Source: a virus. Taken from it: a stretch of 56,244 bases of DNA. Positions 1 through 56,244 of this stretch are shown here, piece after piece. The stretch covers positions 1 to 56,244 of IMG/VR virus record IMGVR_UViG_3300030419_002488. The stretch is one strand, 5' to 3'. Every line of letters starts with the position of its first letter. Positions within the stretch are counted from its first letter, which is position 1. A model generated the notes under the pieces. The model did not search any database and was not told the origin of the DNA. It saw nothing but the letters and a program-made list of their open reading frames with translations. The translations under genes and the position numbers were made by a program.

Positions 1-98
1 CTTGTTGATATGGGATTTAATATGGGTGTGCCAAGATTAATGAAATTTGTTAATATGTGGAAAGCTATAGATAACGCTGATTTTCAATGGGCAAGCGA
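1..98. repeat. Left terminal direct repeat, exact part
   Basis: These 98 bases are identical to 55757-55854 at the other end of the window. Homology continues with scattered differences to 186, and again from about 187 to 239 against 56190-56244. The sequence is therefore one circular or terminally redundant genome whose ends overlap. The two overlaps are not the same allele, because the right copy carries an extra gene (55939-56175) that is absent here. Confidence 0.95.
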
Positions 99-189
99 AG
101 AGATGCTTGATTCTCGTTGGGCAAAACAAGTAAAGGGGAGAGCAACCCATTTATCTGAAGTTATGAAAACGGGAGAATGGGGTGAATAA
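1..189 (+). CDS. Lysozyme (GH24, T4-type), C-terminal fragment
   Basis: This is the C-terminal 62 codons of the endolysin that is complete at the other end of the window (55457-55942). The frame is open from base 1 and the protein ends in GEWGE, against GEWA in the full copy. The catalytic N-terminal half is missing only because the window starts inside the gene. Nearly all differences from the other copy are third-position or near the 3' end, so this is a second natural variant and not a pseudogene. Its last 8 bases overlap the start of the cysteine-rich gene that follows. Confidence 0.9.
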   Translation, partial: LVDMGFNMGVPRLMKFVNMWKAIDNADFQWASEEMLDSRWAKQVKGRATHLSEVMKTGEWGE

Positions 190-307
190 AAAACGATGTG
201 ACACTTGCGAATGTTACGAATGTAACTGTGACGAGTGTGAATGTGATTGCCACCACAATGATAGAGTTTCTACTGATCTTCATGATCGACAACCAGATAG
301 TGAATAA
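182..307 (+). CDS. Small cysteine-rich protein, metallothionein-like
   Basis: A 41-aa protein with eight cysteines in residues 6-23, arranged as C-x2-C-x-C repeated three times and closed by C-x-C-H-H. The core reads CDTCECYECNCDECECDC. This density and spacing is what metal-thiolate cluster proteins use, so binding of Zn, Cu or Cd is a reasonable inference. The tail after residue 25 is acidic and polar. The start is GTG, overlapping the lysozyme stop. The right-end copy begins with ATG at 56184 and has the same cysteine core but a different N-terminus (MDKKKR against VNKKR), which indicates that the protein is under selection. I do not recognise a named family. Confidence 0.72.
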   Translation: MNKKRCDTCECYECNCDECECDCHHNDRVSTDLHDRQPDSE

Positions 308-434
308 GACACAAAGATTTCAAGATATAGACAGGTGTCTGTATTTTGCAGAACGTTTAACCAAACAACCAACAATACCTTCTGAGGAAGGAGGTAAGCG
401 AATAACAGCATATTGCAAACCAGTAAACAAGTAA
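258..434 (+). CDS. Small conserved phage protein, unknown
   Basis: A 58-aa protein starting MIEFLLIF, with a short hydrophobic N-terminal strand, then a polar segment with CLYFAERL, and ending ITAYCKPV. This pattern recalls a small protein frequent in marine phage genomes whose role is unknown. The ATG at 258 is preferred. The frame is open further upstream from a GTG at 198, but that part is only the shifted reading of the cysteine-rich gene. It overlaps that gene by 50 bases and is followed 9 bases later by the next gene. Confidence 0.6.
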   Translation: MIEFLLIFMIDNQIVNKTQRFQDIDRCLYFAERLTKQPTIPSEEGGKRITAYCKPVNK

Positions 435-443
435 GGGGAATAC

Positions 444-887
444 ATGTTAGCAGAACTTGCAGCGGCAAATGCCGCCTTCGGGGTCATAAAAAGTTTTATT
501 TCTAACGGAAAAGAATTAGCAAGTTGTGGTAAACAAATTTCTGATTTCGTTTTTGCAAAAGAACAAATACAAAAAAAAGCAAACAAGAAAAGAGCAAAAG
601 GCGTAAGTGGGGGAGATTTAGAAGAGTTTATGGCTTTAGAAAAAATAAAGCAACAAGAAGATGAACTTAAACAAATTATGATTTATGCAGGGCGACCCGG
701 ACTTTGGCAAGATTGGCAAAGATTTCAAGCGGAAGCACGTAAATCACGAAGATACGCAGAAAAAATGGCTCAAAAACAAAGAGAAGAATTATTACAAATT
801 ATAGCGTGGAGTATTGGAGTTATAATATTTGTTGGTTTAACTGTTGCATTAGTGTATGGGGCTGCTAAATGGCAGGGAAAAATATAA
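444..887 (+). CDS. Membrane-anchored coiled-coil protein, unknown
   Basis: A 147-aa protein. It has a short Ala-rich N-terminus, a long charged helical region (about residues 30-120, rich in K, E and Q) and one hydrophobic segment near the C-terminus (about 121-143, IIAWSIGVIIFVGLTVALVY). A Shine-Dalgarno GGGGA lies 6 bases before the ATG. Proteins of this shape occur next to tail and lysis genes of marine podoviruses, and a lysis accessory or spanin-like role is possible. No lipobox or catalytic motif is visible, so the function is left open. Confidence 0.7.
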   Translation: MLAELAAANAAFGVIKSFISNGKELASCGKQISDFVFAKEQIQKKANKKRAKGVSGGDLEEFMALEKIKQQEDELKQIMIYAGRPGLWQDWQRFQAEARKSRRYAEKMAQKQREELLQIIAWSIGVIIFVGLTVALVYGAAKWQGKI

Positions 888-892
888 TTTAC

Positions 893-921
893 TTGCATTA
901 TACTTAGTTTATCTGTATAAT
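893..921 (+). promoter_or_regulatory. Sigma70-type promoter
   Basis: TTGCAT, a 17-bp spacer and a perfect TATAAT. It lies in the only gap between the lysis-side genes and the tail block, 26 bases before the next ATG. It is a good candidate for driving the tail and internal virion genes. Confidence 0.75.
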
Positions 922-946
922 AAAGCAATACAAGGAGTTATCCCCC

Positions 947-1150
947 ATGAAGACTTTAGCAGCCCAAGCATTAGCTTATCAATACAAATTACAGATTGAT
1001 ACATCAACAACAATAATTAATAATAGTGACAAAGCATTAAACCAGATAGATAAAGCATTAAAAGATTTATTAGAAGCAAGAGACAAATTAAGATTGTTGA
1101 ATGATATGGCGAAAGATAAACTTAAAGAAGGGGAAAAGAAATCTGAGTGA
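947..1150 (+). CDS. Small helical protein, unknown
   Basis: A 67-aa polar, Lys/Asp-rich protein that is predicted helical over nearly all its length (KALNQIDKALKDLLEARDKL has heptad character). A clear AAGGAG lies 10 bases before the ATG. It is the first gene behind the promoter at 893-921. Its stop overlaps the GTG start of the next gene (GTGA), so the two are probably translated together. No family recognised. Confidence 0.65.
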   Translation: MKTLAAQALAYQYKLQIDTSTTIINNSDKALNQIDKALKDLLEARDKLRLLNDMAKDKLKEGEKKSE

Positions 1151-1437
1151 ATCTAGGGTATAATGATAAAGTATTTCAAGTAGATATTATAAAATTAAAA
1201 AAAAGTTTACGAATTTTTATACCCAAAAAAGCCAAGCCGTTAAGATTTTTTACTACAGAGACTATAGAAAAATTAAATAAGTTTTTAAATAACCCTGTTA
1301 GAAAAAAGGAAAAACGCAAAGAATATTTAGAAAAAAGACAACTTCAAGAAAAAATAAAGTATTTAGAATTACAAAAAAAACTTGAAGAAGAAAAACAACT
1401 AACAAAGAAAAGACCTCGCAAAAGATATGGCAAGTAA
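1147..1437 (+). CDS. Basic coiled-coil protein, unknown
   Basis: A 96-aa very basic protein. Residues 50-96 are a charged helix rich in K, E and R that ends RPRKRYGK. The GTG start overlaps the preceding stop, and the end overlaps the next gene by 11 bases. The high positive charge would suit nucleic-acid or virion-core binding, but nothing specific can be claimed. Confidence 0.6.
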   Translation: MNLGYNDKVFQVDIIKLKKSLRIFIPKKAKPLRFFTTETIEKLNKFLNNPVRKKEKRKEYLEKRQLQEKIKYLELQKKLEEEKQLTKKRPRKRYGK

Positions 1438-2491
1438 TTATCTTACATTAGTAAACAACGTATTAAGAGATATGAATGAAGTAGAATTAACAAGTTCTAA
1501 TTTTGCTACTTCACGAGGGGTGCAAACTACAGTTAAAGATTACGTAAATAGATCTATATCAGATATACTTAACGCTGAACTTAACTGGCCCTTTACTCGA
1601 TCAGAAGGGGCAATGGATGTAATTGCAGGTAAACAATTATATAGTTACGCTAGTATATCATCTTCTTTAAAATACATTGATTACGACAACATATTTCTTA
1701 CACCAAAAGATTATATAACAAATGGTGACTTTGAAGTTAGTGGTTCAGCAAGTATAACAGGTTGGACTACTGTTTCTGGTAGCCCTGCAGCCAGTTCAAA
1801 GTTTGGTAATACAATGAGATTAACAAGTGCAGAAGCAACGCAAGCCGTTGCTGATCTTATTGTTGGAAGAACATACACAGTTCTTGTTCAGACAAGTGGT
1901 GCTACTCTTACTTTAGAGATTGGAACAAGTTCGGGAGCAGCCCAGACAAAATCATCTACTCTTACTATAAGTAGTGGTAACGAAGTATTACTATCTGAAT
2001 TAACATTTACAGCAACTGCAACAACTCACTATATTAGTTTTACTGAAGGTGCAGGGTCAACAGCGTACATTAAATTAGTTCAATTGATGGAGAATGTAAC
2101 TCCTATACCTTTAAAATATCTTTCTTACGAAGAATACAATGATTTGTACCGTGAAAGAGATTCCCGACCAGATGCTGACAAATTTGCAGATCCAGAATTT
2201 GTATACACAACTTACAACGATGAATTAGGTTTGACACCTATACCAGATACAAGCAATCGAACACTAAAGTTTGATTATTACATAACAAACACGGCTTTAT
2301 CTTCTTACGATGATACATCAATAATACCGACGAGATTTGAGCCTGTTGTTAATTCTCGTGCAAAGTATTACACATATATGTTTCGTTCAGACGTGCAAAC
2401 AGCACAATTTGCTTTGAAAGAATACGAAGATGGTATTAAACGTATGAGAGTAGAACTGATAAACAGAAAGAATTATATGAGGGCAGTATAA
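1427..2491 (+). CDS. Head-tail adaptor / tail tube-like protein with lectin-like insert
   Basis: A 354-aa protein. The N-terminal part (1-96) contains LTLVNNVLRDMNEVELTSS and a helical VNRSISDILNAEL segment, typical of podovirus adaptor-type proteins that sit below the portal. The C-terminal part (223-354) continues that fold with LKYLSYEEYNDLYRERD. Between them, residues about 97-222 form a Ser/Thr/Gly-rich all-beta stretch starting NGDFEVSGSASITGW, which looks like an inserted carbohydrate-binding (jelly-roll) module. The next gene, a tail stabilisation-type protein, starts at the base after the stop. Adaptor role inferred from position and partial motif. Confidence 0.65.
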   Translation: MASNYLTLVNNVLRDMNEVELTSSNFATSRGVQTTVKDYVNRSISDILNAELNWPFTRSEGAMDVIAGKQLYSYASISSSLKYIDYDNIFLTPKDYITNGDFEVSGSASITGWTTVSGSPAASSKFGNTMRLTSAEATQAVADLIVGRTYTVLVQTSGATLTLEIGTSSGAAQTKSSTLTISSGNEVLLSELTFTATATTHYISFTEGAGSTAYIKLVQLMENVTPIPLKYLSYEEYNDLYRERDSRPDADKFADPEFVYTTYNDELGLTPIPDTSNRTLKFDYYITNTALSSYDDTSIIPTRFEPVVNSRAKYYTYMFRSDVQTAQFALKEYEDGIKRMRVELINRKNYMRAV

Positions 2492-4039
2492 GTGGCGGAT
2501 CTTAGCGAAACTGGTGCATTTCCTTTTGTTTGTGAAGGTGGGTTAGTTCTTAACCAATCAACTTTCATAATGAAACCCGGACAAGCACTTGAATTGCTAA
2601 ATTTTGAACCCGACATTGAAGGCGGATACAGAAGAATAAGTGGGTTTAGTAAGTACGTATCAGCAATAGTTCCTCAAACAAGTTCATCTGGTGAAGAAGT
2701 TTTGATGGTTGCAACATTTGGATCGAGTGTTGTTGCTGCACGTGGAGAAAAGATACACAGTGCAACTCCGGGTGGATCAAGTTGGACTGAAAGAGATACA
2801 GGAAGAACAAGTGCAGGAAGATACGATTTTGAACGATTTAATTTTGATGGAAACGATAAATTAATTGTAGCAGACGGAGCAAATGCTCCTACAGTGTTTA
2901 ACACTTCCTTTACTGCAACAGATGTTTCATCAGGTGGTGGTGGAGAGGTTAGCACTGCAGTAACAGGTGCTAAATACGTAACTGCATTTAAAGATCACAT
3001 GTTTTATGCAGGCATGTCTGCAACTAAACAAGAGTTAGTTTTTAGTGTACCGTTTGATGAAGATAATTTTGCTACAGGTAGTGGTGCAGGAAGTATTAAA
3101 GTTGATGACGAGATAACAGGACTTAAAGTTTTCCGTGAAGACCTATTTATATTTTGTGAAAATAGAATATTTAAACTTTCAGGTACGTCAAGTAGTAACT
3201 TTGCTGTAACACCTGTTACTAGAAATATAGGGTGTGTAAATGGAAATACTATTCAAGAATTTGCAGGAGATCTTATCTTTCTTGGTCCTGACGGGTTACG
3301 CACTATTGCAGGTACTGCAAAAATTGGTGACGTTGAGTTGGGTACTATAAGTTCTAATGTCCAATCTATATTTGATGATAATTTATCTAGTGCTTCTGAA
3401 TTTCAATCAATAGTTATACCTGATAAGACTCAATACCGAATATTTTTTACTAAAGATGGTCAAGGTCAAAATACAACAAGAGGTGTAATTTGTGTTCTTA
3501 GAGGACAACAATTTGAATTTTCAGAAATGCGGGGTATTAGACCAACAGCAACAGATACATTTGTATCATCGGGGGATGTATTAGCTATACACGGTGCAGG
3601 GGATGGTTACATTTACAGACAAGAGTCAGGTAACGATTTTGATGGCACATCTATAAATGGAAGATACCGAAGCCCAGACCTTACACTTAACGATCCGGGT
3701 ATCAGAAAACACATGCAAAGAGTAGTTGTTAACTACGCACCAGAATCTTCTATTGACGCAGACCTTTTTGTTCGGTATGATTATGAGAGTAAAGATTCTG
3801 CACGACCCGCCGCATACGCTTTAGATTCAAGTGATATTGCGGCAATATACGCCACTTCTACATACGGTTCAGGTTCATCTGTAACAGGTACGTATGGTGG
3901 TGCATCTCAACCCTTAGTAAGACAAGCCGTAGAAGGATCTGGGTTTGCAATAGCTTTAAGGGTAAATGACGGGGGAACAACCGCACCCTATTCACTAAAA
4001 GGATTCCAATTGGAATATCAACTAGGAGCGAGAAGATAA
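2492..4039 (+). CDS. Tail protein, P22 gp10-like stabilisation / tail tube
   Basis: A 515-aa, mostly beta protein, starting at GTG directly behind the preceding stop (MADLSETGAFPF). The N-terminus contains KPGQALELLNFEPDIEGGYRR, a pattern found in podovirus tail proteins that follow the adaptor (P22 gp10-like 'packaged DNA stabilisation' proteins). The middle has regularly spaced Gly-Asp turns, consistent with a propeller-like fold. It lies between the adaptor and the fibre genes, as expected for a tail hub or needle-base component. Exact family not confirmed. Confidence 0.65.
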   Translation: MADLSETGAFPFVCEGGLVLNQSTFIMKPGQALELLNFEPDIEGGYRRISGFSKYVSAIVPQTSSSGEEVLMVATFGSSVVAARGEKIHSATPGGSSWTERDTGRTSAGRYDFERFNFDGNDKLIVADGANAPTVFNTSFTATDVSSGGGGEVSTAVTGAKYVTAFKDHMFYAGMSATKQELVFSVPFDEDNFATGSGAGSIKVDDEITGLKVFREDLFIFCENRIFKLSGTSSSNFAVTPVTRNIGCVNGNTIQEFAGDLIFLGPDGLRTIAGTAKIGDVELGTISSNVQSIFDDNLSSASEFQSIVIPDKTQYRIFFTKDGQGQNTTRGVICVLRGQQFEFSEMRGIRPTATDTFVSSGDVLAIHGAGDGYIYRQESGNDFDGTSINGRYRSPDLTLNDPGIRKHMQRVVVNYAPESSIDADLFVRYDYESKDSARPAAYALDSSDIAAIYATSTYGSGSSVTGTYGGASQPLVRQAVEGSGFAIALRVNDGGTTAPYSLKGFQLEYQLGARR

Positions 4040-5926
4040 ATGGGAGCAACCTATACAAGACAATCTTCGTATAGTGATGGAGACGTAATAACTGCGGCTC
4101 ATACCAATGATGAGTTTAATCAGTTATTAGCGGCTTTCCAAGCATCAACGGGGCATACCCACGATGGTACAGCTAACGAAGGGGGACCAATTACTAAACT
4201 TCTAGGTAATTCTATTACACTGGGAGCAGGCACAGCAGGCACGGATATAACACTTACATTTGATGGTGAAACATCCGATGGTGTTATGTACTGGATGGAA
4301 GACGAAGATCACTTTAAATTTGCCGACGACGTTGTTATAGACAGTACAAAAAAGTTATATTTTTACGATGAAGGCGGAGAATATATCTACGCTTCTGCAG
4401 ACGGGCAGTTAGATCTTGTAGCGGGAACAGAAATTCAAATTGCAGCAACAACCATAGATATAAATGGTGCTGTTGATATATCAGGCAATACAACTATAGG
4501 TGGAAGTTTAATAATAGGTGGTAGCACTTTATCTTCTGCTGAACTAACATTTTTAGACGGAGTTACTGCAGGAACAGTATCAGCAAGTAAAGCACTTGTG
4601 GTTGATAGTGACAAAGATATAGCAAGTTTACGTAACATTACATTGACAGGTGAACTTGATGCAGGTTCTCTTGATGTATCAGGTGATGCAGACATTGATG
4701 GAACATTAGAAGCGGATGCAATCACAGTTGACGGGGTTGCACTAGCAACATATATTAGGGATACTGTTGGAACAAACATGCTTTCAAGTAACACTGAAAG
4801 TGGTATAACAGTAACTTATGATACATCTAATGATAATATAGATTTTGCGATTGATGCCGCACAAACAGGCATTACAAGTTTACTTGCTACCGATATAAAA
4901 ATCGGGGAAGATGATGAAACAAAGATAGACTTTGAAACTGCTGACGAAATACATTTCTACGCAAATAATGTAAGTCTAATATCTCTTACTAATGCAAACA
5001 GTGGTGACGCAGTATTAACTGTACCAACTGCAGATAAAAACTTTACAATTAAGGGAACAGATGGTTCTTCTGCAGTTACTGCTTTAGACATTGACATGGC
5101 GGCTTCTGGGGATGCTACATTTAACAATAAAGTTATTGCTGCTGAACTTGATATTTCTGGAGATGTTGATGTTGACGGAACACTTGAAGCAGACGCAATT
5201 ACAGTTGACGGAACAGCGTTAGCAACGTATATAAGAGATACAGTTGGCACAAACATGTTATCTAGTAATACAGAAAGTGGTATTACTGTAACTTACGACA
5301 CAAGCAATGATAACATTGACTTCGCAATAGATGCTGCACAAACTGGGATAACAAGTTTGTTAGCAACAGATATAAAGATTGGTGAAGATGACCAAACTAA
5401 AATAGATTTTGAAACTGCAGATGAAATACATTTTTACGCAAATAATGTAAGTCTAATATCTCTTACTAATGAAAATAGTGGGGATGCAGTGTTGACTGTT
5501 CCTACTGCTGACAAAAACTTCGCTATCAAAGGAACAGACGGCTCTTCAGGCATTACTGCTCTTGATATAGACATGGCAGATTCAGGTAAAGCTACCTTTA
5601 ACGGTGATGTTAACGTAGGTGGGGAAGTACAAACTGCAAATATAGGATATACTGATGGTGATAATGCGATGTCAATTGCAGACGGAGGAGCAGTTACTTT
5701 TTCACAAGCACCAGTATTTCCCGATGGATCAATTAACATAGCCGACTTAGATATAGACGGTGGAAGTGACATAGGGGCTGATTTAACTACATCAGACTTA
5801 ATTGTAGTAGACGATGGAGCAAGTGGGGCTAACAGAAAAGCTGCTTTATCGAGATTAACAACATTTATGAGTGGACAAGGGTTTTCAACAGACGATCCGA
5901 CCGCACTTGCCATCGCTTTGGGCTGA
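4040..5926 (+). CDS. Large tail fibre / tail spike-like protein with internal duplication
   Basis: A 628-aa protein. The N-terminus (MGATYTRQSSYSDGDVITAA, then a HTHDGT motif) is the usual start of marine phage fibre proteins that attach to the tail. The body is a repetitive beta sequence rich in D, T, A and G, with LDISGD/LDVSGD and TEADAITVDG-like repeats. Two long copies of a 159-residue unit lie at about residues 204-363 and 363-522. No protease or lyase motif was seen. The start follows the previous stop without a gap. It probably forms a trimeric fibre carrying the small receptor-type proteins encoded next. Confidence 0.75.
   Translation: MGATYTRQSSYSDGDVITAAHTNDEFNQLLAAFQASTGHTHDGTANEGGPITKLLGNSITLGAGTAGTDITLTFDGETSDGVMYWMEDEDHFKFADDVVIDSTKKLYFYDEGGEYIYASADGQLDLVAGTEIQIAATTIDINGAVDISGNTTIGGSLIIGGSTLSSAELTFLDGVTAGTVSASKALVVDSDKDIASLRNITLTGELDAGSLDVSGDADIDGTLEADAITVDGVALATYIRDTVGTNMLSSNTESGITVTYDTSNDNIDFAIDAAQTGITSLLATDIKIGEDDETKIDFETADEIHFYANNVSLISLTNANSGDAVLTVPTADKNFTIKGTDGSSAVTALDIDMAASGDATFNNKVIAAELDISGDVDVDGTLEADAITVDGTALATYIRDTVGTNMLSSNTESGITVTYDTSNDNIDFAIDAAQTGITSLLATDIKIGEDDQTKIDFETADEIHFYANNVSLISLTNENSGDAVLTVPTADKNFAIKGTDGSSGITALDIDMADSGKATFNGDVNVGGEVQTANIGYTDGDNAMSIADGGAVTFSQAPVFPDGSINIADLDIDGGSDIGADLTTSDLIVVDDGASGANRKAALSRLTTFMSGQGFSTDDPTALAIALG
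4651..5605 (+). repeat. Two-copy 477-bp in-frame tandem duplication inside the fibre gene
   Basis: Copies run from about 4651 to 5127 and from 5128 to 5605, with a period of exactly 477 bp (159 codons). The proteins are nearly identical, with long runs such as YIRDTVGTNMLSSNTESG in both. The DNA differs at many third positions, except for one 37-bp block (4958-4994 and 5435-5471) that is identical. This looks like an old duplication held by selection, with a small patch of recent gene conversion. Confidence 0.9.
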
Positions 5927-5940
5927 TATAGGAGAAAATA

Positions 5941-6300
5941 ATGGCAAATACATTTAAAGTAGTAACTTTTGCAGCCGAGCCAAATTCTGCAGGAACTCCA
6001 TATACTATTTATACCACACCAAGTAGCACAACAACAGTTGTAATTGGGTTAATCTTAACAAATATACATACTTCACAGGTTACTGCAGAAGTAGAACTTG
6101 TTAGTGACACATCAGGTGGTGGTAGAGGAGCTACGAACGGAACAGCGTTTCTTGCAAAAGATGTACCTATACCAGTAGGTTCGTCTTTAGAATTGTTATC
6201 GGGAGGTAAAGTAATACTAGAAACAACAGATATTTTAAAAGTGGACTGTAGTGTCGCTGACAAATTAAGTGGTACACTAAGTATAATGGAGATTACATAA
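5941..6300 (+). CDS. Small beta-rich virion protein, unknown
   Basis: A 119-aa beta-rich protein (MANTFKVVTFAAEPNSAGTP, TVVIGLILTNIH, ending SGTLSIMEIT). A GGAG lies 6 bases before the ATG. Proteins of this size and pattern commonly sit in tail-fibre operons of marine phages, and a fibre accessory or tail decoration role is plausible. No signal peptide or catalytic motif is present. Confidence 0.65.
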   Translation: MANTFKVVTFAAEPNSAGTPYTIYTTPSSTTTVVIGLILTNIHTSQVTAEVELVSDTSGGGRGATNGTAFLAKDVPIPVGSSLELLSGGKVILETTDILKVDCSVADKLSGTLSIMEIT

Positions 6301-6301
6301 T

Positions 6302-6754
6302 ATGCCCTATATAGGTAATGAAGTTCCTGCACACTTTCAGTCATCACCTGCAGTCGTAAGATTTAGTGGGGATGGTTCTGATACTACATTTGCATTAGGA
6401 AGAACTATAGGTTCTGTTCAAGATATACTTGTATCGGTTGATGGTGTTGTCCAAGACAGTGCCGCTTATACTGTTCCTGATGGTTCTACATTAACATTTA
6501 CTGCTGCACCAAGTTCAAATTCAGGTAATAATATTTTTGTTTATTTTCTTGAACCAAATGCAGGTTCAGTTACTCCTGCAGCAGAAAATAAAGGTAATTT
6601 TAAAGCAGGTGGTTTATTTAAAACAAACGCACAAACTTTAGATTCAAACGTAACTATCTTGGCTACAGAAAATGCACAAGTTACAGGTCCACTTACAGTT
6701 TCAAGTGGAGTTACACTTACTATTGAAAGTGGTGGAAGGTTGGTAACATCATGA
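6302..6754 (+). CDS. Tail fibre N-terminal-domain-like protein
   Basis: A 150-aa protein. The N-terminus MPYIGNEVPAHFQSS is followed by a domain with TFALGRTIGSVQDILVSVDG and YTVPDGSTLTFTAAP. These are the marks of the T7 gp17 N-terminal-like domain that many phages use to fix a fibre to the tail. The C-terminus is a short beta-helix-like tail. It shares the MPYIG start and domain type with the gene at 9298-9759, so the block contains two anchors. Its stop overlaps the next start (ATGA). Confidence 0.7.
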   Translation: MPYIGNEVPAHFQSSPAVVRFSGDGSDTTFALGRTIGSVQDILVSVDGVVQDSAAYTVPDGSTLTFTAAPSSNSGNNIFVYFLEPNAGSVTPAAENKGNFKAGGLFKTNAQTLDSNVTILATENAQVTGPLTVSSGVTLTIESGGRLVTS

Positions 6755-7182
6755 GTAATATTTATGTAGATACAATACGAAAGACTGGTGGTTCATTAGG
6801 AACAGACATAAGAATTAAGAATACATCTGTATATGAATCTGATGGTGGCACAAGTGTTACACAGAATTTAGTGCAGGGGTTATGTAAACATTGGGTAAGT
6901 TTTGACCCATTAGACAGTAATAACTTGGAAGATTCATATAATAATGCTTCTGTTACAGATGTTAATACAGGACAGTTTACATTTACAAATACTAATAATA
7001 TGGCAAATGCAAATCATGCACCCTTAATAGGTTCAGAAATACAAACTGATTACCGAGATGCAGCAGATTCTGTATTATCTACACCACGCACCACAACTTC
7101 AATGGGTGCATATCATGTTGAAAACAATACGGCTACAGACAATGCTATTCTTACAATGGCAACATTTGGAGACCTAGCATGA
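6751..7182 (+). CDS. GDLA-family fibre-tip protein 1
   Basis: A 143-aa member of a family of seven short proteins in this block, all ending in G-D-L-A. The core is QNLVQGLCKHWVSFD, followed by an NMANANHA segment. This matches the pattern 'QQGLAKxW...Dsxn...NxMxNANY' seen in C-terminal domains of marine phage fibres. The N-terminus (IYVDTI) resembles LKVDTI in its relatives. It is joined by ATGA overlaps on both sides. Probably a receptor-contacting or fibre-tip subunit, inferred from context. Confidence 0.7.
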   Translation: MSNIYVDTIRKTGGSLGTDIRIKNTSVYESDGGTSVTQNLVQGLCKHWVSFDPLDSNNLEDSYNNASVTDVNTGQFTFTNTNNMANANHAPLIGSEIQTDYRDAADSVLSTPRTTTSMGAYHVENNTATDNAILTMATFGDLA

Positions 7183-7586
7183 GTACCTTAAAAACAAACA
7201 CCTTAACAGGTACAACTTCAGCAGGTAGCATTGTTGTTACAGGAGAGGGTGGTTCTACCACAACGAACTTACAACAAGGTCTTGCTAAAGTTTGGTGTTC
7301 TGCAACTATTAGTAGTAACACTCATACAATTCAGGATAGTCTTAATGTAACTTCTTTAACTGATGGAGGTGCGGGTATTACTTCTGTGGTCATTGCTAAC
7401 GATATGAATAATGATGATTATGCTGTTTCTGCTTGTATAGGAATAGATGGTGCAAGATGTTTTGCAAACTTAAATGCAAACTCTGATGTAACTACAGGGA
7501 GTTATAAAATGAATAGCTCAAATCATGCAGGTGGTTTTGAAGATTATGACGTATTTGGCAGTTCAATACACGGAGATTTAGCATAA
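7179..7586 (+). CDS. GDLA-family fibre-tip protein 2
   Basis: A 135-aa paralogue. The N-terminus (LKTNTLTGTTSAGSIVVTGE) and centre (TTTNLQQGLAKVW) are almost the same as in copy 6 (10166-10591), while the rest differs. A conserved NDMNNDDYAV segment follows, and the end is SSIHGDLA. Strong conservation of the shaft next to a variable distal part is what one expects for receptor-binding modules. Starts in an ATGA overlap and ends in a TAATG overlap. Confidence 0.72.
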   Translation: MSTLKTNTLTGTTSAGSIVVTGEGGSTTTNLQQGLAKVWCSATISSNTHTIQDSLNVTSLTDGGAGITSVVIANDMNNDDYAVSACIGIDGARCFANLNANSDVTTGSYKMNSSNHAGGFEDYDVFGSSIHGDLA

Positions 7587-8017
7587 TGGCAAACGGAACA
7601 ATAGCATTTGATACATTAACAACATCTGACCAAGTTAGCACTGGTACAGAGAAGTCTGTTGATACAAGTTATATTTATAATGGGGTTGCTAAATATTTAG
7701 TTCATTATAATCAATCTACTCCTGCTGTTTTAAAAAGTTTAAACAGTAGTTCTGTTTCAGATGATTCAGCAGGTCATTTTACAATTAACTATACAAATAA
7801 TTTTAGTGATGCTTTATATTTGTTAAATAGTGGACTTCATGAAAATACAGATGATGCAGATTCAGACAGAGGGGGTCATTCTATAGGTTTTGAAAACGGA
7901 CAAACAGAAACAACAGCATTGGCAAAAATAAATTATTTGTATGGTGCAAGTCAGAGTAGTGCTTCTACAGATGAGGATACAACTTCAAGCCATACTTTAT
8001 ATGGAGATTTAGCATGA
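7586..8017 (+). CDS. GDLA-family fibre-tip protein 3
   Basis: A 143-aa, the most divergent paralogue. The core is YNGVAKYLVHYN, with S(V)SDDSAGHFTINYTNNF in the place of the usual 'DNGTGDY...N' segment, and the end is LYGDLA. It is Ser/Thr/Asp-rich, acidic and without cysteine. It follows the previous gene by a TAATG overlap and overlaps the next by ATGA. Confidence 0.7.
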   Translation: MANGTIAFDTLTTSDQVSTGTEKSVDTSYIYNGVAKYLVHYNQSTPAVLKSLNSSSVSDDSAGHFTINYTNNFSDALYLLNSGLHENTDDADSDRGGHSIGFENGQTETTALAKINYLYGASQSSASTDEDTTSSHTLYGDLA

Positions 8018-8502
8018 CAAAAATAGAAACACCAGAATTTCAGGGAACACATCTTTGGGATAGATTATGTTGGGCGAAAGAAAAGCTAGAAGGTAAACAA
8101 TCTGATTATCGTGTGGTATGGGAAGACCCTGATAATTTAGATGAGTGTGCAAAGATAACTATACCTGACCCTAACTGGATGGCTTGTGCATTACAGGGTG
8201 GCATATTACCACCAGTTGAAGTCTACTGGGCATTACAGGAAGATGAAGCTAAACCTGATTTTAAGAAACACACAAGAGGTTATTTACTGCATAATACAAA
8301 ACCGATTGATGCGATGACAGAAGAACAGGCAATAGAATATTTAATTATGAAGGATATACCACAAAGAGTGTGGAGAGATTATGAGAAAGCCAATAGACCT
8401 AGATTGGTTATCTGTAAAAAGGATCAGCTTCCAAGTACAAGAGTTTGGAGAAATGCTTGGAAGATTGATGAAGAAGTAAATAAACTTGAAGAAGTAGCCT
8501 AA
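8014..8502 (+). CDS. Putative tail fibre assembly / accessory protein
   Basis: A 162-aa, Trp-rich and soluble protein placed between fibre-tip genes. The C-terminal part contains LPSTRVWRNAWKID, which closely resembles VPSDRHFRNAWTLN at the N-terminus of the next gene, a motif common in small proteins coupled to fibre genes. The middle (DNLDECAKITIPDPNWMACA) is unassigned. The position among fibre genes and the small size suggest an assembly chaperone. The function is inferred and not shown. Confidence 0.55.
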   Translation: MTKIETPEFQGTHLWDRLCWAKEKLEGKQSDYRVVWEDPDNLDECAKITIPDPNWMACALQGGILPPVEVYWALQEDEAKPDFKKHTRGYLLHNTKPIDAMTEEQAIEYLIMKDIPQRVWRDYEKANRPRLVICKKDQLPSTRVWRNAWKIDEEVNKLEEVA

Positions 8503-8515
8503 AAGGAGATTAACT

Positions 8516-8887
8516 ATGGCAACAACAATGATAATGGATAAAGATGGAAAAAGTATCGATGCTTCTACAGCAACTGTTCCATCTGACCGACATTTTAGAA
8601 ATGCTTGGACACTTAATGGTAAGGTTATATCTGAAGATATGACTGAAGCTAAAAAGATTTTCCAAGATAAAATCAGAGAAGTAAGGAAACCTTTACTTGA
8701 AGAACAAGATGCTTTGTTTATGAAAGCATTGGAAGATGATGATTCATCTGCTCAATCTACAATTAAGACAAAGAAGAAAGCACTAAGAGATGCACCTGCT
8801 GCAAAGGCAATATCAGATGCAGACACTATTGCTAAACTTAAAGCATCTTGGGATTCAACTAATCTAGGCACAAGTCCTTACATATAG
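8516..8887 (+). CDS. Tail fibre assembly chaperone-like protein
   Basis: A 123-aa protein. After VPSDRHFRNAWTLNG comes a charged helix (AKKIFQDKIREVRKPLLEEQ) and then KKKALRDAPAAKAISDADT. This order (PSDR-x-FRNAW, a helix with R-x3-P-L, then Q/KxALRDxP) is the pattern of small tail-assembly proteins found beside fibre genes in many phages. AAGGAG lies 8 bases before the ATG. Likely helps fold or attach the fibre-tip proteins. Confidence 0.65.
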   Translation: MATTMIMDKDGKSIDASTATVPSDRHFRNAWTLNGKVISEDMTEAKKIFQDKIREVRKPLLEEQDALFMKALEDDDSSAQSTIKTKKKALRDAPAAKAISDADTIAKLKASWDSTNLGTSPYI

Positions 8888-8896
8888 GAGTAATAG

Positions 8897-9298
8897 ATGG
8901 CTTTAACTCAAGTTATAGGGTCGGGTATTGGGTCTATAGGAGCAACCACTGTAACTGGTGAAGGAACTGCTACGACTAGCCTACAACAAGGTTTAGCAAA
9001 AGCATGGATTAATTTAGATGGCACAGGAACTATTGGCACAAACGACAGTCTTAATACTGGGTCTATTACAGATAATGGAACAGGAGATTATTCAATAACT
9101 ATAACAAATGATATGAATAATGCTAATTATTCCCACACACATGGGGATTATACTTCTGATAGAAATGATGTTCAGGTTTCAGGAAGTGCAGGTAATGCAC
9201 CTGCTGCAGGTTCTATAAGAATACAGTGTGTTCAAACAGGAAATAGTCCAGATGATGCAGACCAAGCCTGTGTTACAATTCACGGAGATTTAGCGTAA
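8897..9298 (+). CDS. GDLA-family fibre-tip protein 4
   Basis: A 133-aa paralogue with the canonical pattern: TTSLQQGLAKAWINLDGTGT, then DSLNTGSITDNGTGDYSITI, then NDMNNANYS, ending VTIHGDLA. It is the closest to the consensus domain seen at the ends of marine phage fibres. GGAG lies 8 bases before the ATG. It overlaps the next gene by TAATG. Confidence 0.75.
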   Translation: MALTQVIGSGIGSIGATTVTGEGTATTSLQQGLAKAWINLDGTGTIGTNDSLNTGSITDNGTGDYSITITNDMNNANYSHTHGDYTSDRNDVQVSGSAGNAPAAGSIRIQCVQTGNSPDDADQACVTIHGDLA

Positions 9299-9759
9299 TG
9301 CCATATATAGGAAAAAGTCCAAGCAGAGGTGTAAGAAACAGATTCGTATACCAAGCAACAGAAGGGCAAACAACATTCAGTGGTAGTGATGCTAACTCAT
9401 TAACACTTAGTTATACAGACACTTTATATATGGATGTATATCAGAATGGAGTTTTGTTAAAAGCAGGAACAGATTACACTGCAACAAGTGGAACATCCGT
9501 AGTATTAGTTCAAGGTGCAAGTTTAAATGACCACGTAGAAATGATAACCTACGATGTATTTTCTGTTAATGAAACTTATACTAAAACAGAATCAGATGAC
9601 AGGTATCCATTCTTGGGAAACAACAGTATTATAAGAACAAATGGTAACACCATAAGTGCAGACATAACAATTAGTTCAAGCACCAATGGATTATCAGCAG
9701 GTCCTATTACACAGGATAATGCTACTGTTACTGTTAATGGTTATTGGAGTATTGTATGA
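9298..9759 (+). CDS. Second tail fibre anchor-domain protein
   Basis: A 153-aa protein with the T7 gp17-type N-terminal pattern: MPYIGKSPSRGVRNRFVYQA, then LYMDVYQNGVLLKAGTDYTA and an SLNDHVEMITYDVF segment. An ETYTKTESDDRYPFLGN stretch follows, a hinge commonly seen after such anchors. The C-terminus is short and Thr/Asn-rich. Together with 6302-6754 it splits the fibre block into two sub-blocks, each an anchor followed by GDLA-type proteins. Confidence 0.72.
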   Translation: MPYIGKSPSRGVRNRFVYQATEGQTTFSGSDANSLTLSYTDTLYMDVYQNGVLLKAGTDYTATSGTSVVLVQGASLNDHVEMITYDVFSVNETYTKTESDDRYPFLGNNSIIRTNGNTISADITISSSTNGLSAGPITQDNATVTVNGYWSIV

Positions 9760-10166
9760 CAAGTCAATTAAATGTAGATAACATTGTAGATAAAGCAGGT
9801 TCAGGTGGCACGAATGTTAAGATAGGTAACACTTCTACTTATGTAGGTGAAAATAGTGGTATAACACGAAATACTGTTCAATGTGTAGCTAAAATATGGA
9901 GAAAATTTCAATCAGATGCAAGTTCTTATGATTCAATCGGTATATCATCAGGCACTGATAATAGCACAGGTAATTATACTCATACTTTTTCTAGTAATAT
10001 GAACGCAATTCATTATTCAAATACTTTAGGGAATAACACAAGTGGAAACTATATAATTACAGGGCATACAGTAGCGACAAGTTATTTTACAACTAAATCA
10101 ATGAGTGATAGCACATCGGCTCATGATGATGATGGTGCATTAACATTACATGGAGACCTAGCATAA
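9756..10166 (+). CDS. GDLA-family fibre-tip protein 5
   Basis: A 136-aa paralogue. It starts MTSQLNVDNIVDKAGSGGTN in an ATGA overlap with the anchor gene. An ATG twelve bases upstream is in frame, but the coupled start is preferred. The core is RNTVQCVAKIWRKFQ, so the QQGLAK motif is degenerate, then DNSTGNYTHTF and NMNAIHYS. The end is LTLHGDLA. Confidence 0.7.
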   Translation: MTSQLNVDNIVDKAGSGGTNVKIGNTSTYVGENSGITRNTVQCVAKIWRKFQSDASSYDSIGISSGTDNSTGNYTHTFSSNMNAIHYSNTLGNNTSGNYIITGHTVATSYFTTKSMSDSTSAHDDDGALTLHGDLA

Positions 10167-10591
10167 TGGGTAGTCAATTAAAAGTAGATACAATTACAGG
10201 TGTAACCACAGCAGGTAGTGTAGCAGTTACAGGTGAGGGAAACTCAACGACAACCAATCTCCAACAGGGATTAGCAAAGTGTTGGGTGAAACTTGATGGT
10301 ACAGCTTTATCAGGAACTGGTAGTACAGGGGTAGGTGATTCTTTTAACTTAACAAGTACAACAGATAATGGTTCTGGAAATTACACAATTACTATGAATA
10401 ATGATATGAGTAGTGCTAACTATTCAACAACAGCTTCCCCTAATGCTGACCTTACCAGTAGTGGTTATGGACTTTATGGTGGAACGAACAATAGCCATGC
10501 AGCAGGAAGTTTTGTTCTTATATCAAAACGAACTGATACTCCTACTGACAGTAATTATTTTGGAGCTACAGCACATGGAGATTTAGCATAA
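10166..10591 (+). CDS. GDLA-family fibre-tip protein 6
   Basis: A 141-aa paralogue with a near copy of the N-terminus of member 2: LKVDTITGVTTAGSVAVTGE, then TTTNLQQGLAKCWVKLDG. It continues with TDNGSGNYTITMNNDMSSAN and ends ATAHGDLA. TAATG overlaps occur on both sides. The pairing with member 2 suggests duplication of a whole cassette, with later change of the distal parts. Confidence 0.74.
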   Translation: MGSQLKVDTITGVTTAGSVAVTGEGNSTTTNLQQGLAKCWVKLDGTALSGTGSTGVGDSFNLTSTTDNGSGNYTITMNNDMSSANYSTTASPNADLTSSGYGLYGGTNNSHAAGSFVLISKRTDTPTDSNYFGATAHGDLA

Positions 10592-10977
10592 TGGCAAGTA
10601 TATTAAGAGTAGACACATTAACAGATGCAAGTAGTAATAATTCAATAGGCATGAGTTATGTTGCAGAAGGTTCAGCTAAATCATGGGCGAATTTAAATGG
10701 AACAAGCACAATAGCTTTAAGAGATAGTTTTAATGTAAGTTCAATAGCAGACGATGGAACAGGGGATTATGATTTTACATATACAAGTAATTTTGGGAAT
10801 GTAAATTATTCTATTTCATCGCATGGTAGTTTTACAAGTACAGGAGCATGGCCCACTTTAAATTCCGCAGAAGAAGTGCCTGCTACAACTTTTCATAATT
10901 ATAAAATGGTTGATAGAACTGGCTCTGCACAAGATGCAACCTACGCTTACTATTCAGCACATGGAGATTTAGCATGA
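10591..10977 (+). CDS. GDLA-family fibre-tip protein 7
   Basis: A 128-aa paralogue, the shortest. The N-terminus LRVDTLTDASS is followed by EGSAKSWANLNGTSTIALRD, then SFNVSSIADDGTGDYDFTYT and an NVNYSI segment, ending YYSAHGDLA. It overlaps the following larger fibre gene by ATGA. Confidence 0.74.
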   Translation: MASILRVDTLTDASSNNSIGMSYVAEGSAKSWANLNGTSTIALRDSFNVSSIADDGTGDYDFTYTSNFGNVNYSISSHGSFTSTGAWPTLNSAEEVPATTFHNYKMVDRTGSAQDATYAYYSAHGDLA

Positions 10978-12074
10978 GTAAAGCAGCAGAATTAGCCAAG
11001 ATGGGTGAAGTCTTAACCAACAATCAAGTTGGTGGGCGAAGAAATATGCTTATTAATGGTGCTATGAATGTAGCACAAAGAAGCACAAGTGAAACTGGAT
11101 TAGGTGCAAGTGCAGGATATTTTACATTAGATAGATGGAAAATGGATTTTAATGCTACAGCAGGTCGCTTAACAATGTCACAAACTGCTGATGGTCCTAG
11201 TGGTTTTGCTAATTGTCTAAAATTAGATTGTACTACAGCAGATACTTCTATTGCAGCAGGTGAATACATTATGTTAGAGCAAAGACTTGAAGGACAAGAT
11301 GTTCAAGGTATCTGCAAAGGAACAGCAGATGCAAAACCTGTAACTGTTAGTTTTTATGTAAAAGCTAATGGGTCTTTTACTTTTGGTCTTGAACTTTCTG
11401 ATAACGATAATACTAGACAAATAACTAAACTTTTTGCCACAACTACAAGTTGGGTTAGACACGAAATTACTTTTCCTGCTGATACAACAGGAGCATTTGA
11501 TGATGATAATGCTCGTAGTTTACTCGCTACTTTTTGGTTACACGCAGGTTCAACATATTCAGGTGGTACATTAAATTCATCTTCATGGGCAAGTAGAACT
11601 CATGCTAATCGTGCTGCAGGAATTGGTAGCTTTTTTTCTAGCACCGACAATGAATTTTATATTACTGGAGTGCAAATGGAAATTGGTTCTACTGCCACAC
11701 CATTTGAACATAGGTCATATGGAGATGAGTTAGCTTTGTGCCAAAGATATTTTTATAGATGGGAATCAAGTTCTACTTATGCAGGAGTTGGTGTTGGTCG
11801 TGCTTATGATACAAGTAATTCAGTTGCTATGATAAATACTCCTTGTGCTATGAGAGCCAATGCTACTGTTAGTGTATCTGCTGTAGGCGATTTTGCTGTA
11901 GCAGGTATTGGTGGTACTCCTTCTTCAATTAGCAATGGCGAAAGAACAACAGATTTTAGAAGTTATAAATTAACAATTAATCAGGGTTCTACTCCTTTTA
12001 CATCAGGTACAATTTACCAATTAGAGTCTGATAATCAGGCAAACGCAAAGATTAATTTTGATTCGGAGTTATAA
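10974..12074 (+). CDS. Tail fibre / receptor-binding protein with carbohydrate-binding-like domain
   Basis: A 366-aa protein. The N-terminus has GGRRNMLINGAMNVAQRSTS, then YFTLDRWKMDF. This NxxINGxxxxxQR...DRW pattern marks the jelly-roll carbohydrate-binding domains of phage fibres and spikes. The domain ends with FYITGVQMEIGSTATPFEHR (about residues 228-247). The C-terminal 115 residues (after LALCQRYFYRW) form a further beta domain, probably the tip. It is the last and largest gene of the fibre-tip block. Confidence 0.8.
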   Translation: MSKAAELAKMGEVLTNNQVGGRRNMLINGAMNVAQRSTSETGLGASAGYFTLDRWKMDFNATAGRLTMSQTADGPSGFANCLKLDCTTADTSIAAGEYIMLEQRLEGQDVQGICKGTADAKPVTVSFYVKANGSFTFGLELSDNDNTRQITKLFATTTSWVRHEITFPADTTGAFDDDNARSLLATFWLHAGSTYSGGTLNSSSWASRTHANRAAGIGSFFSSTDNEFYITGVQMEIGSTATPFEHRSYGDELALCQRYFYRWESSSTYAGVGVGRAYDTSNSVAMINTPCAMRANATVSVSAVGDFAVAGIGGTPSSISNGERTTDFRSYKLTINQGSTPFTSGTIYQLESDNQANAKINFDSEL

Positions 12075-12248
12075 ATGAATATTACATCAGCACAATATTT
12101 TAAAAGACAAGATGGAAGTAATGGAAGTATTATGGCTACAATAGATGGTGAGGTTATGTCTGTTCCAATAGCTGAAGATAATAGACATTACATTGAAATA
12201 AAAAAACAAGTAGACGCAGGAACACTGACCATCAAGGATGCCGACTAA
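12075..12248 (+). CDS. Small fibre-associated protein, unknown
   Basis: A 57-aa protein whose ATG begins at the base after the previous stop. It contains GSIMATIDGEVMSVPIAEDN and ends LTIKDAD. Small proteins with the same layout (IMATIDG, VP, then a short helix and L-T-I-x-x-A-D) follow fibre genes in many marine phages. Role unknown, probably fibre assembly. Confidence 0.65.
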   Translation: MNITSAQYFKRQDGSNGSIMATIDGEVMSVPIAEDNRHYIEIKKQVDAGTLTIKDAD

Positions 12249-12250
12249 AG

Positions 12251-12484
12251 ATGGAAATAGATGCCATGCTATTTTGGAACATTATCTTAACAATGGTTGT
12301 TGTTCCATTTGGTTGGGCGTTCAACAAGATGTTTCAAGAAGTTAAACGTTTACAAATATTGTTAAACAAGACTCGTGAAGAATATGCACGTAAAGACGAT
12401 GTAAAAGAAGATATGCACGATTTGATGGATGCAATAAAAAGACTAGAAGATAAATTAGATAAAATATTGATTGGAGCTAAATAG
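12251..12484 (+). CDS. Membrane protein with coiled coil, holin- or spanin-like
   Basis: A 77-aa protein. One membrane segment (about residues 5-24, LFWNIILTMVVVPFGWAF) is followed by a charged coiled coil (residues 28-74) containing KTREEYARKDDVKEDMHDLM. This layout (N-terminal anchor, long helical tail) occurs in small phage membrane proteins linked with lysis or DNA entry. A second holin candidate lies at 54524-54916. TAATG-type overlap with the next gene, which starts at GTG. Confidence 0.6.
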   Translation: MEIDAMLFWNIILTMVVVPFGWAFNKMFQEVKRLQILLNKTREEYARKDDVKEDMHDLMDAIKRLEDKLDKILIGAK

Positions 12485-13821
12485 TGGCTACTATAACAAC
12501 TGACGACCAACTAACAGAAGAAATAGGTAAACTTGCAGGGGGTGAACAAGGAGTAATGCCTAAAGTTGAATCTATTTCACCTACAATTAAACCTGAAGAA
12601 ATTCAAGCAAAAGAACCATCACAAGTTCAAGGAACAATAACAACGCAAGGATCATTACCTGTAGTTGCACCAACAATAACTAGACCTGTTGCGACAGAGG
12701 GGATTGGACAAATTGCAGGAGTTGAAAGAAACGTTCCTAGTTTAACACAGACTACTGCTCCAGAAATAACAGACCCAAAAGGTGTTATATCAGATATTCC
12801 ACAAGGCACAGTAAGTGACAAAGCTGTTGTAGATCCCGCACAAGCAGAATTAGACCAAAGAGCAACAGTAAAATTTCAGTTGGGGGAGTTGTTTACTTCT
12901 ATTAAAGAAGGTGAAGAATTACCTGCGTGGGCATCTCCTGCTGTACGAAAAGTATCATCAATTATGCAAGCAAGAGGGTTGGGTGCATCTAGTATGGCTT
13001 CTGCAGCCATTACTCAAGCACTTATGGAATCAGGTATTCCTATTGCAACCCAAGATGCAAATAAATACGCCACAATCCAATTACAAAATTTAAATAACAA
13101 ACAACAAGCAACCCTAACTAACGCCGCTACTTATGCAGCAATGGATAAAGCAAATTTGTCAGCACGACTTCAAGGAGCAGTTACAAACGCACAAACTTTA
13201 CTATCTGTAGATACTGCTAATTTATCTGCCAGACAAAAAACTAACGAATTAAATTATAGTGCATTAACTCAAGCACTATTTAAAGATAGTGCTGAAGAAA
13301 ATGCTCGAAGAGAATTTAATGCAAAAAATGAAGCTCAAGTTCAAGAGTTTTTTTCAGAATTAGGTTCACAAGTTGAAACAGCCAACGCTAACAGACAAGT
13401 TGCTACATCTCAATTTAATGTAAACCAAGCAGATGCGATGGCTCAATATAATTCGTCTATGAGAGATGCACGAGAAAAATTTAATGCTAACATGGGGTTT
13501 GCAATAGATCAGTCAAACGTGCAGTGGAGAAGACAAATTAACACTGCTGATACGGCATTACAAAATGAAACAAATAGAATTAACGTTCAAAATCAACTTA
13601 ACGTTACACAAACTGCTTTGAATACTTTGTGGCAAAAATACAGAGACAATGCAAGTTGGAATTTTACAAAGTCAGAATCTAATTTGCAAAGACAACACGA
13701 AATAGGTCTTATGGCAATGGAGTTTGCAAACAGCAGAGAAGTTTACGATAAAGAGCAGAAAGACAGTATTGGTTTAGGGGTTGGAAATTGGTTAGCAACT
13801 TGGGCTGCAAACGCATTTTAA
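12484..13821 (+). CDS. Internal virion / ejection-type protein
   Basis: A 445-aa protein with a GTG start overlapping the previous stop. Residues 1-115 are Thr/Pro/Gln-rich and low complexity. The remainder is almost all helix, with ASPAVRKVSSIMQARGLGAS and long Asn/Gln/Ala-rich coiled coils that have repeated T/S-A-N-x-L-S-A-R motifs. Long Gln/Ala helices before the large virion proteins fit a podovirus internal core (ejection) protein. No enzymatic motif. Confidence 0.6.
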   Translation: MATITTDDQLTEEIGKLAGGEQGVMPKVESISPTIKPEEIQAKEPSQVQGTITTQGSLPVVAPTITRPVATEGIGQIAGVERNVPSLTQTTAPEITDPKGVISDIPQGTVSDKAVVDPAQAELDQRATVKFQLGELFTSIKEGEELPAWASPAVRKVSSIMQARGLGASSMASAAITQALMESGIPIATQDANKYATIQLQNLNNKQQATLTNAATYAAMDKANLSARLQGAVTNAQTLLSVDTANLSARQKTNELNYSALTQALFKDSAEENARREFNAKNEAQVQEFFSELGSQVETANANRQVATSQFNVNQADAMAQYNSSMRDAREKFNANMGFAIDQSNVQWRRQINTADTALQNETNRINVQNQLNVTQTALNTLWQKYRDNASWNFTKSESNLQRQHEIGLMAMEFANSREVYDKEQKDSIGLGVGNWLATWAANAF

Positions 13822-13836
13822 TAAAGGAATAAGAAT

Positions 13837-14331
13837 ATGAATCTTTGGGATACATTAATTTCGTGGGTTGATCCTATAGCAGAAGCAATAGGGTATGAAG
13901 ACACCGTTGATATAGGAGCAGGTCTAACTACGGCAGGTGATTATCTAACATCAGATGTGCTTGGTTTTATAAAAAAAGGTGCAACTGCATATTCTGTTTT
14001 AAGTGGGGCGGACAGTCCTAAAGGTTACAAAAAAATGCCTACAATAGAAGGTGCAAGCCACAAAAAAATTCGACCTTTAAATCAATTAACTAGAGGGGGA
14101 ACTAGAACTTCTTTTCAAACATCCCAAGCAACTGGAAACCCTACTTATGCAAATCCTGATGTTCAATCAGCTTTTGCAAATTTAACAGCAACAGGTAAAA
14201 ATGTACAAATGAACAACTTATTAAGTCAGTTTGCTGTATCCCCAAATATAAGAGGTGGAGGACAAACTGTTGGAATTGGGTCTACAAACGTAAAGGGTAT
14301 AACTAAAAGACCAGTAGCGTCAACAAAATAG
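13837..14331 (+). CDS. Hypothetical virion-associated protein
   Basis: A 164-aa protein with a short hydrophobic helical start (WDTLISWVDPIAEAIGYEDT) followed by a Gly/Thr/Asn-rich tail that is probably disordered. AAGGAA lies before the ATG. It is in the internal virion gene block. No family recognised. It may be a small ejected or core-associated protein. Confidence 0.6.
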   Translation: MNLWDTLISWVDPIAEAIGYEDTVDIGAGLTTAGDYLTSDVLGFIKKGATAYSVLSGADSPKGYKKMPTIEGASHKKIRPLNQLTRGGTRTSFQTSQATGNPTYANPDVQSAFANLTATGKNVQMNNLLSQFAVSPNIRGGGQTVGIGSTNVKGITKRPVASTK

Positions 14332-14339
14332 GGTATGGT

Positions 14340-14936
14340 ATGGCAGAAGAAATAGAAATAGAAATGGAAGAACAAGATGTGCCAGTTGGTTCTATTGAAG
14401 CAAAAGATGATTTTGCTGTAGCACCTCCCGGACATTCCTTAACACAAGATAATTCTAAATGGGCGTGGGGAAAACCTCCACAAGATGTTGACCCAGAGGT
14501 AGTCTTAGAAAAAGCCATACGGGGATTAAAAAACAAAAAAACTCAACAAGAAATGCAAAAATTACTTTTTGCGGGAGTGTCTGTTGAAACAATGGTAGAA
14601 GGGTATATACTTCAAGGATTTCACGAAGGTAAGTTTACCCCAGATGTAGGGCTACTTATAAAAGCTCCTTTAGCAATAGTTATTGCTGACATGGCTGAAC
14701 GAAATTCTATACCTTATCGTATGTTTGAAAACAACGATGCAGGGCAAGAAGGTGTTATGGATGATAAGACATTTTTTAGAATGATTAAAACAAATAACCC
14801 ACGTATGTTCGAGTACATAAGAGAAAGTGTTAATCAGGCAATACGACAAGGAAATGAACCTTTACCAGAAGAGACTGAAGAAAACTTTTTAAACATGAAC
14901 CCACCAACAGAAGAAACAGAGGAAGAAAAGATATGA
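14340..14936 (+). CDS. Virion structural protein of a type shared with cyanophages
   Basis: A 198-aa acidic protein. The stretch PPGHSLTQDNSKWAWGKPPQ followed by DVDPEVVLEKAI is a signature I recall from a virion protein family of marine T4-like and podo-phages. Then come FAGVSVETMVEGYILQGFHE and GKFTPDVGLLIKAPLAIVIA. The C-terminus is very acidic (EETEENFLN, EETEEEKI). Its stop overlaps the start of the next gene. Role in the particle unknown. Confidence 0.65.
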   Translation: MAEEIEIEMEEQDVPVGSIEAKDDFAVAPPGHSLTQDNSKWAWGKPPQDVDPEVVLEKAIRGLKNKKTQQEMQKLLFAGVSVETMVEGYILQGFHEGKFTPDVGLLIKAPLAIVIADMAERNSIPYRMFENNDAGQEGVMDDKTFFRMIKTNNPRMFEYIRESVNQAIRQGNEPLPEETEENFLNMNPPTEETEEEKI

Positions 14937-17356
14937 GTTTTGGATTAGCATTTGCAAAAGGACTTGTCGGCGGTTTTACAAAAAACATTGAACGAGAGAT
15001 TGAAGCACGAGGAGCTGACGATCAACGTCTTGCAAACTTAGAAGATTTTCTTTTTCAAAAACACGCTGAAGTAAACGCAGCAGGAGAAGGGTCTGTTCCT
15101 AAAGCGTTAGGTGAGATGTTGCAAGATGCAAAATCAAAAATGGATAAAAGAGGTCGTATTGATTTAATTGGTTCACCGGGAGACAGATTAAGTCTTGATA
15201 TAGGGCAATTAAACACAGCACTTTCTGAAGCAGACGATGATGATGGGTATATAACATTTGGTAAAAAGGGAACAAATCTATTTAAAATACCTTTACCTCA
15301 AGAACACGCAACTTACCACGATAAAACTATATTAGGTGATACTTTTAAAAGAACAGAAGCGTGGAATAATACTGTTATGACATATTTAGGAAATGAAAAT
15401 AATTTTAAAAAGCTCATGCTTGCAAATGAACTAAACCCGACTATACTACCCCATCTTTTACAATCTTATAAAGTTAATAAAGGAGAGTATCACGATGCTT
15501 GGATTGGCAAACAATACAAACAGGGAGTACTAAAAGACGCTATAAAGCATTTAGATTATAAAGGGAAGTATGGCCCTGAACTTGTTAAAAGACTAGATAA
15601 AATGGCAGGTATATTAAAAGATTCGTTGCTTAGTAAAACGCTAGAAAATAATAAAAAGTTATTTAAAAATAATAAAGAAGATCCAAAAGAAAATACTTTA
15701 TTTTTTTTAATTGATGATAAAGATGATAATACGGAAAAAGATGGTTTAGAATTTTTATCTTTATCTGTAACACCTGAAGAATATAAAGCAGCAACAAAAT
15801 TATCTCAACATTTTTTTAAAGACAAAAATGCTAAACCTTCTGATTACTTTCTTTACCTTCAACAAACACTTCCAAACGCAGTATTTGAAACAAACAAGGC
15901 GGGGTATGTAGAGCCTTTTCAATACGGTGGTAAAGAAAGTGTTGCAGCACAAGATAAAATACGATTAGTGTTAGAAACAGGTTTTAATTCTCTTAATCTT
16001 GTTAAAAATGGTTTTCTTAGTGGCCCTATGAATACTGAAGCTCAAAAAATGGCTTTATATAAATTATATGAAAAGGTAAATGGTAATAGGCTTAAACTAG
16101 CAATGGCAGTATCTCCTCTTATAACTCCAGAAAAAAGTGCTGAAGAAATAGCAGCAGAAGGTGGGGGCTTTGCTAAATATACACCTGCGTCTAAAATTGA
16201 ATCTATGTTACAAGATTTTAAAATAGATAAAACATTATTTGATAAAGCATACGAAAACACAGAAACTGCAATATTTAAATTAAATTCTATTATGGATTTA
16301 GAAAAGGATACTGCGATTGGTGCTAACTGGTTAAGAAAAGCATACGTAGCATTTGGGGGAGCTTTCAGTGAAGGGGGTGGTGTTAGTGGAATATGGGATA
16401 TTATAACGACAAAAGGTGGAGTAAAAGATATAAACAAAGACACTAAAGAAGCTTTTGAAACAACTTTAAAAGCGGCATATGAACGAGGAATTATAAGTAG
16501 TCTATCGAAATTTAGTATGGCGGATGCACTAAAATTATCTGTTGCTGCAGACATGGCTAGAGCAATCGATCCTAATGGAAGATTATCTAACCAAGATTTT
16601 TCTATACAATTAGACAGATTAGGTAATACTGTATTCGGGGGTAAAGAACAAACTATAAATAACTTAAAAGTTGTAATAGAAGAGTTCCAAAGAAGGATGA
16701 AGAGATTACAAGTTGTAAGAGAAATTTTTACAAAAAATGATCCAAGTAATCCATATGGCAGAGGATTAAGTATTAACGAAAGAAGATGGCTTCAGGCAGA
16801 TATGGTGGTAACTGATTTGTTAGGTCAAATAGAAAATAGTTTATTTTCAAATTCTTTAAATAGAAGTTCTGGTGAAGGCGGAGGAATAACATTTAACGAT
16901 AATTTACAATTTGAAAGTAATCGCTTTACAGCTCCTGACGGAGAAGCAATAATTGTAAAAGAAGGGACTGACGGTAAGCAATATTATTTTGGAAAAAATT
17001 CAGGCAACCAGTATGAAATGAGTAAATTAATTTCAAAAAGTAACGATCTTGAAGCCCAAAACAATAGCAATACGTTTGATTACGCTAATGATATTAATTT
17101 AAATAATAATCAAGTTCAAAACAACCAAACTAATAACCAAAGTAACAATGAATCAGGTTGGAAAAAACTAACATCTGATGAATTAAAAAAAGTAAAAGAA
17201 AATGTTATGGGGGGCAACGAAACAGTTAAAGGAGTTGTTGTAGGGGGCAACGGAAAGACTGGTTGGTTATTAAGAGGAAAAGATAATAACCGCCTTCCGG
17301 GAAAATACAAAAAAAATAAAGATGGCAGTTTTACAAGAATAACAGGATCACAATAA
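14933..17356 (+). CDS. Internal virion protein (807 aa)
   Basis: A large soluble protein starting MSFGLAFAKGLVGGFTKNIE, mostly helical and charged. The Asn/Gln-rich segment at about residues 700-745 (NNNQVQNNQTNNQSNN) looks like a linker. The C-terminal 60 residues (GWKKLTSDELKKVKENV through RITGSQ) look like a separate small domain. No transglycosylase signature was found. Its size, and its place before the giant gene, match the large ejected proteins of T7-like phages. Confidence 0.6.
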   Translation: MSFGLAFAKGLVGGFTKNIEREIEARGADDQRLANLEDFLFQKHAEVNAAGEGSVPKALGEMLQDAKSKMDKRGRIDLIGSPGDRLSLDIGQLNTALSEADDDDGYITFGKKGTNLFKIPLPQEHATYHDKTILGDTFKRTEAWNNTVMTYLGNENNFKKLMLANELNPTILPHLLQSYKVNKGEYHDAWIGKQYKQGVLKDAIKHLDYKGKYGPELVKRLDKMAGILKDSLLSKTLENNKKLFKNNKEDPKENTLFFLIDDKDDNTEKDGLEFLSLSVTPEEYKAATKLSQHFFKDKNAKPSDYFLYLQQTLPNAVFETNKAGYVEPFQYGGKESVAAQDKIRLVLETGFNSLNLVKNGFLSGPMNTEAQKMALYKLYEKVNGNRLKLAMAVSPLITPEKSAEEIAAEGGGFAKYTPASKIESMLQDFKIDKTLFDKAYENTETAIFKLNSIMDLEKDTAIGANWLRKAYVAFGGAFSEGGGVSGIWDIITTKGGVKDINKDTKEAFETTLKAAYERGIISSLSKFSMADALKLSVAADMARAIDPNGRLSNQDFSIQLDRLGNTVFGGKEQTINNLKVVIEEFQRRMKRLQVVREIFTKNDPSNPYGRGLSINERRWLQADMVVTDLLGQIENSLFSNSLNRSSGEGGGITFNDNLQFESNRFTAPDGEAIIVKEGTDGKQYYFGKNSGNQYEMSKLISKSNDLEAQNNSNTFDYANDINLNNNQVQNNQTNNQSNNESGWKKLTSDELKKVKENVMGGNETVKGVVVGGNGKTGWLLRGKDNNRLPGKYKKNKDGSFTRITGSQ

Positions 17357-20300
17357 TGGAAATATTATCTAAAGACATGATAAACACTGAAAATGAAAAC
17401 AACGAAACTGAAAAAAACGTTGTTGTAGAACCTGAAAAAAAAGTAGTTGAAACAGATACAACTACAACAGATACAACTACAACAGATACAACTACAGAAG
17501 ATAAAAATCCGTTATCTTCACAGTACGCAGGATACTATGAAGATAGTTCTGATACAACTACAACCAATGCAGATAATGAAGTTGAAGTTAATGTTAACGT
17601 TGACCCCTCTGAACTCCCTACTGCTAATCTTTCTGATCCTAACCTTAAAAATATAGTTAAAAAAGATCTTGCGTTACAAAAAGAAGACCAAACTATAACT
17701 TTAGACAAAGTTTTGTCAGGAGAAATTAATTTTGTAAATAACAAAGAAATAAATCCTATTATTAGAGAAAAAGCAAATCAAGGGGATGCTAAATCTTTAC
17801 TTTATCTTGAATCTCAAGTTAATCAGGCGAAAAACGTAGATAAAGAAGTAACAATAGGGGGAGTACGAAAAAAAGAAGTTAGTATAGACCCACGTTTACA
17901 ACCAATACCTGAACAACATTCAGAGTCTTTAAAGGCATACGCTGAAGGAAGATTGTTAGTTTTAAATGCTTTACGAAAAAATAATCCTGCTACTAATGAA
18001 CCTTACGTTGTTGATACAGATGTGCAACAACTTATTGTTGATTATTTTAGCACAGGAAATTTTTACACAGAAATGTCTCGTAGATTTGCCCAATCAGGCA
18101 GAGGTATAACTTTACTACCTGTTCTTTTAAATATGGCATATAATCTTGCGGGGGCTACAAAAGATGCCTTCGATTTACCAGAGGATGTGCAAAAATATTT
18201 TTTTGGTGAAGTAGAAGACGAAACATTTGAAAAGTCTTGGGAATCAAGACAAGCAGGAATGGCAGAGTTTTATTCTAGGTACAAAACTACAGTAGAAAAG
18301 GTCTTTTCAGGATTAACTGCAGCTCAAGGGATAAACGATGATTTAAAAGAAAAATATATTGAAAGACACGGCATTGATCAATACAACGAATTTTATACAA
18401 TTAAAAATCCAGAAGGAAAAGTTATTGATATGCCTATAATTAGTACAGAAGTGGGAGAAGAGTTGTACAGATTAGGATTTCAAGAATTACCACTTGCTCA
18501 AAGATTTGCAGCAATGATTATAGAAAACGTAGGGTTTGGTGGGCTACTTGCAAAATTAAAAGTAAAAAAAGGTCAATTACAAATGCAAGATATTACTGAC
18601 CTTAAAACTAGCAACCCAACAAGATACAAAAATCTTAGCCCGATAGAAGTTTTACGAGTTTCTAAAATAGACAACGCTACAAATGCTTTTACTAAAGCGT
18701 ATCATCAAACTATAGCAACTCTCGGTAGAAAATTTAAAGCGAGAGGAGCAGTTGCTGCTCACCAAATAGATTTAAATAGAAAAAATACTTTAGAATTAAT
18801 GGACAAACAAATAGATGATTTAAAAAATCAACTAAACAATACGTCGTTACTTAGAAGAGAACGAGATTTAATTAATTCAAAAATTGAAAATATACAATCC
18901 CAAAAAGCAAAATACATTTTTCCGTATGCTCGTAAAACTTTTGTTAAAACTGTAATGAAAGATGAAATAGTTATGGGATTAGGGCAAGGGTTTGGATACG
19001 AAATAGCAAATTATTTTGGTTTTAGCACAGATGCAGGAGAGTTTTTTGGAGCTATGTCTACAGCAATTCAAGCACCCCAATTCTTAATAAGAAAAGGAAT
19101 AGGTATTCCTGCAGGGTGGGTCAACAGGTGGACAGGCGGAGCAGTAAGTAATTTTGCAGCCACCATAGAAGCTCTTCCTTTTATTCCTAAAGGTGCTTTT
19201 ATTGACAGACGGTTTGATACTTTACGAGATGAAATGGGAGAAGCCCTTACAGGAAAACAAAGATTAGCAATAGAAAAAATTGCAGAAATTATAAAAGATT
19301 TATCTCCTGATAAAAGAGAATTAGTGTGGCAATCAATTAATGAATACCAACAATTAAGAACAAGAATATTAAACCATTTTAAAGACCCAGAAAAAAAAGA
19401 AAAAGCTAGAAAACTTTTTTCTTTACAATTTTCTCATGTAACAGGGTTAGCTCCTCTAATAGCCCTAGAACGTAGAGCTGCTGTAAAACTTAGTGCGAAT
19501 GGAAAAAATCTTGATGAAGCAATTGAGTACCAATTACAATCAGAAAACGCAATGGCTGCGGCTACGGAAGCTATGGAAAATTTAAAAATAATGTTAAAAG
19601 AAGAGGTTGGTGTTGACATTACTGATAGAACTCTTGTAGCAGATTTTGCAGAAAATTTTAAAGACGCTTCTATTAAATTTGAACGAAACGTTAACGAAAC
19701 AAAAATAGAATACTTAAAGTTGTTAAACGATTTTAAAGATAAAATGTTAAGTAACCCTGAATTACCCCTTGACGAAAATTTAATAACTCGACTAGCTGAA
19801 ATGGAAGTTAAAGTAACACGAGGGGCAACAGATGATATTGAAAAACAAAGAGAAATATATCAAAAGGTAACTGAACAAGTTACAGAAGCATTAAATAAAA
19901 GATCAGAAAACATAATTGCACTTCGAGGTAAACCGGGATACAAAAAAAGAATGGGGCGGTGGATAGAAGATGTTTACGATGTTATGGAAGATAATTTACA
20001 AAATCAAAGCAGACTTATTTATAAACCTATTGATGATATGGAAGGTGAATATGATTTGACTTCTTTGGTTGATGATATGCTAGATAAAAAAGAAAATTTA
20101 GATTCAAACATATTAAGAAGTAAATTTGGAGCAGACGGAGAATTTTTTAAAGGTAAATCAGGAAGGTACGCCAGACAAGCTTTTGACGCTATGGCTAAAA
20201 GAGCAATAATAAAAGATTTAGGATTAGACGGAAAAGAGTGGGCTGAGTTAGTAACTTATCATACAAGTCCTGCAACTTTAAAAAACTTTCCTGATGATTT

Positions 20301-22143
20301 TTTAGGTGAAAGTGCAACTTACTTAGATATTGCTTTACATTTAAGTAGACAAGAAGGTTCAACTTTAAAACCATTTCAAGGTAAACCTTTTGAATTAGAA
20401 GAAATGAGAAGACATTTTATGGGAGTTGCAAGAAGACTAGAAAACTCTAATCCCTCGTTAAGTAATAAATACAACGAATACGCAAATAAAATAGATACTT
20501 TATTAAAAACAGATAAAGTAAAATACGAAAAAATTACTCAAGCAAGAAAACAATATCAAGCATTAAGATTTGATCCTAAACGTAAAGGTTCGTATGGGGA
20601 TGAGTTAGATAACGCTAGAATAGGACCTGCCTATGTTGACCAAAACCCTGATGGGTATAAATACCCTTACAAGAAGGGATTTCTACCTGAAAATTTCCAC
20701 GATGGTTTTGGAAAAAACATAGACGGTCTACTACAAGGTACGTTAAAATCAACAGATGAATTAAAAACCCAAATGGAACAATTAGTAAGATTTTGGGCAA
20801 GAGGAGATAATGCTCCCCCCCTTGTATTTGATGTAAGCACACCTCAAGGAAGAAAAAAACTTAAAGTTGTTAGTCAGCTTGTTAAAATGAGTTTATATGA
20901 ACATTGGGGTGAAGCTCGAAAAGCCGTTGTAGAAAAATTAAAAGCACAAGCTAAAGAAGGAATTAAAATTAAAGCTTCGGATTATAATTTTACGGCGGCG
21001 GATAATATTAATAAATTACAAGATGTTTTTGTTGTTAACGTTAAAACTGCAGATGGAGAAATTCAACCTCGAACATTAGTTGATGTAGGTGATATTGTAG
21101 CTGAAGAAAAAGAACTTATGACTTTAATGGAATTAAGTGGTGATATGCAAAAAAGGTATGATAAATTAGCTAGAGATATAAATAGTACAGGGGGATTACT
21201 TAAAGAAAAAGCAATGAAAGAAATTAGTATACAAGAAAAAGGTGTAAAAGAGTTAGATAAAATAATTGGCTCTGATTCAATGCAGATATATAACAATTAT
21301 GTTTATAAAAAACCTCCTAGTATGATGTTAGCACTTAAAGAACAATATGTTGATACTAAACTAGCGGCTTTAGGAGATACCGTAGATACGGAAACTCTTA
21401 TGACAAGTCGCCTTGTGTTTGAAAAAGAATTTGATCAAGGTATGCTGTACCATGTTATGAACGCCCTTCAAGAAAGATCAGAATTAAAAAGAAGCCCTAA
21501 AACTTTAACTGGTTTTGATGGTGATCAATTTAATTTAATGACTATGGATAATGCAGGACAACTTGCATCTGATTTAAGTGAAGAGTCTACTCAACAAATT
21601 TTAAAACAGCTTGGGTTTACACAAGACCACGTTCAGCACGTACAAGACATAGCTCGATACATGGAATTTGCACAAGGATCATCTCTTGCAAGATATGATT
21701 TACAAGGAAATGTAAGATCTATATCTCCTAACGAATTAATTAGTCGTGCCTTTAACTTAGCAAGAGGAATGGTTAGTCCAACTTATGTTGCGGGTGAAAT
21801 GGGTGTTAGATTAGCAATGTCAAAAAATATTCAAATAATGAATCTAGCGGCTCAAAGTAAGGAAGCAGCAAGCATAATGCTTGACATGCTTAAAAACCCT
21901 AGAGCAGTATCACCAGATAGAGTAAAAACATTTGGAGTATTAGTAAATGAGTTTGTAATTACAGAGTTTACAAGACTTGGTTTAAAAGCTCCACAGTTTT
22001 TACCTCAAGACGACATTATGGCTGCACGTATGCAACAAAAGGAATTTTCGTTTGATTCGTTTAAACACCTATTTAAAGGTAGAAAGCCACAACCTATTGA
22101 AAGAGAATACATAACTCAACCATTAAGTGCCGTAAAAAGTTAA
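17356..22143 (+). CDS. Giant internal virion / DNA ejection protein (1595 aa)
   Basis: The longest gene of the window. Residues 1-90 are acidic and disordered, with a TDTTT repeat. Most of the rest is charged helix. Residues about 530-590 contain a Gly/Ala-rich hydrophobic stretch (EIVMGLGQGFGYEIANYFGF) that could enter a membrane. Several long coiled coils occur (e.g. LMDKQIDDLKNQL at about 479). Giant helical proteins in this position are ejected into the host to form a channel for DNA in T7-like phages (gp16). No catalytic motif was found. Starts in a TAATG overlap. Confidence 0.65.
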   Translation: MEILSKDMINTENENNETEKNVVVEPEKKVVETDTTTTDTTTTDTTTEDKNPLSSQYAGYYEDSSDTTTTNADNEVEVNVNVDPSELPTANLSDPNLKNIVKKDLALQKEDQTITLDKVLSGEINFVNNKEINPIIREKANQGDAKSLLYLESQVNQAKNVDKEVTIGGVRKKEVSIDPRLQPIPEQHSESLKAYAEGRLLVLNALRKNNPATNEPYVVDTDVQQLIVDYFSTGNFYTEMSRRFAQSGRGITLLPVLLNMAYNLAGATKDAFDLPEDVQKYFFGEVEDETFEKSWESRQAGMAEFYSRYKTTVEKVFSGLTAAQGINDDLKEKYIERHGIDQYNEFYTIKNPEGKVIDMPIISTEVGEELYRLGFQELPLAQRFAAMIIENVGFGGLLAKLKVKKGQLQMQDITDLKTSNPTRYKNLSPIEVLRVSKIDNATNAFTKAYHQTIATLGRKFKARGAVAAHQIDLNRKNTLELMDKQIDDLKNQLNNTSLLRRERDLINSKIENIQSQKAKYIFPYARKTFVKTVMKDEIVMGLGQGFGYEIANYFGFSTDAGEFFGAMSTAIQAPQFLIRKGIGIPAGWVNRWTGGAVSNFAATIEALPFIPKGAFIDRRFDTLRDEMGEALTGKQRLAIEKIAEIIKDLSPDKRELVWQSINEYQQLRTRILNHFKDPEKKEKARKLFSLQFSHVTGLAPLIALERRAAVKLSANGKNLDEAIEYQLQSENAMAAATEAMENLKIMLKEEVGVDITDRTLVADFAENFKDASIKFERNVNETKIEYLKLLNDFKDKMLSNPELPLDENLITRLAEMEVKVTRGATDDIEKQREIYQKVTEQVTEALNKRSENIIALRGKPGYKKRMGRWIEDVYDVMEDNLQNQSRLIYKPIDDMEGEYDLTSLVDDMLDKKENLDSNILRSKFGADGEFFKGKSGRYARQAFDAMAKRAIIKDLGLDGKEWAELVTYHTSPATLKNFPDDFLGESATYLDIALHLSRQEGSTLKPFQGKPFELEEMRRHFMGVARRLENSNPSLSNKYNEYANKIDTLLKTDKVKYEKITQARKQYQALRFDPKRKGSYGDELDNARIGPAYVDQNPDGYKYPYKKGFLPENFHDGFGKNIDGLLQGTLKSTDELKTQMEQLVRFWARGDNAPPLVFDVSTPQGRKKLKVVSQLVKMSLYEHWGEARKAVVEKLKAQAKEGIKIKASDYNFTAADNINKLQDVFVVNVKTADGEIQPRTLVDVGDIVAEEKELMTLMELSGDMQKRYDKLARDINSTGGLLKEKAMKEISIQEKGVKELDKIIGSDSMQIYNNYVYKKPPSMMLALKEQYVDTKLAALGDTVDTETLMTSRLVFEKEFDQGMLYHVMNALQERSELKRSPKTLTGFDGDQFNLMTMDNAGQLASDLSEESTQQILKQLGFTQDHVQHVQDIARYMEFAQGSSLARYDLQGNVRSISPNELISRAFNLARGMVSPTYVAGEMGVRLAMSKNIQIMNLAAQSKEAASIMLDMLKNPRAVSPDRVKTFGVLVNEFVITEFTRLGLKAPQFLPQDDIMAARMQQKEFSFDSFKHLFKGRKPQPIEREYITQPLSAVKS
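17452..17496 (+). repeat. Three perfect 15-bp tandem repeats
   Basis: The unit ACAGATACAACTACA is repeated three times without a mismatch, in frame, encoding (T-D-T-T-T)3 in the disordered N-terminus of the giant virion protein. A related GATACAACTACAACC lies 54 bp further on. Such a repeat can change copy number without breaking the frame. Confidence 0.9.
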
Positions 22144-22158
22144 AAAGGAGAAAAACTA

Positions 22159-22365
22159 ATGAAAATGTATAACAACGGACAACGCCCTGCTAAAATGTAC
22201 GGTGGGGGAATGGCGTGGAGAAAACCTATGCAAATGGGTGGACTTGCTCAACAAAACAGAAGAATGACAGTCGGCTCTGCGGGTATGCAAAACCCAATGG
22301 GAACAATGACTGATAAAAAACGATACGACATGGGTATGAAAAAAGGTGGTAAAGTAAAATACTAA
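22159..22365 (+). CDS. Small Met/Gly-rich basic protein
   Basis: A 68-aa protein rich in Met (13 residues), Gly and Lys, ending KKRYDMGMKKGGKVKY. AAAGGAG precedes the ATG by 9 bases. Small basic Gly-Lys-rich proteins often sit next to structural genes in marine phages. DNA binding inside the particle is possible but not shown. It is the last gene of the rightward late block and its stop shares bases with the stop of the convergent gene (CTAA). No terminator hairpin was seen between them. Confidence 0.6.
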   Translation: MKMYNNGQRPAKMYGGGMAWRKPMQMGGLAQQNRRMTVGSAGMQNPMGTMTDKKRYDMGMKKGGKVKY

Positions 22366-22586
22366 ATGTAATTACGTGACCCACTCATTATATCATCTCC
22401 ACACTTTCGTAAATATCTAAGAAGTGATGCAACCTGACTCGTGCCTGTATACATAGGTAATCCCGAGTTTAACTCTTTTTCTAAATCTTCGGGTTTGACT
22501 GCTTCATAATTCATCTCAACATTACCATCCTTATTCAGATAGGCTTCTATTGAAAATAATTTCGCTTTGACTTTACTTAATTTCAT
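22362..22586 (-). CDS. Small protein, unknown
   Basis: A 74-aa protein starting MKLSKVKAKLFSIEAYLNKD. The frame is open six codons further upstream to a GTG, but the ATG is the more likely start. The pattern VKPEDLEKELNSGLPMYTGT is unassigned. It is the last gene of the leftward replication block and overlaps the end of its upstream neighbour by 14 bases. Confidence 0.55.
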   Translation of the reverse strand: MKLSKVKAKLFSIEAYLNKDGNVEMNYEAVKPEDLEKELNSGLPMYTGTSQVASLLRYLRKCGDDIMSGSRNYI

Positions 22587-23058
22587 AAACTGAATCCAAT
22601 TCACCTATTTTTAAATTATAACAATCCGCCTTAAAAACAAATCCATTATCAGAATCAACTTGACCCTTCCTATACAAAGTAGCTTTATTGTAAAAGTCTG
22701 CTTTAGAAATCCCCCCAAGAATCCAAGCTTTACGTAAATCACACAATAAGCGAACAAACACATACGCATCACAATCTTGTTCCGTTCCGTGTAACGCTAC
22801 AGAACAATCATAATTAGGCATAGGTTTTGTGTTGCAACGTTTTGTTTTAACATCTATCCGTTTACCTTCTTTAACTAAATCGTAATGATATGTGTTAACT
22901 TCTTTCGCCTTAATACTATCAGCAACAATCACCTCTCCTATCGCCCCTACAACGTTACTAGAGCCACCTGTAATACTTCCCTGAAGGATGCCCATCTGGG
23001 AAGCCTTTTCCCTCGCACGGAGCATGTGTTCGTCACTAATCGGTATCTCAATAATCAT
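22573..23058 (-). CDS. PD-(D/E)XK-like nuclease fold protein
   Basis: A 161-aa protein. VVGAIGEVIVADSI contributes a conserved Glu in a helix, and YHYDLVKEGKRIDVKTKRCN gives an acidic residue followed by D-V-K, the layout of small phage endonucleases of the PD-(D/E)XK superfamily. VALHGTEQDCDAYVFVRLL follows as the core beta strand. It lies immediately behind the RNR gene in the replication block. The role could be host DNA breakdown or structure cleavage. Assigned by eye. Confidence 0.55.
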   Translation of the reverse strand: MIIEIPISDEHMLRAREKASQMGILQGSITGGSSNVVGAIGEVIVADSIKAKEVNTYHYDLVKEGKRIDVKTKRCNTKPMPNYDCSVALHGTEQDCDAYVFVRLLCDLRKAWILGGISKADFYNKATLYRKGQVDSDNGFVFKADCYNLKIGELDSVYEIK

Positions 23059-24987
23059 TTACGATGCACTCAAGTCCACAACTTCACAGGCATCTGCAGT
23101 ACACGCAAGTTCTCGAGATCCACTTGTATTATCCTCTTTTTCGTAAGAAGAAAACTTATCCCAATCTAAAGTCGGGGGAACAATATTCTTCCACTCATTA
23201 TATTCATCAACATCTATATCTTGGTATGGTGCTTGTTTGTACGTATGATCACTAAAGGGTAGAAAGGAAACCCCTGAAGCTATATCAAAATTCCTGTACA
23301 TCCAAGCACCCACTTCCATCCACTCTTTCTCTTTTACAGAGATAGTAACAGATGGCTTGTGTTCACACCACAAGTCTGCATATAATTTCCACAACTCAAG
23401 TTGTTCAATTGCACTCATTTCAGTTCGAGTAATTGCACCGCTTGGAGATTGCATCGGAAAAGAAAAAACAGTTACACTATCTGGTTTAGTAATATCTGGT
23501 TCATTAGGAACACCTTCCTTTTTCATAAACTCTGTTAGCGGATCTTTGTTATCCCCCCTCACAGTTCTTACGTAAAAATCGTTGTGTCTTGCGTGAATAC
23601 CAGAAGACGCATCTACAAGTTGTGATACTGTTCCACTAGGCTTAACACAAGTAATTGCCGTTGATTGTGGTATACCTATTGCCTTTGCGTATTGTTTATT
23701 TGTATCTATTGCAACCTGTCTCATTTCTTGTAGCCAAATTTTAGAATCTACTGTCCTAGATAGAATACCATGATCCATAATACCTGTCAAGGAAACACCA
23801 AGTAACCTTTCTTCTTCTGTGTTGTTTTTCCATATTTTTCGTAAATATTTAAGATCTGTTAAGGTAGACTGGAATGTTCCTAGTATTGTTGCAACTCTTA
23901 CTTTGCTACGTAAGGTTTGTAAATCATCTGTCTGTCTAACTACAACCTCTGACAGATTACAAAACTGATAAGGTCGAAGTATAATCTCTGAACATGGATT
24001 TGTTCCCCACATGTGTCCAACTTCTCTCCTACCATTCTTTGCGACCTGTTTGTCAGCAGCCTGCCTGTTAAACATACCCCGTTCCCCAGACTTTGACTCA
24101 TACAAAGCTAACCATTCTCTCATGTAAGTATCCATGTCTGGCTTGCCTTTATACGCAATAGAGTTGTTTGCTAATGCTCTTTGTCCATTTGCGTTCCACC
24201 ATTCTCCTGCTTTAGCGTGTCTCATTTGATCATCTCCTAGATTAGATAGACTAATCAACGCTGATCTTCTCACACCACCAACAACAACAACCTCGCCAAT
24301 TTTGCACATAATGTCGTGGCACTCTACACAATAAAGTTTGCGACCTCTTGCCTTTTTAAACTTACGAACAGTAAACTCAAATAAATTAACCAATGGGTCT
24401 GCCCCTGATGCTCTACCCCCCATAACTTTTAATCTTGCACCCGCAGGTCTAATCTTGGACACATCCCAAGATGGAATCATCCCTGAATAGAGTAGTGCAA
24501 CCAATTCTCTGTATGCCTTTGCCCAACCTACTTTACTATCGTCAACAACAATAACAACATCAGACTTTTGCATACACTCACTAATTACAGGTAGTTTATC
24601 TATGTTTTCTCGTTCTACAGAAAACCCCACACCTGTTCCACACATAAGTATATACATGGCTTCATCAAATGAACGTGGACTATCTACAGGAAGATAGCTA
24701 CAATTATAACCACACACATTATCTCTTTCAAGTGCTTCTCCTGCCGTCATCATTGCCCTCATAGAAGGCATTACAGATAGATTAGTTATATATTCTGTAA
24801 TTATATCCTTGTCGGCTTTTGATATTTTATAATCGTGCTTTTCTTTTAAAGATTTCTCCATAAAAGAAACATATCTATTTACAGTTTCATCCCAATTTTC
24901 TCTGCGATTTTCTGCGTCAATCCATCTTGCGTATCTCGATTTATGTATAAATTGTTGATACGATGTAGGTAAACTATTACTACTCAT
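23059..24987 (-). CDS. nrdJ: Class II (adenosylcobalamin-dependent) ribonucleotide reductase
   Basis: A 642-aa enzyme that makes deoxyribonucleotides. N330-P-C332-S-E334 carries the radical cysteine, asparagine and glutamate of the finger loop. C96 (GYNCSYLPVDS) and C343 (FCNLSE) form the active-site redox pair. MCGTGVGFSVERE is typical of the B12 family of RTPR type. The C-terminus has C629-x4-C634, the pair that passes electrons from thioredoxin. No small subunit gene is present, in agreement with class II. AGGAA lies 6 bases before the ATG and the upstream gene overlaps by 8 bases. Dependence on host cobalamin is an inference from the class. Confidence 0.92.
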   Translation of the reverse strand: MSSNSLPTSYQQFIHKSRYARWIDAENRRENWDETVNRYVSFMEKSLKEKHDYKISKADKDIITEYITNLSVMPSMRAMMTAGEALERDNVCGYNCSYLPVDSPRSFDEAMYILMCGTGVGFSVERENIDKLPVISECMQKSDVVIVVDDSKVGWAKAYRELVALLYSGMIPSWDVSKIRPAGARLKVMGGRASGADPLVNLFEFTVRKFKKARGRKLYCVECHDIMCKIGEVVVVGGVRRSALISLSNLGDDQMRHAKAGEWWNANGQRALANNSIAYKGKPDMDTYMREWLALYESKSGERGMFNRQAADKQVAKNGRREVGHMWGTNPCSEIILRPYQFCNLSEVVVRQTDDLQTLRSKVRVATILGTFQSTLTDLKYLRKIWKNNTEEERLLGVSLTGIMDHGILSRTVDSKIWLQEMRQVAIDTNKQYAKAIGIPQSTAITCVKPSGTVSQLVDASSGIHARHNDFYVRTVRGDNKDPLTEFMKKEGVPNEPDITKPDSVTVFSFPMQSPSGAITRTEMSAIEQLELWKLYADLWCEHKPSVTISVKEKEWMEVGAWMYRNFDIASGVSFLPFSDHTYKQAPYQDIDVDEYNEWKNIVPPTLDWDKFSSYEKEDNTSGSRELACTADACEVVDLSAS

Positions 24988-25303
24988 TACTATTCCTTTC
25001 TTTTATATTTATAAGTCTATCAAGATACCATCGTGCTTTCTTTAAATCTTCTGCCCCATTTTTATATCTATATCTCCACAAGTATTTTAATATGTTGCCC
25101 TGCAAATAATATTCAAATCCCGCCCCCGTTGCAGATTCAATAGCTTCGATAGTCTCGATAGTAGCGTTGTTATAATGTGGCGGGTGATTTACCATATCAG
25201 CCTTACCTTTGCCCGTTAAATATTTGGGCGGAATATTTTCTTCATTTTTCATATTCTCATATACCTCACTAATTCTTTGCCTTATCATTTCTCTGTATTT
25301 CAT
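24980..25303 (-). CDS. DUF3310 protein (T7 gp1.7-like nucleotide kinase family)
   Basis: A 107-aa protein. The domain starts VNHPPHYNNATIETIEAI and continues with FEYYLQGNILKYLWRYRYKN and DLKKARWYLDRLI. These are hallmarks of DUF3310, the family of T7 gp1.7, a thymidylate kinase-type protein. The ATG of MKYREMIRQR is chosen because it follows the upstream stop by two bases, although the frame is open ten codons further. Located just before the RNR gene, which fits nucleotide metabolism. Confidence 0.8.
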   Translation of the reverse strand: MKYREMIRQRISEVYENMKNEENIPPKYLTGKGKADMVNHPPHYNNATIETIEAIESATGAGFEYYLQGNILKYLWRYRYKNGAEDLKKARWYLDRLINIKERNSNE

Positions 25304-25307
25304 ATCA

Positions 25308-25655
25308 TTAATCTTTACCAAAATCAACTTCAATTACATTATCTCTATATTTTGGTTTTGTTTGGTGTGTATTATCTTTCATCTCATTAAACAACCTGCC
25401 AGTTGTATATTTAAACGCCAATTCAGACATACCAAAATTATACAGATCTTCTCCTTTTGTTTGCAACAACCCTACGAGTCCTTCGTGCATAACTGATGCT
25501 ACAGAGTGATCCATCTCATTTCTGTAATTTGTATTTGTTGTATCGTAGGCTACCATTTCAAATTTACCATCTTCCATGTCTGTCAAAATAATATAATAGT
25601 GACCTTTCTTTAAGTCAAATTGTCTCATCTTTTTTTTAATTTCTTCTTCATCCAT
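25308..25655 (-). CDS. Conserved small protein, unknown
   Basis: A 115-aa acidic protein with DLKKGHYYIILTDMEDGKFE and DNVIEVDFGKD at the end. The middle part (VMHEGLVGLLQTKGEDLYNF) is helical. The pattern resembles a protein common in the replication block of T7-like marine phages, with no function known to me. It overlaps endonuclease I by 8 bases. Confidence 0.6.
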   Translation of the reverse strand: MDEEEIKKKMRQFDLKKGHYYIILTDMEDGKFEMVAYDTTNTNYRNEMDHSVASVMHEGLVGLLQTKGEDLYNFGMSELAFKYTTGRLFNEMKDNTHQTKPKYRDNVIEVDFGKD

Positions 25656-26019
25656 TTTTAAACCACTCCATAGGTATTGTTCCCTCTGCCCACGTAAAAT
25701 CGTATCTGTTACACCAATCAGCGTAAGTTGTTTTACTTCCTCTATATATTCTGTTACGTGCGTTCATAAATACAAAACGAATATCCAAATCTTTGTGTTG
25801 ATCTTTTACAAGAACCATCTTTACTCTATCTGCCTTATCAAGATGCCCTTTTGCTTCAATAAATATATCTGTATCGGGTAAATAAAAATCTGGAGTGTAT
25901 GTTCTTACTTTAGGAACGTAAAGGAATTTTTTTGATTCGTATTCAAATTTTACTTTGTTGTTAGCCAACACTTTTGCTAACTCCAATTCAAACTTTGATC
26001 TGTATTTTACTCTTTTCAT
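25648..26019 (-). CDS. Endonuclease I (T7 gp3-like Holliday junction resolvase)
   Basis: A 123-aa enzyme that cleaves branched DNA. The active site is complete: E11 (RSKFELELAK), D44 (YTPDFYLP), and E55 and K57 (FIEAKGHL), with spacing close to T7 gp3. LDIRFVFMNARNRIYRGSKT and EGTIPMEWFKNG also match that family. The frame is open 40 codons further upstream, but the ATG at 26019 sits in an ATGA overlap with the preceding stop and gives a protein of the expected length, so it is taken as the start. Confidence 0.9.
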   Translation of the reverse strand: MKRVKYRSKFELELAKVLANNKVKFEYESKKFLYVPKVRTYTPDFYLPDTDIFIEAKGHLDKADRVKMVLVKDQHKDLDIRFVFMNARNRIYRGSKTTYADWCNRYDFTWAEGTIPMEWFKNG

Positions 26020-26408
26020 TTCTTTAATTTCATCCGTAAGTTTAAAGATTCCATTCTTGTGTTTATGTATCCTGCTAGTCTTATAGATTGTTTTTCTATT
26101 GTAATAAGTTCTTTTGTTAGGTGGTACATCGGTAGGCATATCATCTTTCCGTAACTCAAAGCTTGACTAATTGCTTGAAATTCATTTTCTATTCTTACTA
26201 TATCCCGTTGTTCAGTGGCTGAAGTGAGAGTGCCGTTTTCTGAAAAGTTTTCACGAAGAGTAAGGGGAATACCTCTTTCATGTTGACGTAAGAAAACGAC
26301 ATCTCTACCGCCCCCCGCTTCACGGTGGGATTCTATATAGACGTGGTACAAAGTTTCATTGTGTTCCATCAGTTCTATCAAATAACTATGTGAGTATATA
26401 ATTGACAT
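26016..26408 (-). CDS. Unknown protein between two nucleases
   Basis: A 130-aa protein, mostly helical with a beta N-terminus (ETLYHVYIESHREAGGGRDV). The C-terminal half (QRDIVRIENEFQAISQALSY) is a charged helix. It starts at the base after the exonuclease stop and ends in an ATGA overlap with endonuclease I. No family recognised. The tight coupling suggests a partner of DNA processing. Confidence 0.6.
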   Translation of the reverse strand: MSIIYSHSYLIELMEHNETLYHVYIESHREAGGGRDVVFLRQHERGIPLTLRENFSENGTLTSATEQRDIVRIENEFQAISQALSYGKMICLPMYHLTKELITIEKQSIRLAGYINTRMESLNLRMKLKK

Positions 26409-27326
26409 CTATACTACTTTCTTTTTTAATCTTGAATACCACGCTTGAGGTGGGTGCTTTGCTCGTGATGTTACTTTGTTGTGTAACACGGCATCTTTCC
26501 AACAATACTTTTTAAACCCACACATATTACAAGGTTTAGGTAATAATTTATTTCCTGTTCTGACATCTTCCCCTTTATCTCTGTAAGTTTCAAATACATC
26601 TTTGTAAGGAACAACAAACTCCTTATCAGGATTAGTTAATATCTTTATTCTTTTCTTTGCATCTTCTAAATATTCTTTTCTGTCTTCATCTTGCCATTCT
26701 GGTGCTTCAACAACTGCTACTTCGCCACTAGACTTATTAATTGCTATCCACCCGCCAAACGGCAATCCCGTTGCTTCGCCATACAAATGACCTTGCATGA
26801 TGTATCCAAACGGATCATCTTCTTTTATTTTATTGTAACCACCATACCCCGTATACTTATATTTAAATGCCCAGTCACTTGCTGATTTAATATCCCAAAC
26901 TTTCTCTTGTCCTAGTTCATCTCTTATAATTAAATCAAGTGTTCCCGTAACTTCTGTTCCTTCAATGTTTAATTTAACTGCTTTTTGTTTTGCAACAACA
27001 TCAACTCCTGCCCGTTCTAAAATAAGAACGGCTATAGATTCAACAATATCCCCGAACAAAAACCTGAACAAAAGATTGTATTCTGTTTCTTGCTTAATAC
27101 CTTGACGTTCAAGGAGTTGCTGACAAATGGGTCTACCTAACCCAGACATACGTATTTTGTATTCTTTAGTTTTATTAAGTTGAATAAGAACGGACTCTGT
27201 GCAGGAATCAGCAAAGTCTTTGGTTGCTTCAGGGGGAATATTAACTTCCCCCCTACTTGCCCGTTCCATATAGTCTTGGATTTTAAGCGTTAGCAGCATT
27301 ATTGAAATCGCCTGCCAAGTCATCAT
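26409..27326 (-). CDS. Cas4/RecB-like PD-(D/E)XK exonuclease with predicted Fe-S cluster
   Basis: A 305-aa protein. The nuclease core has E96 (FGDIVES), D131 (VTGTLDLII), D145-x-K147 (VWDIKSAS) and the Q178-x3-Y182 motif of RecB-type nucleases. C68, with C266-x2-C269-x5-C275 near the end, reproduces the cysteine layout of the iron-sulfur cluster of Cas4, AddB and Dna2. It probably plays the part of T7 gp6 exonuclease. The start is uncertain: MM overlaps the preceding gene by 44 bases, and internal ATGs exist at codons 10 and 20. Confidence 0.82.
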   Translation of the reverse strand: MMTWQAISIMLLTLKIQDYMERASRGEVNIPPEATKDFADSCTESVLIQLNKTKEYKIRMSGLGRPICQQLLERQGIKQETEYNLLFRFLFGDIVESIAVLILERAGVDVVAKQKAVKLNIEGTEVTGTLDLIIRDELGQEKVWDIKSASDWAFKYKYTGYGGYNKIKEDDPFGYIMQGHLYGEATGLPFGGWIAINKSSGEVAVVEAPEWQDEDRKEYLEDAKKRIKILTNPDKEFVVPYKDVFETYRDKGEDVRTGNKLLPKPCNMCGFKKYCWKDAVLHNKVTSRAKHPPQAWYSRLKKKVV

Positions 27327-28140
27327 CTCCTGCGGGAGATTTTAGTTTAGTTGCTTCTCTGTATTGATTCATAATGTTCTCGTTATGAGCCTTAACAGTT
27401 TCGGCAAACTTTTTCATTAACGCCTTATCATCATCTGTTATTTCACATTCAGAAGAAAGAGTAGGAACTGGAATCCAATACGTAACTGATCCTTTCTTTT
27501 GCTTGCTTGTTGCTAACTTAATCCAAACCTTTTGCATAATCTTTTTTTGCTTGGTTAAGCTATTAATAAAATTACTCATGGGTATAAACCCTGAACGCTT
27601 AAAGTATGCAACTACTGGATGATTTGTAAGCTCGACATTTTCTTTGTTACCCTTTTTAAAAGAGCCACTAACCATACCATATATTACTTGGTTGCAAACC
27701 GCAGAACGTGATTTTAACCTCAAGGGATCATCATCTTTCAATTTTTCTTCTTCTTCTCCAGACAATCTTCCACACTTACTTCCACCTTCTGTATCAGGAA
27801 AATCCCCCGACATAGTTGGTTTCTGTACAGACTTACAAGAAAATGCACCTTCGTCAGCATCGAACATACTCCATTCAAACGTTCGTAAGATTGGTCGGAA
27901 GTTGATTTCTTTGGCGTATAAATACTCGCCGTCAACAAATACTTTCCAATCTCCTCGTGTTAAGGTTACACCATCTTCAGTCTCGGTGTCGTAATTTATA
28001 TTTATTCGTGATAATCCTTCACGCCTACCAGAGCTACTGCCTTGACCAGTCATCTCCATTAGAGCTTCAGTATTATCCGCACTAAAAGCATCAACAATTT
28101 GATTCATTTCAGTGTCTATAGTTTGTAAATTATTATCCAT
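27283..28140 (-). CDS. Probable single-stranded DNA-binding protein
   Basis: A 285-aa protein with a central beta-rich domain (DWKVFVDGEYLYAKEINFRP, then QVIYGMVSGSF) and a short acidic C-terminal region (AGDDDLAGDFNNAANA) of the type SSB proteins use to bind partners. It lies between polymerase and exonuclease, where T7-like phages carry functions such as gp2.5. No clear OB-fold signature can be read by eye, so SSB is an inference from tail and context. A DPLRLKSRSAVCNQ segment recalls proteins of marine podoviruses. Confidence 0.5.
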   Translation of the reverse strand: MDNNLQTIDTEMNQIVDAFSADNTEALMEMTGQGSSSGRREGLSRININYDTETEDGVTLTRGDWKVFVDGEYLYAKEINFRPILRTFEWSMFDADEGAFSCKSVQKPTMSGDFPDTEGGSKCGRLSGEEEEKLKDDDPLRLKSRSAVCNQVIYGMVSGSFKKGNKENVELTNHPVVAYFKRSGFIPMSNFINSLTKQKKIMQKVWIKLATSKQKKGSVTYWIPVPTLSSECEITDDDKALMKKFAETVKAHNENIMNQYREATKLKSPAGDDDLAGDFNNAANA

Positions 28141-28184
28141 AAATTTTTCCTTTTCTGTTTATTTAAGGTTAATGTAATTAGAGA

Positions 28185-29708
28185 CTACGAATTAACTTCT
28201 AATAAGTCAAGCCAATTCTTACCTATTTTTAATTCTATACCAACTGGCATATCATACTCAACTCCATACCTGCGTTTTGTCTCCGTTGGTAAACATAGCA
28301 TAGAGTCTTTAAGTATCTGAATACATTGATCTTTTTCGTCTGGGTGAACATCAATCACAATAGAATCGTGAACGGTATTACAAATTTTTGATTTCATATT
28401 TCTCATTGCCTTGTCCAACTTAACTAATGCAATGGGTAATAAATCAGCAGTTGCAAAACCTTGAACAGGATAGTTACAAATGGCAGTTCTGTTCGTTGCT
28501 GAACCCCACTCTGTCCATCTAGCATCTGGGAAAGAATACTCTCTTCCTGATGGTAATTTAACTACTTTATTTGTTACTGCTTGTTTCTCAAGTTCTTTGT
28601 GCCAATCCGTCACTTTCTCATACTTTTCTTTAAATCTTTGGTAGTATTGTTGTTGACTTCGTGTGCCACTAACACCCCCATACAAAGGTTTAAACGTGTG
28701 TGCTTTTGCTTCTTGTCGGCTACATCCTATAACAGACGCAGTATAGCTATGAACGTCTGTGCCTTCAAGAACATCTTTATAAACTTGTGGGTCTTTAGAT
28801 AAGAACCCCGCTACCCTAAATTCTAATTGAGAATAATCCCCCTCAAGTATAAAACCCCCATCAAATCTACTTTCTACAACTTTTCGTATAGCAAATGTTG
28901 AACCTCGTGGCATATTCTGAAAGTTTGGGTTGCGACTAGATAGACGACCAGTTGCCGTTACACATTGCATAAACTCTGGGTGAATAAAACCATCGTCATC
29001 AACGTTGTTCTTCATCCCCTCTACAAAAGTTGATAGATATGTTCGCAACGCATTGTATCGTGAATACGCCGAACAAAACTCACGAGCATCCCCTTCTAAC
29101 TCGGGCAGTCTATCCTCAAGAGTTGTCTTATCTGTTTTGAATCCTGCTGATGCCGTATCTCGCACCGTTCGAGGTATTATCTTAAACCCTGCAACTTCTC
29201 CTGTTGAAGTGTAAACTACACCCTTACCTAAACAGGTTTTACAAACACGCTTTGCTTTCCCCATAGAACCATCTTTTCTTTTTAAAGTAATTCTACCTGT
29301 TCCAAAACATTCCTTACATTGATTCCCAATTGTTTTGTAAACTATATCAGTCATGTTGCGAACATGTCTTACAAAATCTGTGTGTTTCATACGGGTTCTC
29401 ATCTTTGGTTTTATTGTGTTGCCCCTCATCTCATGACCAAGATTAAATGTAATTGACCAAAGATTTTTATCTTTTACTTTCCTTGAATACAAAAGAACAC
29501 TCTTGTCGTCAGGACTGGCAAGATTAATAGGAGTATCCCCCATAGCTTTCTTTGCCAGTTCACTTAACTTCTTTTCCAACGAAAGCATTTCTGTTTCGTA
29601 TTCTTTTTCTATCTGATCTAAAGTATTCAAGTTTATTTTTAATCCGTTTGTTTCTACCCTAGATAGTGTGTTTACCATCTCAAATGATAGTTTAAGTGTC
29701 TCTTTCAT
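28185..29708 (-). CDS. polA: DNA polymerase family A, with DnaJ-like zinc finger insert
   Basis: A 507-aa protein. Motif A contains D291 (LEGDYSQLEFRV). Motif B has R331, K335, F339 and Y343 (RQEAKAHTFKPLYGG). Motif C is VHDSIVI (H447, D448). Residues 131-166 hold two DnaJ-type CxxCxGxG units, C131-K-E-C134-F-G-T-G and C156-K-T-C159-L-G-K-G, inserted before the palm. Such a DnaJ-like domain is known, from memory, in the polymerase of phage HMO-2011. The ATG has GGGGA six bases upstream, so it is preferred over a TTG four codons before. The exonuclease domain is a separate upstream gene, overlapping by 17 bases in another frame. Confidence 0.93.
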   Translation of the reverse strand: MKETLKLSFEMVNTLSRVETNGLKINLNTLDQIEKEYETEMLSLEKKLSELAKKAMGDTPINLASPDDKSVLLYSRKVKDKNLWSITFNLGHEMRGNTIKPKMRTRMKHTDFVRHVRNMTDIVYKTIGNQCKECFGTGRITLKRKDGSMGKAKRVCKTCLGKGVVYTSTGEVAGFKIIPRTVRDTASAGFKTDKTTLEDRLPELEGDAREFCSAYSRYNALRTYLSTFVEGMKNNVDDDGFIHPEFMQCVTATGRLSSRNPNFQNMPRGSTFAIRKVVESRFDGGFILEGDYSQLEFRVAGFLSKDPQVYKDVLEGTDVHSYTASVIGCSRQEAKAHTFKPLYGGVSGTRSQQQYYQRFKEKYEKVTDWHKELEKQAVTNKVVKLPSGREYSFPDARWTEWGSATNRTAICNYPVQGFATADLLPIALVKLDKAMRNMKSKICNTVHDSIVIDVHPDEKDQCIQILKDSMLCLPTETKRRYGVEYDMPVGIELKIGKNWLDLLEVNS

Positions 29709-30255
29709 ATAAATCCCCAAATGTTAAGCCAAAAGCTTCTAATTGTTTTAATGCAACTTGTTCTGTTGCAATTACATCTGCTTTACCATATTCCTCTACT
29801 ATTTCTGATGGAATTTCGTAAAACGTTTTTCCTTCTTTAAGATACGGCGAAACCAAGTCCGTCTCCTTTTGGGTAACGTTATAGCGTTTTGCAAGAGAAG
29901 CAAGTGCCAAAGACCAACGCCTTCCTTTCGCCCTAATATATTCCGCAACCATCGTATCATAAATTTCTCCCTTATATTCAAACCCACACGCACGCAACCA
30001 AGTCAAATCAAATTTTATATTTTGTCCGACAAGAACATCAGCCTTGTCCAGATCATCTTGTATTAGTTTTGCCGTATTTGAATCGTAGTTGTATTCACTA
30101 TCCTTGTGATAAAAAAATTTGTAATTAACTTCTTTGTTTAAGAGCCACTTCCAACCTATTGATACCAAACGATTATTAAAGTAAGGCAACGCAGTAGTTC
30201 CGCCCGATACTTTATCTCTGTGAGTTGTCTCAACGTCTAGTGTTAGGATATTCAT
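29692..30255 (-). CDS. 3'-5' proofreading exonuclease (DnaQ-like), split from PolA
   Basis: A 187-aa protein with the DEDDy set: D7-x-E9 (LTLDVETTHRD), N-x3-F-D (GQNIKFDLTWL) and Y-x3-D (EYGKADVIATEQ). It corresponds to the N-terminal proofreading domain of family A polymerases. Its last codons (FGLTFGDLYERDT) are where a fused polymerase would continue, so the two proteins probably act together. The polymerase gene restarts in the +1 frame with its own ribosome binding site. Confidence 0.88.
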   Translation of the reverse strand: MNILTLDVETTHRDKVSGGTTALPYFNNRLVSIGWKWLLNKEVNYKFFYHKDSEYNYDSNTAKLIQDDLDKADVLVGQNIKFDLTWLRACGFEYKGEIYDTMVAEYIRAKGRRWSLALASLAKRYNVTQKETDLVSPYLKEGKTFYEIPSEIVEEYGKADVIATEQVALKQLEAFGLTFGDLYERDT

Positions 30256-30376
30256 TTTTTAATTTCTCCATTGAACAATAAAAACAACATAACTTTTGTT
30301 TAATCCAAAACATTTTTGTAAAAATAAATTGCTGCCAACATACTTCACATTTCTCTTTGTGTTCATATTTATACAT
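30230..30376 (-). CDS. Small zinc-knuckle protein
   Basis: A 48-aa protein with C10-x2-C13 and C30-C31-x2-C34, two CxxC knuckles separated by 16 residues. The middle is hydrophobic and aromatic (QQFIFTKMFWIKQK) and both ends are charged. The ATG shares a base with the helicase stop (TAATG), and the 3' end overlaps the exonuclease start by 26 bases. It fills a gap in an otherwise gapless operon, which supports it as real. It would be expected to bind zinc and act with the replication proteins. No family recognised. Confidence 0.68.
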   Translation of the reverse strand: MYKYEHKEKCEVCWQQFIFTKMFWIKQKLCCFYCSMEKLKNEYPNTRR

Positions 30377-31602
30377 TAGTAATACACCCCTTTCTGCACA
30401 TCTATTTGAACATTAATCATTCCGTGCCACCCATTCACTTTATTTTTTGAAACACAAATGTGTCGCACAACATTGTCAACCTCACTTGATCCTGTCTTAC
30501 CTATACCAATTATAACATCAGCTTCCCCTGCCTTTCCTGTCTTGGAATTGTCAAGCATAGCGTAATCTATAAATTGTCTGTCGTGAGCATCGTAACTCGC
30601 CTGACTGACTGCCCAAACCAAGCAATCATTTCGTTTGGCTATCTCTCTTGCAGTAACATAGGTTTCCTTCAATCGTTCATCTCCACGATTGTATTCGCCC
30701 TTGATTCTGAATTTGTCAAGCTGATCACAAAACATAATGTCTGGTTTGTTTAGTTTAGCATACTCATCAACTTCTTCTATAGATGTTCCCACCGAATCCA
30801 TTATAACCAAATAAGGTTCTATTTCTTTTCTGTATCTATCTAGCAAATCAAATCTTTTTTCTATCATCTCATCTTTAGTCAATTCAAAATAAGATTGTAT
30901 TATTCGTAACTTAATTCTACTGGCGGGTTCTTCGTTTGCCCAGTAAACAACTTGGAAACCTTGCTTAATATATGAAGATGCAATAAAACAACAAAAGGTA
31001 GTTTTACCTACTTCTGGTCGTGCAAATATAATACCCAAGTTTCCTCTATCTAGTCCTTTAATGTGTTCGTTGATTAAATGAAACTGAAACGGAAAGTCAT
31101 TATCCCCCGCTTCTTCTGTCAACAACTCATCTAGGTTCTTGTCAACAATAGTATAAGTTGTCTTATCCCCTATTCTACCATCTTCTACCACATCAATTAA
31201 TTTTCTTAACTCACCAAACTCGTCATTTTCACCTGTAAATATTTCTAGTGCTTTCTCGCCTATCTGTCTGGCTTTGTCACGCAACCACAAGTTATTAACC
31301 AGATCTAAATGAATATCATCACAAGATTCTACAACAACCAGTTGTGATATAATTTCTTGAATCCGTTTTCTACTTGAATCAGGCATTGCAGGGTTTCTGT
31401 CATTAAAGATTCCTTGCAATTCTGAAACAGATAAAGTTCGGTTGTATTTTGTGTGTGAATAAACTAGCGTGTCAAATATGTCACGCAGTTCTGCGTCAAA
31501 CATTTCTCTGTCAATTTTGTTTTTAACTTTTGCAAAGAAGTCAATGTTAAGGCAGTAACCTAAAACTTGTCGGTCAATTGATATACCGTTTGATAAACTC
31601 AT
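30376..31602 (-). CDS. DnaB-like replicative helicase
   Basis: A 408-aa protein. The N-terminal 150 residues are a helical DnaB-N-like domain. The RecA core has Walker A FARPEVGKTT (K200, with Ala where Gly is usual), the catalytic-Glu segment WANEEPASR (E224/E225), Walker B PDIMFCDQLDKF (D293) and the AVSQAS motif with Q334. It unwinds DNA ahead of the polymerase. In T7 primase and helicase are one protein (gp4). Here they are two genes overlapping by 29 bases. Confidence 0.88.
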   Translation of the reverse strand: MSLSNGISIDRQVLGYCLNIDFFAKVKNKIDREMFDAELRDIFDTLVYSHTKYNRTLSVSELQGIFNDRNPAMPDSSRKRIQEIISQLVVVESCDDIHLDLVNNLWLRDKARQIGEKALEIFTGENDEFGELRKLIDVVEDGRIGDKTTYTIVDKNLDELLTEEAGDNDFPFQFHLINEHIKGLDRGNLGIIFARPEVGKTTFCCFIASSYIKQGFQVVYWANEEPASRIKLRIIQSYFELTKDEMIEKRFDLLDRYRKEIEPYLVIMDSVGTSIEEVDEYAKLNKPDIMFCDQLDKFRIKGEYNRGDERLKETYVTAREIAKRNDCLVWAVSQASYDAHDRQFIDYAMLDNSKTGKAGEADVIIGIGKTGSSEVDNVVRHICVSKNKVNGWHGMINVQIDVQKGVYY

Positions 31603-32377
31603 CTCTTTCCCCTCTATTCATATCTTTCAAATCCTTGTTCAAAACAATTAATTTAGTTGGAACATAGTTCCGTAATTTTCTTATTAACGATATTGCCTTA
31701 CTTGTAGCATCTTTGTCAAGTGCTACATAAACTTTTTTAAATTTTTTTATAATTTCAATGTGTTCATCTAATAAAGATGTTCCCATCAAACTTATTCCGT
31801 GTGCAAGGTGACTAATACTGCAAGCACTAGGACAATCTTCGACAATAATTCCACAAAATCCGTTTCCAGATAAAAAAGGATTTCTGCTATTTCCATATCT
31901 TCTCCATTTCGGTTTCCTGTTATTTAAACTCCTACCAGTTGCATCAACTACCCTTCCATTACTAAGACTTTTGACAAGAAAGACAACACGATCTTGTTGG
32001 AAGTCATACCGAATGTCAGCCAGTCCAGACAAATAAGCGTCGTAAGAGTTTACTTCTTTTACATAATTTTCTGCATTAATATTACGAGATAAAGAAACAA
32101 ATGTGTCAGGTAAAACAAACTCACTTGCTTCTTTCTTTTCTTCTTTTTCTATGTGTTCTTTAAATGCGACTTTTGAGTTCTCTTTTGTCAGTTGCACACC
32201 AGTTGATCCTTTAGTGTTACAATCAACATGAAAACAATTCCAAAGTCTTTCAAATCCTGTATCAGTTACGCTAAAGGTATTTGTCCTATGACATACAGGA
32301 CAATCCCCACGATAACGCCCGTAAGATACAATATGTAAAGTTCCCACATAGTTTTTTATCCAACTAGGGTTTGTCAT
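31574..32377 (-). CDS. DNA primase with zinc ribbon and TOPRIM domain
   Basis: A 267-aa protein. The zinc ribbon has C26-x2-C29 and C48-x4-C53 (GDCPVCHRT, LWNCFHVDC). The TOPRIM domain has E180 (GIIVEDCPSA) and D221-x-D223 (YVALDKDATS). It makes primers for the fork and is the separated N-terminal half of a T7 gp4-type protein. The gene overlaps the small first gene of the operon by 14 bases and the helicase by 29. Confidence 0.87.
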   Translation of the reverse strand: MTNPSWIKNYVGTLHIVSYGRYRGDCPVCHRTNTFSVTDTGFERLWNCFHVDCNTKGSTGVQLTKENSKVAFKEHIEKEEKKEASEFVLPDTFVSLSRNINAENYVKEVNSYDAYLSGLADIRYDFQQDRVVFLVKSLSNGRVVDATGRSLNNRKPKWRRYGNSRNPFLSGNGFCGIIVEDCPSACSISHLAHGISLMGTSLLDEHIEIIKKFKKVYVALDKDATSKAISLIRKLRNYVPTKLIVLNKDLKDMNRGERDEFIKRYIN

Positions 32378-32582
32378 TTTTACCCAGATGTTTTTCGTAA
32401 TAAGGTTTTAAATCTTCGTTTGAATAGATTTCAACTTCTTGTTTGTTCTGTTCAACAATTTTAAAATCACTAACAAATATATCCCTTTTATCATCTTCCC
32501 CTACTTCGTAAGGTATAAATATATTTAGTCGTGCATCTGGTTTACACTTTTTAAGTTCTTTAATTAATTCAGCTACTCGCAT
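32364..32582 (-). CDS. Small acidic protein, first gene of the replication operon
   Basis: A 72-aa protein starting MRVAELIKELKKCKPDARLN. AAAGGGAAA lies before the ATG. The same frame is open 20 codons upstream, but that start would lie inside the promoter at 32610-32639, so it is rejected. The pattern x-x-ELI-K-x-L-x3-P-x-D-x-R recurs in the gene at 36881-37069, so the phage encodes two relatives in opposite operons. Function unknown. Confidence 0.65.
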   Translation of the reverse strand: MRVAELIKELKKCKPDARLNIFIPYEVGEDDKRDIFVSDFKIVEQNKQEVEIYSNEDLKPYYEKHLGKNDKP

Positions 32583-32609
32583 AAATTTTCCCTTTCTATA
32601 TTTGTCAGC

Positions 32610-32639
32610 ATTATAATCACGGATAAATTTTATTGTCAA
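32610..32639 (-). promoter_or_regulatory. Strong sigma70 promoter of the replication operon
   Basis: Read on the minus strand: TTGACA, an 18-bp spacer and TATAAT, both hexamers perfect. Transcription would begin near 32603, about 20 bases before the first ATG of the leftward operon. It is the strongest promoter visible in the window. Confidence 0.88.
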
Positions 32640-32691
32640 CAAAATAAATAATTTGACACAATTTTTAATCTATGGTATGTGTGTGAAACCC

Positions 32692-32710
32692 GTTGGGTGA
32701 TATACCCCAC
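32692..32710. promoter_or_regulatory. Candidate operator between the divergent promoters
   Basis: An imperfect palindrome, GTTGGGT-gatat-ACCCCAC, centred between the divergent leftward and rightward promoters. It is G/C-rich in an otherwise very AT-rich spacer. The first rightward gene encodes a ribbon-helix-helix protein, which would be the natural binder. This is an inference from position. Confidence 0.45.
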
Positions 32711-32742
32711 TAGGATTAATTTAAAAATAAATAATAAAATAC

Positions 32743-32771
32743 TTTACATACAGATTGACACGGAGTATAAA
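32743..32771 (+). promoter_or_regulatory. Sigma70-type promoter of the early rightward region
   Basis: TTTACA, a 17-bp spacer and TATAAA. The predicted transcription start (about 32778) falls on the ATG at 32777, so the first mRNA might be leaderless. A GGAG lies at 32762-32765, inside the spacer. It would serve as ribosome site only for a transcript starting further upstream, for example from a weaker TTGACA at 32653. Confidence 0.65.
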
Positions 32772-32776
32772 TAATT

Positions 32777-32998
32777 ATGACTAGACCAAACAAAATACTT
32801 TCTGAAACAATGTCATACAATTTGACAATAGAAAAGAAGGATCACAAAGAATTAAAAGAATATTCAGTTAAAGAAACAGAACGCTTTAATCAACAGATAA
32901 GCGTTGCTGACTTAATACGGACTTCTGTTAAGTTATATCTTGACGATTTAAAACAAGTTTACGAGGAAAACAATGGAACAAGCACAAGTAGAGATTGA
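32777..32998 (+). CDS. Ribbon-helix-helix transcription regulator
   Basis: A 73-aa protein. SYNLTIEKKDHKELKEYSVK gives the strand and first helix, and ISVADLIRTSVKLYLDDLKQ the second helix, of a ribbon-helix-helix (Arc/CopG-type) DNA-binding fold. It is the first gene after the divergent promoter region and probably controls it, binding there as a dimer. A role as early repressor or switch is inferred. Confidence 0.68.
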   Translation: MTRPNKILSETMSYNLTIEKKDHKELKEYSVKETERFNQQISVADLIRTSVKLYLDDLKQVYEENNGTSTSRD

Positions 32999-33239
32999 AC
33001 AACGCCAAGATGGTAACTGGATAGTTTACGCAAAATTGTCAGCAGTAAGAATAGGATTAGAAAGTAAAGAATTTGTCAAAAATGGAAACAGAATAGATTA
33101 TCGTAAGTGGATAACTTGTTTTGTCGCCAAGACACAAAAAGCTTGTATTGAATGGCAAAAGAATAACAAGACTAAACTAGATAAGTTAAGTCAAAAATAT
33201 TCTGTGAATGTCAAGCAATATAAGGAAAGCACAAGTTAA
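32973..33239 (+). CDS. Small basic protein, unknown
   Basis: An 88-aa basic protein with a beta start (VEIEQRQDGNWIVYAKLS) and a helical Lys-rich C-terminus. GAGGAAAA precedes the ATG. It overlaps the regulator gene by 26 bases and is followed by a strong terminator, so the two form a short early operon. No family recognised. Confidence 0.6.
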   Translation: MEQAQVEIEQRQDGNWIVYAKLSAVRIGLESKEFVKNGNRIDYRKWITCFVAKTQKACIEWQKNNKTKLDKLSQKYSVNVKQYKESTS

Positions 33240-33262
33240 GTGCATTTTTATTTTCCTCCAAG

Positions 33263-33295
33263 AAAAAGGGTAACTTTAGGGTTACCTTTTTTTTT
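33263..33295 (+). terminator. Rho-independent terminator
   Basis: Stem GGTAAC / GTTACC around TTTAGG, extended by a G-T wobble and five A-T pairs into a run of nine T. It closes the two-gene operon behind the divergent promoter. The A-run on the left side means it can also work in the opposite direction. Confidence 0.9.
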
Positions 33296-33297
33296 AG

Positions 33298-33327
33298 TTG
33301 ACAAGTTATTTTAATTAGTTGTATAAG
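33298..33327 (+). promoter_or_regulatory. Sigma70-type promoter
   Basis: A perfect TTGACA, an 18-bp spacer and TATAAG, located just behind the terminator. It would start the series of small early genes at 33368, with a leader of about 35 bases containing GAAAGGGGA as ribosome site. Confidence 0.78.
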
Positions 33328-33367
33328 TTTCCCTGTAATAAATATTTTTAATGAAAGGGGAAATATT

Positions 33368-33616
33368 ATGTTACCAAAATATAAAAAATGGGAAGATTGG
33401 GCAAAAAAATATTATGGTCAATTAGTCGGTTATACTATTAAAGAATTTAAAATTGAAGATAATAGTGAAGTTGATGATGGTTATACAGATGATCAATTTC
33501 CAGTTTTTGTTTTAACAAAAGGAAATTCTAGTGGTGAACCAGAATTAAAAATTTCTGTTTCTCAAGATGAAGAAGGAAACGGAAGTGGTTTTTTATTTAT
33601 AGAGAGGAATGAATAA
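33368..33616 (+). CDS. Small acidic protein, unknown
   Basis: An 82-aa strongly acidic protein (KKWEDWAKKYYGQLVGYTIK, then many D and E). It is the first gene behind its own promoter. GGGG lies 7 bases before the ATG. Acidic early proteins of phages often bind or mimic nucleic-acid partners of the host, but no specific function is visible. Ends in a TAATG overlap. Confidence 0.6.
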   Translation: MLPKYKKWEDWAKKYYGQLVGYTIKEFKIEDNSEVDDGYTDDQFPVFVLTKGNSSGEPELKISVSQDEEGNGSGFLFIERNE

Positions 33617-33783
33617 TGAAGATAGATAACGACTACAAAAATGGTTGGCGATATATAGTTTGGGTTGGTGGTGTTGATGACTACTATATAAACTATAAAG
33701 ATGCCAAGCGAGATGCAGACGAATGGAAAGACAAGGGTTACAATGATGTAATCATTGAACAAATAAAGGAGTATAGACAATGA
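33616..33783 (+). CDS. Small protein, unknown
   Basis: A 55-aa acidic and aromatic protein (YKNGWRYIVWVGGVDDYYIN, then a charged helix DAKRDADEWKDKGYNDVI). It resembles a small beta-beta-alpha unit. The ATG overlaps the previous stop (TAATG) and the end overlaps the next start (ATGA), which strongly supports the call. No family recognised. Confidence 0.65.
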   Translation: MKIDNDYKNGWRYIVWVGGVDDYYINYKDAKRDADEWKDKGYNDVIIEQIKEYRQ

Positions 33784-34046
33784 GTGGGCATAGTTTTGAC
33801 ACAGAGTGTCCTAATTGTAATGGTATTATGAGTGCATATACAGATCATAAACCATTTCAATACGAAAGTGGTGAGTGCTACGATTGTGGGTTTCATTTCT
33901 ATACAATCGCAAAGCAGATGGATTTAAAAACACTTAACAAATGTAGAGCAGATGAAGAACTACACGAAATGAAATTAGATCCACTAAAGAAGTTACCAAA
34001 AATACAAGAATGGTTAAAACCATATTTAACAAAGGGGGATAAATGA
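33780..34046 (+). CDS. Zinc-ribbon protein, unknown
   Basis: An 88-aa protein. C10-x2-C13 (ECPNCNG) and C33-x2-C36 (GECYDCGFHFY) form a probable zinc ribbon. The C-terminal half is helical. Small zinc ribbons of this kind, with CYDCGFH, are common in phage early regions. Starts in an ATGA overlap. Confidence 0.68.
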   Translation: MSGHSFDTECPNCNGIMSAYTDHKPFQYESGECYDCGFHFYTIAKQMDLKTLNKCRADEELHEMKLDPLKKLPKIQEWLKPYLTKGDK

Positions 34047-34198
34047 TGGATAGATATGCTAGACCAAAAGTAAAAATATATTTTAGAATAGATGAGGAAG
34101 ACGATACAAAGTTACATATAGATGCAGAAGCAATGTTAAAAGATGCTCTATCTATACTAAAAAAAGAAAACCCTAATTGTAAAGTGGAGATTGGATAA
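34043..34198 (+). CDS. Small protein, unknown
   Basis: A 51-aa protein with one beta strand (KVKIYFRIDEEDDTKLHIDA) followed by a helix (EAMLKDALSILKK). ATGATG offers two starts one codon apart. The first overlaps the previous stop (ATGA). It ends in a TAATG overlap with the next gene. No family recognised. Confidence 0.6.
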   Translation: MMDRYARPKVKIYFRIDEEDDTKLHIDAEAMLKDALSILKKENPNCKVEIG

Positions 34199-34383
34199 TG
34201 GATATGAACGAATTTTCAAGGCAATTACAACACAATGTTATCAAACCATTTAAAGATGGTGTAGAAGATGGATTGTTACATGGGGAACGAGATGAAAGGC
34301 AAGGTAGTCATTACTACAAACAAGGTTATGACTATGGTATTTATCTACATGGTGAACTTAAAATAGAGGAGAATAGTGAATGA
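34198..34383 (+). CDS. Small protein upstream of the methyltransferase
   Basis: A 61-aa protein with FSRQLQHNVIKPFKDGVEDG and YYKQGYDYGIYLHGEL. The alternating aromatic and glycine residues suggest a small compact domain. It is coupled by TAATG upstream and ATGA to the methyltransferase, so it may be an accessory of it. No family recognised. Confidence 0.58.
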   Translation: MDMNEFSRQLQHNVIKPFKDGVEDGLLHGERDERQGSHYYKQGYDYGIYLHGELKIEENSE

Positions 34384-35522
34384 ATTGGTTAAATTTATGT
34401 AGTGGTGGTGAGATAGGTCGCCAAGCAGTAAAAGAGTTAGGACTACCAGTAGATAACTGGTTTAGTTCAGAAGTAGATAAGTTTGCTATCAAGGTAGCTA
34501 AAGATAATCATAAAGATGTAATTCACATAGGTGACATTTGTAATGCACTTCACAATACACGAACATTAAAGATAGATGTTATGCTTTGTGGTTCACCCTG
34601 TCAGGGTTTTTCAGTTGCGGGTAAAGGGTTGAACTTTGAACACCCGCAATCAAAATTATTTTTTGAATTTGTCAAGATATACAAATACCATTATGAACGC
34701 TTCCCCCAAATGAAGTTATTATTTGAAAATGTAAGAATGAAAAAAGAGTGGCAAGATATTATTGTCAACACATTACAAGAGATTAACCCAAACTTAAAAT
34801 TACACATTATTAATTCATCTATCGTGTCAGCACAGAATAGGGTGCGAATGTATATCACGGATTTTGATTTTAAGATACCTGAAGATAGAGGTATTAAACT
34901 TAAAGATATAGTTGAGTGTGGTTGTGTAGATAGGGAGAAGTCTTATTGTTTAGATGCTAACTATTGGAAAGGTGGTAATTTAAAGTCTTATTTTGAAAAG
35001 TCACGCAGACAATTAGTGTTCGGAGATGGTTGCAAACAAGTTGGAATTGCTGATCTAAATGGACATGATATACTCAAGCGTGTCTATTCAGTTGAAGGAA
35101 AGTCACCAACATTAAATACTTGTGGTGGTGGTAATCGTGAACCAAAGATACTTTGTAAATCAGCGTCAATTACTGGTCGTAGACTAGACAAACAAGGCAT
35201 ACGCAAAGATAACGATTTGTCAATTCCAATAACACAAACATTAGAAGTTTCAAACAAAGATAAATCTCGTTGTCTATCTACAATAACCAAAGATGCAGTT
35301 GTTTCACCACTACCAGTTGGTCGTTATCCAGATGCGTATGAAAATAATTCTTTACAATGGAGAAAATTGTCTGTAAAAGAATGTTGTCGGTTGCAAACAT
35401 TACCAGATGACTATTGTAAATCAGTTAGTAATAGTCAGGCATATAAGATACTTGGTAATGGTTGGACTAACGAAGTAATTAAATTTATTTTAAAAGGGGA
35501 AAATAAAAATGAAAGTAAATGA
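34380..35522 (+). CDS. DNA (cytosine-5) methyltransferase, orphan
   Basis: A 380-aa protein. Motif I is degenerate (LNLCSGGEIGRQAVKELG). Motif IV is GSPCQGFS with nucleophile C74. Motif VI is ENV (E116). Motif VIII is QNRVR (152-156). Motif IX/X lies in the C-terminus (LSVKECCRLQTLPDDY, then AYKILGNGWTNEVI). VEGKSPTLNTCGGG is part of the target recognition region. It transfers a methyl group to C5 of cytosine. No partner restriction enzyme is nearby, so protection of phage DNA or gene control is likely. Confidence 0.9.
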   Translation: MNWLNLCSGGEIGRQAVKELGLPVDNWFSSEVDKFAIKVAKDNHKDVIHIGDICNALHNTRTLKIDVMLCGSPCQGFSVAGKGLNFEHPQSKLFFEFVKIYKYHYERFPQMKLLFENVRMKKEWQDIIVNTLQEINPNLKLHIINSSIVSAQNRVRMYITDFDFKIPEDRGIKLKDIVECGCVDREKSYCLDANYWKGGNLKSYFEKSRRQLVFGDGCKQVGIADLNGHDILKRVYSVEGKSPTLNTCGGGNREPKILCKSASITGRRLDKQGIRKDNDLSIPITQTLEVSNKDKSRCLSTITKDAVVSPLPVGRYPDAYENNSLQWRKLSVKECCRLQTLPDDYCKSVSNSQAYKILGNGWTNEVIKFILKGENKNESK

Positions 35523-36348
35523 AAACTATTATGAATGTAAGTTAGTTAGTGTAGGCGAACAAGCGGATAACATTATTAAAAAATTAAGAGATAAAAATCT
35601 TAAACTTACTACACTACTAGATGAAAAAAACAATAACATTCCAGAAGATTACAAACATGATTTGAAAGTTTATAAATCAAGAGTTGAAAATCTTGAACGG
35701 ACTTGTAGCATACTTAACGAAACAATTAAATCAAAAGACTATCACATAGATGACTTGCTTAACCAGATAGGAAAAGACGAAGAAAACGCTGATAATAAAG
35801 ATCAGGAGTATGTTGATTACACCGCTAAATTAGAAACACAAAATGTAGAGTTACAAAAAAAAGTAAACTATTTAGAAAAGATATTTAATGAACATAAATA
35901 TGTATTTAGCAACATACCTAATAATGATTTTGGTAGAGGGTTTGTTGACAGATTAGAATACTATCTAAATAAGAAAAAGTATAAGTTAAGAAAGCGTGGA
36001 CAATATCTTGTCGATGGAGAAGATTGGAGAAAATATCAAAGAGGTCAACCAATCAGCAAATCAAAATGTATTCGTGTCTACATAGATAACTTGGGAACAC
36101 TAGATACAACAGAGGGTTTTAATCTACAAGAGATTGATCTTATCCTAGATGGATTATATTATAGGGAAGATAAATGTCATGAGTTCATAGATAGTTGGGG
36201 TTACAAGGGTAACGAAAAAGATGAAGATGTTGTCAACGAAAAATCTACACTTAAAAAAACTTTGTCACTTATAAAATATTTTGAAGAAATGAAAACACAC
36301 ATAGAAGAATGTCAATTTAAAATGGGGGAGACAAATAATGTCACATAA
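35509..36348 (+). CDS. Coiled-coil protein, unknown
   Basis: A 279-aa protein. Residues about 15-125 are a long coiled coil (DNIIKKLRDKNLKLTTLLDE; KLETQNVELQKKVNYLEKIF). Residues 130-279 are a mixed domain with KKYKLRKRGQYLVDGEDWRK, perhaps nucleic-acid binding. It overlaps the methyltransferase end by 14 bases. No family recognised. Confidence 0.62.
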   Translation: MKVNENYYECKLVSVGEQADNIIKKLRDKNLKLTTLLDEKNNNIPEDYKHDLKVYKSRVENLERTCSILNETIKSKDYHIDDLLNQIGKDEENADNKDQEYVDYTAKLETQNVELQKKVNYLEKIFNEHKYVFSNIPNNDFGRGFVDRLEYYLNKKKYKLRKRGQYLVDGEDWRKYQRGQPISKSKCIRVYIDNLGTLDTTEGFNLQEIDLILDGLYYREDKCHEFIDSWGYKGNEKDEDVVNEKSTLKKTLSLIKYFEEMKTHIEECQFKMGETNNVT

Positions 36349-36514
36349 TGGAAATAGCAAAGTTTACGACCAGTTGTATGACGAGTGTTCGAGTATGACA
36401 ATAGCAGATTTATCTTATTGGTTAGAAAAGAATGGCAAAGTTATTTCTGTAGGTAAACTTGAAAACATAATAACTCTTTATTGTGAAACAGAATTTGACA
36501 AGCGTTTTGATTAG
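36338..36514 (+). CDS. Small protein, unknown
   Basis: A 58-aa protein, MSHNGNSKVYDQLYDECSSM, then ADLSYWLEKNGKVISVGKLE. It is helical and acidic. The ATG lies inside the end of the coiled-coil gene (11-base overlap). GGGGGAG precedes it. No family recognised. Confidence 0.58.
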   Translation: MSHNGNSKVYDQLYDECSSMTIADLSYWLEKNGKVISVGKLENIITLYCETEFDKRFD

Positions 36515-36551
36515 TGATAGGTATCTAGTTTAACGAAAGGGGAAAATACAG

Positions 36552-36881
36552 ATGAAACTATATAGCATACATTACAAGGGAGATGAAAATAACCCTAAAA
36601 CTTTTGAGGGAGTTACTGATAACTTTGAGAAATGGTTAGAAGAACATAATTCTCATAGAGAAGAAGATTGTCAAGAAAGAGCAGACAATTTTGAAGTAAA
36701 AGAAATTAAATTGTCTTTGCTTGAAGATGAAAATAAAAAAACTCAAATAATTAAAATAAAAAGTTTTAAAATCTATATTGACGACACATTCAATGATAAA
36801 GTATTGGTTGGAGATGATGTAGAAACTGCTTTAGAAATACTAGGGAACAATGGTTACATTGTAGAAGTGGAGTATGAATAA
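36552..36881 (+). CDS. Acidic protein, unknown
   Basis: A 109-aa protein rich in E, D and N with two beta-alpha segments (KLYSIHYKGDENNPKTFEGV and KSFKIYIDDTFNDKVLVGDD). AAAGGGGA lies 9 bases before the ATG. It ends in a TAATG overlap. No family recognised. Confidence 0.6.
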   Translation: MKLYSIHYKGDENNPKTFEGVTDNFEKWLEEHNSHREEDCQERADNFEVKEIKLSLLEDENKKTQIIKIKSFKIYIDDTFNDKVLVGDDVETALEILGNNGYIVEVEYE

Positions 36882-37069
36882 TGGATATAAAAGAATTGAT
36901 AAAAAAACTTTCAGACTATCCACAAGACACAAGAATAGATTTTATTCTTTTGGATAAGGATTGGGAAGATAGCACAAAAGATACTTATTTAAATGTTAAA
37001 GGCATTGTAGGTAGTGGTGGAGATGATGCTAATAAATATATTGAATTTGGATTGGAGTATGAAAGATGA
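36881..37069 (+). CDS. Small acidic protein, relative of the first replication-operon gene
   Basis: A 62-aa protein, MDIKELIKKLSDYPQDTRID and further FILLDKDWEDSTKD. The N-terminal pattern ELIKxL-x3-P-x-D-x-R matches the product of 32364-32582, pointing to a common ancestor. TAATG overlap before, ATGA overlap after. Function unknown. Confidence 0.62.
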   Translation: MDIKELIKKLSDYPQDTRIDFILLDKDWEDSTKDTYLNVKGIVGSGGDDANKYIEFGLEYER

Positions 37070-37659
37070 GCAAAACAGATAGAGTAAGAGTTTATTATAA
37101 TCTACATAAGAAATGTTTTTCTGTTCAGGATTATAAAACTGGGTTGGTAACTAAACACACTAACCAGTTGAATTTATCTAACGCTATGTTTGTTGTTCGC
37201 AAGAGTGGTAACGAAAGAGTGAGGAGTGAGGGCAAAAAGAATGTCCATGCTTTTGTCAATGGTATTGTCAAAGACAAACCAAGTGACACTATTAGTTTTC
37301 ACAATTCATACAAAGTGCGTTATAACCCATACGAGATGGATTACTTCCATTATGAAAAAATGGTTACTGATTGGCAAGGTGAAAAATCAGTTTGGTTGCC
37401 TGTTTCTAAACATTGGATAGGTGATGTTTATTTATTTATTGAAAATGATAAACCAGTTATGTATGCAGATATTGACAAACTGGGTGACACTAACAATGAC
37501 AAACTGGGTGACACTAAAGGTGATGAAGAATTTGGAGTTACGGATTTGTTAAATACCCAGTTTTTTAGATCGTCAAAGATTGGTGGAGAATTTTTAAGAA
37601 GAAAAAGAAAAATTATTGATAGCAGAAATAAAATAAAAAATAAAACTATTGTAATCTAA
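37066..37659 (+). CDS. Basic-ended protein, unknown
   Basis: A 197-aa protein. The N-terminal half (RVRVYYNLHKKCFSVQDYKT) is beta-rich with basic and aromatic residues. At residues 138-150 the unit DKLGDT occurs twice in a row. The C-terminus is strongly basic (RRKRKIIDSRNKIKNKTIV). A YNLHKKCFSVQD start followed by such residues recalls a family of phage early proteins of unknown role. Starts in an ATGA overlap. Confidence 0.6.
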   Translation: MSKTDRVRVYYNLHKKCFSVQDYKTGLVTKHTNQLNLSNAMFVVRKSGNERVRSEGKKNVHAFVNGIVKDKPSDTISFHNSYKVRYNPYEMDYFHYEKMVTDWQGEKSVWLPVSKHWIGDVYLFIENDKPVMYADIDKLGDTNNDKLGDTKGDEEFGVTDLLNTQFFRSSKIGGEFLRRKRKIIDSRNKIKNKTIVI

Positions 37660-37677
37660 ACAGAATAAGTTTATAAA
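37649..37677 (+). promoter_or_regulatory. Possible sigma70 promoter
   Basis: TTGTAA, a 17-bp spacer and TATAAA, overlapping the end of the previous gene and 40 bases before the DUF932 gene. The -35 is poor (4 of 6). Confidence 0.5.
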
Positions 37678-37716
37678 AGAATTTCATTTTAATTATTTTA
37701 CAGAAAGGGTTTTAAA

Positions 37717-38730
37717 ATGAATTATATAAATCAGGACTTCACTAAAGAAGTAAATACTCATAGAGATTATACAGATGTTAGTTTTTATGAAGACAATTCC
37801 AAGATAACAAAAGTAAATCTACAAGCGGAAATACCAGTTAGCATTAAAACTGAATTTAACGATGCGGAAATATTGGAAAATAAAAGACTTGATGGTTATT
37901 TTGGTCTTTACAATTCAAGTTTGGATAGATTGCTGGTTACTCGACCAGTTAGCGAAACTTATAAATTAATTCCACATCATGAATTATTTAGTGAACAAGC
38001 AAAAATACTTGGTCAATCTGATTTGCCTTTAGATAATGTTACGATAGTTGATCAATTATATAAAGATGGTTTACAAGCACACAGAATAATTTATTTTCAT
38101 GATCTTGAAAAAGCGGTTGGAGATAAACAAGATAAGGTTTTATGTAGAATAGATATATTTAACTCTTGTGATATGTCTTGGTCATTCCAAGTTTTTTCTG
38201 GTGCGTATCGTGATCTATGTAGGAATACAATGGTATTTGGTGGACAAAAATCTTATCATCAAGTAGCGAAACATACTCGTAATCTATCCACTACCGCTTT
38301 AATGACTAAAGCAAGTATTGGATTAGAACATTGGACAAACCAATCTGAACAGATGGATAACTGGGTTAATTCCCAGATGAATATTGAACAATTTGGAAAT
38401 ATTCTTAAAGAAACTATTTGTAAAAAGAAAGGTAAATCAGCAGAACTTAATCTGGTTAAACCAGTTAATGAAACTAAACTTAACTATTTACTAGATAGAT
38501 TTGAAAAAGAACAAAGTGAACTTGGTCAAACTATGTGGGCGGGTTATAATGCCTTAACGCATTGGTCAACACACACAGACGAAACTATTGAAAAAGAAAT
38601 AGACAATAAGTTAGTCAAAATTAGATCTGGTAAATCAACAGCAGATAAACCTAGTGTTCAGCGAACTCGTAACGATGAAGTAAGAAGTGTTATTGAATGT
38701 GATAGTTGGAAACAATTGGAAGTTGCTTAA
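37717..38730 (+). CDS. DUF932 protein (phage/plasmid-like)
   Basis: A 337-aa protein. Residues 60-230 carry the marks of the DUF932 family: LYNSSLDRLLVTRPVSETYK, VLCRIDIFNSCDMSWSFQVF and AYRDLCRNTMVFGG. The family is widespread in phages and plasmids and its activity is not established. GAAAGGGTTTT precedes the ATG. The C-terminal 60 residues are charged. Confidence 0.8.
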   Translation: MNYINQDFTKEVNTHRDYTDVSFYEDNSKITKVNLQAEIPVSIKTEFNDAEILENKRLDGYFGLYNSSLDRLLVTRPVSETYKLIPHHELFSEQAKILGQSDLPLDNVTIVDQLYKDGLQAHRIIYFHDLEKAVGDKQDKVLCRIDIFNSCDMSWSFQVFSGAYRDLCRNTMVFGGQKSYHQVAKHTRNLSTTALMTKASIGLEHWTNQSEQMDNWVNSQMNIEQFGNILKETICKKKGKSAELNLVKPVNETKLNYLLDRFEKEQSELGQTMWAGYNALTHWSTHTDETIEKEIDNKLVKIRSGKSTADKPSVQRTRNDEVRSVIECDSWKQLEVA

Positions 38731-38731
38731 C

Positions 38732-38824
38732 ATGAGTGATGGATTAGAATTAGCGTATATTATTTATAGAATAGTAGTTGTTATATTATTTTGTTTAATA
38801 GTATACGCCATTATATCATGGTAA
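38732..38824 (+). CDS. Very small membrane protein
   Basis: A 30-aa protein of which residues 8-29 are one membrane helix (YIIYRIVVVILFCLIVYAII). The ATG is one base behind the stop of the DUF932 gene. Single-helix microproteins are common in phage early regions and may act on host membrane complexes. No clear own ribosome site (AGTTGC), so translation is probably coupled. Confidence 0.55.
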   Translation: MSDGLELAYIIYRIVVVILFCLIVYAIISW

Positions 38825-38840
38825 AAGCGGAGTAATTATT

Positions 38841-39002
38841 ATGAACTTAAAACCAAAATCAAAAACAAAAGTTTTGGAAGTTGTAAACCTTATATTTGAT
38901 TGCTTTTTTGATCACAAACCAAATACAAAACATCTGGATTATAATTTTCAAAAACAAATAACAATTGTTGAAACTTACTTAAAAAAAAGATTGGAGATTT
39001 GA
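38841..39002 (+). CDS. Small protein, unknown
   Basis: A 53-aa helical basic protein (KVLEVVNLIFDCFFDHKPNT; ITIVETYLKKRLEI). GCGGAG lies 10 bases before the ATG. The next gene starts at the base after its stop. No family recognised. Confidence 0.55.
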   Translation: MNLKPKSKTKVLEVVNLIFDCFFDHKPNTKHLDYNFQKQITIVETYLKKRLEI

Positions 39003-39146
39003 ATGAGTAAAGTATTTAAGTTGAATATTAAAGACTATAAAAAGTTGGAAAATCTCTTACATTCTTGGTGGGTTAGTTTACCCAATGAAATGCAACAAGA
39101 GATTAGAAAATTTTATGATAACCCTAAAACTTTTAAGGTGGAGTAG
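39003..39146 (+). CDS. Small protein, unknown
   Basis: A 47-aa protein, helical, with LENLLHSWWVSLPNEMQQEI. The ATG directly follows the previous stop (TGAATG) and a TTGGAG upstream serves as ribosome site. It is followed by the winged-helix-like gene. No family recognised. Confidence 0.55.
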   Translation: MSKVFKLNIKDYKKLENLLHSWWVSLPNEMQQEIRKFYDNPKTFKVE

Positions 39147-39150
39147 AAAA

Positions 39151-39486
39151 ATGAAAGCAATTAACATTGACACCAGTATTGAAGCACTTGAGAAAGTTAG
39201 CAACAATGCTAGGCAAAAACACAACACCAGTCGTTCAGCAATTCGCATACATGAATTGTCGGTTGATTTGTCAAAAGCGTGGCAAAAATACAAGGTTAAT
39301 CTGGATTTATTTGTCCATAAAGAACTGGTTGTATTTGTCATTAAAAATTCTAGTAATGGGTTAAAATTAAAATCTATTGTTAGAAGATCTGGGTTACCAG
39401 TTGCCAAAGTAAAAGATATTTTAAAAGATTTAAATGAACTAAATGTTATTTCAACGATACGCAATAAATACCAGTTGAAAAAATAA
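39151..39486 (+). CDS. Winged-helix-like DNA-binding protein
   Basis: A 111-aa protein. The C-terminal 45 residues (GLKLKSIVRRSGLPVAKVKD, then ILKDLNELNVISTIRNKYQL) have the helix-turn-helix and wing layout of MarR/ArsR-type regulators. The N-terminal part is helical. GGTGGAG lies 8 bases before this ATG. The frame is open 22 codons upstream inside the previous gene, but that start has no ribosome site. It probably regulates transcription of phage or host genes. Confidence 0.6.
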   Translation: MKAINIDTSIEALEKVSNNARQKHNTSRSAIRIHELSVDLSKAWQKYKVNLDLFVHKELVVFVIKNSSNGLKLKSIVRRSGLPVAKVKDILKDLNELNVISTIRNKYQLKK

Positions 39487-39489
39487 TAA

Positions 39490-39518
39490 TTGACAGGTTT
39501 TTTAAAATACTATCTAAT
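39490..39518 (+). promoter_or_regulatory. Sigma70-type promoter
   Basis: A perfect TTGACA, a 17-bp spacer and TCTAAT (5 of 6). The transcript would begin near 39525, within the hairpin that follows. Confidence 0.68.
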
Positions 39519-39519
39519 T

Positions 39520-39552
39520 GGGGTTAGGTTAGAAATTAATCTAACCCTTTTT
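39520..39552 (+). promoter_or_regulatory. Hairpin at the 5' end of a transcript (stabiliser or attenuator)
   Basis: GGTTAG-aaattaat-CTAACC followed by C and five T; a longer alternative uses GGGTTAG / CTAACCC. It can terminate transcripts coming from upstream. For the transcript from the promoter at 39490-39518 it would lie at the very 5' end, as in stabilised phage mRNAs. GGAG and the ATG of the next gene follow 17 bases later. Confidence 0.6.
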
Positions 39553-39568
39553 AATTGGAGTAATAAAA

Positions 39569-40069
39569 ATGACTACTAACAAAGTAAATGAAAACTGGTG
39601 GAAGTGTAGCGATACCAATAAAACAGAAATACAAGCGTATCAGCGTTATTTAGATGAAAATAACGATCCTGTTAAGGTTGGGGGGTTTCATATCGAGATG
39701 GGGTTTACCATTTTTGAAACTTGGGCGGATTTACATATCAATGTTTACGATGCGGAAGACAAGTTAAAAGATCAGGTTGTTATTAAAACTACCCTTGATC
39801 AAATTGTTAAGGTTAAACCAACGAAACGATCTATCCTTATAAGTAAAAAAGAAGCGGATAAATATAAACATTCGGTTGAAATGGGTAGATTTCACTTTTA
39901 TGACTTTTTACCAGATACAACTATCATGAAAGATAAACTATTTGATGAAAGTGAAGTAAAGAAAGCAAAAGAACATATTAATAATGGTAAGTTAAAAGTT
40001 GTGAAAGCAATAAAAGAACAGAACCAGATTGATTTGGAAGACTTAATAAAAGAAAAACAGGGGGTTTAA
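39569..40069 (+). CDS. Unknown early protein
   Basis: A 166-aa protein starting MTTNKVNENWWKCSDTNKTE. The middle is beta-rich (GGFHIEMGFTIFETWADLHI; KPTKRSILISKKEADKYKHS) and the end a charged helix. TTGGAG lies 11 bases before the ATG. No family recognised. It forms a two-gene operon with the next gene. Confidence 0.62.
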   Translation: MTTNKVNENWWKCSDTNKTEIQAYQRYLDENNDPVKVGGFHIEMGFTIFETWADLHINVYDAEDKLKDQVVIKTTLDQIVKVKPTKRSILISKKEADKYKHSVEMGRFHFYDFLPDTTIMKDKLFDESEVKKAKEHINNGKLKVVKAIKEQNQIDLEDLIKEKQGV

Positions 40070-40071
40070 CA

Positions 40072-40338
40072 ATGAAAGTATTTAACATGGTTTCAAGTAA
40101 AGGCAATAAGATTGCTAACCAGTTTATTATTAACGATGAATATAATAACCAGTTGTTTCAATCTTATAATTCAATTATTGCAAAGCGTTATACCAACGGC
40201 ATGGTTGAACTTGATAAAAAGTATTGGAACTTTTCAAAAACGACTAGCAAATATCGTAATATGTTTCTTGATGAAAGTAATCAGGAAACTAACTGGAAAG
40301 TTAAAATTGGCGTTTATAAGTTAGTTGATTTAAATTAA
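40072..40338 (+). CDS. Small basic protein, unknown
   Basis: An 88-aa basic protein with alternating polar and aromatic residues (NQLFQSYNSIIAKRYTNGMV; NETNWKVKIGVYKLVDLN-like end). It starts two bases behind the previous stop and is the last gene of the early region, directly before a terminator. No family recognised. Confidence 0.6.
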   Translation: MKVFNMVSSKGNKIANQFIINDEYNNQLFQSYNSIIAKRYTNGMVELDKKYWNFSKTTSKYRNMFLDESNQETNWKVKIGVYKLVDLN

Positions 40339-40363
40339 AACAAATACGATTTCCTCCGAGATT

Positions 40364-40392
40364 AACCCTCTAACATAGTTTAGGGGGTTTTT
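40364..40392 (+). terminator. Rho-independent terminator of the early region
   Basis: A ten-pair stem AACCCTCTAA / TTAGGGGGTT (one T-G wobble) with loop CATAGT, then a run of T. It separates the early genes from the long intergenic region. Confidence 0.88.
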
Positions 40393-40929
40393 CTTTGGGT
40401 TAAACCTTAATTAATAGATAAATGATTAATATAAAAGAATAAATAAAAGGTTGGTTGTTTAGGTTATTACTCGCAATATAACCCTTGAATAAACCCTTTT
40501 AGGATTAGTTGTGCAATTAACTTAATGACAAATAGCATTACATGGGCGTATGCGTGATGCAATTCAGCAATATAATATGGTGGGTTAATGTGTTGGGGTT
40601 GGTTTTTGCCTATGGTTTATTATCATTGATGGGTTGACGACAAATCAGAAAGTCGCAGAAATACTTATTGTGTGCATACGCAAGGGACACCCCACCCCCC
40701 ACCGCATTTGCATGTAATGTCGCCATATTTTTACGTAAATTAGTTACTTGTACAACTATGTGGGCATACCCTTTAGGTAACCCTATATTAAAACGGGGCG
40801 GGGGCATACCCTTTCTCTATACTGATAACAGTTAATTTGGGGGGTGTATATATATCCCGGAGGTTTACACTCCGATTGTACTAACCAAATCACGATCTGT
40901 CAAGATTTTTTTAATTTATTTTTATTTTC
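40393..40929. other. Long gene-free region with nested and direct repeats
   Basis: No supportable gene is present. It holds nested inverted repeats: CATTACATG (40536-40544) with CATGTAATG (40711-40719), enclosing GCGTATGC (40546-40553) with GCATACGC (40674-40681). A 13-bp direct repeat GGGCATACCCTTT lies at 40762-40774 and 40802-40814. Clusters of C or G (CCCCACCCCCCACC; GGGGCGGGGGC; a GGGG-TGTATATATAT-CCC box) stand out from the AT-rich background. A replication origin, packaging site or late control region would fit, but none is proven. Confidence 0.6.
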
Positions 40930-40958
40930 TTGACTATTTCTGTATAAATCACTATTAT
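40930..40958 (+). promoter_or_regulatory. Sigma70-type promoter of the packaging/capsid genes
   Basis: TTGACT, a 17-bp spacer and TATTAT. Transcription would begin near 40965 and leave a leader of about 100 bases. A copy of the -10 region (TATTATAGTRGT) recurs at 40998-41009, 45 bp downstream, without a good -35. It is the only promoter seen in front of the terminase operon. Confidence 0.72.
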
Positions 40959-41068
40959 AGTGGTAACAAAGCATTAATTAAAGCACATACAACCAAGTAT
41001 TATAGTAGTTTTAACCGTGTATTTGGCTTTATTAATTAATCCTTTGTATTTTTATTGAAAGAAAACCT

Positions 41069-41290
41069 ATGTTTGAAGCATTTGTACTCGCTTGTCTTTG
41101 GGGTTCACCTATTTCGCCGCAAACATGCCAAGAATTAAGAGACATACGGGGACCATACATAACAAAAGAACAGTGTAAAATGAGAGTTGACGAGATTGTA
41201 GACGACATACCAGTCTACAAACCGTACTTGCAACCTCGAGGATATCGTTGTGACAAATCTACTACCAAAACAACCAAGCAAAGAACGTGA
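41069..41290 (+). CDS. Small cysteine-containing protein, possibly exported
   Basis: A 73-aa protein. The start MFEAFVLACLWGSPISP is hydrophobic and could be a short signal or anchor. Four cysteines follow or lie in it (C9, C20, C36, C61), with DIRGPYITKEQCKMRVDEIV in the middle. Similar small proteins precede terminase genes in marine phages, from memory. Its 3' end overlaps the terminase small subunit gene by 41 bases. Confidence 0.6.
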   Translation: MFEAFVLACLWGSPISPQTCQELRDIRGPYITKEQCKMRVDEIVDDIPVYKPYLQPRGYRCDKSTTKTTKQRT

Positions 41291-41660
41291 AATAACTCCC
41301 CAACAAGAAGAGTTCCTTACAAACCTCTTTGAAAATGGCGGAAACATAACCGACGCTGCAGTTAAAGCAGGTTACGCACGGGGTACAACCACGTGGTTAC
41401 GCAACACTCTTGCTGACGAAATTATCAGACGTACACAAAACGTCTTATCTATGAACGCATACAAGGCTGCATCACGTCTTGTAAGCACAATTGACAACCC
41501 AACACCCGAAAGAGGAGACGATCTACGCTTTAGGGCTGCAGAATCGCTTTTAAACAGAGTTGGACTGGGAAAACAAGAAACAACCAACGTAAACGTACAA
41601 GCAGTACACGGAATAGTTTTGTTGCCGCCTAAAAAAGAAGTCGTAATTGATGGAAATTGA
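41250..41660 (+). CDS. terS: Terminase small subunit
   Basis: A 136-aa protein. After ITPQQEEFLTNLFENGGNIT comes DAAVKAGYARGTTTWLRNTL, the helix-turn-helix of small terminases that recognises phage DNA. ADEIIRRTQNVLSMNAYKAA is the oligomerisation helix. The GTG at 41250 is the first start in frame, overlapping the previous gene. It lies two small genes before the large subunit, as expected. Confidence 0.85.
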   Translation: MTNLLPKQPSKEREITPQQEEFLTNLFENGGNITDAAVKAGYARGTTTWLRNTLADEIIRRTQNVLSMNAYKAASRLVSTIDNPTPERGDDLRFRAAESLLNRVGLGKQETTNVNVQAVHGIVLLPPKKEVVIDGN

Positions 41661-41772
41661 ATGGTGGCAAGCTCTTTTAGTTACAATGGTATCAATCAAC
41701 ACAACAATTAACCTCATTGTATTCTTCAGAGGTAGAAAAGTATTTAAAAAAAAGGAAATGATTGATGGCTGA
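41650..41772 (+). CDS. Very small membrane protein
   Basis: A 40-aa protein with one membrane helix (WWQALLVTMVSINTTINLIV) and a basic tail (RGRKVFKKKEMIDG). It overlaps the small terminase by 11 bases and the next gene by 8. Such single-helix proteins in packaging modules are of unknown role. The double overlap supports it. Confidence 0.58.
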   Translation: MEIEWWQALLVTMVSINTTINLIVFFRGRKVFKKKEMIDG

Positions 41773-42088
41773 TTATAAAGCATATTATCAAAACAAAAAA
41801 GAAGCTGATAAAAAAGCAAGTAAAACAAATTATCAGCGACCAAGAAAAACTGATTACGTAGAAATAGAAAATAGACCCGGATACAGACCAACTGGTGTTC
41901 CCGGTGGGGGAGGTGCTGCTTTGTGGATAGCTTCTAAATTTGGAGCATTTGACAAAAAAGTAAGTGCAACACGCCCACCTGATCAAGTAGGAATAAATCC
42001 AAAAACTAAAACGTATAAAACAGGATCAAAAAAAGAAAAGAAGGCGGGTAAGCTAAAAAAATTATTTGGTGCAAAACCCGCAAATTAA
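41765..42088 (+). CDS. Basic protein between the terminase genes, unknown
   Basis: A 107-aa Lys-rich protein, MADYKAYYQNKKEADKKASK, with a Gly-Gly-Gly-Gly-Ala-Ala hinge at about residue 53 and a Lys-rich C-terminus (KKEKKAGKLKKLFGAKPAN). AAAAGGAA lies before the ATG. It might bind DNA during packaging. No family recognised. Confidence 0.6.
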   Translation: MADYKAYYQNKKEADKKASKTNYQRPRKTDYVEIENRPGYRPTGVPGGGGAALWIASKFGAFDKKVSATRPPDQVGINPKTKTYKTGSKKEKKAGKLKKLFGAKPAN

Positions 42089-42089
42089 T

Positions 42090-43775
42090 ATGACCGAACA
42101 ACCGAAGCGTGGGAGACCCAAGAAAGATCCCAACGCACCTAAATCATCCTATTATTATTCCTTTGCAGTAAAGGCACGTAAACAATCACAAAAGAGGTTA
42201 CGAGATGCCAAAAAAAGAGCAGAAAAGGTTACGAAGCAGGCTGAAAGCAAACGTAGGTACGCACGAAAGCTTGAAGAAAAAATTACGAAAGTCGAGAAAG
42301 GACTCACCAGTAATGAAACCACACTTATTGATAAAGCAGATTTGGAAAGTTTGCCTAACGCCGTTGAACAACTTGTGGATGGGCGTGAAATTATTTTTAA
42401 ACCAAATGAAGGACCTCAAGAAGAATTTCTTTCCTCGAGTGAAAGAGATGTTTTGTACGGCGGTTCAGCAGGGGGCGGAAAAAGTTTTGCCTTACTTACA
42501 GACCCCCTTAGGTATTGCCATAACGGCAACCATCGTGGGCTTCTTCTTAGGCGTACTCTGGATGAGTTAACCGAACTCATAGACAAATCACGACAGCTTT
42601 ACCCTAAAGCGTTTCCCGGTGCAAAATTTAGGGAATCAAAATCAACGTGGCATTTTCCATCGGGAGCAACCATTTGGTTTACGTACCTAGATAAAGACAA
42701 AGACGTAACTCGATTTCAAGGGCAGTCGTTTAACTGGATCGGCATAGACGAAATAACCCAATACCCAACACCATACGTTTGGGATTATCTTCGTTCACGA
42801 CTTCGTGCAACTGATCCCGAGTTACAAAATAATTTGTATATGCGTTGCACAGCCAATCCGGGTGGAGTTGGTGGTTGGTGGGTAAAAAAGATGTATATTG
42901 ACCCATCAGATCACAATTCTACGTTTCCTGCAGTAGACATCGAAACAGGAAAACCATTTTTGTGGCCCAATGGTCACGACAAAGCGGGGCAACCATTATT
43001 TTATCGCAGGTTCATTCCTGCCCGTTTAACTGACAACCCATACCTGTTAGCAGACGGACAATACGAAGCGATGTTGCGTTCACTTCCTGAAGTTGAACGT
43101 AAACGATTGCTCGAAGGAGACTGGGAAGTCACGGAAGGTGCAGCGTTCCCAGAATTTTCAAGGAGTAAACATGTTACACCGCCTTTTGAGTTACCTACCA
43201 ACTTCCCACGAATACGTGCCGCCGACTACGGCTACTCGAGTCCGTCGTGCGTTCTTTGGGGGGCTATTGACTGGGATAATAATATCTGGGTTTATCGTGA
43301 ATTATACGTAAAACACTTGACAGCAGAGCAGTTAGCCGATAGAATACTAGAAACAGAAGAAGACGACCCAACACCACACTATACAGTCCTTGACTCTTCG
43401 TGTTGGAACAAAACAGGATTTGGTCCTTCGATAGCCGAAACAATGATGAGATCAGGAGTGCGTTGGTTGCCCTCTGATCGAAACCGACTTCAAGGAAAAA
43501 TGGAAATACATCGTAGGCTTGCCGATGACCCTCGAACAAACGAACCTCGACTACGAATATTTCCGAATTGTGTCAACCTTATCAAGCAACTGGCAGGTAT
43601 ACCTCTTAGCAAAACAAATGCAGAGGATGTTGATACAAAGGCAGAAGATCACGCATACGATGCACTAAGGTATATGTTAATGACAAGAACAACAGGATAC
43701 GTTTCAATACACAAGTCCTTACAAGGAATTAAAAATCAGGTGTACCAAGTACACGATCAAACATTTGGATATTAA
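42090..43775 (+). CDS. terL: Terminase large subunit
   Basis: A 561-aa packaging motor. The ATPase has Walker A GGSAGGGKS (K131), Walker B WIGIDE (D220, E221) and the coupling motif CTANPGG. The RNase H-like nuclease has D379 (IRAADYGYSS), D435 (YTVLDSS) and D520/D524 (EDHAYDALRY). The N-terminal 75 residues are a basic extension starting with an AT-hook-like KRGRPKKDP followed by a charged coiled coil, unusual for the family. The ATG begins two bases behind the previous stop. Confidence 0.95.
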   Translation: MTEQPKRGRPKKDPNAPKSSYYYSFAVKARKQSQKRLRDAKKRAEKVTKQAESKRRYARKLEEKITKVEKGLTSNETTLIDKADLESLPNAVEQLVDGREIIFKPNEGPQEEFLSSSERDVLYGGSAGGGKSFALLTDPLRYCHNGNHRGLLLRRTLDELTELIDKSRQLYPKAFPGAKFRESKSTWHFPSGATIWFTYLDKDKDVTRFQGQSFNWIGIDEITQYPTPYVWDYLRSRLRATDPELQNNLYMRCTANPGGVGGWWVKKMYIDPSDHNSTFPAVDIETGKPFLWPNGHDKAGQPLFYRRFIPARLTDNPYLLADGQYEAMLRSLPEVERKRLLEGDWEVTEGAAFPEFSRSKHVTPPFELPTNFPRIRAADYGYSSPSCVLWGAIDWDNNIWVYRELYVKHLTAEQLADRILETEEDDPTPHYTVLDSSCWNKTGFGPSIAETMMRSGVRWLPSDRNRLQGKMEIHRRLADDPRTNEPRLRIFPNCVNLIKQLAGIPLSKTNAEDVDTKAEDHAYDALRYMLMTRTTGYVSIHKSLQGIKNQVYQVHDQTFGY

Positions 43776-43779
43776 ATAA

Positions 43780-45747
43780 ATGGCGGCAGGAACACAAGCA
43801 TATATAGTAGATCAAGATTATGATCCTAGAACTATTACTTTGGAAGAATGGCTTTCTATGTTTGAAAAAGAAAGCACTGAAACTGGTGGTAGACAAAATA
43901 AAACTTGGGGTAATTTAATAAGAAATAATAAAATTACCAAAAAATATTTAAATCAACCTGTCATAACATTATTTGGTGCAGTTCCATCTGAATCACAAAG
44001 TATATTGGCTGACATTCAAAATGCTGCAGGTAAGCAAGCCAGTACTGTACAATCTAAATTTAGAGTAATAGAAGCAAACATATTTCCTAAATTAGCCGTG
44101 CTTGGTAAAAAAGAAGGGGTTAATTTATTATCAGGTTATACAAAAATATCTGAAGAAGTTAAAAAACTACAAACTAGAGGGGGAAAATTTACAGCTACTA
44201 AAGGTTTTAATGTATCTAAAATTGGGGAACTTGTAAAAAATCTACAAGAACACGTAAAAAAATTTCCAGAAGATAAACCCATAGCAAACGCAATTATTTT
44301 TAATTTAGAAAATGGAAGCAGACCAAGTTTAACAACAGAACTAAGAACTGTCCATTACATACCAAATCAGCTTGGAGAAACAGGAGCTGCAATGGGTTTT
44401 ACAGGCAGGGATGGTTTACTAATACAAGCAGGAACTAAAGGCGTTAAAAGACAAGCAAAGGGTCAAGCTCCGAATATACAACCTTACAATGCCCCTTTAT
44501 CAAAAAGAGGTATAACTATACTCCAAGATCAAAGTGATTATAATTCTAAAATTATAGGAGATAACAAAAAGTTAGATTTTTTCTTTCAAGTATTAGATAA
44601 AAAAGGTAACCCCAGACCAATCACTTTATCTGACATAAACAGAGTTCTTGATAAAACCAGTCCTGTTGGGTTGTTGGTAGAATACACAAAGACGGGAACA
44701 AAACCTTTAAAAACTCCAATAACAGCAAAAAATTTAAGAAATCTATTTATAAACTCAGCAAGTCTTGCTATAAAAAATAAAGAAAACATATCTATGTTAA
44801 CTAATAGAGATGTTTCAGTAAATACAGGGTCACAAGATATTTATATAGGTAAACCCGGACAATACAATCAAGGTGCTATAGACGATTTAGATAGAATAAG
44901 CCAAACAAATTGGGGATTCTTTACTTTACTTGATAAAGAAAATAAACAAATTTACGATCAGTCTGGAGATATGTTAAATCCAAATTCTTTTATATTTGGT
45001 AAAAATGAAATAAATCCTGAAACAAAAACATTCGTTCCAGACAACAAAGAATATACAAAGTTTATGGATGCAAATCCAAAAGAAATTTCTATACAAACAA
45101 AAGGATTTTCTCCGCCACTAGAAGAAGACTTAATAGAAAGTGAATCTAAAATGGTAAAAGGTGGTGGAGACATAATTTCTCCCAATAATTTTTCAGATGG
45201 ATTAAAAGAAAAATTAGCAAAGAAAAATATAAAACTTGGAAGTGGAAAATTAAAATCTGTAGATCCGTTTTCTATAGGTTTAGGAATAGGAGCAGGTGTT
45301 GAACTGCTAGACAATGCGGGAGAAATTGTTGCAGAAGAAGCCACTACATCAACAATTGGTGCAGCGGCGACCAGAACAATGCCTAGATTAATGCAAACCG
45401 CAGCAGGAAGAGCATTACCTGTAGCAGGTGCAGGATTTGTTTTTCCAACTTCTCCTACAAGTGTAGATGAGATAGAAGGTTTTGCAAGACAAGACATAGA
45501 TAGACGTTTTGGTGGTATAGATCAAATGGACACATCTCAAGAAAAACAAATATACAGAGATGATCCTAGAGTAAGGAGAGGTACAGGAATGTATGACCCT
45601 TCATACTTACCAACCCGTGATCCAAGTGATCCTCTGAGTGACGAAGCTCAAAGAGAAAGATTTCTAGCACGAGCTAGAGAAAAAGCAAGTTCAGGAGTAC
45701 GTGGATTTGTTCAAAAAGCAGAAAAGCAAAAACAAGCAGGGAGATAA
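43780..45747 (+). CDS. Tyrosine-recombinase-like protein in the packaging module
   Basis: A 655-aa protein. Residues 145-360 follow the order of a tyrosine recombinase catalytic domain: a box I-like segment (IFNLENGSRPSLTTELR, Arg181), a basic hairpin then NAPLSKRGITIL (about 214-248), a box II-like ITAKNLRNLF (Arg320), and LTNRDVSVNTGSQDIY with Tyr355. Both usual histidines are replaced (Lys317, Asn342). Residues 1-140 are helical, as in a core-binding domain. Residues 450-655 form a Gly/Pro/Arg-rich tail that looks like a virion protein. It lies between terL and portal. It may be an inactive or altered recombinase, or a structural protein using the fold. Confidence 0.5.
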   Translation: MAAGTQAYIVDQDYDPRTITLEEWLSMFEKESTETGGRQNKTWGNLIRNNKITKKYLNQPVITLFGAVPSESQSILADIQNAAGKQASTVQSKFRVIEANIFPKLAVLGKKEGVNLLSGYTKISEEVKKLQTRGGKFTATKGFNVSKIGELVKNLQEHVKKFPEDKPIANAIIFNLENGSRPSLTTELRTVHYIPNQLGETGAAMGFTGRDGLLIQAGTKGVKRQAKGQAPNIQPYNAPLSKRGITILQDQSDYNSKIIGDNKKLDFFFQVLDKKGNPRPITLSDINRVLDKTSPVGLLVEYTKTGTKPLKTPITAKNLRNLFINSASLAIKNKENISMLTNRDVSVNTGSQDIYIGKPGQYNQGAIDDLDRISQTNWGFFTLLDKENKQIYDQSGDMLNPNSFIFGKNEINPETKTFVPDNKEYTKFMDANPKEISIQTKGFSPPLEEDLIESESKMVKGGGDIISPNNFSDGLKEKLAKKNIKLGSGKLKSVDPFSIGLGIGAGVELLDNAGEIVAEEATTSTIGAAATRTMPRLMQTAAGRALPVAGAGFVFPTSPTSVDEIEGFARQDIDRRFGGIDQMDTSQEKQIYRDDPRVRRGTGMYDPSYLPTRDPSDPLSDEAQRERFLARAREKASSGVRGFVQKAEKQKQAGR

Positions 45748-45749
45748 TA

Positions 45750-45971
45750 ATGCCTAACAATGACTACAATTATGGACCATCTTATGTTATGAACTCAGAT
45801 AAGACATCTCATAACGACCCGATGGGTTCTAATCAGTTATACAGGGAAAAGAAAGAGTTCTCAACTAAAATTGATGGTAACGCTTTACAGGTAGACATGC
45901 CAAAGAAGCAAACTAAACCAACAGTTGAAGCATCTTTCAACAAAATGGCTGACGATAAAAACTACTTCTAA
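45750..45971 (+). CDS. Small protein upstream of the portal
   Basis: A 73-aa polar, probably unstructured protein (MPNNDYNYGPSYVMNSDKTS). It starts two bases behind the previous stop. The middle (SNQLYREKKEFSTKIDGNAL) is charged. No family recognised. Presumably a virion accessory from its location. Confidence 0.6.
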   Translation: MPNNDYNYGPSYVMNSDKTSHNDPMGSNQLYREKKEFSTKIDGNALQVDMPKKQTKPTVEASFNKMADDKNYF

Positions 45972-45986
45972 TTAAGGTAAAAATTA

Positions 45987-48098
45987 ATGGCTGATGATAA
46001 TTTTCTTCAACCTGAAGATGATACTAGCGTGCCTATACTTGATCCGTCTGGAGAAATGCCGGGACTAGCGGGGTACGTTAAAAGTAAGTTTGAAGATTCA
46101 GAAAACGGCAGACGCACACACGAACAGCGTTGGTTACAAGCGTATAAAAACTTTAGAGGAATTTACGATTCTACAACTCAATATCGTGATTCTGAACGTT
46201 CTAAAGTATTTATAAAAATAACCAAAACAAAAGTTCTTGCAGCGTATGGGCAGATAATAGATATATTGTTTGCTAACAAAAAATTTCCATTGGTGGTTGA
46301 GTCAACTCCTAAACCTGAAGGTATAGAAGAATTTGCTCACATGAAAACACCTGTTGATGAGATGTCTGATCCGTACGGGTTTGAAGGAGATGGTAACGAA
46401 CTTCTTCCGGGAGCTATGTCGGTTAAAGAACCTCATAAACTCGGCTCTTACGGAAAAGAATTTTCTGATATGCTTGTTGCAGGACCCGCAAAGATGGGTG
46501 AACCTCAAGTTAAGCCTGCACAAAAGATGGCTATGCGTATGGAAAAATGTATTCACGATCAGTTGTTGGATACAAATGCTGTTAACGTATTTCGTCAAGC
46601 AATTTTTGAATCATCTTTACTCGGTACAGGTATCGTAAAAGGACCTTTTAATTTTTACAAAAGAGTACATAAATGGGAAAGAGATGAAAATGGTCAACGA
46701 GTTTACACACCTTATGAAAAAATAGTACCTCGTATAGAACACGTTTCTTTGTGGGATTTTCACCCCGATCCGTCAGCAACAAGTATGGATGATTGTGAAT
46801 ACGTTATTCAACGTCATCGTATGAACCGCCAACAACTTCGTGGTCTTATTAAACGCCCTCATTTTGATTCTACAGCTATTGAAGAATGTCTTGCAAAAGG
46901 TTCTAATTACGAAGATAAGTATTACGAAGATACAATCCGAGAAGATGAAACAGAACCTTACCATCAAGAAAGTAGATATGAAGTTCTTGAATATTGGGGG
47001 GTAATTGATAAAAAATACGCTACCGAAATGGGCATGGAAAATGCTAATCAAATGTCAGAATTTGATCAGGCACAAGTTAATGTTTGGGTGTGTGGTAATA
47101 TGGTAATTAGATGCGTTGCAAACCCATTTACTCCTGCACGGATACCTTATCAAGCATTTCCATTTGAAATTAATCCTTACCAATTGTGGGGAGTTGGTGT
47201 AGCAGAAAACATGGAAGATGCACAGATGCTTATGAACGGTCACGTTCGTATGGCAATAGACAATCTCGCACTTGCAGGTAATCTTGTATTTGATGTAGAC
47301 GAAGCAAGTCTTGTTCCCGGACAAAACATGGATATATTTCCCGGAAAAATATTCCGAAGACAATCAGGAGTAACAGGTACTGCTATTAATGGATTAAAAT
47401 TTCCTAATACTGCACCAGAAAATATACAAATGTATCAAATATCAAGGCAACTTGCAGATGAAGAAACAGGTATACCTTCTATACTTCACGGACAAACAGG
47501 AGTAACGGGTACAGGTAGAACTGCTGCAGGATTATCAATGTTGATGGGTTCAGCAAGTTTGTCTATGAAAACAGTTATAAAGAACATAGATGATCACCTT
47601 TTAAAACCAATTGGTGAATCGTTCTTTCAGTGGAACATGCAATTCAATCCAGATATTGAAGACATGGAAGGGGATCTTGAAATAAAACCACGTGGTGTTG
47701 CTGCAGTTATGCAAAAAGAAGTACGCACACAACGATTAACTGCGTTACTTCAAACTGTATCTAATCCAATGCTTGCACCTTTTATAAAAATACCAAATTT
47801 AATAAAAGAACTTGCAATAGCACAAGATATTGATCCAGAAACTTTAGTTAACGACCATAATGAAGCACAGCTATATGCTGAAATGTTAAAAGGAATGATG
47901 CAAGATGCTCAACAAGGAACAGGCGAAAATGCTGTCGCCCCTAATCAACAGCAAGGAATGGGGCAACCTAGTGGACTACCTCAACAGCCTGAAGGAACTG
48001 ACAGTCAAGGGTCTGGTAACGGCACAATCGGAGTCGGAGCTACGCCAACTGCAGGGGAAACTGGCTTTACTGGAAATGCTCCTAGAGTTGAAGAATAA
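45987..48098 (+). CDS. Portal protein
   Basis: A 703-aa protein of podovirus portal size. Characteristic segments include RRTHEQRWLQAYKNFRGIYD, YGQIIDILFANKKFPLVVES, a crown/clip region with NPYQLWGVGVAENMEDAQML, and TGRTAAGLSMLMGSASLSMK. The last 75 residues are Gln/Gly/Pro-rich and low in complexity (QQQGMGQPSGLPQQPEGTDS). That part is also read in a second frame by the next gene. The portal forms the dodecameric ring through which DNA enters. AAGGTAAA precedes the ATG. Confidence 0.82.
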   Translation: MADDNFLQPEDDTSVPILDPSGEMPGLAGYVKSKFEDSENGRRTHEQRWLQAYKNFRGIYDSTTQYRDSERSKVFIKITKTKVLAAYGQIIDILFANKKFPLVVESTPKPEGIEEFAHMKTPVDEMSDPYGFEGDGNELLPGAMSVKEPHKLGSYGKEFSDMLVAGPAKMGEPQVKPAQKMAMRMEKCIHDQLLDTNAVNVFRQAIFESSLLGTGIVKGPFNFYKRVHKWERDENGQRVYTPYEKIVPRIEHVSLWDFHPDPSATSMDDCEYVIQRHRMNRQQLRGLIKRPHFDSTAIEECLAKGSNYEDKYYEDTIREDETEPYHQESRYEVLEYWGVIDKKYATEMGMENANQMSEFDQAQVNVWVCGNMVIRCVANPFTPARIPYQAFPFEINPYQLWGVGVAENMEDAQMLMNGHVRMAIDNLALAGNLVFDVDEASLVPGQNMDIFPGKIFRRQSGVTGTAINGLKFPNTAPENIQMYQISRQLADEETGIPSILHGQTGVTGTGRTAAGLSMLMGSASLSMKTVIKNIDDHLLKPIGESFFQWNMQFNPDIEDMEGDLEIKPRGVAAVMQKEVRTQRLTALLQTVSNPMLAPFIKIPNLIKELAIAQDIDPETLVNDHNEAQLYAEMLKGMMQDAQQGTGENAVAPNQQQGMGQPSGLPQQPEGTDSQGSGNGTIGVGATPTAGETGFTGNAPRVEE

Positions 48099-48126
48099 TT
48101 ACGGAAAAGTTATAAAGAATGGCTAG
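47905..48126 (+). CDS. Gene overprinted on the 3' end of the portal gene
   Basis: A 73-aa helical protein read in the +1 frame over the last 194 bases of the portal gene. NLVDYLNSLKELTVKGLVTA and SESELRQLQGKLALLEMLLE look like real coding sequence, and the ELRxLQG pattern occurs in small proteins next to portal genes of other phages. Its stop overlaps the start of the next gene by 8 bases. The portal frame is low complexity in this stretch, whereas this frame gives a regular helical protein, so this frame seems to be the selected one. Function unknown. Confidence 0.72.
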   Translation: MLNKEQAKMLSPLINSKEWGNLVDYLNSLKELTVKGLVTAQSESELRQLQGKLALLEMLLELKNNYGKVIKNG

Positions 48127-50692
48127 TGAACTTTTTGATTTTGGTTTAGACTTTGGTCTTAGTTATTTTGAACCTGTTACAAAAAAAGTAACAGCAAAAA
48201 AATACCGAGAAGAAGATGTTGACTACTATGATCAAACATTAGGATTAAAATCAGGAATTTATGTTCCAAGTCAAAAAGAAGAAATAGAAAAAAAAGAAAA
48301 AAAAAGAAACATTAATGTAAATGTGGTGGGCATTGATGATGACGACGACGATGATGGTGTTACAGGGGAAGGTACTGTTTTTCAACAATCTAAAGAAGAA
48401 TTAGCTAATCAAGCTAAGTTGGATAAAGATACTTCTTATGAAAATATAAATTCTTTAAAACTTGGAACTTACGGTGATGCTTTATCTTCGTTAGGATATA
48501 AAGATAAATCTCCATTTAATGTTTTTGGTCAAGATATATATTTAGCAGGAGTTCCAAAAAATAAAGAAGAAGCAAAAAAAGGATTTGAAAAAGTATTTTC
48601 TTCTGAAAATTTAATAAAACAAACAGTAAAAACTGGTGCAAGATTAGCGGGATTTAACCCTCTTATATCTGGAGGGGCTGTGTCTTTTGGGTTTGGAAAA
48701 CAAATAACTGATCCTCTTGGTAATCCAAGTTTTCGACCAAGTAATTTTGTATTTGGTGGAATACACGATATAAATATGTCAATTCAATACGACAATGTAC
48801 GTGAAATACAAAATGCTATAAAATCAGGTTCAAAAACTAAAGGATTTGTTGAATACATAGATGGACAATTAGTTAGTAGAAGCCCAACGGGGTCTAATTA
48901 TACTGGAACAACAGATTTAACGCACGAACAACTTAAAAGGAGAGACGCTTTAAAAAGAGGAATTATACCTTCAACATTTAACTTAAAAACGGAAACAGGC
49001 GAAAGAGGTGAAAGTATTACGTTAAAAGACGGAAGTAAAGCTGTTTATGATAATTATGGTCGATACCACTCCCGAACTGGAACTTCATATTATGGGTCAC
49101 GAAATGCTTCTATTGCGTTAGCTGAAAAATATGGCACAAATTATAAAGAAATTGAAAAAGTGCTTAGTGAAGTAAGAAGTTCAGGAAAAGGTAATTTATA
49201 CGAAATTTTAAATACACGGTTTGGTGGGATTAGTGATTTTGTTGATTTAAAATCTTCTTCTAAAAAAGATAATATATGGGGTATTAATCGTAGAAAAGTA
49301 AGCACTGTTAGAAATCTTCCAAATTATAATGTTTACATGGAATCTCTTGATTACCCTGTGCGTATTAAAGATAGAGGTATAGCAGGCGGAGGGTTTGATT
49401 TTAAATCAGGTGTAATGGATAAAGGTCCGGGAGGAAGTTATTTTTTTAGTGAAACAGAAGGCACAGATGTTTATAGTGAAGATGAATCTGATGAAAAACC
49501 AGATCTTAGCAAAGTAGCTGAAGACGATCCTGCAAGAGGATCATACGAATCTTGGGTGCAAAGTTTAGAAGATAATAACGATGAAAGTTCTGCACCTGAT
49601 ACATCAAGTATGGATACTTCTATGGGTTATACTGCTTACGGCGGACAGATAGGTCGGGGTATGCAAGCGGGTGGTCCTGCAGGTTTTATTGGAGGTCCTC
49701 CAGAAAAATACGGAAATCAAACAACCGTAGCAGATGACATACCTCTTGAAGTAAAAGAAGGTACTTTTGTTATAAATGCACCTGCTGTAGAGTATGCAGG
49801 ATCAGATGATATTAGTAAAATGTTAATTAAAGCATACGAAAAAGCAGGACAAGGGGTTGACAAATCTGGACAAGTTACTAAAATACCAAGTAAGGAACAA
49901 GTTGATATAATGATCTCACGAGGTGAGGTTGTAGTACCCCCAAACATAGCAAAAATTATAGGATACGATAGATTAGAGAAAATAAATAATCGTGGTAAAA
50001 AAGAAGTTGCACGAAGACAACAAAGAGCAGGCGACCAAGAAAAACCACAAGCTATGCAAGGATTTATAAATAAAGCAGGGGGAGATAAGATCACCGTGCA
50101 TAGAGGTGAACCTTACCCTGAACAAATTAGTAAGTTTGACAAGAAATACATGTCAGGTCGAAGAACGACAGGAGCATGGTTTTCATCAAACAAAAGTTAC
50201 GCTAAAATGTACGGTCAACTTCAAAAAAGTTTAGATGTTACTTTTGATGAGTACGCAAAAGGTGCAAGAAAAGCTGAAATTTATAGAAACATAGCTTCAA
50301 TGCAATCCGAAAGTGGTAAACGACAACTAACAAAAAATCAAAAGACAAAACTATTTAAACATGTAAAAGAAATAAAACAAATGGCTAAGCAAGTAAAAGA
50401 TGGAAAAGTAGACCCTAAAAGATTTGTAAACACTTTACACATGGCTCTTTTTCCAGAAAAAAAAGAAGAAGCGACAATTAGAAAAATTGAAAGTTACAAG
50501 AATAATCCAAAACTTTTTGGTAAACTTGTAGTTCGTAATTTAGCAAACAACATTGTAACAAAAGGCGTTCCTTTTTTAAGTAAACTTTCACCGATAGGAA
50601 GTATTGCGGGTATGCTTACCCCAACGGAAATGGGAGACGCAACATTAGATTCAAGAGGATTTGTGGATTATAATCCAAATTTTCCACAATAA
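48119..50692 (+). CDS. Virion protein with ADP-ribosyltransferase-like C-terminus
   Basis: An 857-aa protein. Residues 1-500 are a poorly characterised region with a D7 run near 75. Residues 520-640 (Gly-rich, then VADDIPLEVKEGTFVINAPA and QVDIMISRGEVVVPPNIAKI, then IGYDRLEKINNRGKKEVARR) form a module found in marine phage virion proteins. Residues 655-700 contain ITVHRGEPYPEQ (Arg662) and TGAWFSSNKSYAKMYG (Ser689/690), resembling the R and S parts of an ADP-ribosyltransferase NAD site. The third (Glu) motif is not clear. The last 140 residues are basic. It might be injected and modify the host. Confidence 0.55.
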   Translation: MASELFDFGLDFGLSYFEPVTKKVTAKKYREEDVDYYDQTLGLKSGIYVPSQKEEIEKKEKKRNINVNVVGIDDDDDDDGVTGEGTVFQQSKEELANQAKLDKDTSYENINSLKLGTYGDALSSLGYKDKSPFNVFGQDIYLAGVPKNKEEAKKGFEKVFSSENLIKQTVKTGARLAGFNPLISGGAVSFGFGKQITDPLGNPSFRPSNFVFGGIHDINMSIQYDNVREIQNAIKSGSKTKGFVEYIDGQLVSRSPTGSNYTGTTDLTHEQLKRRDALKRGIIPSTFNLKTETGERGESITLKDGSKAVYDNYGRYHSRTGTSYYGSRNASIALAEKYGTNYKEIEKVLSEVRSSGKGNLYEILNTRFGGISDFVDLKSSSKKDNIWGINRRKVSTVRNLPNYNVYMESLDYPVRIKDRGIAGGGFDFKSGVMDKGPGGSYFFSETEGTDVYSEDESDEKPDLSKVAEDDPARGSYESWVQSLEDNNDESSAPDTSSMDTSMGYTAYGGQIGRGMQAGGPAGFIGGPPEKYGNQTTVADDIPLEVKEGTFVINAPAVEYAGSDDISKMLIKAYEKAGQGVDKSGQVTKIPSKEQVDIMISRGEVVVPPNIAKIIGYDRLEKINNRGKKEVARRQQRAGDQEKPQAMQGFINKAGGDKITVHRGEPYPEQISKFDKKYMSGRRTTGAWFSSNKSYAKMYGQLQKSLDVTFDEYAKGARKAEIYRNIASMQSESGKRQLTKNQKTKLFKHVKEIKQMAKQVKDGKVDPKRFVNTLHMALFPEKKEEATIRKIESYKNNPKLFGKLVVRNLANNIVTKGVPFLSKLSPIGSIAGMLTPTEMGDATLDSRGFVDYNPNFPQ

Positions 50693-50702
50693 AAAGAATT
50701 AG

Positions 50703-50767
50703 TCAGCTACCCACGTATTAGTGGCCCTGATTGAACCGAAGCAGCTACCCACAGCCAGTGGCACTGC
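50703..50767 (+). promoter_or_regulatory. Tandem matching hairpins before the scaffold gene
   Basis: Two stem-loops of one design. The first is TCAG-ctac-CCAC-gtatta-GTGG-cc-CTGA. The second is GCAG-ctac-CCAC-agcca-GTGG-ca-CTGC, ten bases further. The outer pair changes from T-A to G-C, a compensated change that supports RNA pairing. They lie in the leader of the scaffold gene, 19 bases before its ATG, so control of scaffold/capsid translation or mRNA stability is likely. A GTG-initiated frame runs through the second hairpin. Confidence 0.7.
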
Positions 50768-50786
50768 ATTAATGAGGTATAAAACA

Positions 50787-51722
50787 ATGGCAACAACAAA
50801 AGTAAGAGGTGTAAGAGCCAACAAACCAAACGACTCCTTTGGAGTGACAAATAACCCTAATCTTTATCGAGGTAAATACCGAGAGGAAGTTTACAAAGAT
50901 GATGAAGAAGGGCAACAAGAAGAGCAACAAAACGAAGAAGCTCAAACTGACCCCACTGAAAAAGTGGCTACTCAACAGAGTGATACCAGTTTTGCAGAAA
51001 AAAAGGTAAAAGAAGAAGATCACGATTACAAAAAACGTTATGATGATTTAAAAAAACATTATGACACAAAACTCAACGAGTTTAAAGGTGAACGTGAAGA
51101 ACTTCAAACTCAATTAGACGCTGTTAAAAAACGGGTGTATGAAATGCCAAGAGGTACGACTCCACCTAAAACAATGGAAGAACTAGAGGAATTTAAAGAA
51201 AAATACCCTGACGTTTTTGAAGTTGTTGAAACAGTATCTAACATGCAAACTGAATCCCAAGTTGCAAAACTTCGTGAGGAAATAGATTCTGTAAAGAAAC
51301 GGGAAAAGAATCTTGAAAAAGAAAAAGCATTTGAAGAACTTCTTCGATTGCACCCTGACTTTCACGATCTAAAAACTAACGAAAAATTTTTAAGTTGGCT
51401 TGATGAACAACCTGAACAATTGAGTGATGGTATTTATAAAAATAATACTGACGCAAAATGGGCAGGTAAAATCATATCTCTTTACAAGGCAGAGAATGGA
51501 ATCTCTACCACAACAAAGAAGTCTACCAAATCAAAAGAAGCTACTGATGCTGCAGCAACGGTTACAAAACAACAACCAAGAGAGGTTGCAACAAAAGAAG
51601 GTTCTAATAAAAAGATTTGGAAGAGTTCTGAAATCGCCAAGCTTAAATCGTGGGAGTTTGAAAAGCTTGAAAAAGAAATAGATCTAGCACGAGAAGAAGG
51701 GCGAATAGACGTAAATAACTAA
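50787..51722 (+). CDS. Capsid scaffolding protein
   Basis: A 311-aa acidic, almost wholly helical protein just before the capsid gene, typical of scaffolds. The centre is a coiled coil (YDDLKKHYDTKLNEFKGERE, then LQTQLDAVKKRVYEMPRGTT). The C-terminal part (IWKSSEIAKLKSWEFEKLEK) is a basic/acidic helix that would bind the capsid protein. GAGGT lies before this ATG. The frame is open 22 codons further upstream to a GTG (MALIEPKQLPTASGTA), which cannot be excluded as start. Confidence 0.78.
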   Translation: MATTKVRGVRANKPNDSFGVTNNPNLYRGKYREEVYKDDEEGQQEEQQNEEAQTDPTEKVATQQSDTSFAEKKVKEEDHDYKKRYDDLKKHYDTKLNEFKGEREELQTQLDAVKKRVYEMPRGTTPPKTMEELEEFKEKYPDVFEVVETVSNMQTESQVAKLREEIDSVKKREKNLEKEKAFEELLRLHPDFHDLKTNEKFLSWLDEQPEQLSDGIYKNNTDAKWAGKIISLYKAENGISTTTKKSTKSKEATDAAATVTKQQPREVATKEGSNKKIWKSSEIAKLKSWEFEKLEKEIDLAREEGRIDVNN

Positions 51723-51723
51723 A

Positions 51724-51739
51724 CCTCATAAAAATGAGG
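51724..51739 (+). promoter_or_regulatory. Short hairpin before the capsid gene
   Basis: CCTCAT-aaaa-ATGAGG, a perfect six-pair stem directly upstream of AAGGAGAG and the capsid ATG. It may protect or present the ribosome site of this highly expressed gene. Confidence 0.5.
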
Positions 51740-51752
51740 AAGGAGAGAAAAA

Positions 51753-52742
51753 ATGGCTTTCGGTACATCTGCGGGGTACGCTAACTTACCTAGTGGTAAT
51801 TTTGCACCCTCAATTTTTAGCCAAAAGGTTCTCAAATTCTTTAGACGTGCTTCGGTTGCAGAGGATATTACTAATACCGATTACACTGGGGAAATTGAAA
51901 ACTTTGGTGACACCGTAAATATAATCAAAGAGCCTACAATCACTGTATCAGCGTATACAAGAGGTTCTGTGGTTAACCCTCAAGACTTGGCTGACGATCA
52001 AGTCCAATTAACTGTTGATCAAGCAAATGCTTTTGCATTTAAGATCGACGACATTGAAGAAAGACACTCCCATGTAAACTGGGAAGCGTTATCTACTTCT
52101 TCAGGAGCTTACTCCTTGAAGAGAAAGTACGATGCTAACGTTCTTCAAGTTATGTCAGACGGAGCAGGTATTGTATCTTCTGCAGTATCTGGTACAACTC
52201 CAACATCTACAGAAGCTGCAGGCGTTTTAGGAACAGCAAATGCCCCTATTAACGTTGAAACTGACGATGCAGGTATTAACTTAATGCTTACTATGGGAAG
52301 ACTTTTAGATGACCAATCTGTTCCTGAAGAAAACAGATGGTTCGTAGCACCTCCAAAGTTCTACGAAAAGGCTTTTCAAGCAGGGAACAAAATCGCTGAA
52401 GTACAAGTTACAGGCGATGGAACTTCTCCATTAAGAAACGGACTTGCAACAGTCGGTACTCTTGCAGGCTTTAGATGTTATAAGTCTACTGCACTAAACA
52501 GTACAGGTGGAACTGACCAAGTAACATTAACAGATGCTTCTGCTACATTAGCAACAGACTCATCTGAGCATATTGTTCTTGCAGGTCACATTTCAGCTTG
52601 TGCTACAGCGTCTCACATCGCTAAAACCGAAGTGGTACGTTCAACTGAATCATTCTCTGACGTTATTAGAGGGTTACATGTCTTCGGAAGAAAAGTACTT
52701 AGACAAGAAGCTCTTGTTCGTGGCGTTATAGATTACGCTTAA
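51753..52742 (+). CDS. Major capsid protein
   Basis: A 329-aa protein with the order of an HK97-type capsid protein of marine podoviruses: SIFSQKVLKFFRRASVAEDI, a P-domain start GEIENFGDTVNIIKEPTITV, the spine-helix region DQANAFAFKIDDIEERHSHV, and RWFVAPPKFYEKAFQAG. It follows the scaffold gene and a strong AAGGAGAG. No cleavable prohead part is evident at the N-terminus. It builds the head. Confidence 0.88.
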   Translation: MAFGTSAGYANLPSGNFAPSIFSQKVLKFFRRASVAEDITNTDYTGEIENFGDTVNIIKEPTITVSAYTRGSVVNPQDLADDQVQLTVDQANAFAFKIDDIEERHSHVNWEALSTSSGAYSLKRKYDANVLQVMSDGAGIVSSAVSGTTPTSTEAAGVLGTANAPINVETDDAGINLMLTMGRLLDDQSVPEENRWFVAPPKFYEKAFQAGNKIAEVQVTGDGTSPLRNGLATVGTLAGFRCYKSTALNSTGGTDQVTLTDASATLATDSSEHIVLAGHISACATASHIAKTEVVRSTESFSDVIRGLHVFGRKVLRQEALVRGVIDYA

Positions 52743-52759
52743 TTAGGGAGGACTGACTT

Positions 52760-53236
52760 ATGGCTACATATAATAACACCATTACTGGTGGTGGCACTAC
52801 AGGACATATAGCTGATGGTGCTAAAGCTTACGTTAGAACTTCTAAAGTTTGGGATACTGCCGATGGTGGTACAGGCGGAGATGTTGTTCAAATGATGGAC
52901 ATTCCTGCTGACACTATGATCGTTGGTGGATGTCTCGAAGTTCTCGAAGCAAGAGGTAACGGACAGATTACTATGGATATAGGTTTTACTGGCGGTGACG
53001 TTGATACATTTGTTGATGGATCAGCATGTGCGGCGGGTTTTACACCTTTTCTAAACGCTGCGGTTGGAGCATCTGGGGCTAACCCAAAAATGCTTACTTC
53101 TGCTGACACTATCGATGCGTTAATTCTCGATGGTGGATCATCAGGAGAATCTGCACTACGTTTTAGAATCCACGTTGTAATGTGTGACGTTTCTAAAAAC
53201 CCAGTAGAAGCTGCTACAGTTTCAACTGGAACGTAA
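52760..53236 (+). CDS. Capsid-associated (decoration-type) protein
   Basis: A 158-aa all-beta, Gly-rich protein, MATYNNTITGGGTTGHIADG, with DIPADTMIVGGCLEVLEARG and LRFRIHVVMCDVSKNP. It lies between the capsid gene and the terminator, with GGGAGG before the ATG, so it is expected in large amount. A head decoration or minor capsid protein is likely. Family by context only. Confidence 0.65.
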   Translation: MATYNNTITGGGTTGHIADGAKAYVRTSKVWDTADGGTGGDVVQMMDIPADTMIVGGCLEVLEARGNGQITMDIGFTGGDVDTFVDGSACAAGFTPFLNAAVGASGANPKMLTSADTIDALILDGGSSGESALRFRIHVVMCDVSKNPVEAATVSTGT

Positions 53237-53244
53237 GACTACAT

Positions 53245-53272
53245 AAAGGGGGCAGGGCAACCTGCCTTCTTT
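53245..53272 (+). terminator. Terminator behind the capsid genes
   Basis: A 12-pair stem AAAGGGGGCAGG / CCTGCCTTCTTT (two G-T wobbles) closed by a GCAA tetraloop, followed by a weak T-rich stretch. It would limit or lower expression of the genes further on. Confidence 0.82.
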
Positions 53273-53314
53273 ACTTTATAAGACGGGGGAGTATCTTTAG
53301 TAAAAAGGTAAACA

Positions 53315-53944
53315 ATGTTATTACAGTTACTAAGTAAAGACGACGTAAAAAGATGTTTGGAACTTTGCCCAAGCATGGAAGATGGAAACAAAACACAACC
53401 CCTAAAAGGAATAAAGAAAAATTCAGAGTCAGTAAAAGTAGACGATGAAATAAGAAGTTTAATATCAGCACGAATTATACACAACCCGTTTGTTGATTCA
53501 GTTATTAACCCAACTCGTGTATCGGTTAATTTTTACAACCACTACAGAGAAGGTGATTATTACAACAAACATGTTGACAACTTTAAAGCCGAACCTAAAA
53601 TAAACCACACTTACTTTGATTACGGTTTTACAGTTTGTTTATCAAGTGATTATGAAGGTGGAGAGTTTGTACTTGACAACGAAATAGGTGAAATACCTTT
53701 TAAATTAAAAGCAGGTCAAGTTTTATTTTTTCCAATCATATACCCCCACAGCGTAAATAAAGTAACGGGGGGATTACGAAGAGCATTGATAGGGTGGTTA
53801 TCTACCAATATCAGTTACGAACAAAGTTACGTGTTGCGTAATCTTTACGAAGTAAACGCCCACGCAATTCAAAACAAACAAGATAACCTAGCTGTTAAAT
53901 CAACTATGGTTCAAAATTATCTAAAAAAATTATGGAGTAAATAA
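53315..53944 (+). CDS. 2OG-Fe(II) oxygenase (prolyl 4-hydroxylase / PKHD type)
   Basis: A 209-aa enzyme. Iron ligands H86-x-D88 (YYNKHVDNF) and H145 (FPIIYPHSVNKV), with R155 in GLRRALIGW to hold 2-oxoglutarate. SSDYEGGEFVLD between them is typical of the double-stranded beta helix of PKHD hydroxylases. The substrate is unknown: protein proline or lysine, or a base, are options. Such genes are auxiliary genes in many marine phages. AAAAGG lies before the ATG. Confidence 0.86.
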   Translation: MLLQLLSKDDVKRCLELCPSMEDGNKTQPLKGIKKNSESVKVDDEIRSLISARIIHNPFVDSVINPTRVSVNFYNHYREGDYYNKHVDNFKAEPKINHTYFDYGFTVCLSSDYEGGEFVLDNEIGEIPFKLKAGQVLFFPIIYPHSVNKVTGGLRRALIGWLSTNISYEQSYVLRNLYEVNAHAIQNKQDNLAVKSTMVQNYLKKLWSK

Positions 53945-53945
53945 A

Positions 53946-54236
53946 ATGGCAATAAAAGTAATACCAGACGGGTCAAGAAAAGGTGGCGGTGGAATGGACA
54001 TCGGAAAAACACCTAAAAAAAGACCTTCTACTGGAAAGATGAAGAAGGAGAAACCTGCAAGCAGAGTATCAGATCAGGATGTTAAAAGAATTGCATTAGA
54101 AGTATCTACTATGCTTATGGGAGGAGGACTTCCTAGAAGAAGTACTCTTCTAAAAGCTTTTGGATTAAGATCTAAAAAAGCAAATCCGTCAGGAGCGAAA
54201 AAAGCAGGCGGTGGTAAAGTTAAGAAAAAGAAATAA
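53946..54236 (+). CDS. Small basic protein, unknown
   Basis: A 96-aa very basic protein. Both ends are Lys/Gly-rich and probably disordered (GKTPKKRPSTGKMKKEKP; GGGKVKKKK). The middle (VSDQDVKRIALEVSTMLMGG) is a helix. It begins one base behind the oxygenase stop. A DNA- or RNA-binding role is possible. No family recognised. Confidence 0.6.
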   Translation: MAIKVIPDGSRKGGGGMDIGKTPKKRPSTGKMKKEKPASRVSDQDVKRIALEVSTMLMGGGLPRRSTLLKAFGLRSKKANPSGAKKAGGGKVKKKK

Positions 54237-54238
54237 CC

Positions 54239-54433
54239 ATGAATAAATTAACAAAACTTCCAAAACCAAGACCTAAATATGAAGATCTTACTGATAATCA
54301 AAAGAAACGATTATTTAATGTTTATTTAGATAATTTAAGTGACAAAGAAAAATCTTCTTTTTTAAATAAAGCAATTAAAAAGGTATATCCAAAAAGTTTT
54401 GTTAAACCTAAAATAAAAACCAAAAAAAAATGA
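54239..54433 (+). CDS. Small basic protein, unknown
   Basis: A 64-aa basic protein, DLTDNQKKRLFNVYLDNLSD and KSSFLNKAIKKVYPKSF. It is helical with a Lys tail. It starts two bases behind the previous gene and ends in an ATGA overlap. No family recognised. Confidence 0.58.
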   Translation: MNKLTKLPKPRPKYEDLTDNQKKRLFNVYLDNLSDKEKSSFLNKAIKKVYPKSFVKPKIKTKKK

Positions 54434-54555
54434 TTACCTTTTATCTTAAACTAGCCAATTTTTTTAATCAAGTAGGTAATTACTTTTATATGAAACACGT
54501 TTACATTATCGATAGGAAAAGAGATGTTAGGAGCATTAATAGGACCAATAGCTAA
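54430..54555 (+). CDS. Very small protein before the holin
   Basis: A 41-aa protein, MITFYLKLANFFNQVGNYFY, then a basic tail (VYIIDRKRDVRSINRTNS). The N-terminal half is an aromatic amphipathic helix. The ATG overlaps the previous stop and the end overlaps the holin gene by 32 bases. Small helices of this sort are seen near lysis genes, but the call rests on overlap and continuity only. Confidence 0.48.
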   Translation: MITFYLKLANFFNQVGNYFYMKHVYIIDRKRDVRSINRTNS

Positions 54556-54916
54556 TCTAGCAGGCACTTGGTTTCAAAACAAAGTAGAAAAAACAAAAGC
54601 AGATGGACTAGCTAAAGTAGCTGAAGCCAAAGCTCGTGCTACCGTTGCAGAAAAGGTTGCTGCAGGGGAAGTAGAGTGGGAAGGCAAGATGGCACAAGCA
54701 ACAGATAATTCGTGGAAAGACGAATTTGCTTTAGTAGTTCTACTAGCTCCCGCAATTTTGGTCTTTATTCCGGGTATGACAGAATACGTAAGAAATGGTT
54801 TTGAAGTGTTAAATACGCTTCCAGAATGGTATCAGTATTTATTATTTATTGCCATATCTGCGTCTTTCGGAATTAAAGGCGTTGGTCAAGCGGCAAAGAT
54901 GCTAAAGAAGAAGTAA
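54524..54916 (+). CDS. Holin (GTA_holin_3TM-like)
   Basis: A 130-aa membrane protein. A hydrophobic start (MLGALIGPIANLAGTWF) is followed by a charged Ala-rich helix, then two membrane segments (FALVVLLAPAILVFIPGM; YQYLLFIAISASFGIKGVGQ). TLPEWYQYLLFIAISASFG is the typical end of the 3TM holins of gene transfer agents and marine phages. It would form the membrane lesion that lets the lysozyme out. The gene lies two genes before the lysozyme. Confidence 0.8.
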   Translation: MLGALIGPIANLAGTWFQNKVEKTKADGLAKVAEAKARATVAEKVAAGEVEWEGKMAQATDNSWKDEFALVVLLAPAILVFIPGMTEYVRNGFEVLNTLPEWYQYLLFIAISASFGIKGVGQAAKMLKKK

Positions 54917-55455
54917 TGAAAGAGTATTCTAATCAACCTAGAAAACCTCAATTTGAAGCTGCCTTAAATATAAAGCAAGGTAAAAAAAAGAGAAAAGTAT
55001 CAGGTAGTTTGTATTATGAAGGTGAAAAAACAAAAAAAGAAATAAAACCAAATAAATACGTTACTGTTAAAGAACAAAGCAAAACAAAAGCATTAAGAGG
55101 TAATTTAAGTTTTGATTTAAACCCAATTAGAGCCACGTTGTTTGGAAGCACTGCAACAACAAAGGGAGCTTTTCAGGAACAAGTGCCATTTGGAACTTAC
55201 GAAGGAACATGGAAAAACATAGAAAATGATATAGGTGGTGCGTTAGGTTACCAAATAAATGAAAACAACAGAGTAGGAATACAAGTAAATAAAAAATTTT
55301 TTCAAAATCAAAAGGGTAGTGCAAATCAAATTAGATTAAATTGGGATGTTACGAATTTAGGTGGGGGTAATCTTAATGTAAATTTAATGGGGTCAGATCC
55401 CTTTAGTGGTAAAAAAACAAAAGCAATGACTTTAAACTACAAAGTGAGGTTTTAA
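54916..55455 (+). CDS. Beta-rich protein of the lysis cassette, unknown
   Basis: A 179-aa basic protein. The second half consists of alternating hydrophobic strands (LRGNLSFDLNPIRATLFGST; NRVGIQVNKKFFQN; NLNVNLMGSDPF) and it ends in LNYKVRF, a terminal Phe as in outer-membrane beta barrels. No signal peptide is present. It shares a base with the holin stop (TAATG) and lies one base before the lysozyme gene. Interaction with the outer membrane is a guess from the pattern. Confidence 0.58.
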   Translation: MKEYSNQPRKPQFEAALNIKQGKKKRKVSGSLYYEGEKTKKEIKPNKYVTVKEQSKTKALRGNLSFDLNPIRATLFGSTATTKGAFQEQVPFGTYEGTWKNIENDIGGALGYQINENNRVGIQVNKKFFQNQKGSANQIRLNWDVTNLGGGNLNVNLMGSDPFSGKKTKAMTLNYKVRF

Positions 55456-55456
55456 C

Positions 55457-55942
55457 ATGAAATATGACAGAGAAGAATTTGTAAAAATAGTAGCCAAACA
55501 CGAAGGAGTCGTGCTTGAACCTTATAAAGATTCATTAGGTATTTCTACTATAGGTATCGGGAGAAATCTTGAAGATCGTGGCATTACCGATGGTGAATTA
55601 ATGCACATGAACAGAGATCTCGAAGATATAGTTAATAATGGTCTTACTGAAGAAGAAGCATACTATCTCTGTATAAATGATATAAAAAATGTAGAAAAAG
55701 AGTTGGTTGCAAAAAAACCTATTGTTTTACAACTCGATGAAGCACGACAGATGTGTCTTGTTGATATGGGATTTAATATGGGTGTGCCAAGATTAATGAA
55801 ATTTGTTAATATGTGGAAAGCTATAGATAACGCTGATTTTCAATGGGCAAGCGAGGAGATGCTTGATTCCCGTTGGGCAAAACAAGTAAAGGGAAGAGCA
55901 ACACATTTATCAGAAGTTATGAGAACGGGGGAGTGGGCGTGA
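55457..55942 (+). CDS. Lysozyme (GH24, T4-type endolysin)
   Basis: A 161-aa muramidase that cuts peptidoglycan. Catalytic E16 (KHEGVVLEPYKDS), D25 and T31 have exactly the spacing of E11, D20 and T26 in T4 lysozyme. LGISTIGIGRN completes the site. DMGFNMGVPRLMKF and WAKQVKGRATHLSEVMR form the C-terminal lobe. No signal peptide is present, so export depends on the holin. The 3' third is repeated, with changes, at the start of the window. Confidence 0.93.
   Translation: MKYDREEFVKIVAKHEGVVLEPYKDSLGISTIGIGRNLEDRGITDGELMHMNRDLEDIVNNGLTEEEAYYLCINDIKNVEKELVAKKPIVLQLDEARQMCLVDMGFNMGVPRLMKFVNMWKAIDNADFQWASEEMLDSRWAKQVKGRATHLSEVMRTGEWA
55757..55854. repeat. Right terminal direct repeat, exact part
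   Basis: Identical to bases 1-98. From base 55855 on, the two copies differ, and the right one carries an inserted gene (55939-56175) before they meet again at about 56190. Confidence 0.95.
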
Positions 55943-56175
55943 GTATTCCAAAGAAAAGAACTAAAAAAAAAGATTTTTATAAAGAAGTAGAAAAATCAAT
56001 TAAAAAACGTGGTATACCTACTACACGCCAAGAAATAAAAATGTTTAAGGACAGACATAAATTTGAAGGGGTAGTTCCTAAATATCAAGAACCTAGACCA
56101 GTTGAAATACCGGGTGAACCTTCACCAAAAGCAAAAGAGCTACTCAAGCAAGGTAAAAAAGTTTATTTTTTATAG
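55939..56175 (+). CDS. Small basic protein, present in one end variant only
   Basis: A 78-aa Lys/Pro-rich protein (SIPKKRTKKKDFYKEVEKSI; TRQEIKMFKDRHKF; ending LLKQGKKVYFL). The GTG start overlaps the lysozyme stop (GTGA). The frame is open further upstream inside the lysozyme, which is not used here. In the left copy of this region the gene is missing and the cysteine-rich gene follows the lysozyme directly. No family recognised. Confidence 0.62.
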   Translation: MSIPKKRTKKKDFYKEVEKSIKKRGIPTTRQEIKMFKDRHKFEGVVPKYQEPRPVEIPGEPSPKAKELLKQGKKVYFL

Positions 56176-56183
56176 GGGAATAA

Positions 56184-56244
56184 ATGGACAAAAAGAAAAG
56201 ATGTGACACTTGCGAATGTTACGAATGTAACTGTGACGAGTGTG
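56184..56244 (+). CDS. Small cysteine-rich protein, N-terminal part (second copy)
   Basis: The first 20 codons of the same protein as 182-307, cut by the window end: MDKKKRCDTCECYECNCDEC. This copy starts at ATG with GGGGAA before it. From the second cysteine codon on it is identical in DNA to the left copy. It confirms the reading frame of the cysteine-rich gene. Confidence 0.8.
   Translation, partial: MDKKKRCDTCECYECNCDEC

Follow-up and report, generated by a model that had tools for sequence, protein, structure and literature searches.

The window analysed here, the 56,244 nucleotides of IMG/VR virus record IMGVR_UViG_3300030419_002488, carries CYS, a 41-residue cysteine-cluster peptide gene that is a real protein-coding gene under strong purifying selection. 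We put at about 55% the probability that its product is a metallothionein-like Zn/Cu thiolate-cluster peptide, serving as a Zn(II) or Cu(I) buffer late in infection; its metal binding, the identity of the metal, the stoichiometry, the timing and the benefit to the phage are what we infer. The features on which the analysis rests are as follows.

182..307, plus strand: CYS, cysteine-cluster peptide gene, 41 aa, GTG start, core C-x-T-C-E-C-Y-x-C-x-(C)-x-x-C-x-C-x-C-H
197..253, plus strand: conserved core of CYS, 19 codons, from the first Cys codon to the invariant His, pN/pS 0.07-0.09
258..434, plus strand: orf58, the downstream partner, 58 aa, start codon (ATG) within the CYS 3' end, +1 frame, beta-alpha-beta fold predicted
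444..887, plus strand: TM147, third gene of the usual cassette, coiled coil by prediction, hydrophobic segment at the C-terminus, phrog_32327 (function not known)
54524..54916, plus strand: likely holin-type membrane protein, phrog_2524 (function not known), two genes upstream of the lysozyme
55457..55942, plus strand: phage lysozyme (PF00959), upstream neighbour of CYS, its 3' part repeated at window 1-189
55939..56175, plus strand: 78-codon ORF without a family match, found only in the right-end allele, where it separates lysozyme from CYS
56185..56244, plus strand: start of a second, truncated CYS gene, ATG, AGGGGAATAA before it, encoding MDKKKRCDTCECYECNCDEC

The translation of CYS at 182-307 is M(V)NKKRCDTCECYECNCDECECDCHHNDRVSTDLHDRQPDSE; the gene begins with GTG, and its reading frame overlaps the lysozyme stop at 187-189. 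As the sequence-only reading had reported, the peptide has 41 residues and packs eight Cys into 18 of them (residues 6 to 23). It contains four CxC and three CxxC motifs, has a Cys content of 19.5%, a computed mass of 4.9 kDa and a pI of 4.6, and no membrane segment or signal was predicted in it. Low mass and high Cys content with CxC/CxxC motifs are among the marks of metallothioneins as a functional class, and CYS has these properties, conserved over 143 proteins. Frames with at least seven Cys in 18 residues arose at 0.02 per shuffled window (mononucleotide shuffles), and the window has just one other frame of this kind, a minus-strand simple repeat.

CYS was looked for in two samples of 80 IMG/VR loci, both picked without regard to cysteines, one by lysozyme similarity and the other by orf58. 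It was present, with its core intact, in 74 of the 80 loci with the most similar lysozymes and in 80/80 of those selected by orf58, and no degraded copies were seen in the sampled loci. Among the misses of the lysozyme sample, contigs L131, L153 and L199 end too early (L153 is cut within CYS); L194-L196 have no CYS gene and retain the next gene, orf58. In total, 143 distinct CYS proteins were collected. Across 43 distinct core DNA sequences, seven Cys positions use both TGT and TGC with zero amino-acid changes, and pN is very low at the non-Cys core positions too. For the same locus pairs pN/pS was 0.07-0.09 in the CYS core, 0.12-0.30 in the lysozyme and 0.20-0.25 in orf58, these being simple counts that are not tree-based, with synonymous sites saturated at larger distances. 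The sequence-only reading was to be given up if homologues were lacking, or were frameshifted with no purifying selection on the cysteines; since intact homologues are many and the cysteines are under strong purifying selection, it holds on this point.

The family core reads C-x-T-C-E-C-Y-[DE]-C-D-(C)-E-E-C-x-C-[DE]-C-H. All 143 proteins share seven invariant Cys and one invariant His; in this set the invariance holds by construction, since the extraction pattern demanded these residues as well as Thr and Tyr. The lysozyme- and orf58-selected samples, and a scan with an eight-Cys pattern specifying Cys only, show the same three non-Cys residues. The eight-Cys pattern alone was swamped by simple repeats, which disappeared once Thr, Tyr and His were added to it. 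The fifth Cys is dispensable, with Lys, Thr, Val, Ile, Ala, Pro and others in its place in 46 of 197 rows. Eight Cys are present in 149 of these rows, seven in 46 and ten in two, one of which (CCSCWCFSCSCCSCSCSC) is a repeat artefact. Independently, L192 and L213 have lost Cys5 and gained other Cys elsewhere (CC...CHCEC). When the Tyr was no longer required, a diverged 29-aa form, CEDCKCENCEC-x-ECECECH, was found in four contigs; it lacks Thr and Tyr and retains no more of the core than the acidic fillers and the spacing of Cys and His. Because it occupies the corresponding gene slot with this spacing, we regard it as probably homologous to CYS. In L513, L522, L526 and L529 the place of orf58 after the 29-aa form is taken by another small Cys protein (KPCAGCKTPTACRKANACLLG), which overlaps that form by a few bases.

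The C-H-H end that had been described holds for its first His, which follows the last Cys invariantly; the second His and the HNDRVSTDL tail are confined to one subset, where the start of orf58 overlaps the tail. The C-H-H end thus stems in part from the overlap of the two genes. Since orf58 begins within CYS in the window, with its ATG at 258, the coding sequence of this tail overlaps that of MIEFLLIFM. The conserved C-terminal tail motifs (VQGVPV, AEKGND, HNDRV..) were set aside: in the DNA most of them fall on the start of orf58 or on its ribosome-binding site, and for this reason the tails were given no weight as signs of protein function. The EEQLELDF tails (8/143 proteins) raised the thought of clamp binding and were put down to chance. 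At the other end of the gene, a longer N-terminal form is possible in L039, L084, L272 and L285 through an in-frame upstream extension, which overlaps the gene for a GQWSARKAQ-motif protein in another frame.

The thiolate-cluster reading is preferred for several reasons: the Cys/His array fits it, no metal-free fold is predicted, changes in the number of Cys are tolerated, the CxxCxCxxCxCxxCxCxC spacing resembles that of metallothionein domains, and the 29-aa form preserves just the acidic fillers and the spacing of Cys and His. AlphaFold2, given 79 aligned rows, predicted no ordered core for CYS (pLDDT 61, pTM 0.27), which is as expected for a metal-organised peptide, metals not being modelled by the program. 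CYS would then be a small cytoplasmic metal-thiolate peptide that HMO-2011-type marine phages encode in the late region of lysozyme and holin and that is synthesised in the reducing cytosol together with the translationally coupled orf58. With its seven or eight Cys and one His wrapped around some two or three Zn(II), or else several Cu(I), the peptide would buffer or hoard soft metal ions late in infection, while host proteins break down. A bolder form of this proposal, a phage-only metallothionein family coupled to orf58 that controls Zn/Cu in the dying cell or times lysis through metal, we put forward tentatively and with some doubt. CYS might also serve B12, zinc or Fe-S enzymes of the phage, as had been suggested; the phage's ribonucleotide reductase is of class II (B12), and its polymerase has an insertion of the zinc-type DnaJ kind. 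If the thiolate-cluster reading is true, metal control becomes a testable part of lytic infection in a common, almost uncultured group of ocean phages, and a metal-binding peptide family with no sequence relation to the known ones is added.

The earlier term metallothionein-like suits the Cys/His array and the flexible Cys number, a contiguous run of seven or eight Cys plus His in a 4.9-kDa cytoplasmic peptide having the look of a small metal-thiolate domain; it does not extend to a sequence relation with known metallothionein families. None of 79 members matched PF02069 (BmtA/SmtA) at E up to 10 and no member matched PF00131, with SmtA (E 4.5e-21, PF02069) and human MT2 (E 5.6e-23, PF00131) as positive controls, and a PS00203-type signature, which human MT2 fits, was found in 0/143 proteins. 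Pfam recovered neither the fungal copper metallothionein nor the mycobacterial MymT control, so that the absence of a CYS match there is uninformative. As no family model matched, CYS was not filed in any metallothionein family and is, by these models, not related by sequence to any known one. CYS is like BmtA/SmtA in being very small, CxC/CxxC-rich and cytoplasmic, with His ligands and a C-x-C-H-type end; unlike them, it has a metal-ligand region of half the length, is strongly acidic, occurs only in phages in the collections searched, and has neither a match to PF02069 nor a zinc finger fold. The GATA-type zinc finger fold of known bacterial metallothioneins (PMC10612145) is absent from CYS, whose core is a contiguous 19-residue Cys array with no helix/strand finger in the model. 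With the vertebrate metallothionein beta domain it shares the tandem C-x-C-x2-C-x-C-x2-C, a similar Cys density and about nine ligands, but there is no Pfam or PDB match, the fillers are acidic instead of basic, and Tyr and His are conserved. Strong acidity and a conserved Tyr are both unusual for animal metallothioneins. Fungal copper metallothionein and MymT are, like CYS, single short thiolate-rich peptides without a stable fold, whereas their Cys spacing differs.

The acidity, the near-constant Tyr and the lack of a bacterial-type zinc finger speak against a thiolate cluster, and the eight Cys could equally form one or two structural zinc sites. In the main rival explanation, which we consider unlikely, one or two Cys4/Cys3His sites would shape CYS as an adaptor that binds orf58 or a host protein such as RNA polymerase, a nuclease or a protease, metal storage being incidental. 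The gene neighbourhood argues for it: orf58 lies beside CYS in nearly every locus, and the two reading frames overlap or abut at junctions such as TAATG and AATGATTGA, and the CYS tail often contains AAGGAG, an arrangement that points to translational coupling. Such constant pairing suggests a specific partner and counts against general buffering, and the near-invariant Thr and Tyr within the core and the very low pN at its non-Cys positions are also in favour of an adaptor. However, the diverged subfamily has neither Thr nor Tyr and has a different small neighbour instead of orf58, L214 has no orf58 directly downstream, and the varied replacement of Cys5, with extra Cys elsewhere, would be odd for a fixed structural site. 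AlphaFold2 predicts no ordered zinc finger either, though this does not exclude one.

For orf58 itself, a beta-alpha-beta structure was predicted (pLDDT 92), with two invariant Cys. The signal-like MIEFLLIFMI... start had raised the idea of a secreted protein, which was dropped, this segment being a buried strand in the predicted structure. A fold search against the PDB gave only weak resemblances, the best at Z 5.5 (part of a topoisomerase), and also matched two uncharacterised viral proteins; T7 Gp2 (Z 3.5 and 2.9) is a very weak structural resemblance of the model, one among many, and no function was adopted from these matches. HMO-2011 gp62 is a weak relative of orf58 by tblastn.

The thiols of CYS might instead sense metal or oxidation and modulate the holin or the lysozyme, setting the time of lysis, which we judge improbable. 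CYS had been described as standing beside the lysozyme; this is so in group A (holin-like, p179, lysozyme, CYS, orf58, TM147, tail genes), and is one of several arrangements, the constant neighbour being orf58. In group B, a GQWSARKAQ-motif protein or others precede CYS, orf58 and TM147, and the holin-like protein and lysozyme follow; in L214 a three-segment holin-like protein is directly 5' of CYS. Four gene arrangements put CYS by the lysozyme or between structural genes and holin/lysozyme, and the holin-CYS order of L214 also suits a role in lysis. Against this, CYS has no membrane segment or signal, and position is its sole tie to holin and lysozyme, in a region that also encodes head and tail structural proteins. 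In group A the gene is in the late structural module, between the coat and tail-tube genes, which would agree with a virion or internal head protein whose Cys form disulfide or metal cross-links, or which carries metal into the next host; CYS has no structural-protein relatives, though, and is small and acidic with no predicted fold, and this explanation is less probable still.

The final 45 bases of the record are identical to bases 195-239, bearing out the statement that the same Cys core is present at both ends despite a different start and neighbour, and the lysozyme ends (window 1-189 and 55757-56244 being the allele-bearing stretches) are identical at 173/183 nt, with 2 amino-acid differences. 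Because of this terminal identity and the near-identical lysozyme ends, the record ends are probably two alleles of one locus, population variants brought together by an assembly join, and the genome behind the join is best read as circularly closing or permuted. That CYS is not a gene, and arises from repeats or from the constraint of an overlapping frame, is barely credible: pattern scans do yield many Cys-rich frames from low-complexity repeats, but here third codon positions are free to vary with the amino acids fixed, CYS has its own start codons, ATG included, an upstream insertion is tolerated and intact copies number in the hundreds.

Database searches with CYS against Pfam, PHROGs, NCBIfam and PDB gave no match, though 79 members were used and hits up to E 10 were admitted; isolated hits at E 0.08-5 were noise. 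In 85,000 species genomes a strict pattern had 0 matches and a loose one 103, of which some 80-100 were inspected and were low-complexity frames, none with the acidic array; a cellular origin was rejected, no homologue having been found among the matches inspected. In the cultured phages searched, CYS was not found by DNA search, by profile (eight isolate records) and by pattern (five), and a tblastn search with the peptide found nothing, BLAST masking low complexity. No paper on a phage or viral metallothionein was found in a literature search that mostly did not reach subscription journals and is therefore weak. Standard annotation and BLAST filtering miss a gene as small and as low in complexity as CYS, which illustrates how genes of this kind stay invisible.

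By its genes, the carrier phage is of the HMO-2011 type. Window 28185-29720 encodes a family A polymerase (PF00476) with a partial DnaJ CXXCXGXG insertion (PF00684, score 21, below the cut-off of 32.7), whose best relatives are HTVC033P (49%) and HMO-2011 (43%); these two are nearest for the coat, the polymerase with its DnaJ insertion and the lysozyme. Like HMO-2011-type phages (HMO-2011, HTVC033P, CRP isolates; PMC9038755), it combines a DnaJ-insertion polymerase and a class II ribonucleotide reductase with similar coat, lysozyme and terminase; unlike them, it has CYS, which is absent from all isolate records searched. HMO-2011-type phages have been described as ocean-dominant and broadly distributed, and low GC (31.9-35.4%) in this group has been linked to probable pelagiphages (PMC9038755). 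The carriers have a GC content of 33-37%, and given this link are probably pelagiphages. At 43-45% in the polymerase and 55-57% in the terminase, the phages of group B are distant relatives of HMO-2011 type. L010 lies in a 52.8-kb phage with a weak polymerase match and no recognisable terminase match, and the presence of CYS in it implies that the gene crossed phage lineages or is old.

Some further genes were observed in these phages. In two relatives, the L103/L404 style terminase matches G003 and G005 each read through one in-frame stop (TAA, TAG); the stop may be a sequencing error or an artefact of frame extension, or the gene may be interrupted. The window encodes a C-5 cytosine DNA methylase (PF00145) at 34380-35522 and, in its late region, a 2OG-Fe(II) oxygenase at 53315-53944; in pelagiphage Mosig a 2OG-Fe(II) oxygenase gene adjoins a relative of TM147.

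Follow-up and report, generated by a model that had tools for sequence, protein, structure and literature searches.

The question raised by this locus is what a 655-aa protein, encoded directly between the terminase and the portal of a phage, does and why it is made there. The window, which is the whole stretch of DNA that was analyzed, is a 56,244-bp IMG/VR viral record of HMO-2011-like kind. Its terminase large subunit (TerL) is ~48–55% identical to those of cultured Roseobacter, Pelagibacter, and Puniceispirillum phages, and it also encodes a helicase, a lysozyme, a class II RNR, and a DNA polymerase A whose zinc region is DnaJ-like. The gene, here called X, is an ORF at 43780–45747 (+) with an ATG start. 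It begins 4 bp past the TerL stop (43775) and ends 2 bp ahead of a small ORF, p73 (45750). As a single sequence, X had no match of useful significance in Pfam, PHROGs, or the PDB, and tblastn of three X alleles against 50,697 phage records gave no credible match. Features of the region are listed below, with the basis of the assignment in parentheses where one applies.

42066..43775, +, terminase large subunit (TerL)
43780..45747, +, X, tyrosine recombinase with a long C-terminal tail, 655 aa (alignment, profile, fold)
43780..44184, +, X residues 1–135, helical N-terminal region, probably a core-binding domain (model; profile overlap)
44185..44934, +, X residues 136–385, catalytic domain (model and fold search)
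44320..44322, +, Arg181 (Arg-I), 66/66 (family alignment)
44446..44448, +, Lys223, beta-hairpin Lys, 57 K + 8 R of 66 (family alignment)
44737..44739, +, Arg320 (Arg-II), 66/66 (family alignment)
44806..44808, +, Arg343, His-III position, 36 H / 30 R (family alignment)
44842..44844, +, Tyr355, nucleophile, 66/66 (family alignment)
44935..45744, +, X residues 386–655, tail module exchanged between cores; 459–562 modeled as disordered
45703..45711, +, Gly642-Phe643-Val644, C-terminal [GS]F[ILV] motif
45750..45971, +, p73, small conserved ORF of 73 aa separating X from portal
45987..48098, +, portal protein, SU10 type
48119..50692, +, g857, variable virion protein, probably ejected; matches ART-PolyVal weakly; C-terminal motif as in X
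50721..51722, +, conserved protein before the MCP, possibly a scaffold (phrog_13678; position)
51753..52742, +, major capsid protein (MCP)

Positions 1–239 and 55757–56244 at the two ends of the record overlap at 95–96% identity, one copy carrying an insertion of ~250 bp; because of this overlap the genome is probably essentially complete, with the contig ends representing two strain variants. G+C content is 35.3% in the window versus 50–51% in sister genomes G003, G004, and G006 (TerL ~80% identical), a contrast that suggests host shifts within the X-bearing clade. A C5-cytosine DNA methylase (34380–35522) and a 2OG-Fe(II) oxygenase (53315–53944) are patchy among sister genomes. An Rfam search of the window matched nothing.

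Fold and active site

The original prediction placed a recombinase fold between terminase and portal, and both profile and structure searches returned tyrosine recombinases. A profile of the X family matched XerA (4a8e, E 2.7e-12), Tn1549 Int (6en0, E 3.4e-9), and XerD (1a0p, E 2.8e-8) with the boxes in register. Individually, 19 of 53 X members matched Pfam Phage_integrase at E ≤ 1 (best 1e-6), and up to 19 matched a PHROG integrase family at E ≤ 1 (best 8.8e-15). The family profile also overlapped the lambda Int core-binding region (E 6.7e-5), and the N-terminal region was modeled as helical.

AlphaFold was run on full-length X with the family alignment. Most blocks of residues 11–440 were modeled at pLDDT 73–98 with short weaker stretches, the core lying mostly at 80–98, and residues 459–562 were of low confidence. 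Lambda Int, XerH, Cre, Flp, and topo IB topped the Foldseek list for this whole model. The catalytic domain modeled alone had a mean pLDDT of 88.9 and a pTM of 0.89. Its best fold match was the S. aureus integrase 3nkh (E 5e-4, probability 1.00), and further matches were topo IB, Tn1549 Int, Xer, lambda Int, protelomerase TelA, Flp, and Cre; among the PDB matches listed for this domain, 50 of 50 fell within the tyrosine recombinase superfamily. For both models, PDB matches with meaningful probability were tyrosine recombinases, topo IB, and protelomerase. Fold-search E-values and TM-scores were modest, as expected because X is a divergent member with insertions.

The family alignment comprised 66 X proteins, mostly 10–20% identical to the X of the window. 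Arg181, Arg320, and Tyr355 are the only core positions invariant in all 66, and they align with the catalytic residues of Xer/Int. These same three residues had been named as catalytic before any relatives were known, which made the alignment a blind test that the prediction passed. A separate MAFFT run kept Arg181 and Arg320 invariant and Tyr355 at ≥90%. Lys223, which lies in the Lys/Arg hairpin noted earlier, is the hairpin lysine, with K or R in 65 of 66 proteins (57 K, 8 R, 1 N), and Phe269 is kept in 64 of 66. Arg-I, Lys, Arg-II, and the Tyr nucleophile are thereby present in the family in tyrosine recombinase order. Ahead of the Tyr, at the position of the His-III/Trp hydrogen-bond donor, residue 343 takes only two forms, H in 36 proteins and R in 30, of which R is atypical as a donor. 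The His-II column, 317, varies (S22, Y12, K10, T7, E5, G4, and others), and the H-x-x-R pattern is not kept. His-II is commonly present in tyrosine recombinases and not strictly defining, and the position varies elsewhere in the superfamily; HMO-2011 Int carries M there. The original prediction had both active-site histidines changed. Lys317 is indeed at His-II, and the counterpart of His-III is Arg343 rather than the Asn342 that had been proposed.

Catalytic residues, profile matches, and predicted fold together identify X as a tyrosine recombinase whose active site is conserved. It is probably catalytically competent, with DNA cleavage and strand exchange predicted. A chance resemblance to integrases is excluded by the invariant catalytic columns, the profile matches, and the fold. 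A domesticated structural protein had also been put forward, in which the recombinase fold would be a head or connector component only and its chemistry lost. The position of the gene, the loss of His-II in the family, and the replacement of His-III by Arg in about half of it are in keeping with this. However, no core residues other than catalytic R, R, and Y are invariant in 66 proteins, the remaining two catalytic positions being K/R and H/R, and a scaffold would be expected to conserve its portal or TerL interfaces instead. With its catalytic residues better conserved than any other position in an extremely divergent family, X fits poorly with such a part, and the structural alternative is disfavored and scarcely credible.

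Distribution, allele exchange, and the C-terminal tail

A TerL search recovered 80 viral contigs with TerL 78–95% identical to that of the window, which together with two direct X relatives gave 82 loci. All 75 loci that extend past TerL have exactly one X-profile match; the remaining 7 of 82, which have none, are contigs that stop at or just past TerL. The order TerL-X-p73-portal-g857-scaffold-like-MCP is found in the 75 X loci wherever the contig is long enough. The TerL-portal gap is 829–1704 bp with small ORFs inside in 57 HTVC033P-related contigs and almost nil in 77 CRP-2-related contigs. In cultured phages inspected, TerL adjoins portal or small ORFs lie between them (up to 219 aa, ctYwJ313). 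X was not found at this slot in the sampled HMO-2011-type and HTVC033P-type relatives. Present in 75/75 loci of its clade and missing from the other TerL-portal gaps, X is therefore a fixed, clade-specific insertion. Its expression is very probably late, with that of the packaging and head proteins.

The sequence of X is uncoupled from that of its neighbor. TerL identity and X-core identity are uncorrelated over 2080 phage pairs (Spearman 0.034), and 155 pairs with TerL ≥95% identical have a median X-core identity of 16%, with 81% of these pairs below 25%. Within alleles the core is under purifying selection (dN 0.104, dS 0.532 for the window versus L002; dN 0.038, dS 0.483 for L040 versus L046), and the tail diverges faster than the core in most within-allele pairs. 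Clustering separated 13 catalytic-core groups and 23 C-terminal-tail groups, with one tail type found on up to four core groups that include both H-type and R-type cores. With core and TerL identity uncoupled and 13 cores shuffled over 23 tails, X is therefore an exchanged allele in which both head and tail are exchangeable. X sequences nearly unrelated between phages of near-identical TerL suggest a fast-evolving enzyme, which may be carried inside the virus particle. The exchanged cores probably differ in DNA specificity. Because phages that are otherwise near-identical swap such cores at this locus, diversifying selection probably acts on the target.

Other highly variable genes genome-wide are g857, the genes for an 807-aa (14933–17356) and a 1595-aa (17356–22143) protein, and a fibre-like array. 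The 807-aa and 1595-aa proteins have no meaningful family matches and are mostly 22–29% identical between sisters where matched over their length. At 6955–10811, seven diverged copies of a 65-nt repeat lie within a run of ORFs of 120–160 aa; this is perhaps a tandem array of paralogous tail-fibre or decoration genes, and it varies strongly among sister phages.

Many X tails end in a short motif. [GS]F[ILV] occurs in the last 40 residues of 33 of 56 complete X proteins versus 18 of 269 other ORFs (Fisher p 1.2e-17, from samples that are not independent, X proteins being related). The enrichment is conservative because the background included the X and g857 ORFs of its eight genomes. The motif is found in only 4 of 8 loosely defined X tail lineages. 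It also ends 13 of 40 g857-slot proteins and several relatives of a 198-aa ORF upstream of the 807/1595-aa pair. X tails matched only other X proteins, which excludes a domain common to other virion proteins, and no known virion-delivery domain was found. The tail had no consistent Pfam match, and the recombinase is the only domain recognized in X.

The g857 protein flanks the portal, as X does. Its equivalents (L001–L083) have a conserved central region and a swapped C-terminal enzyme, and are split into two ORFs in some phages. The C-terminal enzymes are cell-wall hydrolases (Hydrolase_2) in 9 of 27, pesticin-type lysozymes in 3 of 27, and a weak ART-PolyVal match in the window. Because swapped cell-wall hydrolase, lysozyme, and ART domains are expected of ejected proteins, g857 is probably ejected with the DNA.

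Proposed role and alternatives

The preferred reading, given a probability of about 0.42, is that X is a target-diversified recombinase that is loaded in the virion, ejected with the genome, and active in the next cell. X would be made late alongside packaging and head proteins. Its N-terminal half, comprising the core-binding-like and catalytic domains, would bind and cut a specific DNA site via Tyr355, and the C-terminal tail, an interchangeable module, would load X into the particle near the portal. After ejection with the genome, X would act on DNA in the next cell, where its substrate would be either the incoming genome, to be circularized or joined, or a host site. Virion loading and ejection are the most speculative steps of this reading. 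More broadly, and with greater hesitation, such proteins may form a class of polymorphic virion-delivered site-specific recombinases with divergent cores and exchangeable delivery tails, injected to act at the first step of infection.

A role in late DNA processing would not need particle entry. X would resolve dimers, concatemers, or recombination intermediates in the same cell before or during packaging, as modeled on proposals for phiCbK gp143, P1 Cre, and baculovirus VLF-1. The gene lies directly between TerL and portal, a resolution role has been proposed for the tyrosine recombinase of phiCbK-like phages with no reported lysogeny (PMC3556154), and genome processing is the suspected function of VLF-1, an Int-family protein associated with the virion (PMC6669607). 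However, X has not evolved in step with the packaging motor, because phages with TerL ≥95% identical carry X cores ~16% identical, and relatives that share the gene order package their DNA with no X at the slot. Inverted-repeat scans (12-bp inverted arms, 4–10 bp spacers) likewise found no shared candidate resolution site. Palindromes were terminator-like or not conserved, and no conserved site specific to X was found. Hairpins upstream of terS, at 39542 (−) in the window and at L107:9522, L089:11535, L092:9968, and others, share a loop that is almost constant, AGATTAGTTTCT (AGATTAATTTCT in the window), and their arms show compensatory changes. They are terminator-like, and they were rejected as X sites because phages with unrelated X alleles carry them. 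A palindrome inside X (44784) was rejected as a cognate site, being unconserved in L002 and L015 and within chance expectation. Late processing is thus considered unlikely. Virion delivery is preferred over it because X and TerL would be expected to co-evolve if X served packaging in the same cell, and they do not.

X might instead be a displaced integrase that inserts the genome into the host chromosome, its diversity being exchange of att specificity and its late position incidental. No Phage_integrase match was found outside X in the window and ten sister records, where the three weak matches are X itself, so X could fill the role; HMO-2011 and CRP-2, in contrast, encode a canonical Int elsewhere in the genome. 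CRP-3, in the wider phage group, integrates, and subgroups IV–X have no identifiable lysogeny-related genes and were inferred to be possibly obligately lytic (PMC9038755). Against integration, the 4-bp and 2-bp gaps on either side of X leave no space for attP and no att-like gap, and a search of genome_contigs, where hosts are poorly sampled, found no close prophage relative. The X profile did not match HMO-2011 or CRP-2 Int, for which reason descent from an HMO-2011-type integrase was rejected, and a long allele-exchanged tail is not an integrase feature. Displacement is regarded as quite unlikely. Virion delivery is again preferred because an integrase would need neither the late-operon position nor the shared tail.

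A further alternative keeps injection and changes the purpose. As an effector, X would nick, relax, or rearrange host or rival-phage DNA, with diversity driven by target escape. The fold matches include topo IB and protelomerase TelA, hypervariability and module shuffling resemble those of polymorphic effectors, and in the window the neighboring g857 matches ART-PolyVal. Recombination is favored over relaxation, however, by the canonical GH box and by sequence similarity to Xer/Int, and no cognate immunity gene was identified. The effector alternative is judged improbable.

Comparison with known systems

HMO-2011-type phages rank among the ocean's most abundant phages (PMC9038755). If the clade of the window is an integrase-less subgroup, the inference of a possibly obligately lytic lifestyle (PMC9038755) misses a conserved and probably active recombinase, one too divergent for standard searches. 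If delivered by the virion, X would be a recombinase fixed beside the portal in a whole marine clade otherwise classed as without lysogeny genes. With strict catalytic identity and near-free sequence exchange, the locus offers a ready-made collection of what may be many DNA specificities.

Structural-module tyrosine recombinases of Tyrovirus (gp50), Perkons, and Lactococcus phage 949 are called "especially curious" in the available part of PMC9703825. Like X, they are encoded in the structural module with presumed late co-transcription. Unlike X, gp50 sits between neck and tape-measure genes with an attP-like inverted repeat adjoining, and the core/tail shuffling and allele replacement seen in X are not described for gp50-type recombinases in that part of the source (PMC9703825). 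The X locus offers a direct test of why a phage makes a recombinase at packaging time, a question raised there for gp50.

Baculovirus VLF-1 is, like the X family, of Int type; VLF-1 itself is found in a dsDNA virus particle and tied to genome processing. It is conserved and essential in baculoviruses, whereas X is confined to one clade and hypervariable, the two being compared by description (PMC6669607).

Polyvalent injected effectors of phages are typically encoded near late virion genes (PMC5512222). X shares with them a late context by portal and head genes, an enzyme head with exchangeable modules, and a possible injection, which is inferred for both (PMC5512222). Polyvalent proteins combine several disparate activities per polypeptide; X, in contrast, has one recognizable enzymatic domain. 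The words recombinase and integrase are absent from the main text of that survey (PMC5512222).

The ~300-aa integrase of HMO-2011 and CRP-2 is a tyrosine recombinase of the same wider phage group, but it is encoded elsewhere, is missed by the X profile, and is tail-less. In the literature searched, of incomplete coverage, no report was found of a virion-borne or co-injected phage tyrosine recombinase, or of a recombinase family at the TerL-portal boundary with X-like variability and head/tail shuffling. X resembles the Xer/lambda-Int family in fold, box order, and R-K-R-Y, with the (G)H box in about half of its members. It differs in that His-II is not conserved, His-III is Arg in about half, a long C-terminal tail is present, and the gene lies in the packaging operon. 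The kind of enzyme is already known, and its architecture, position, and evolutionary behavior are new.
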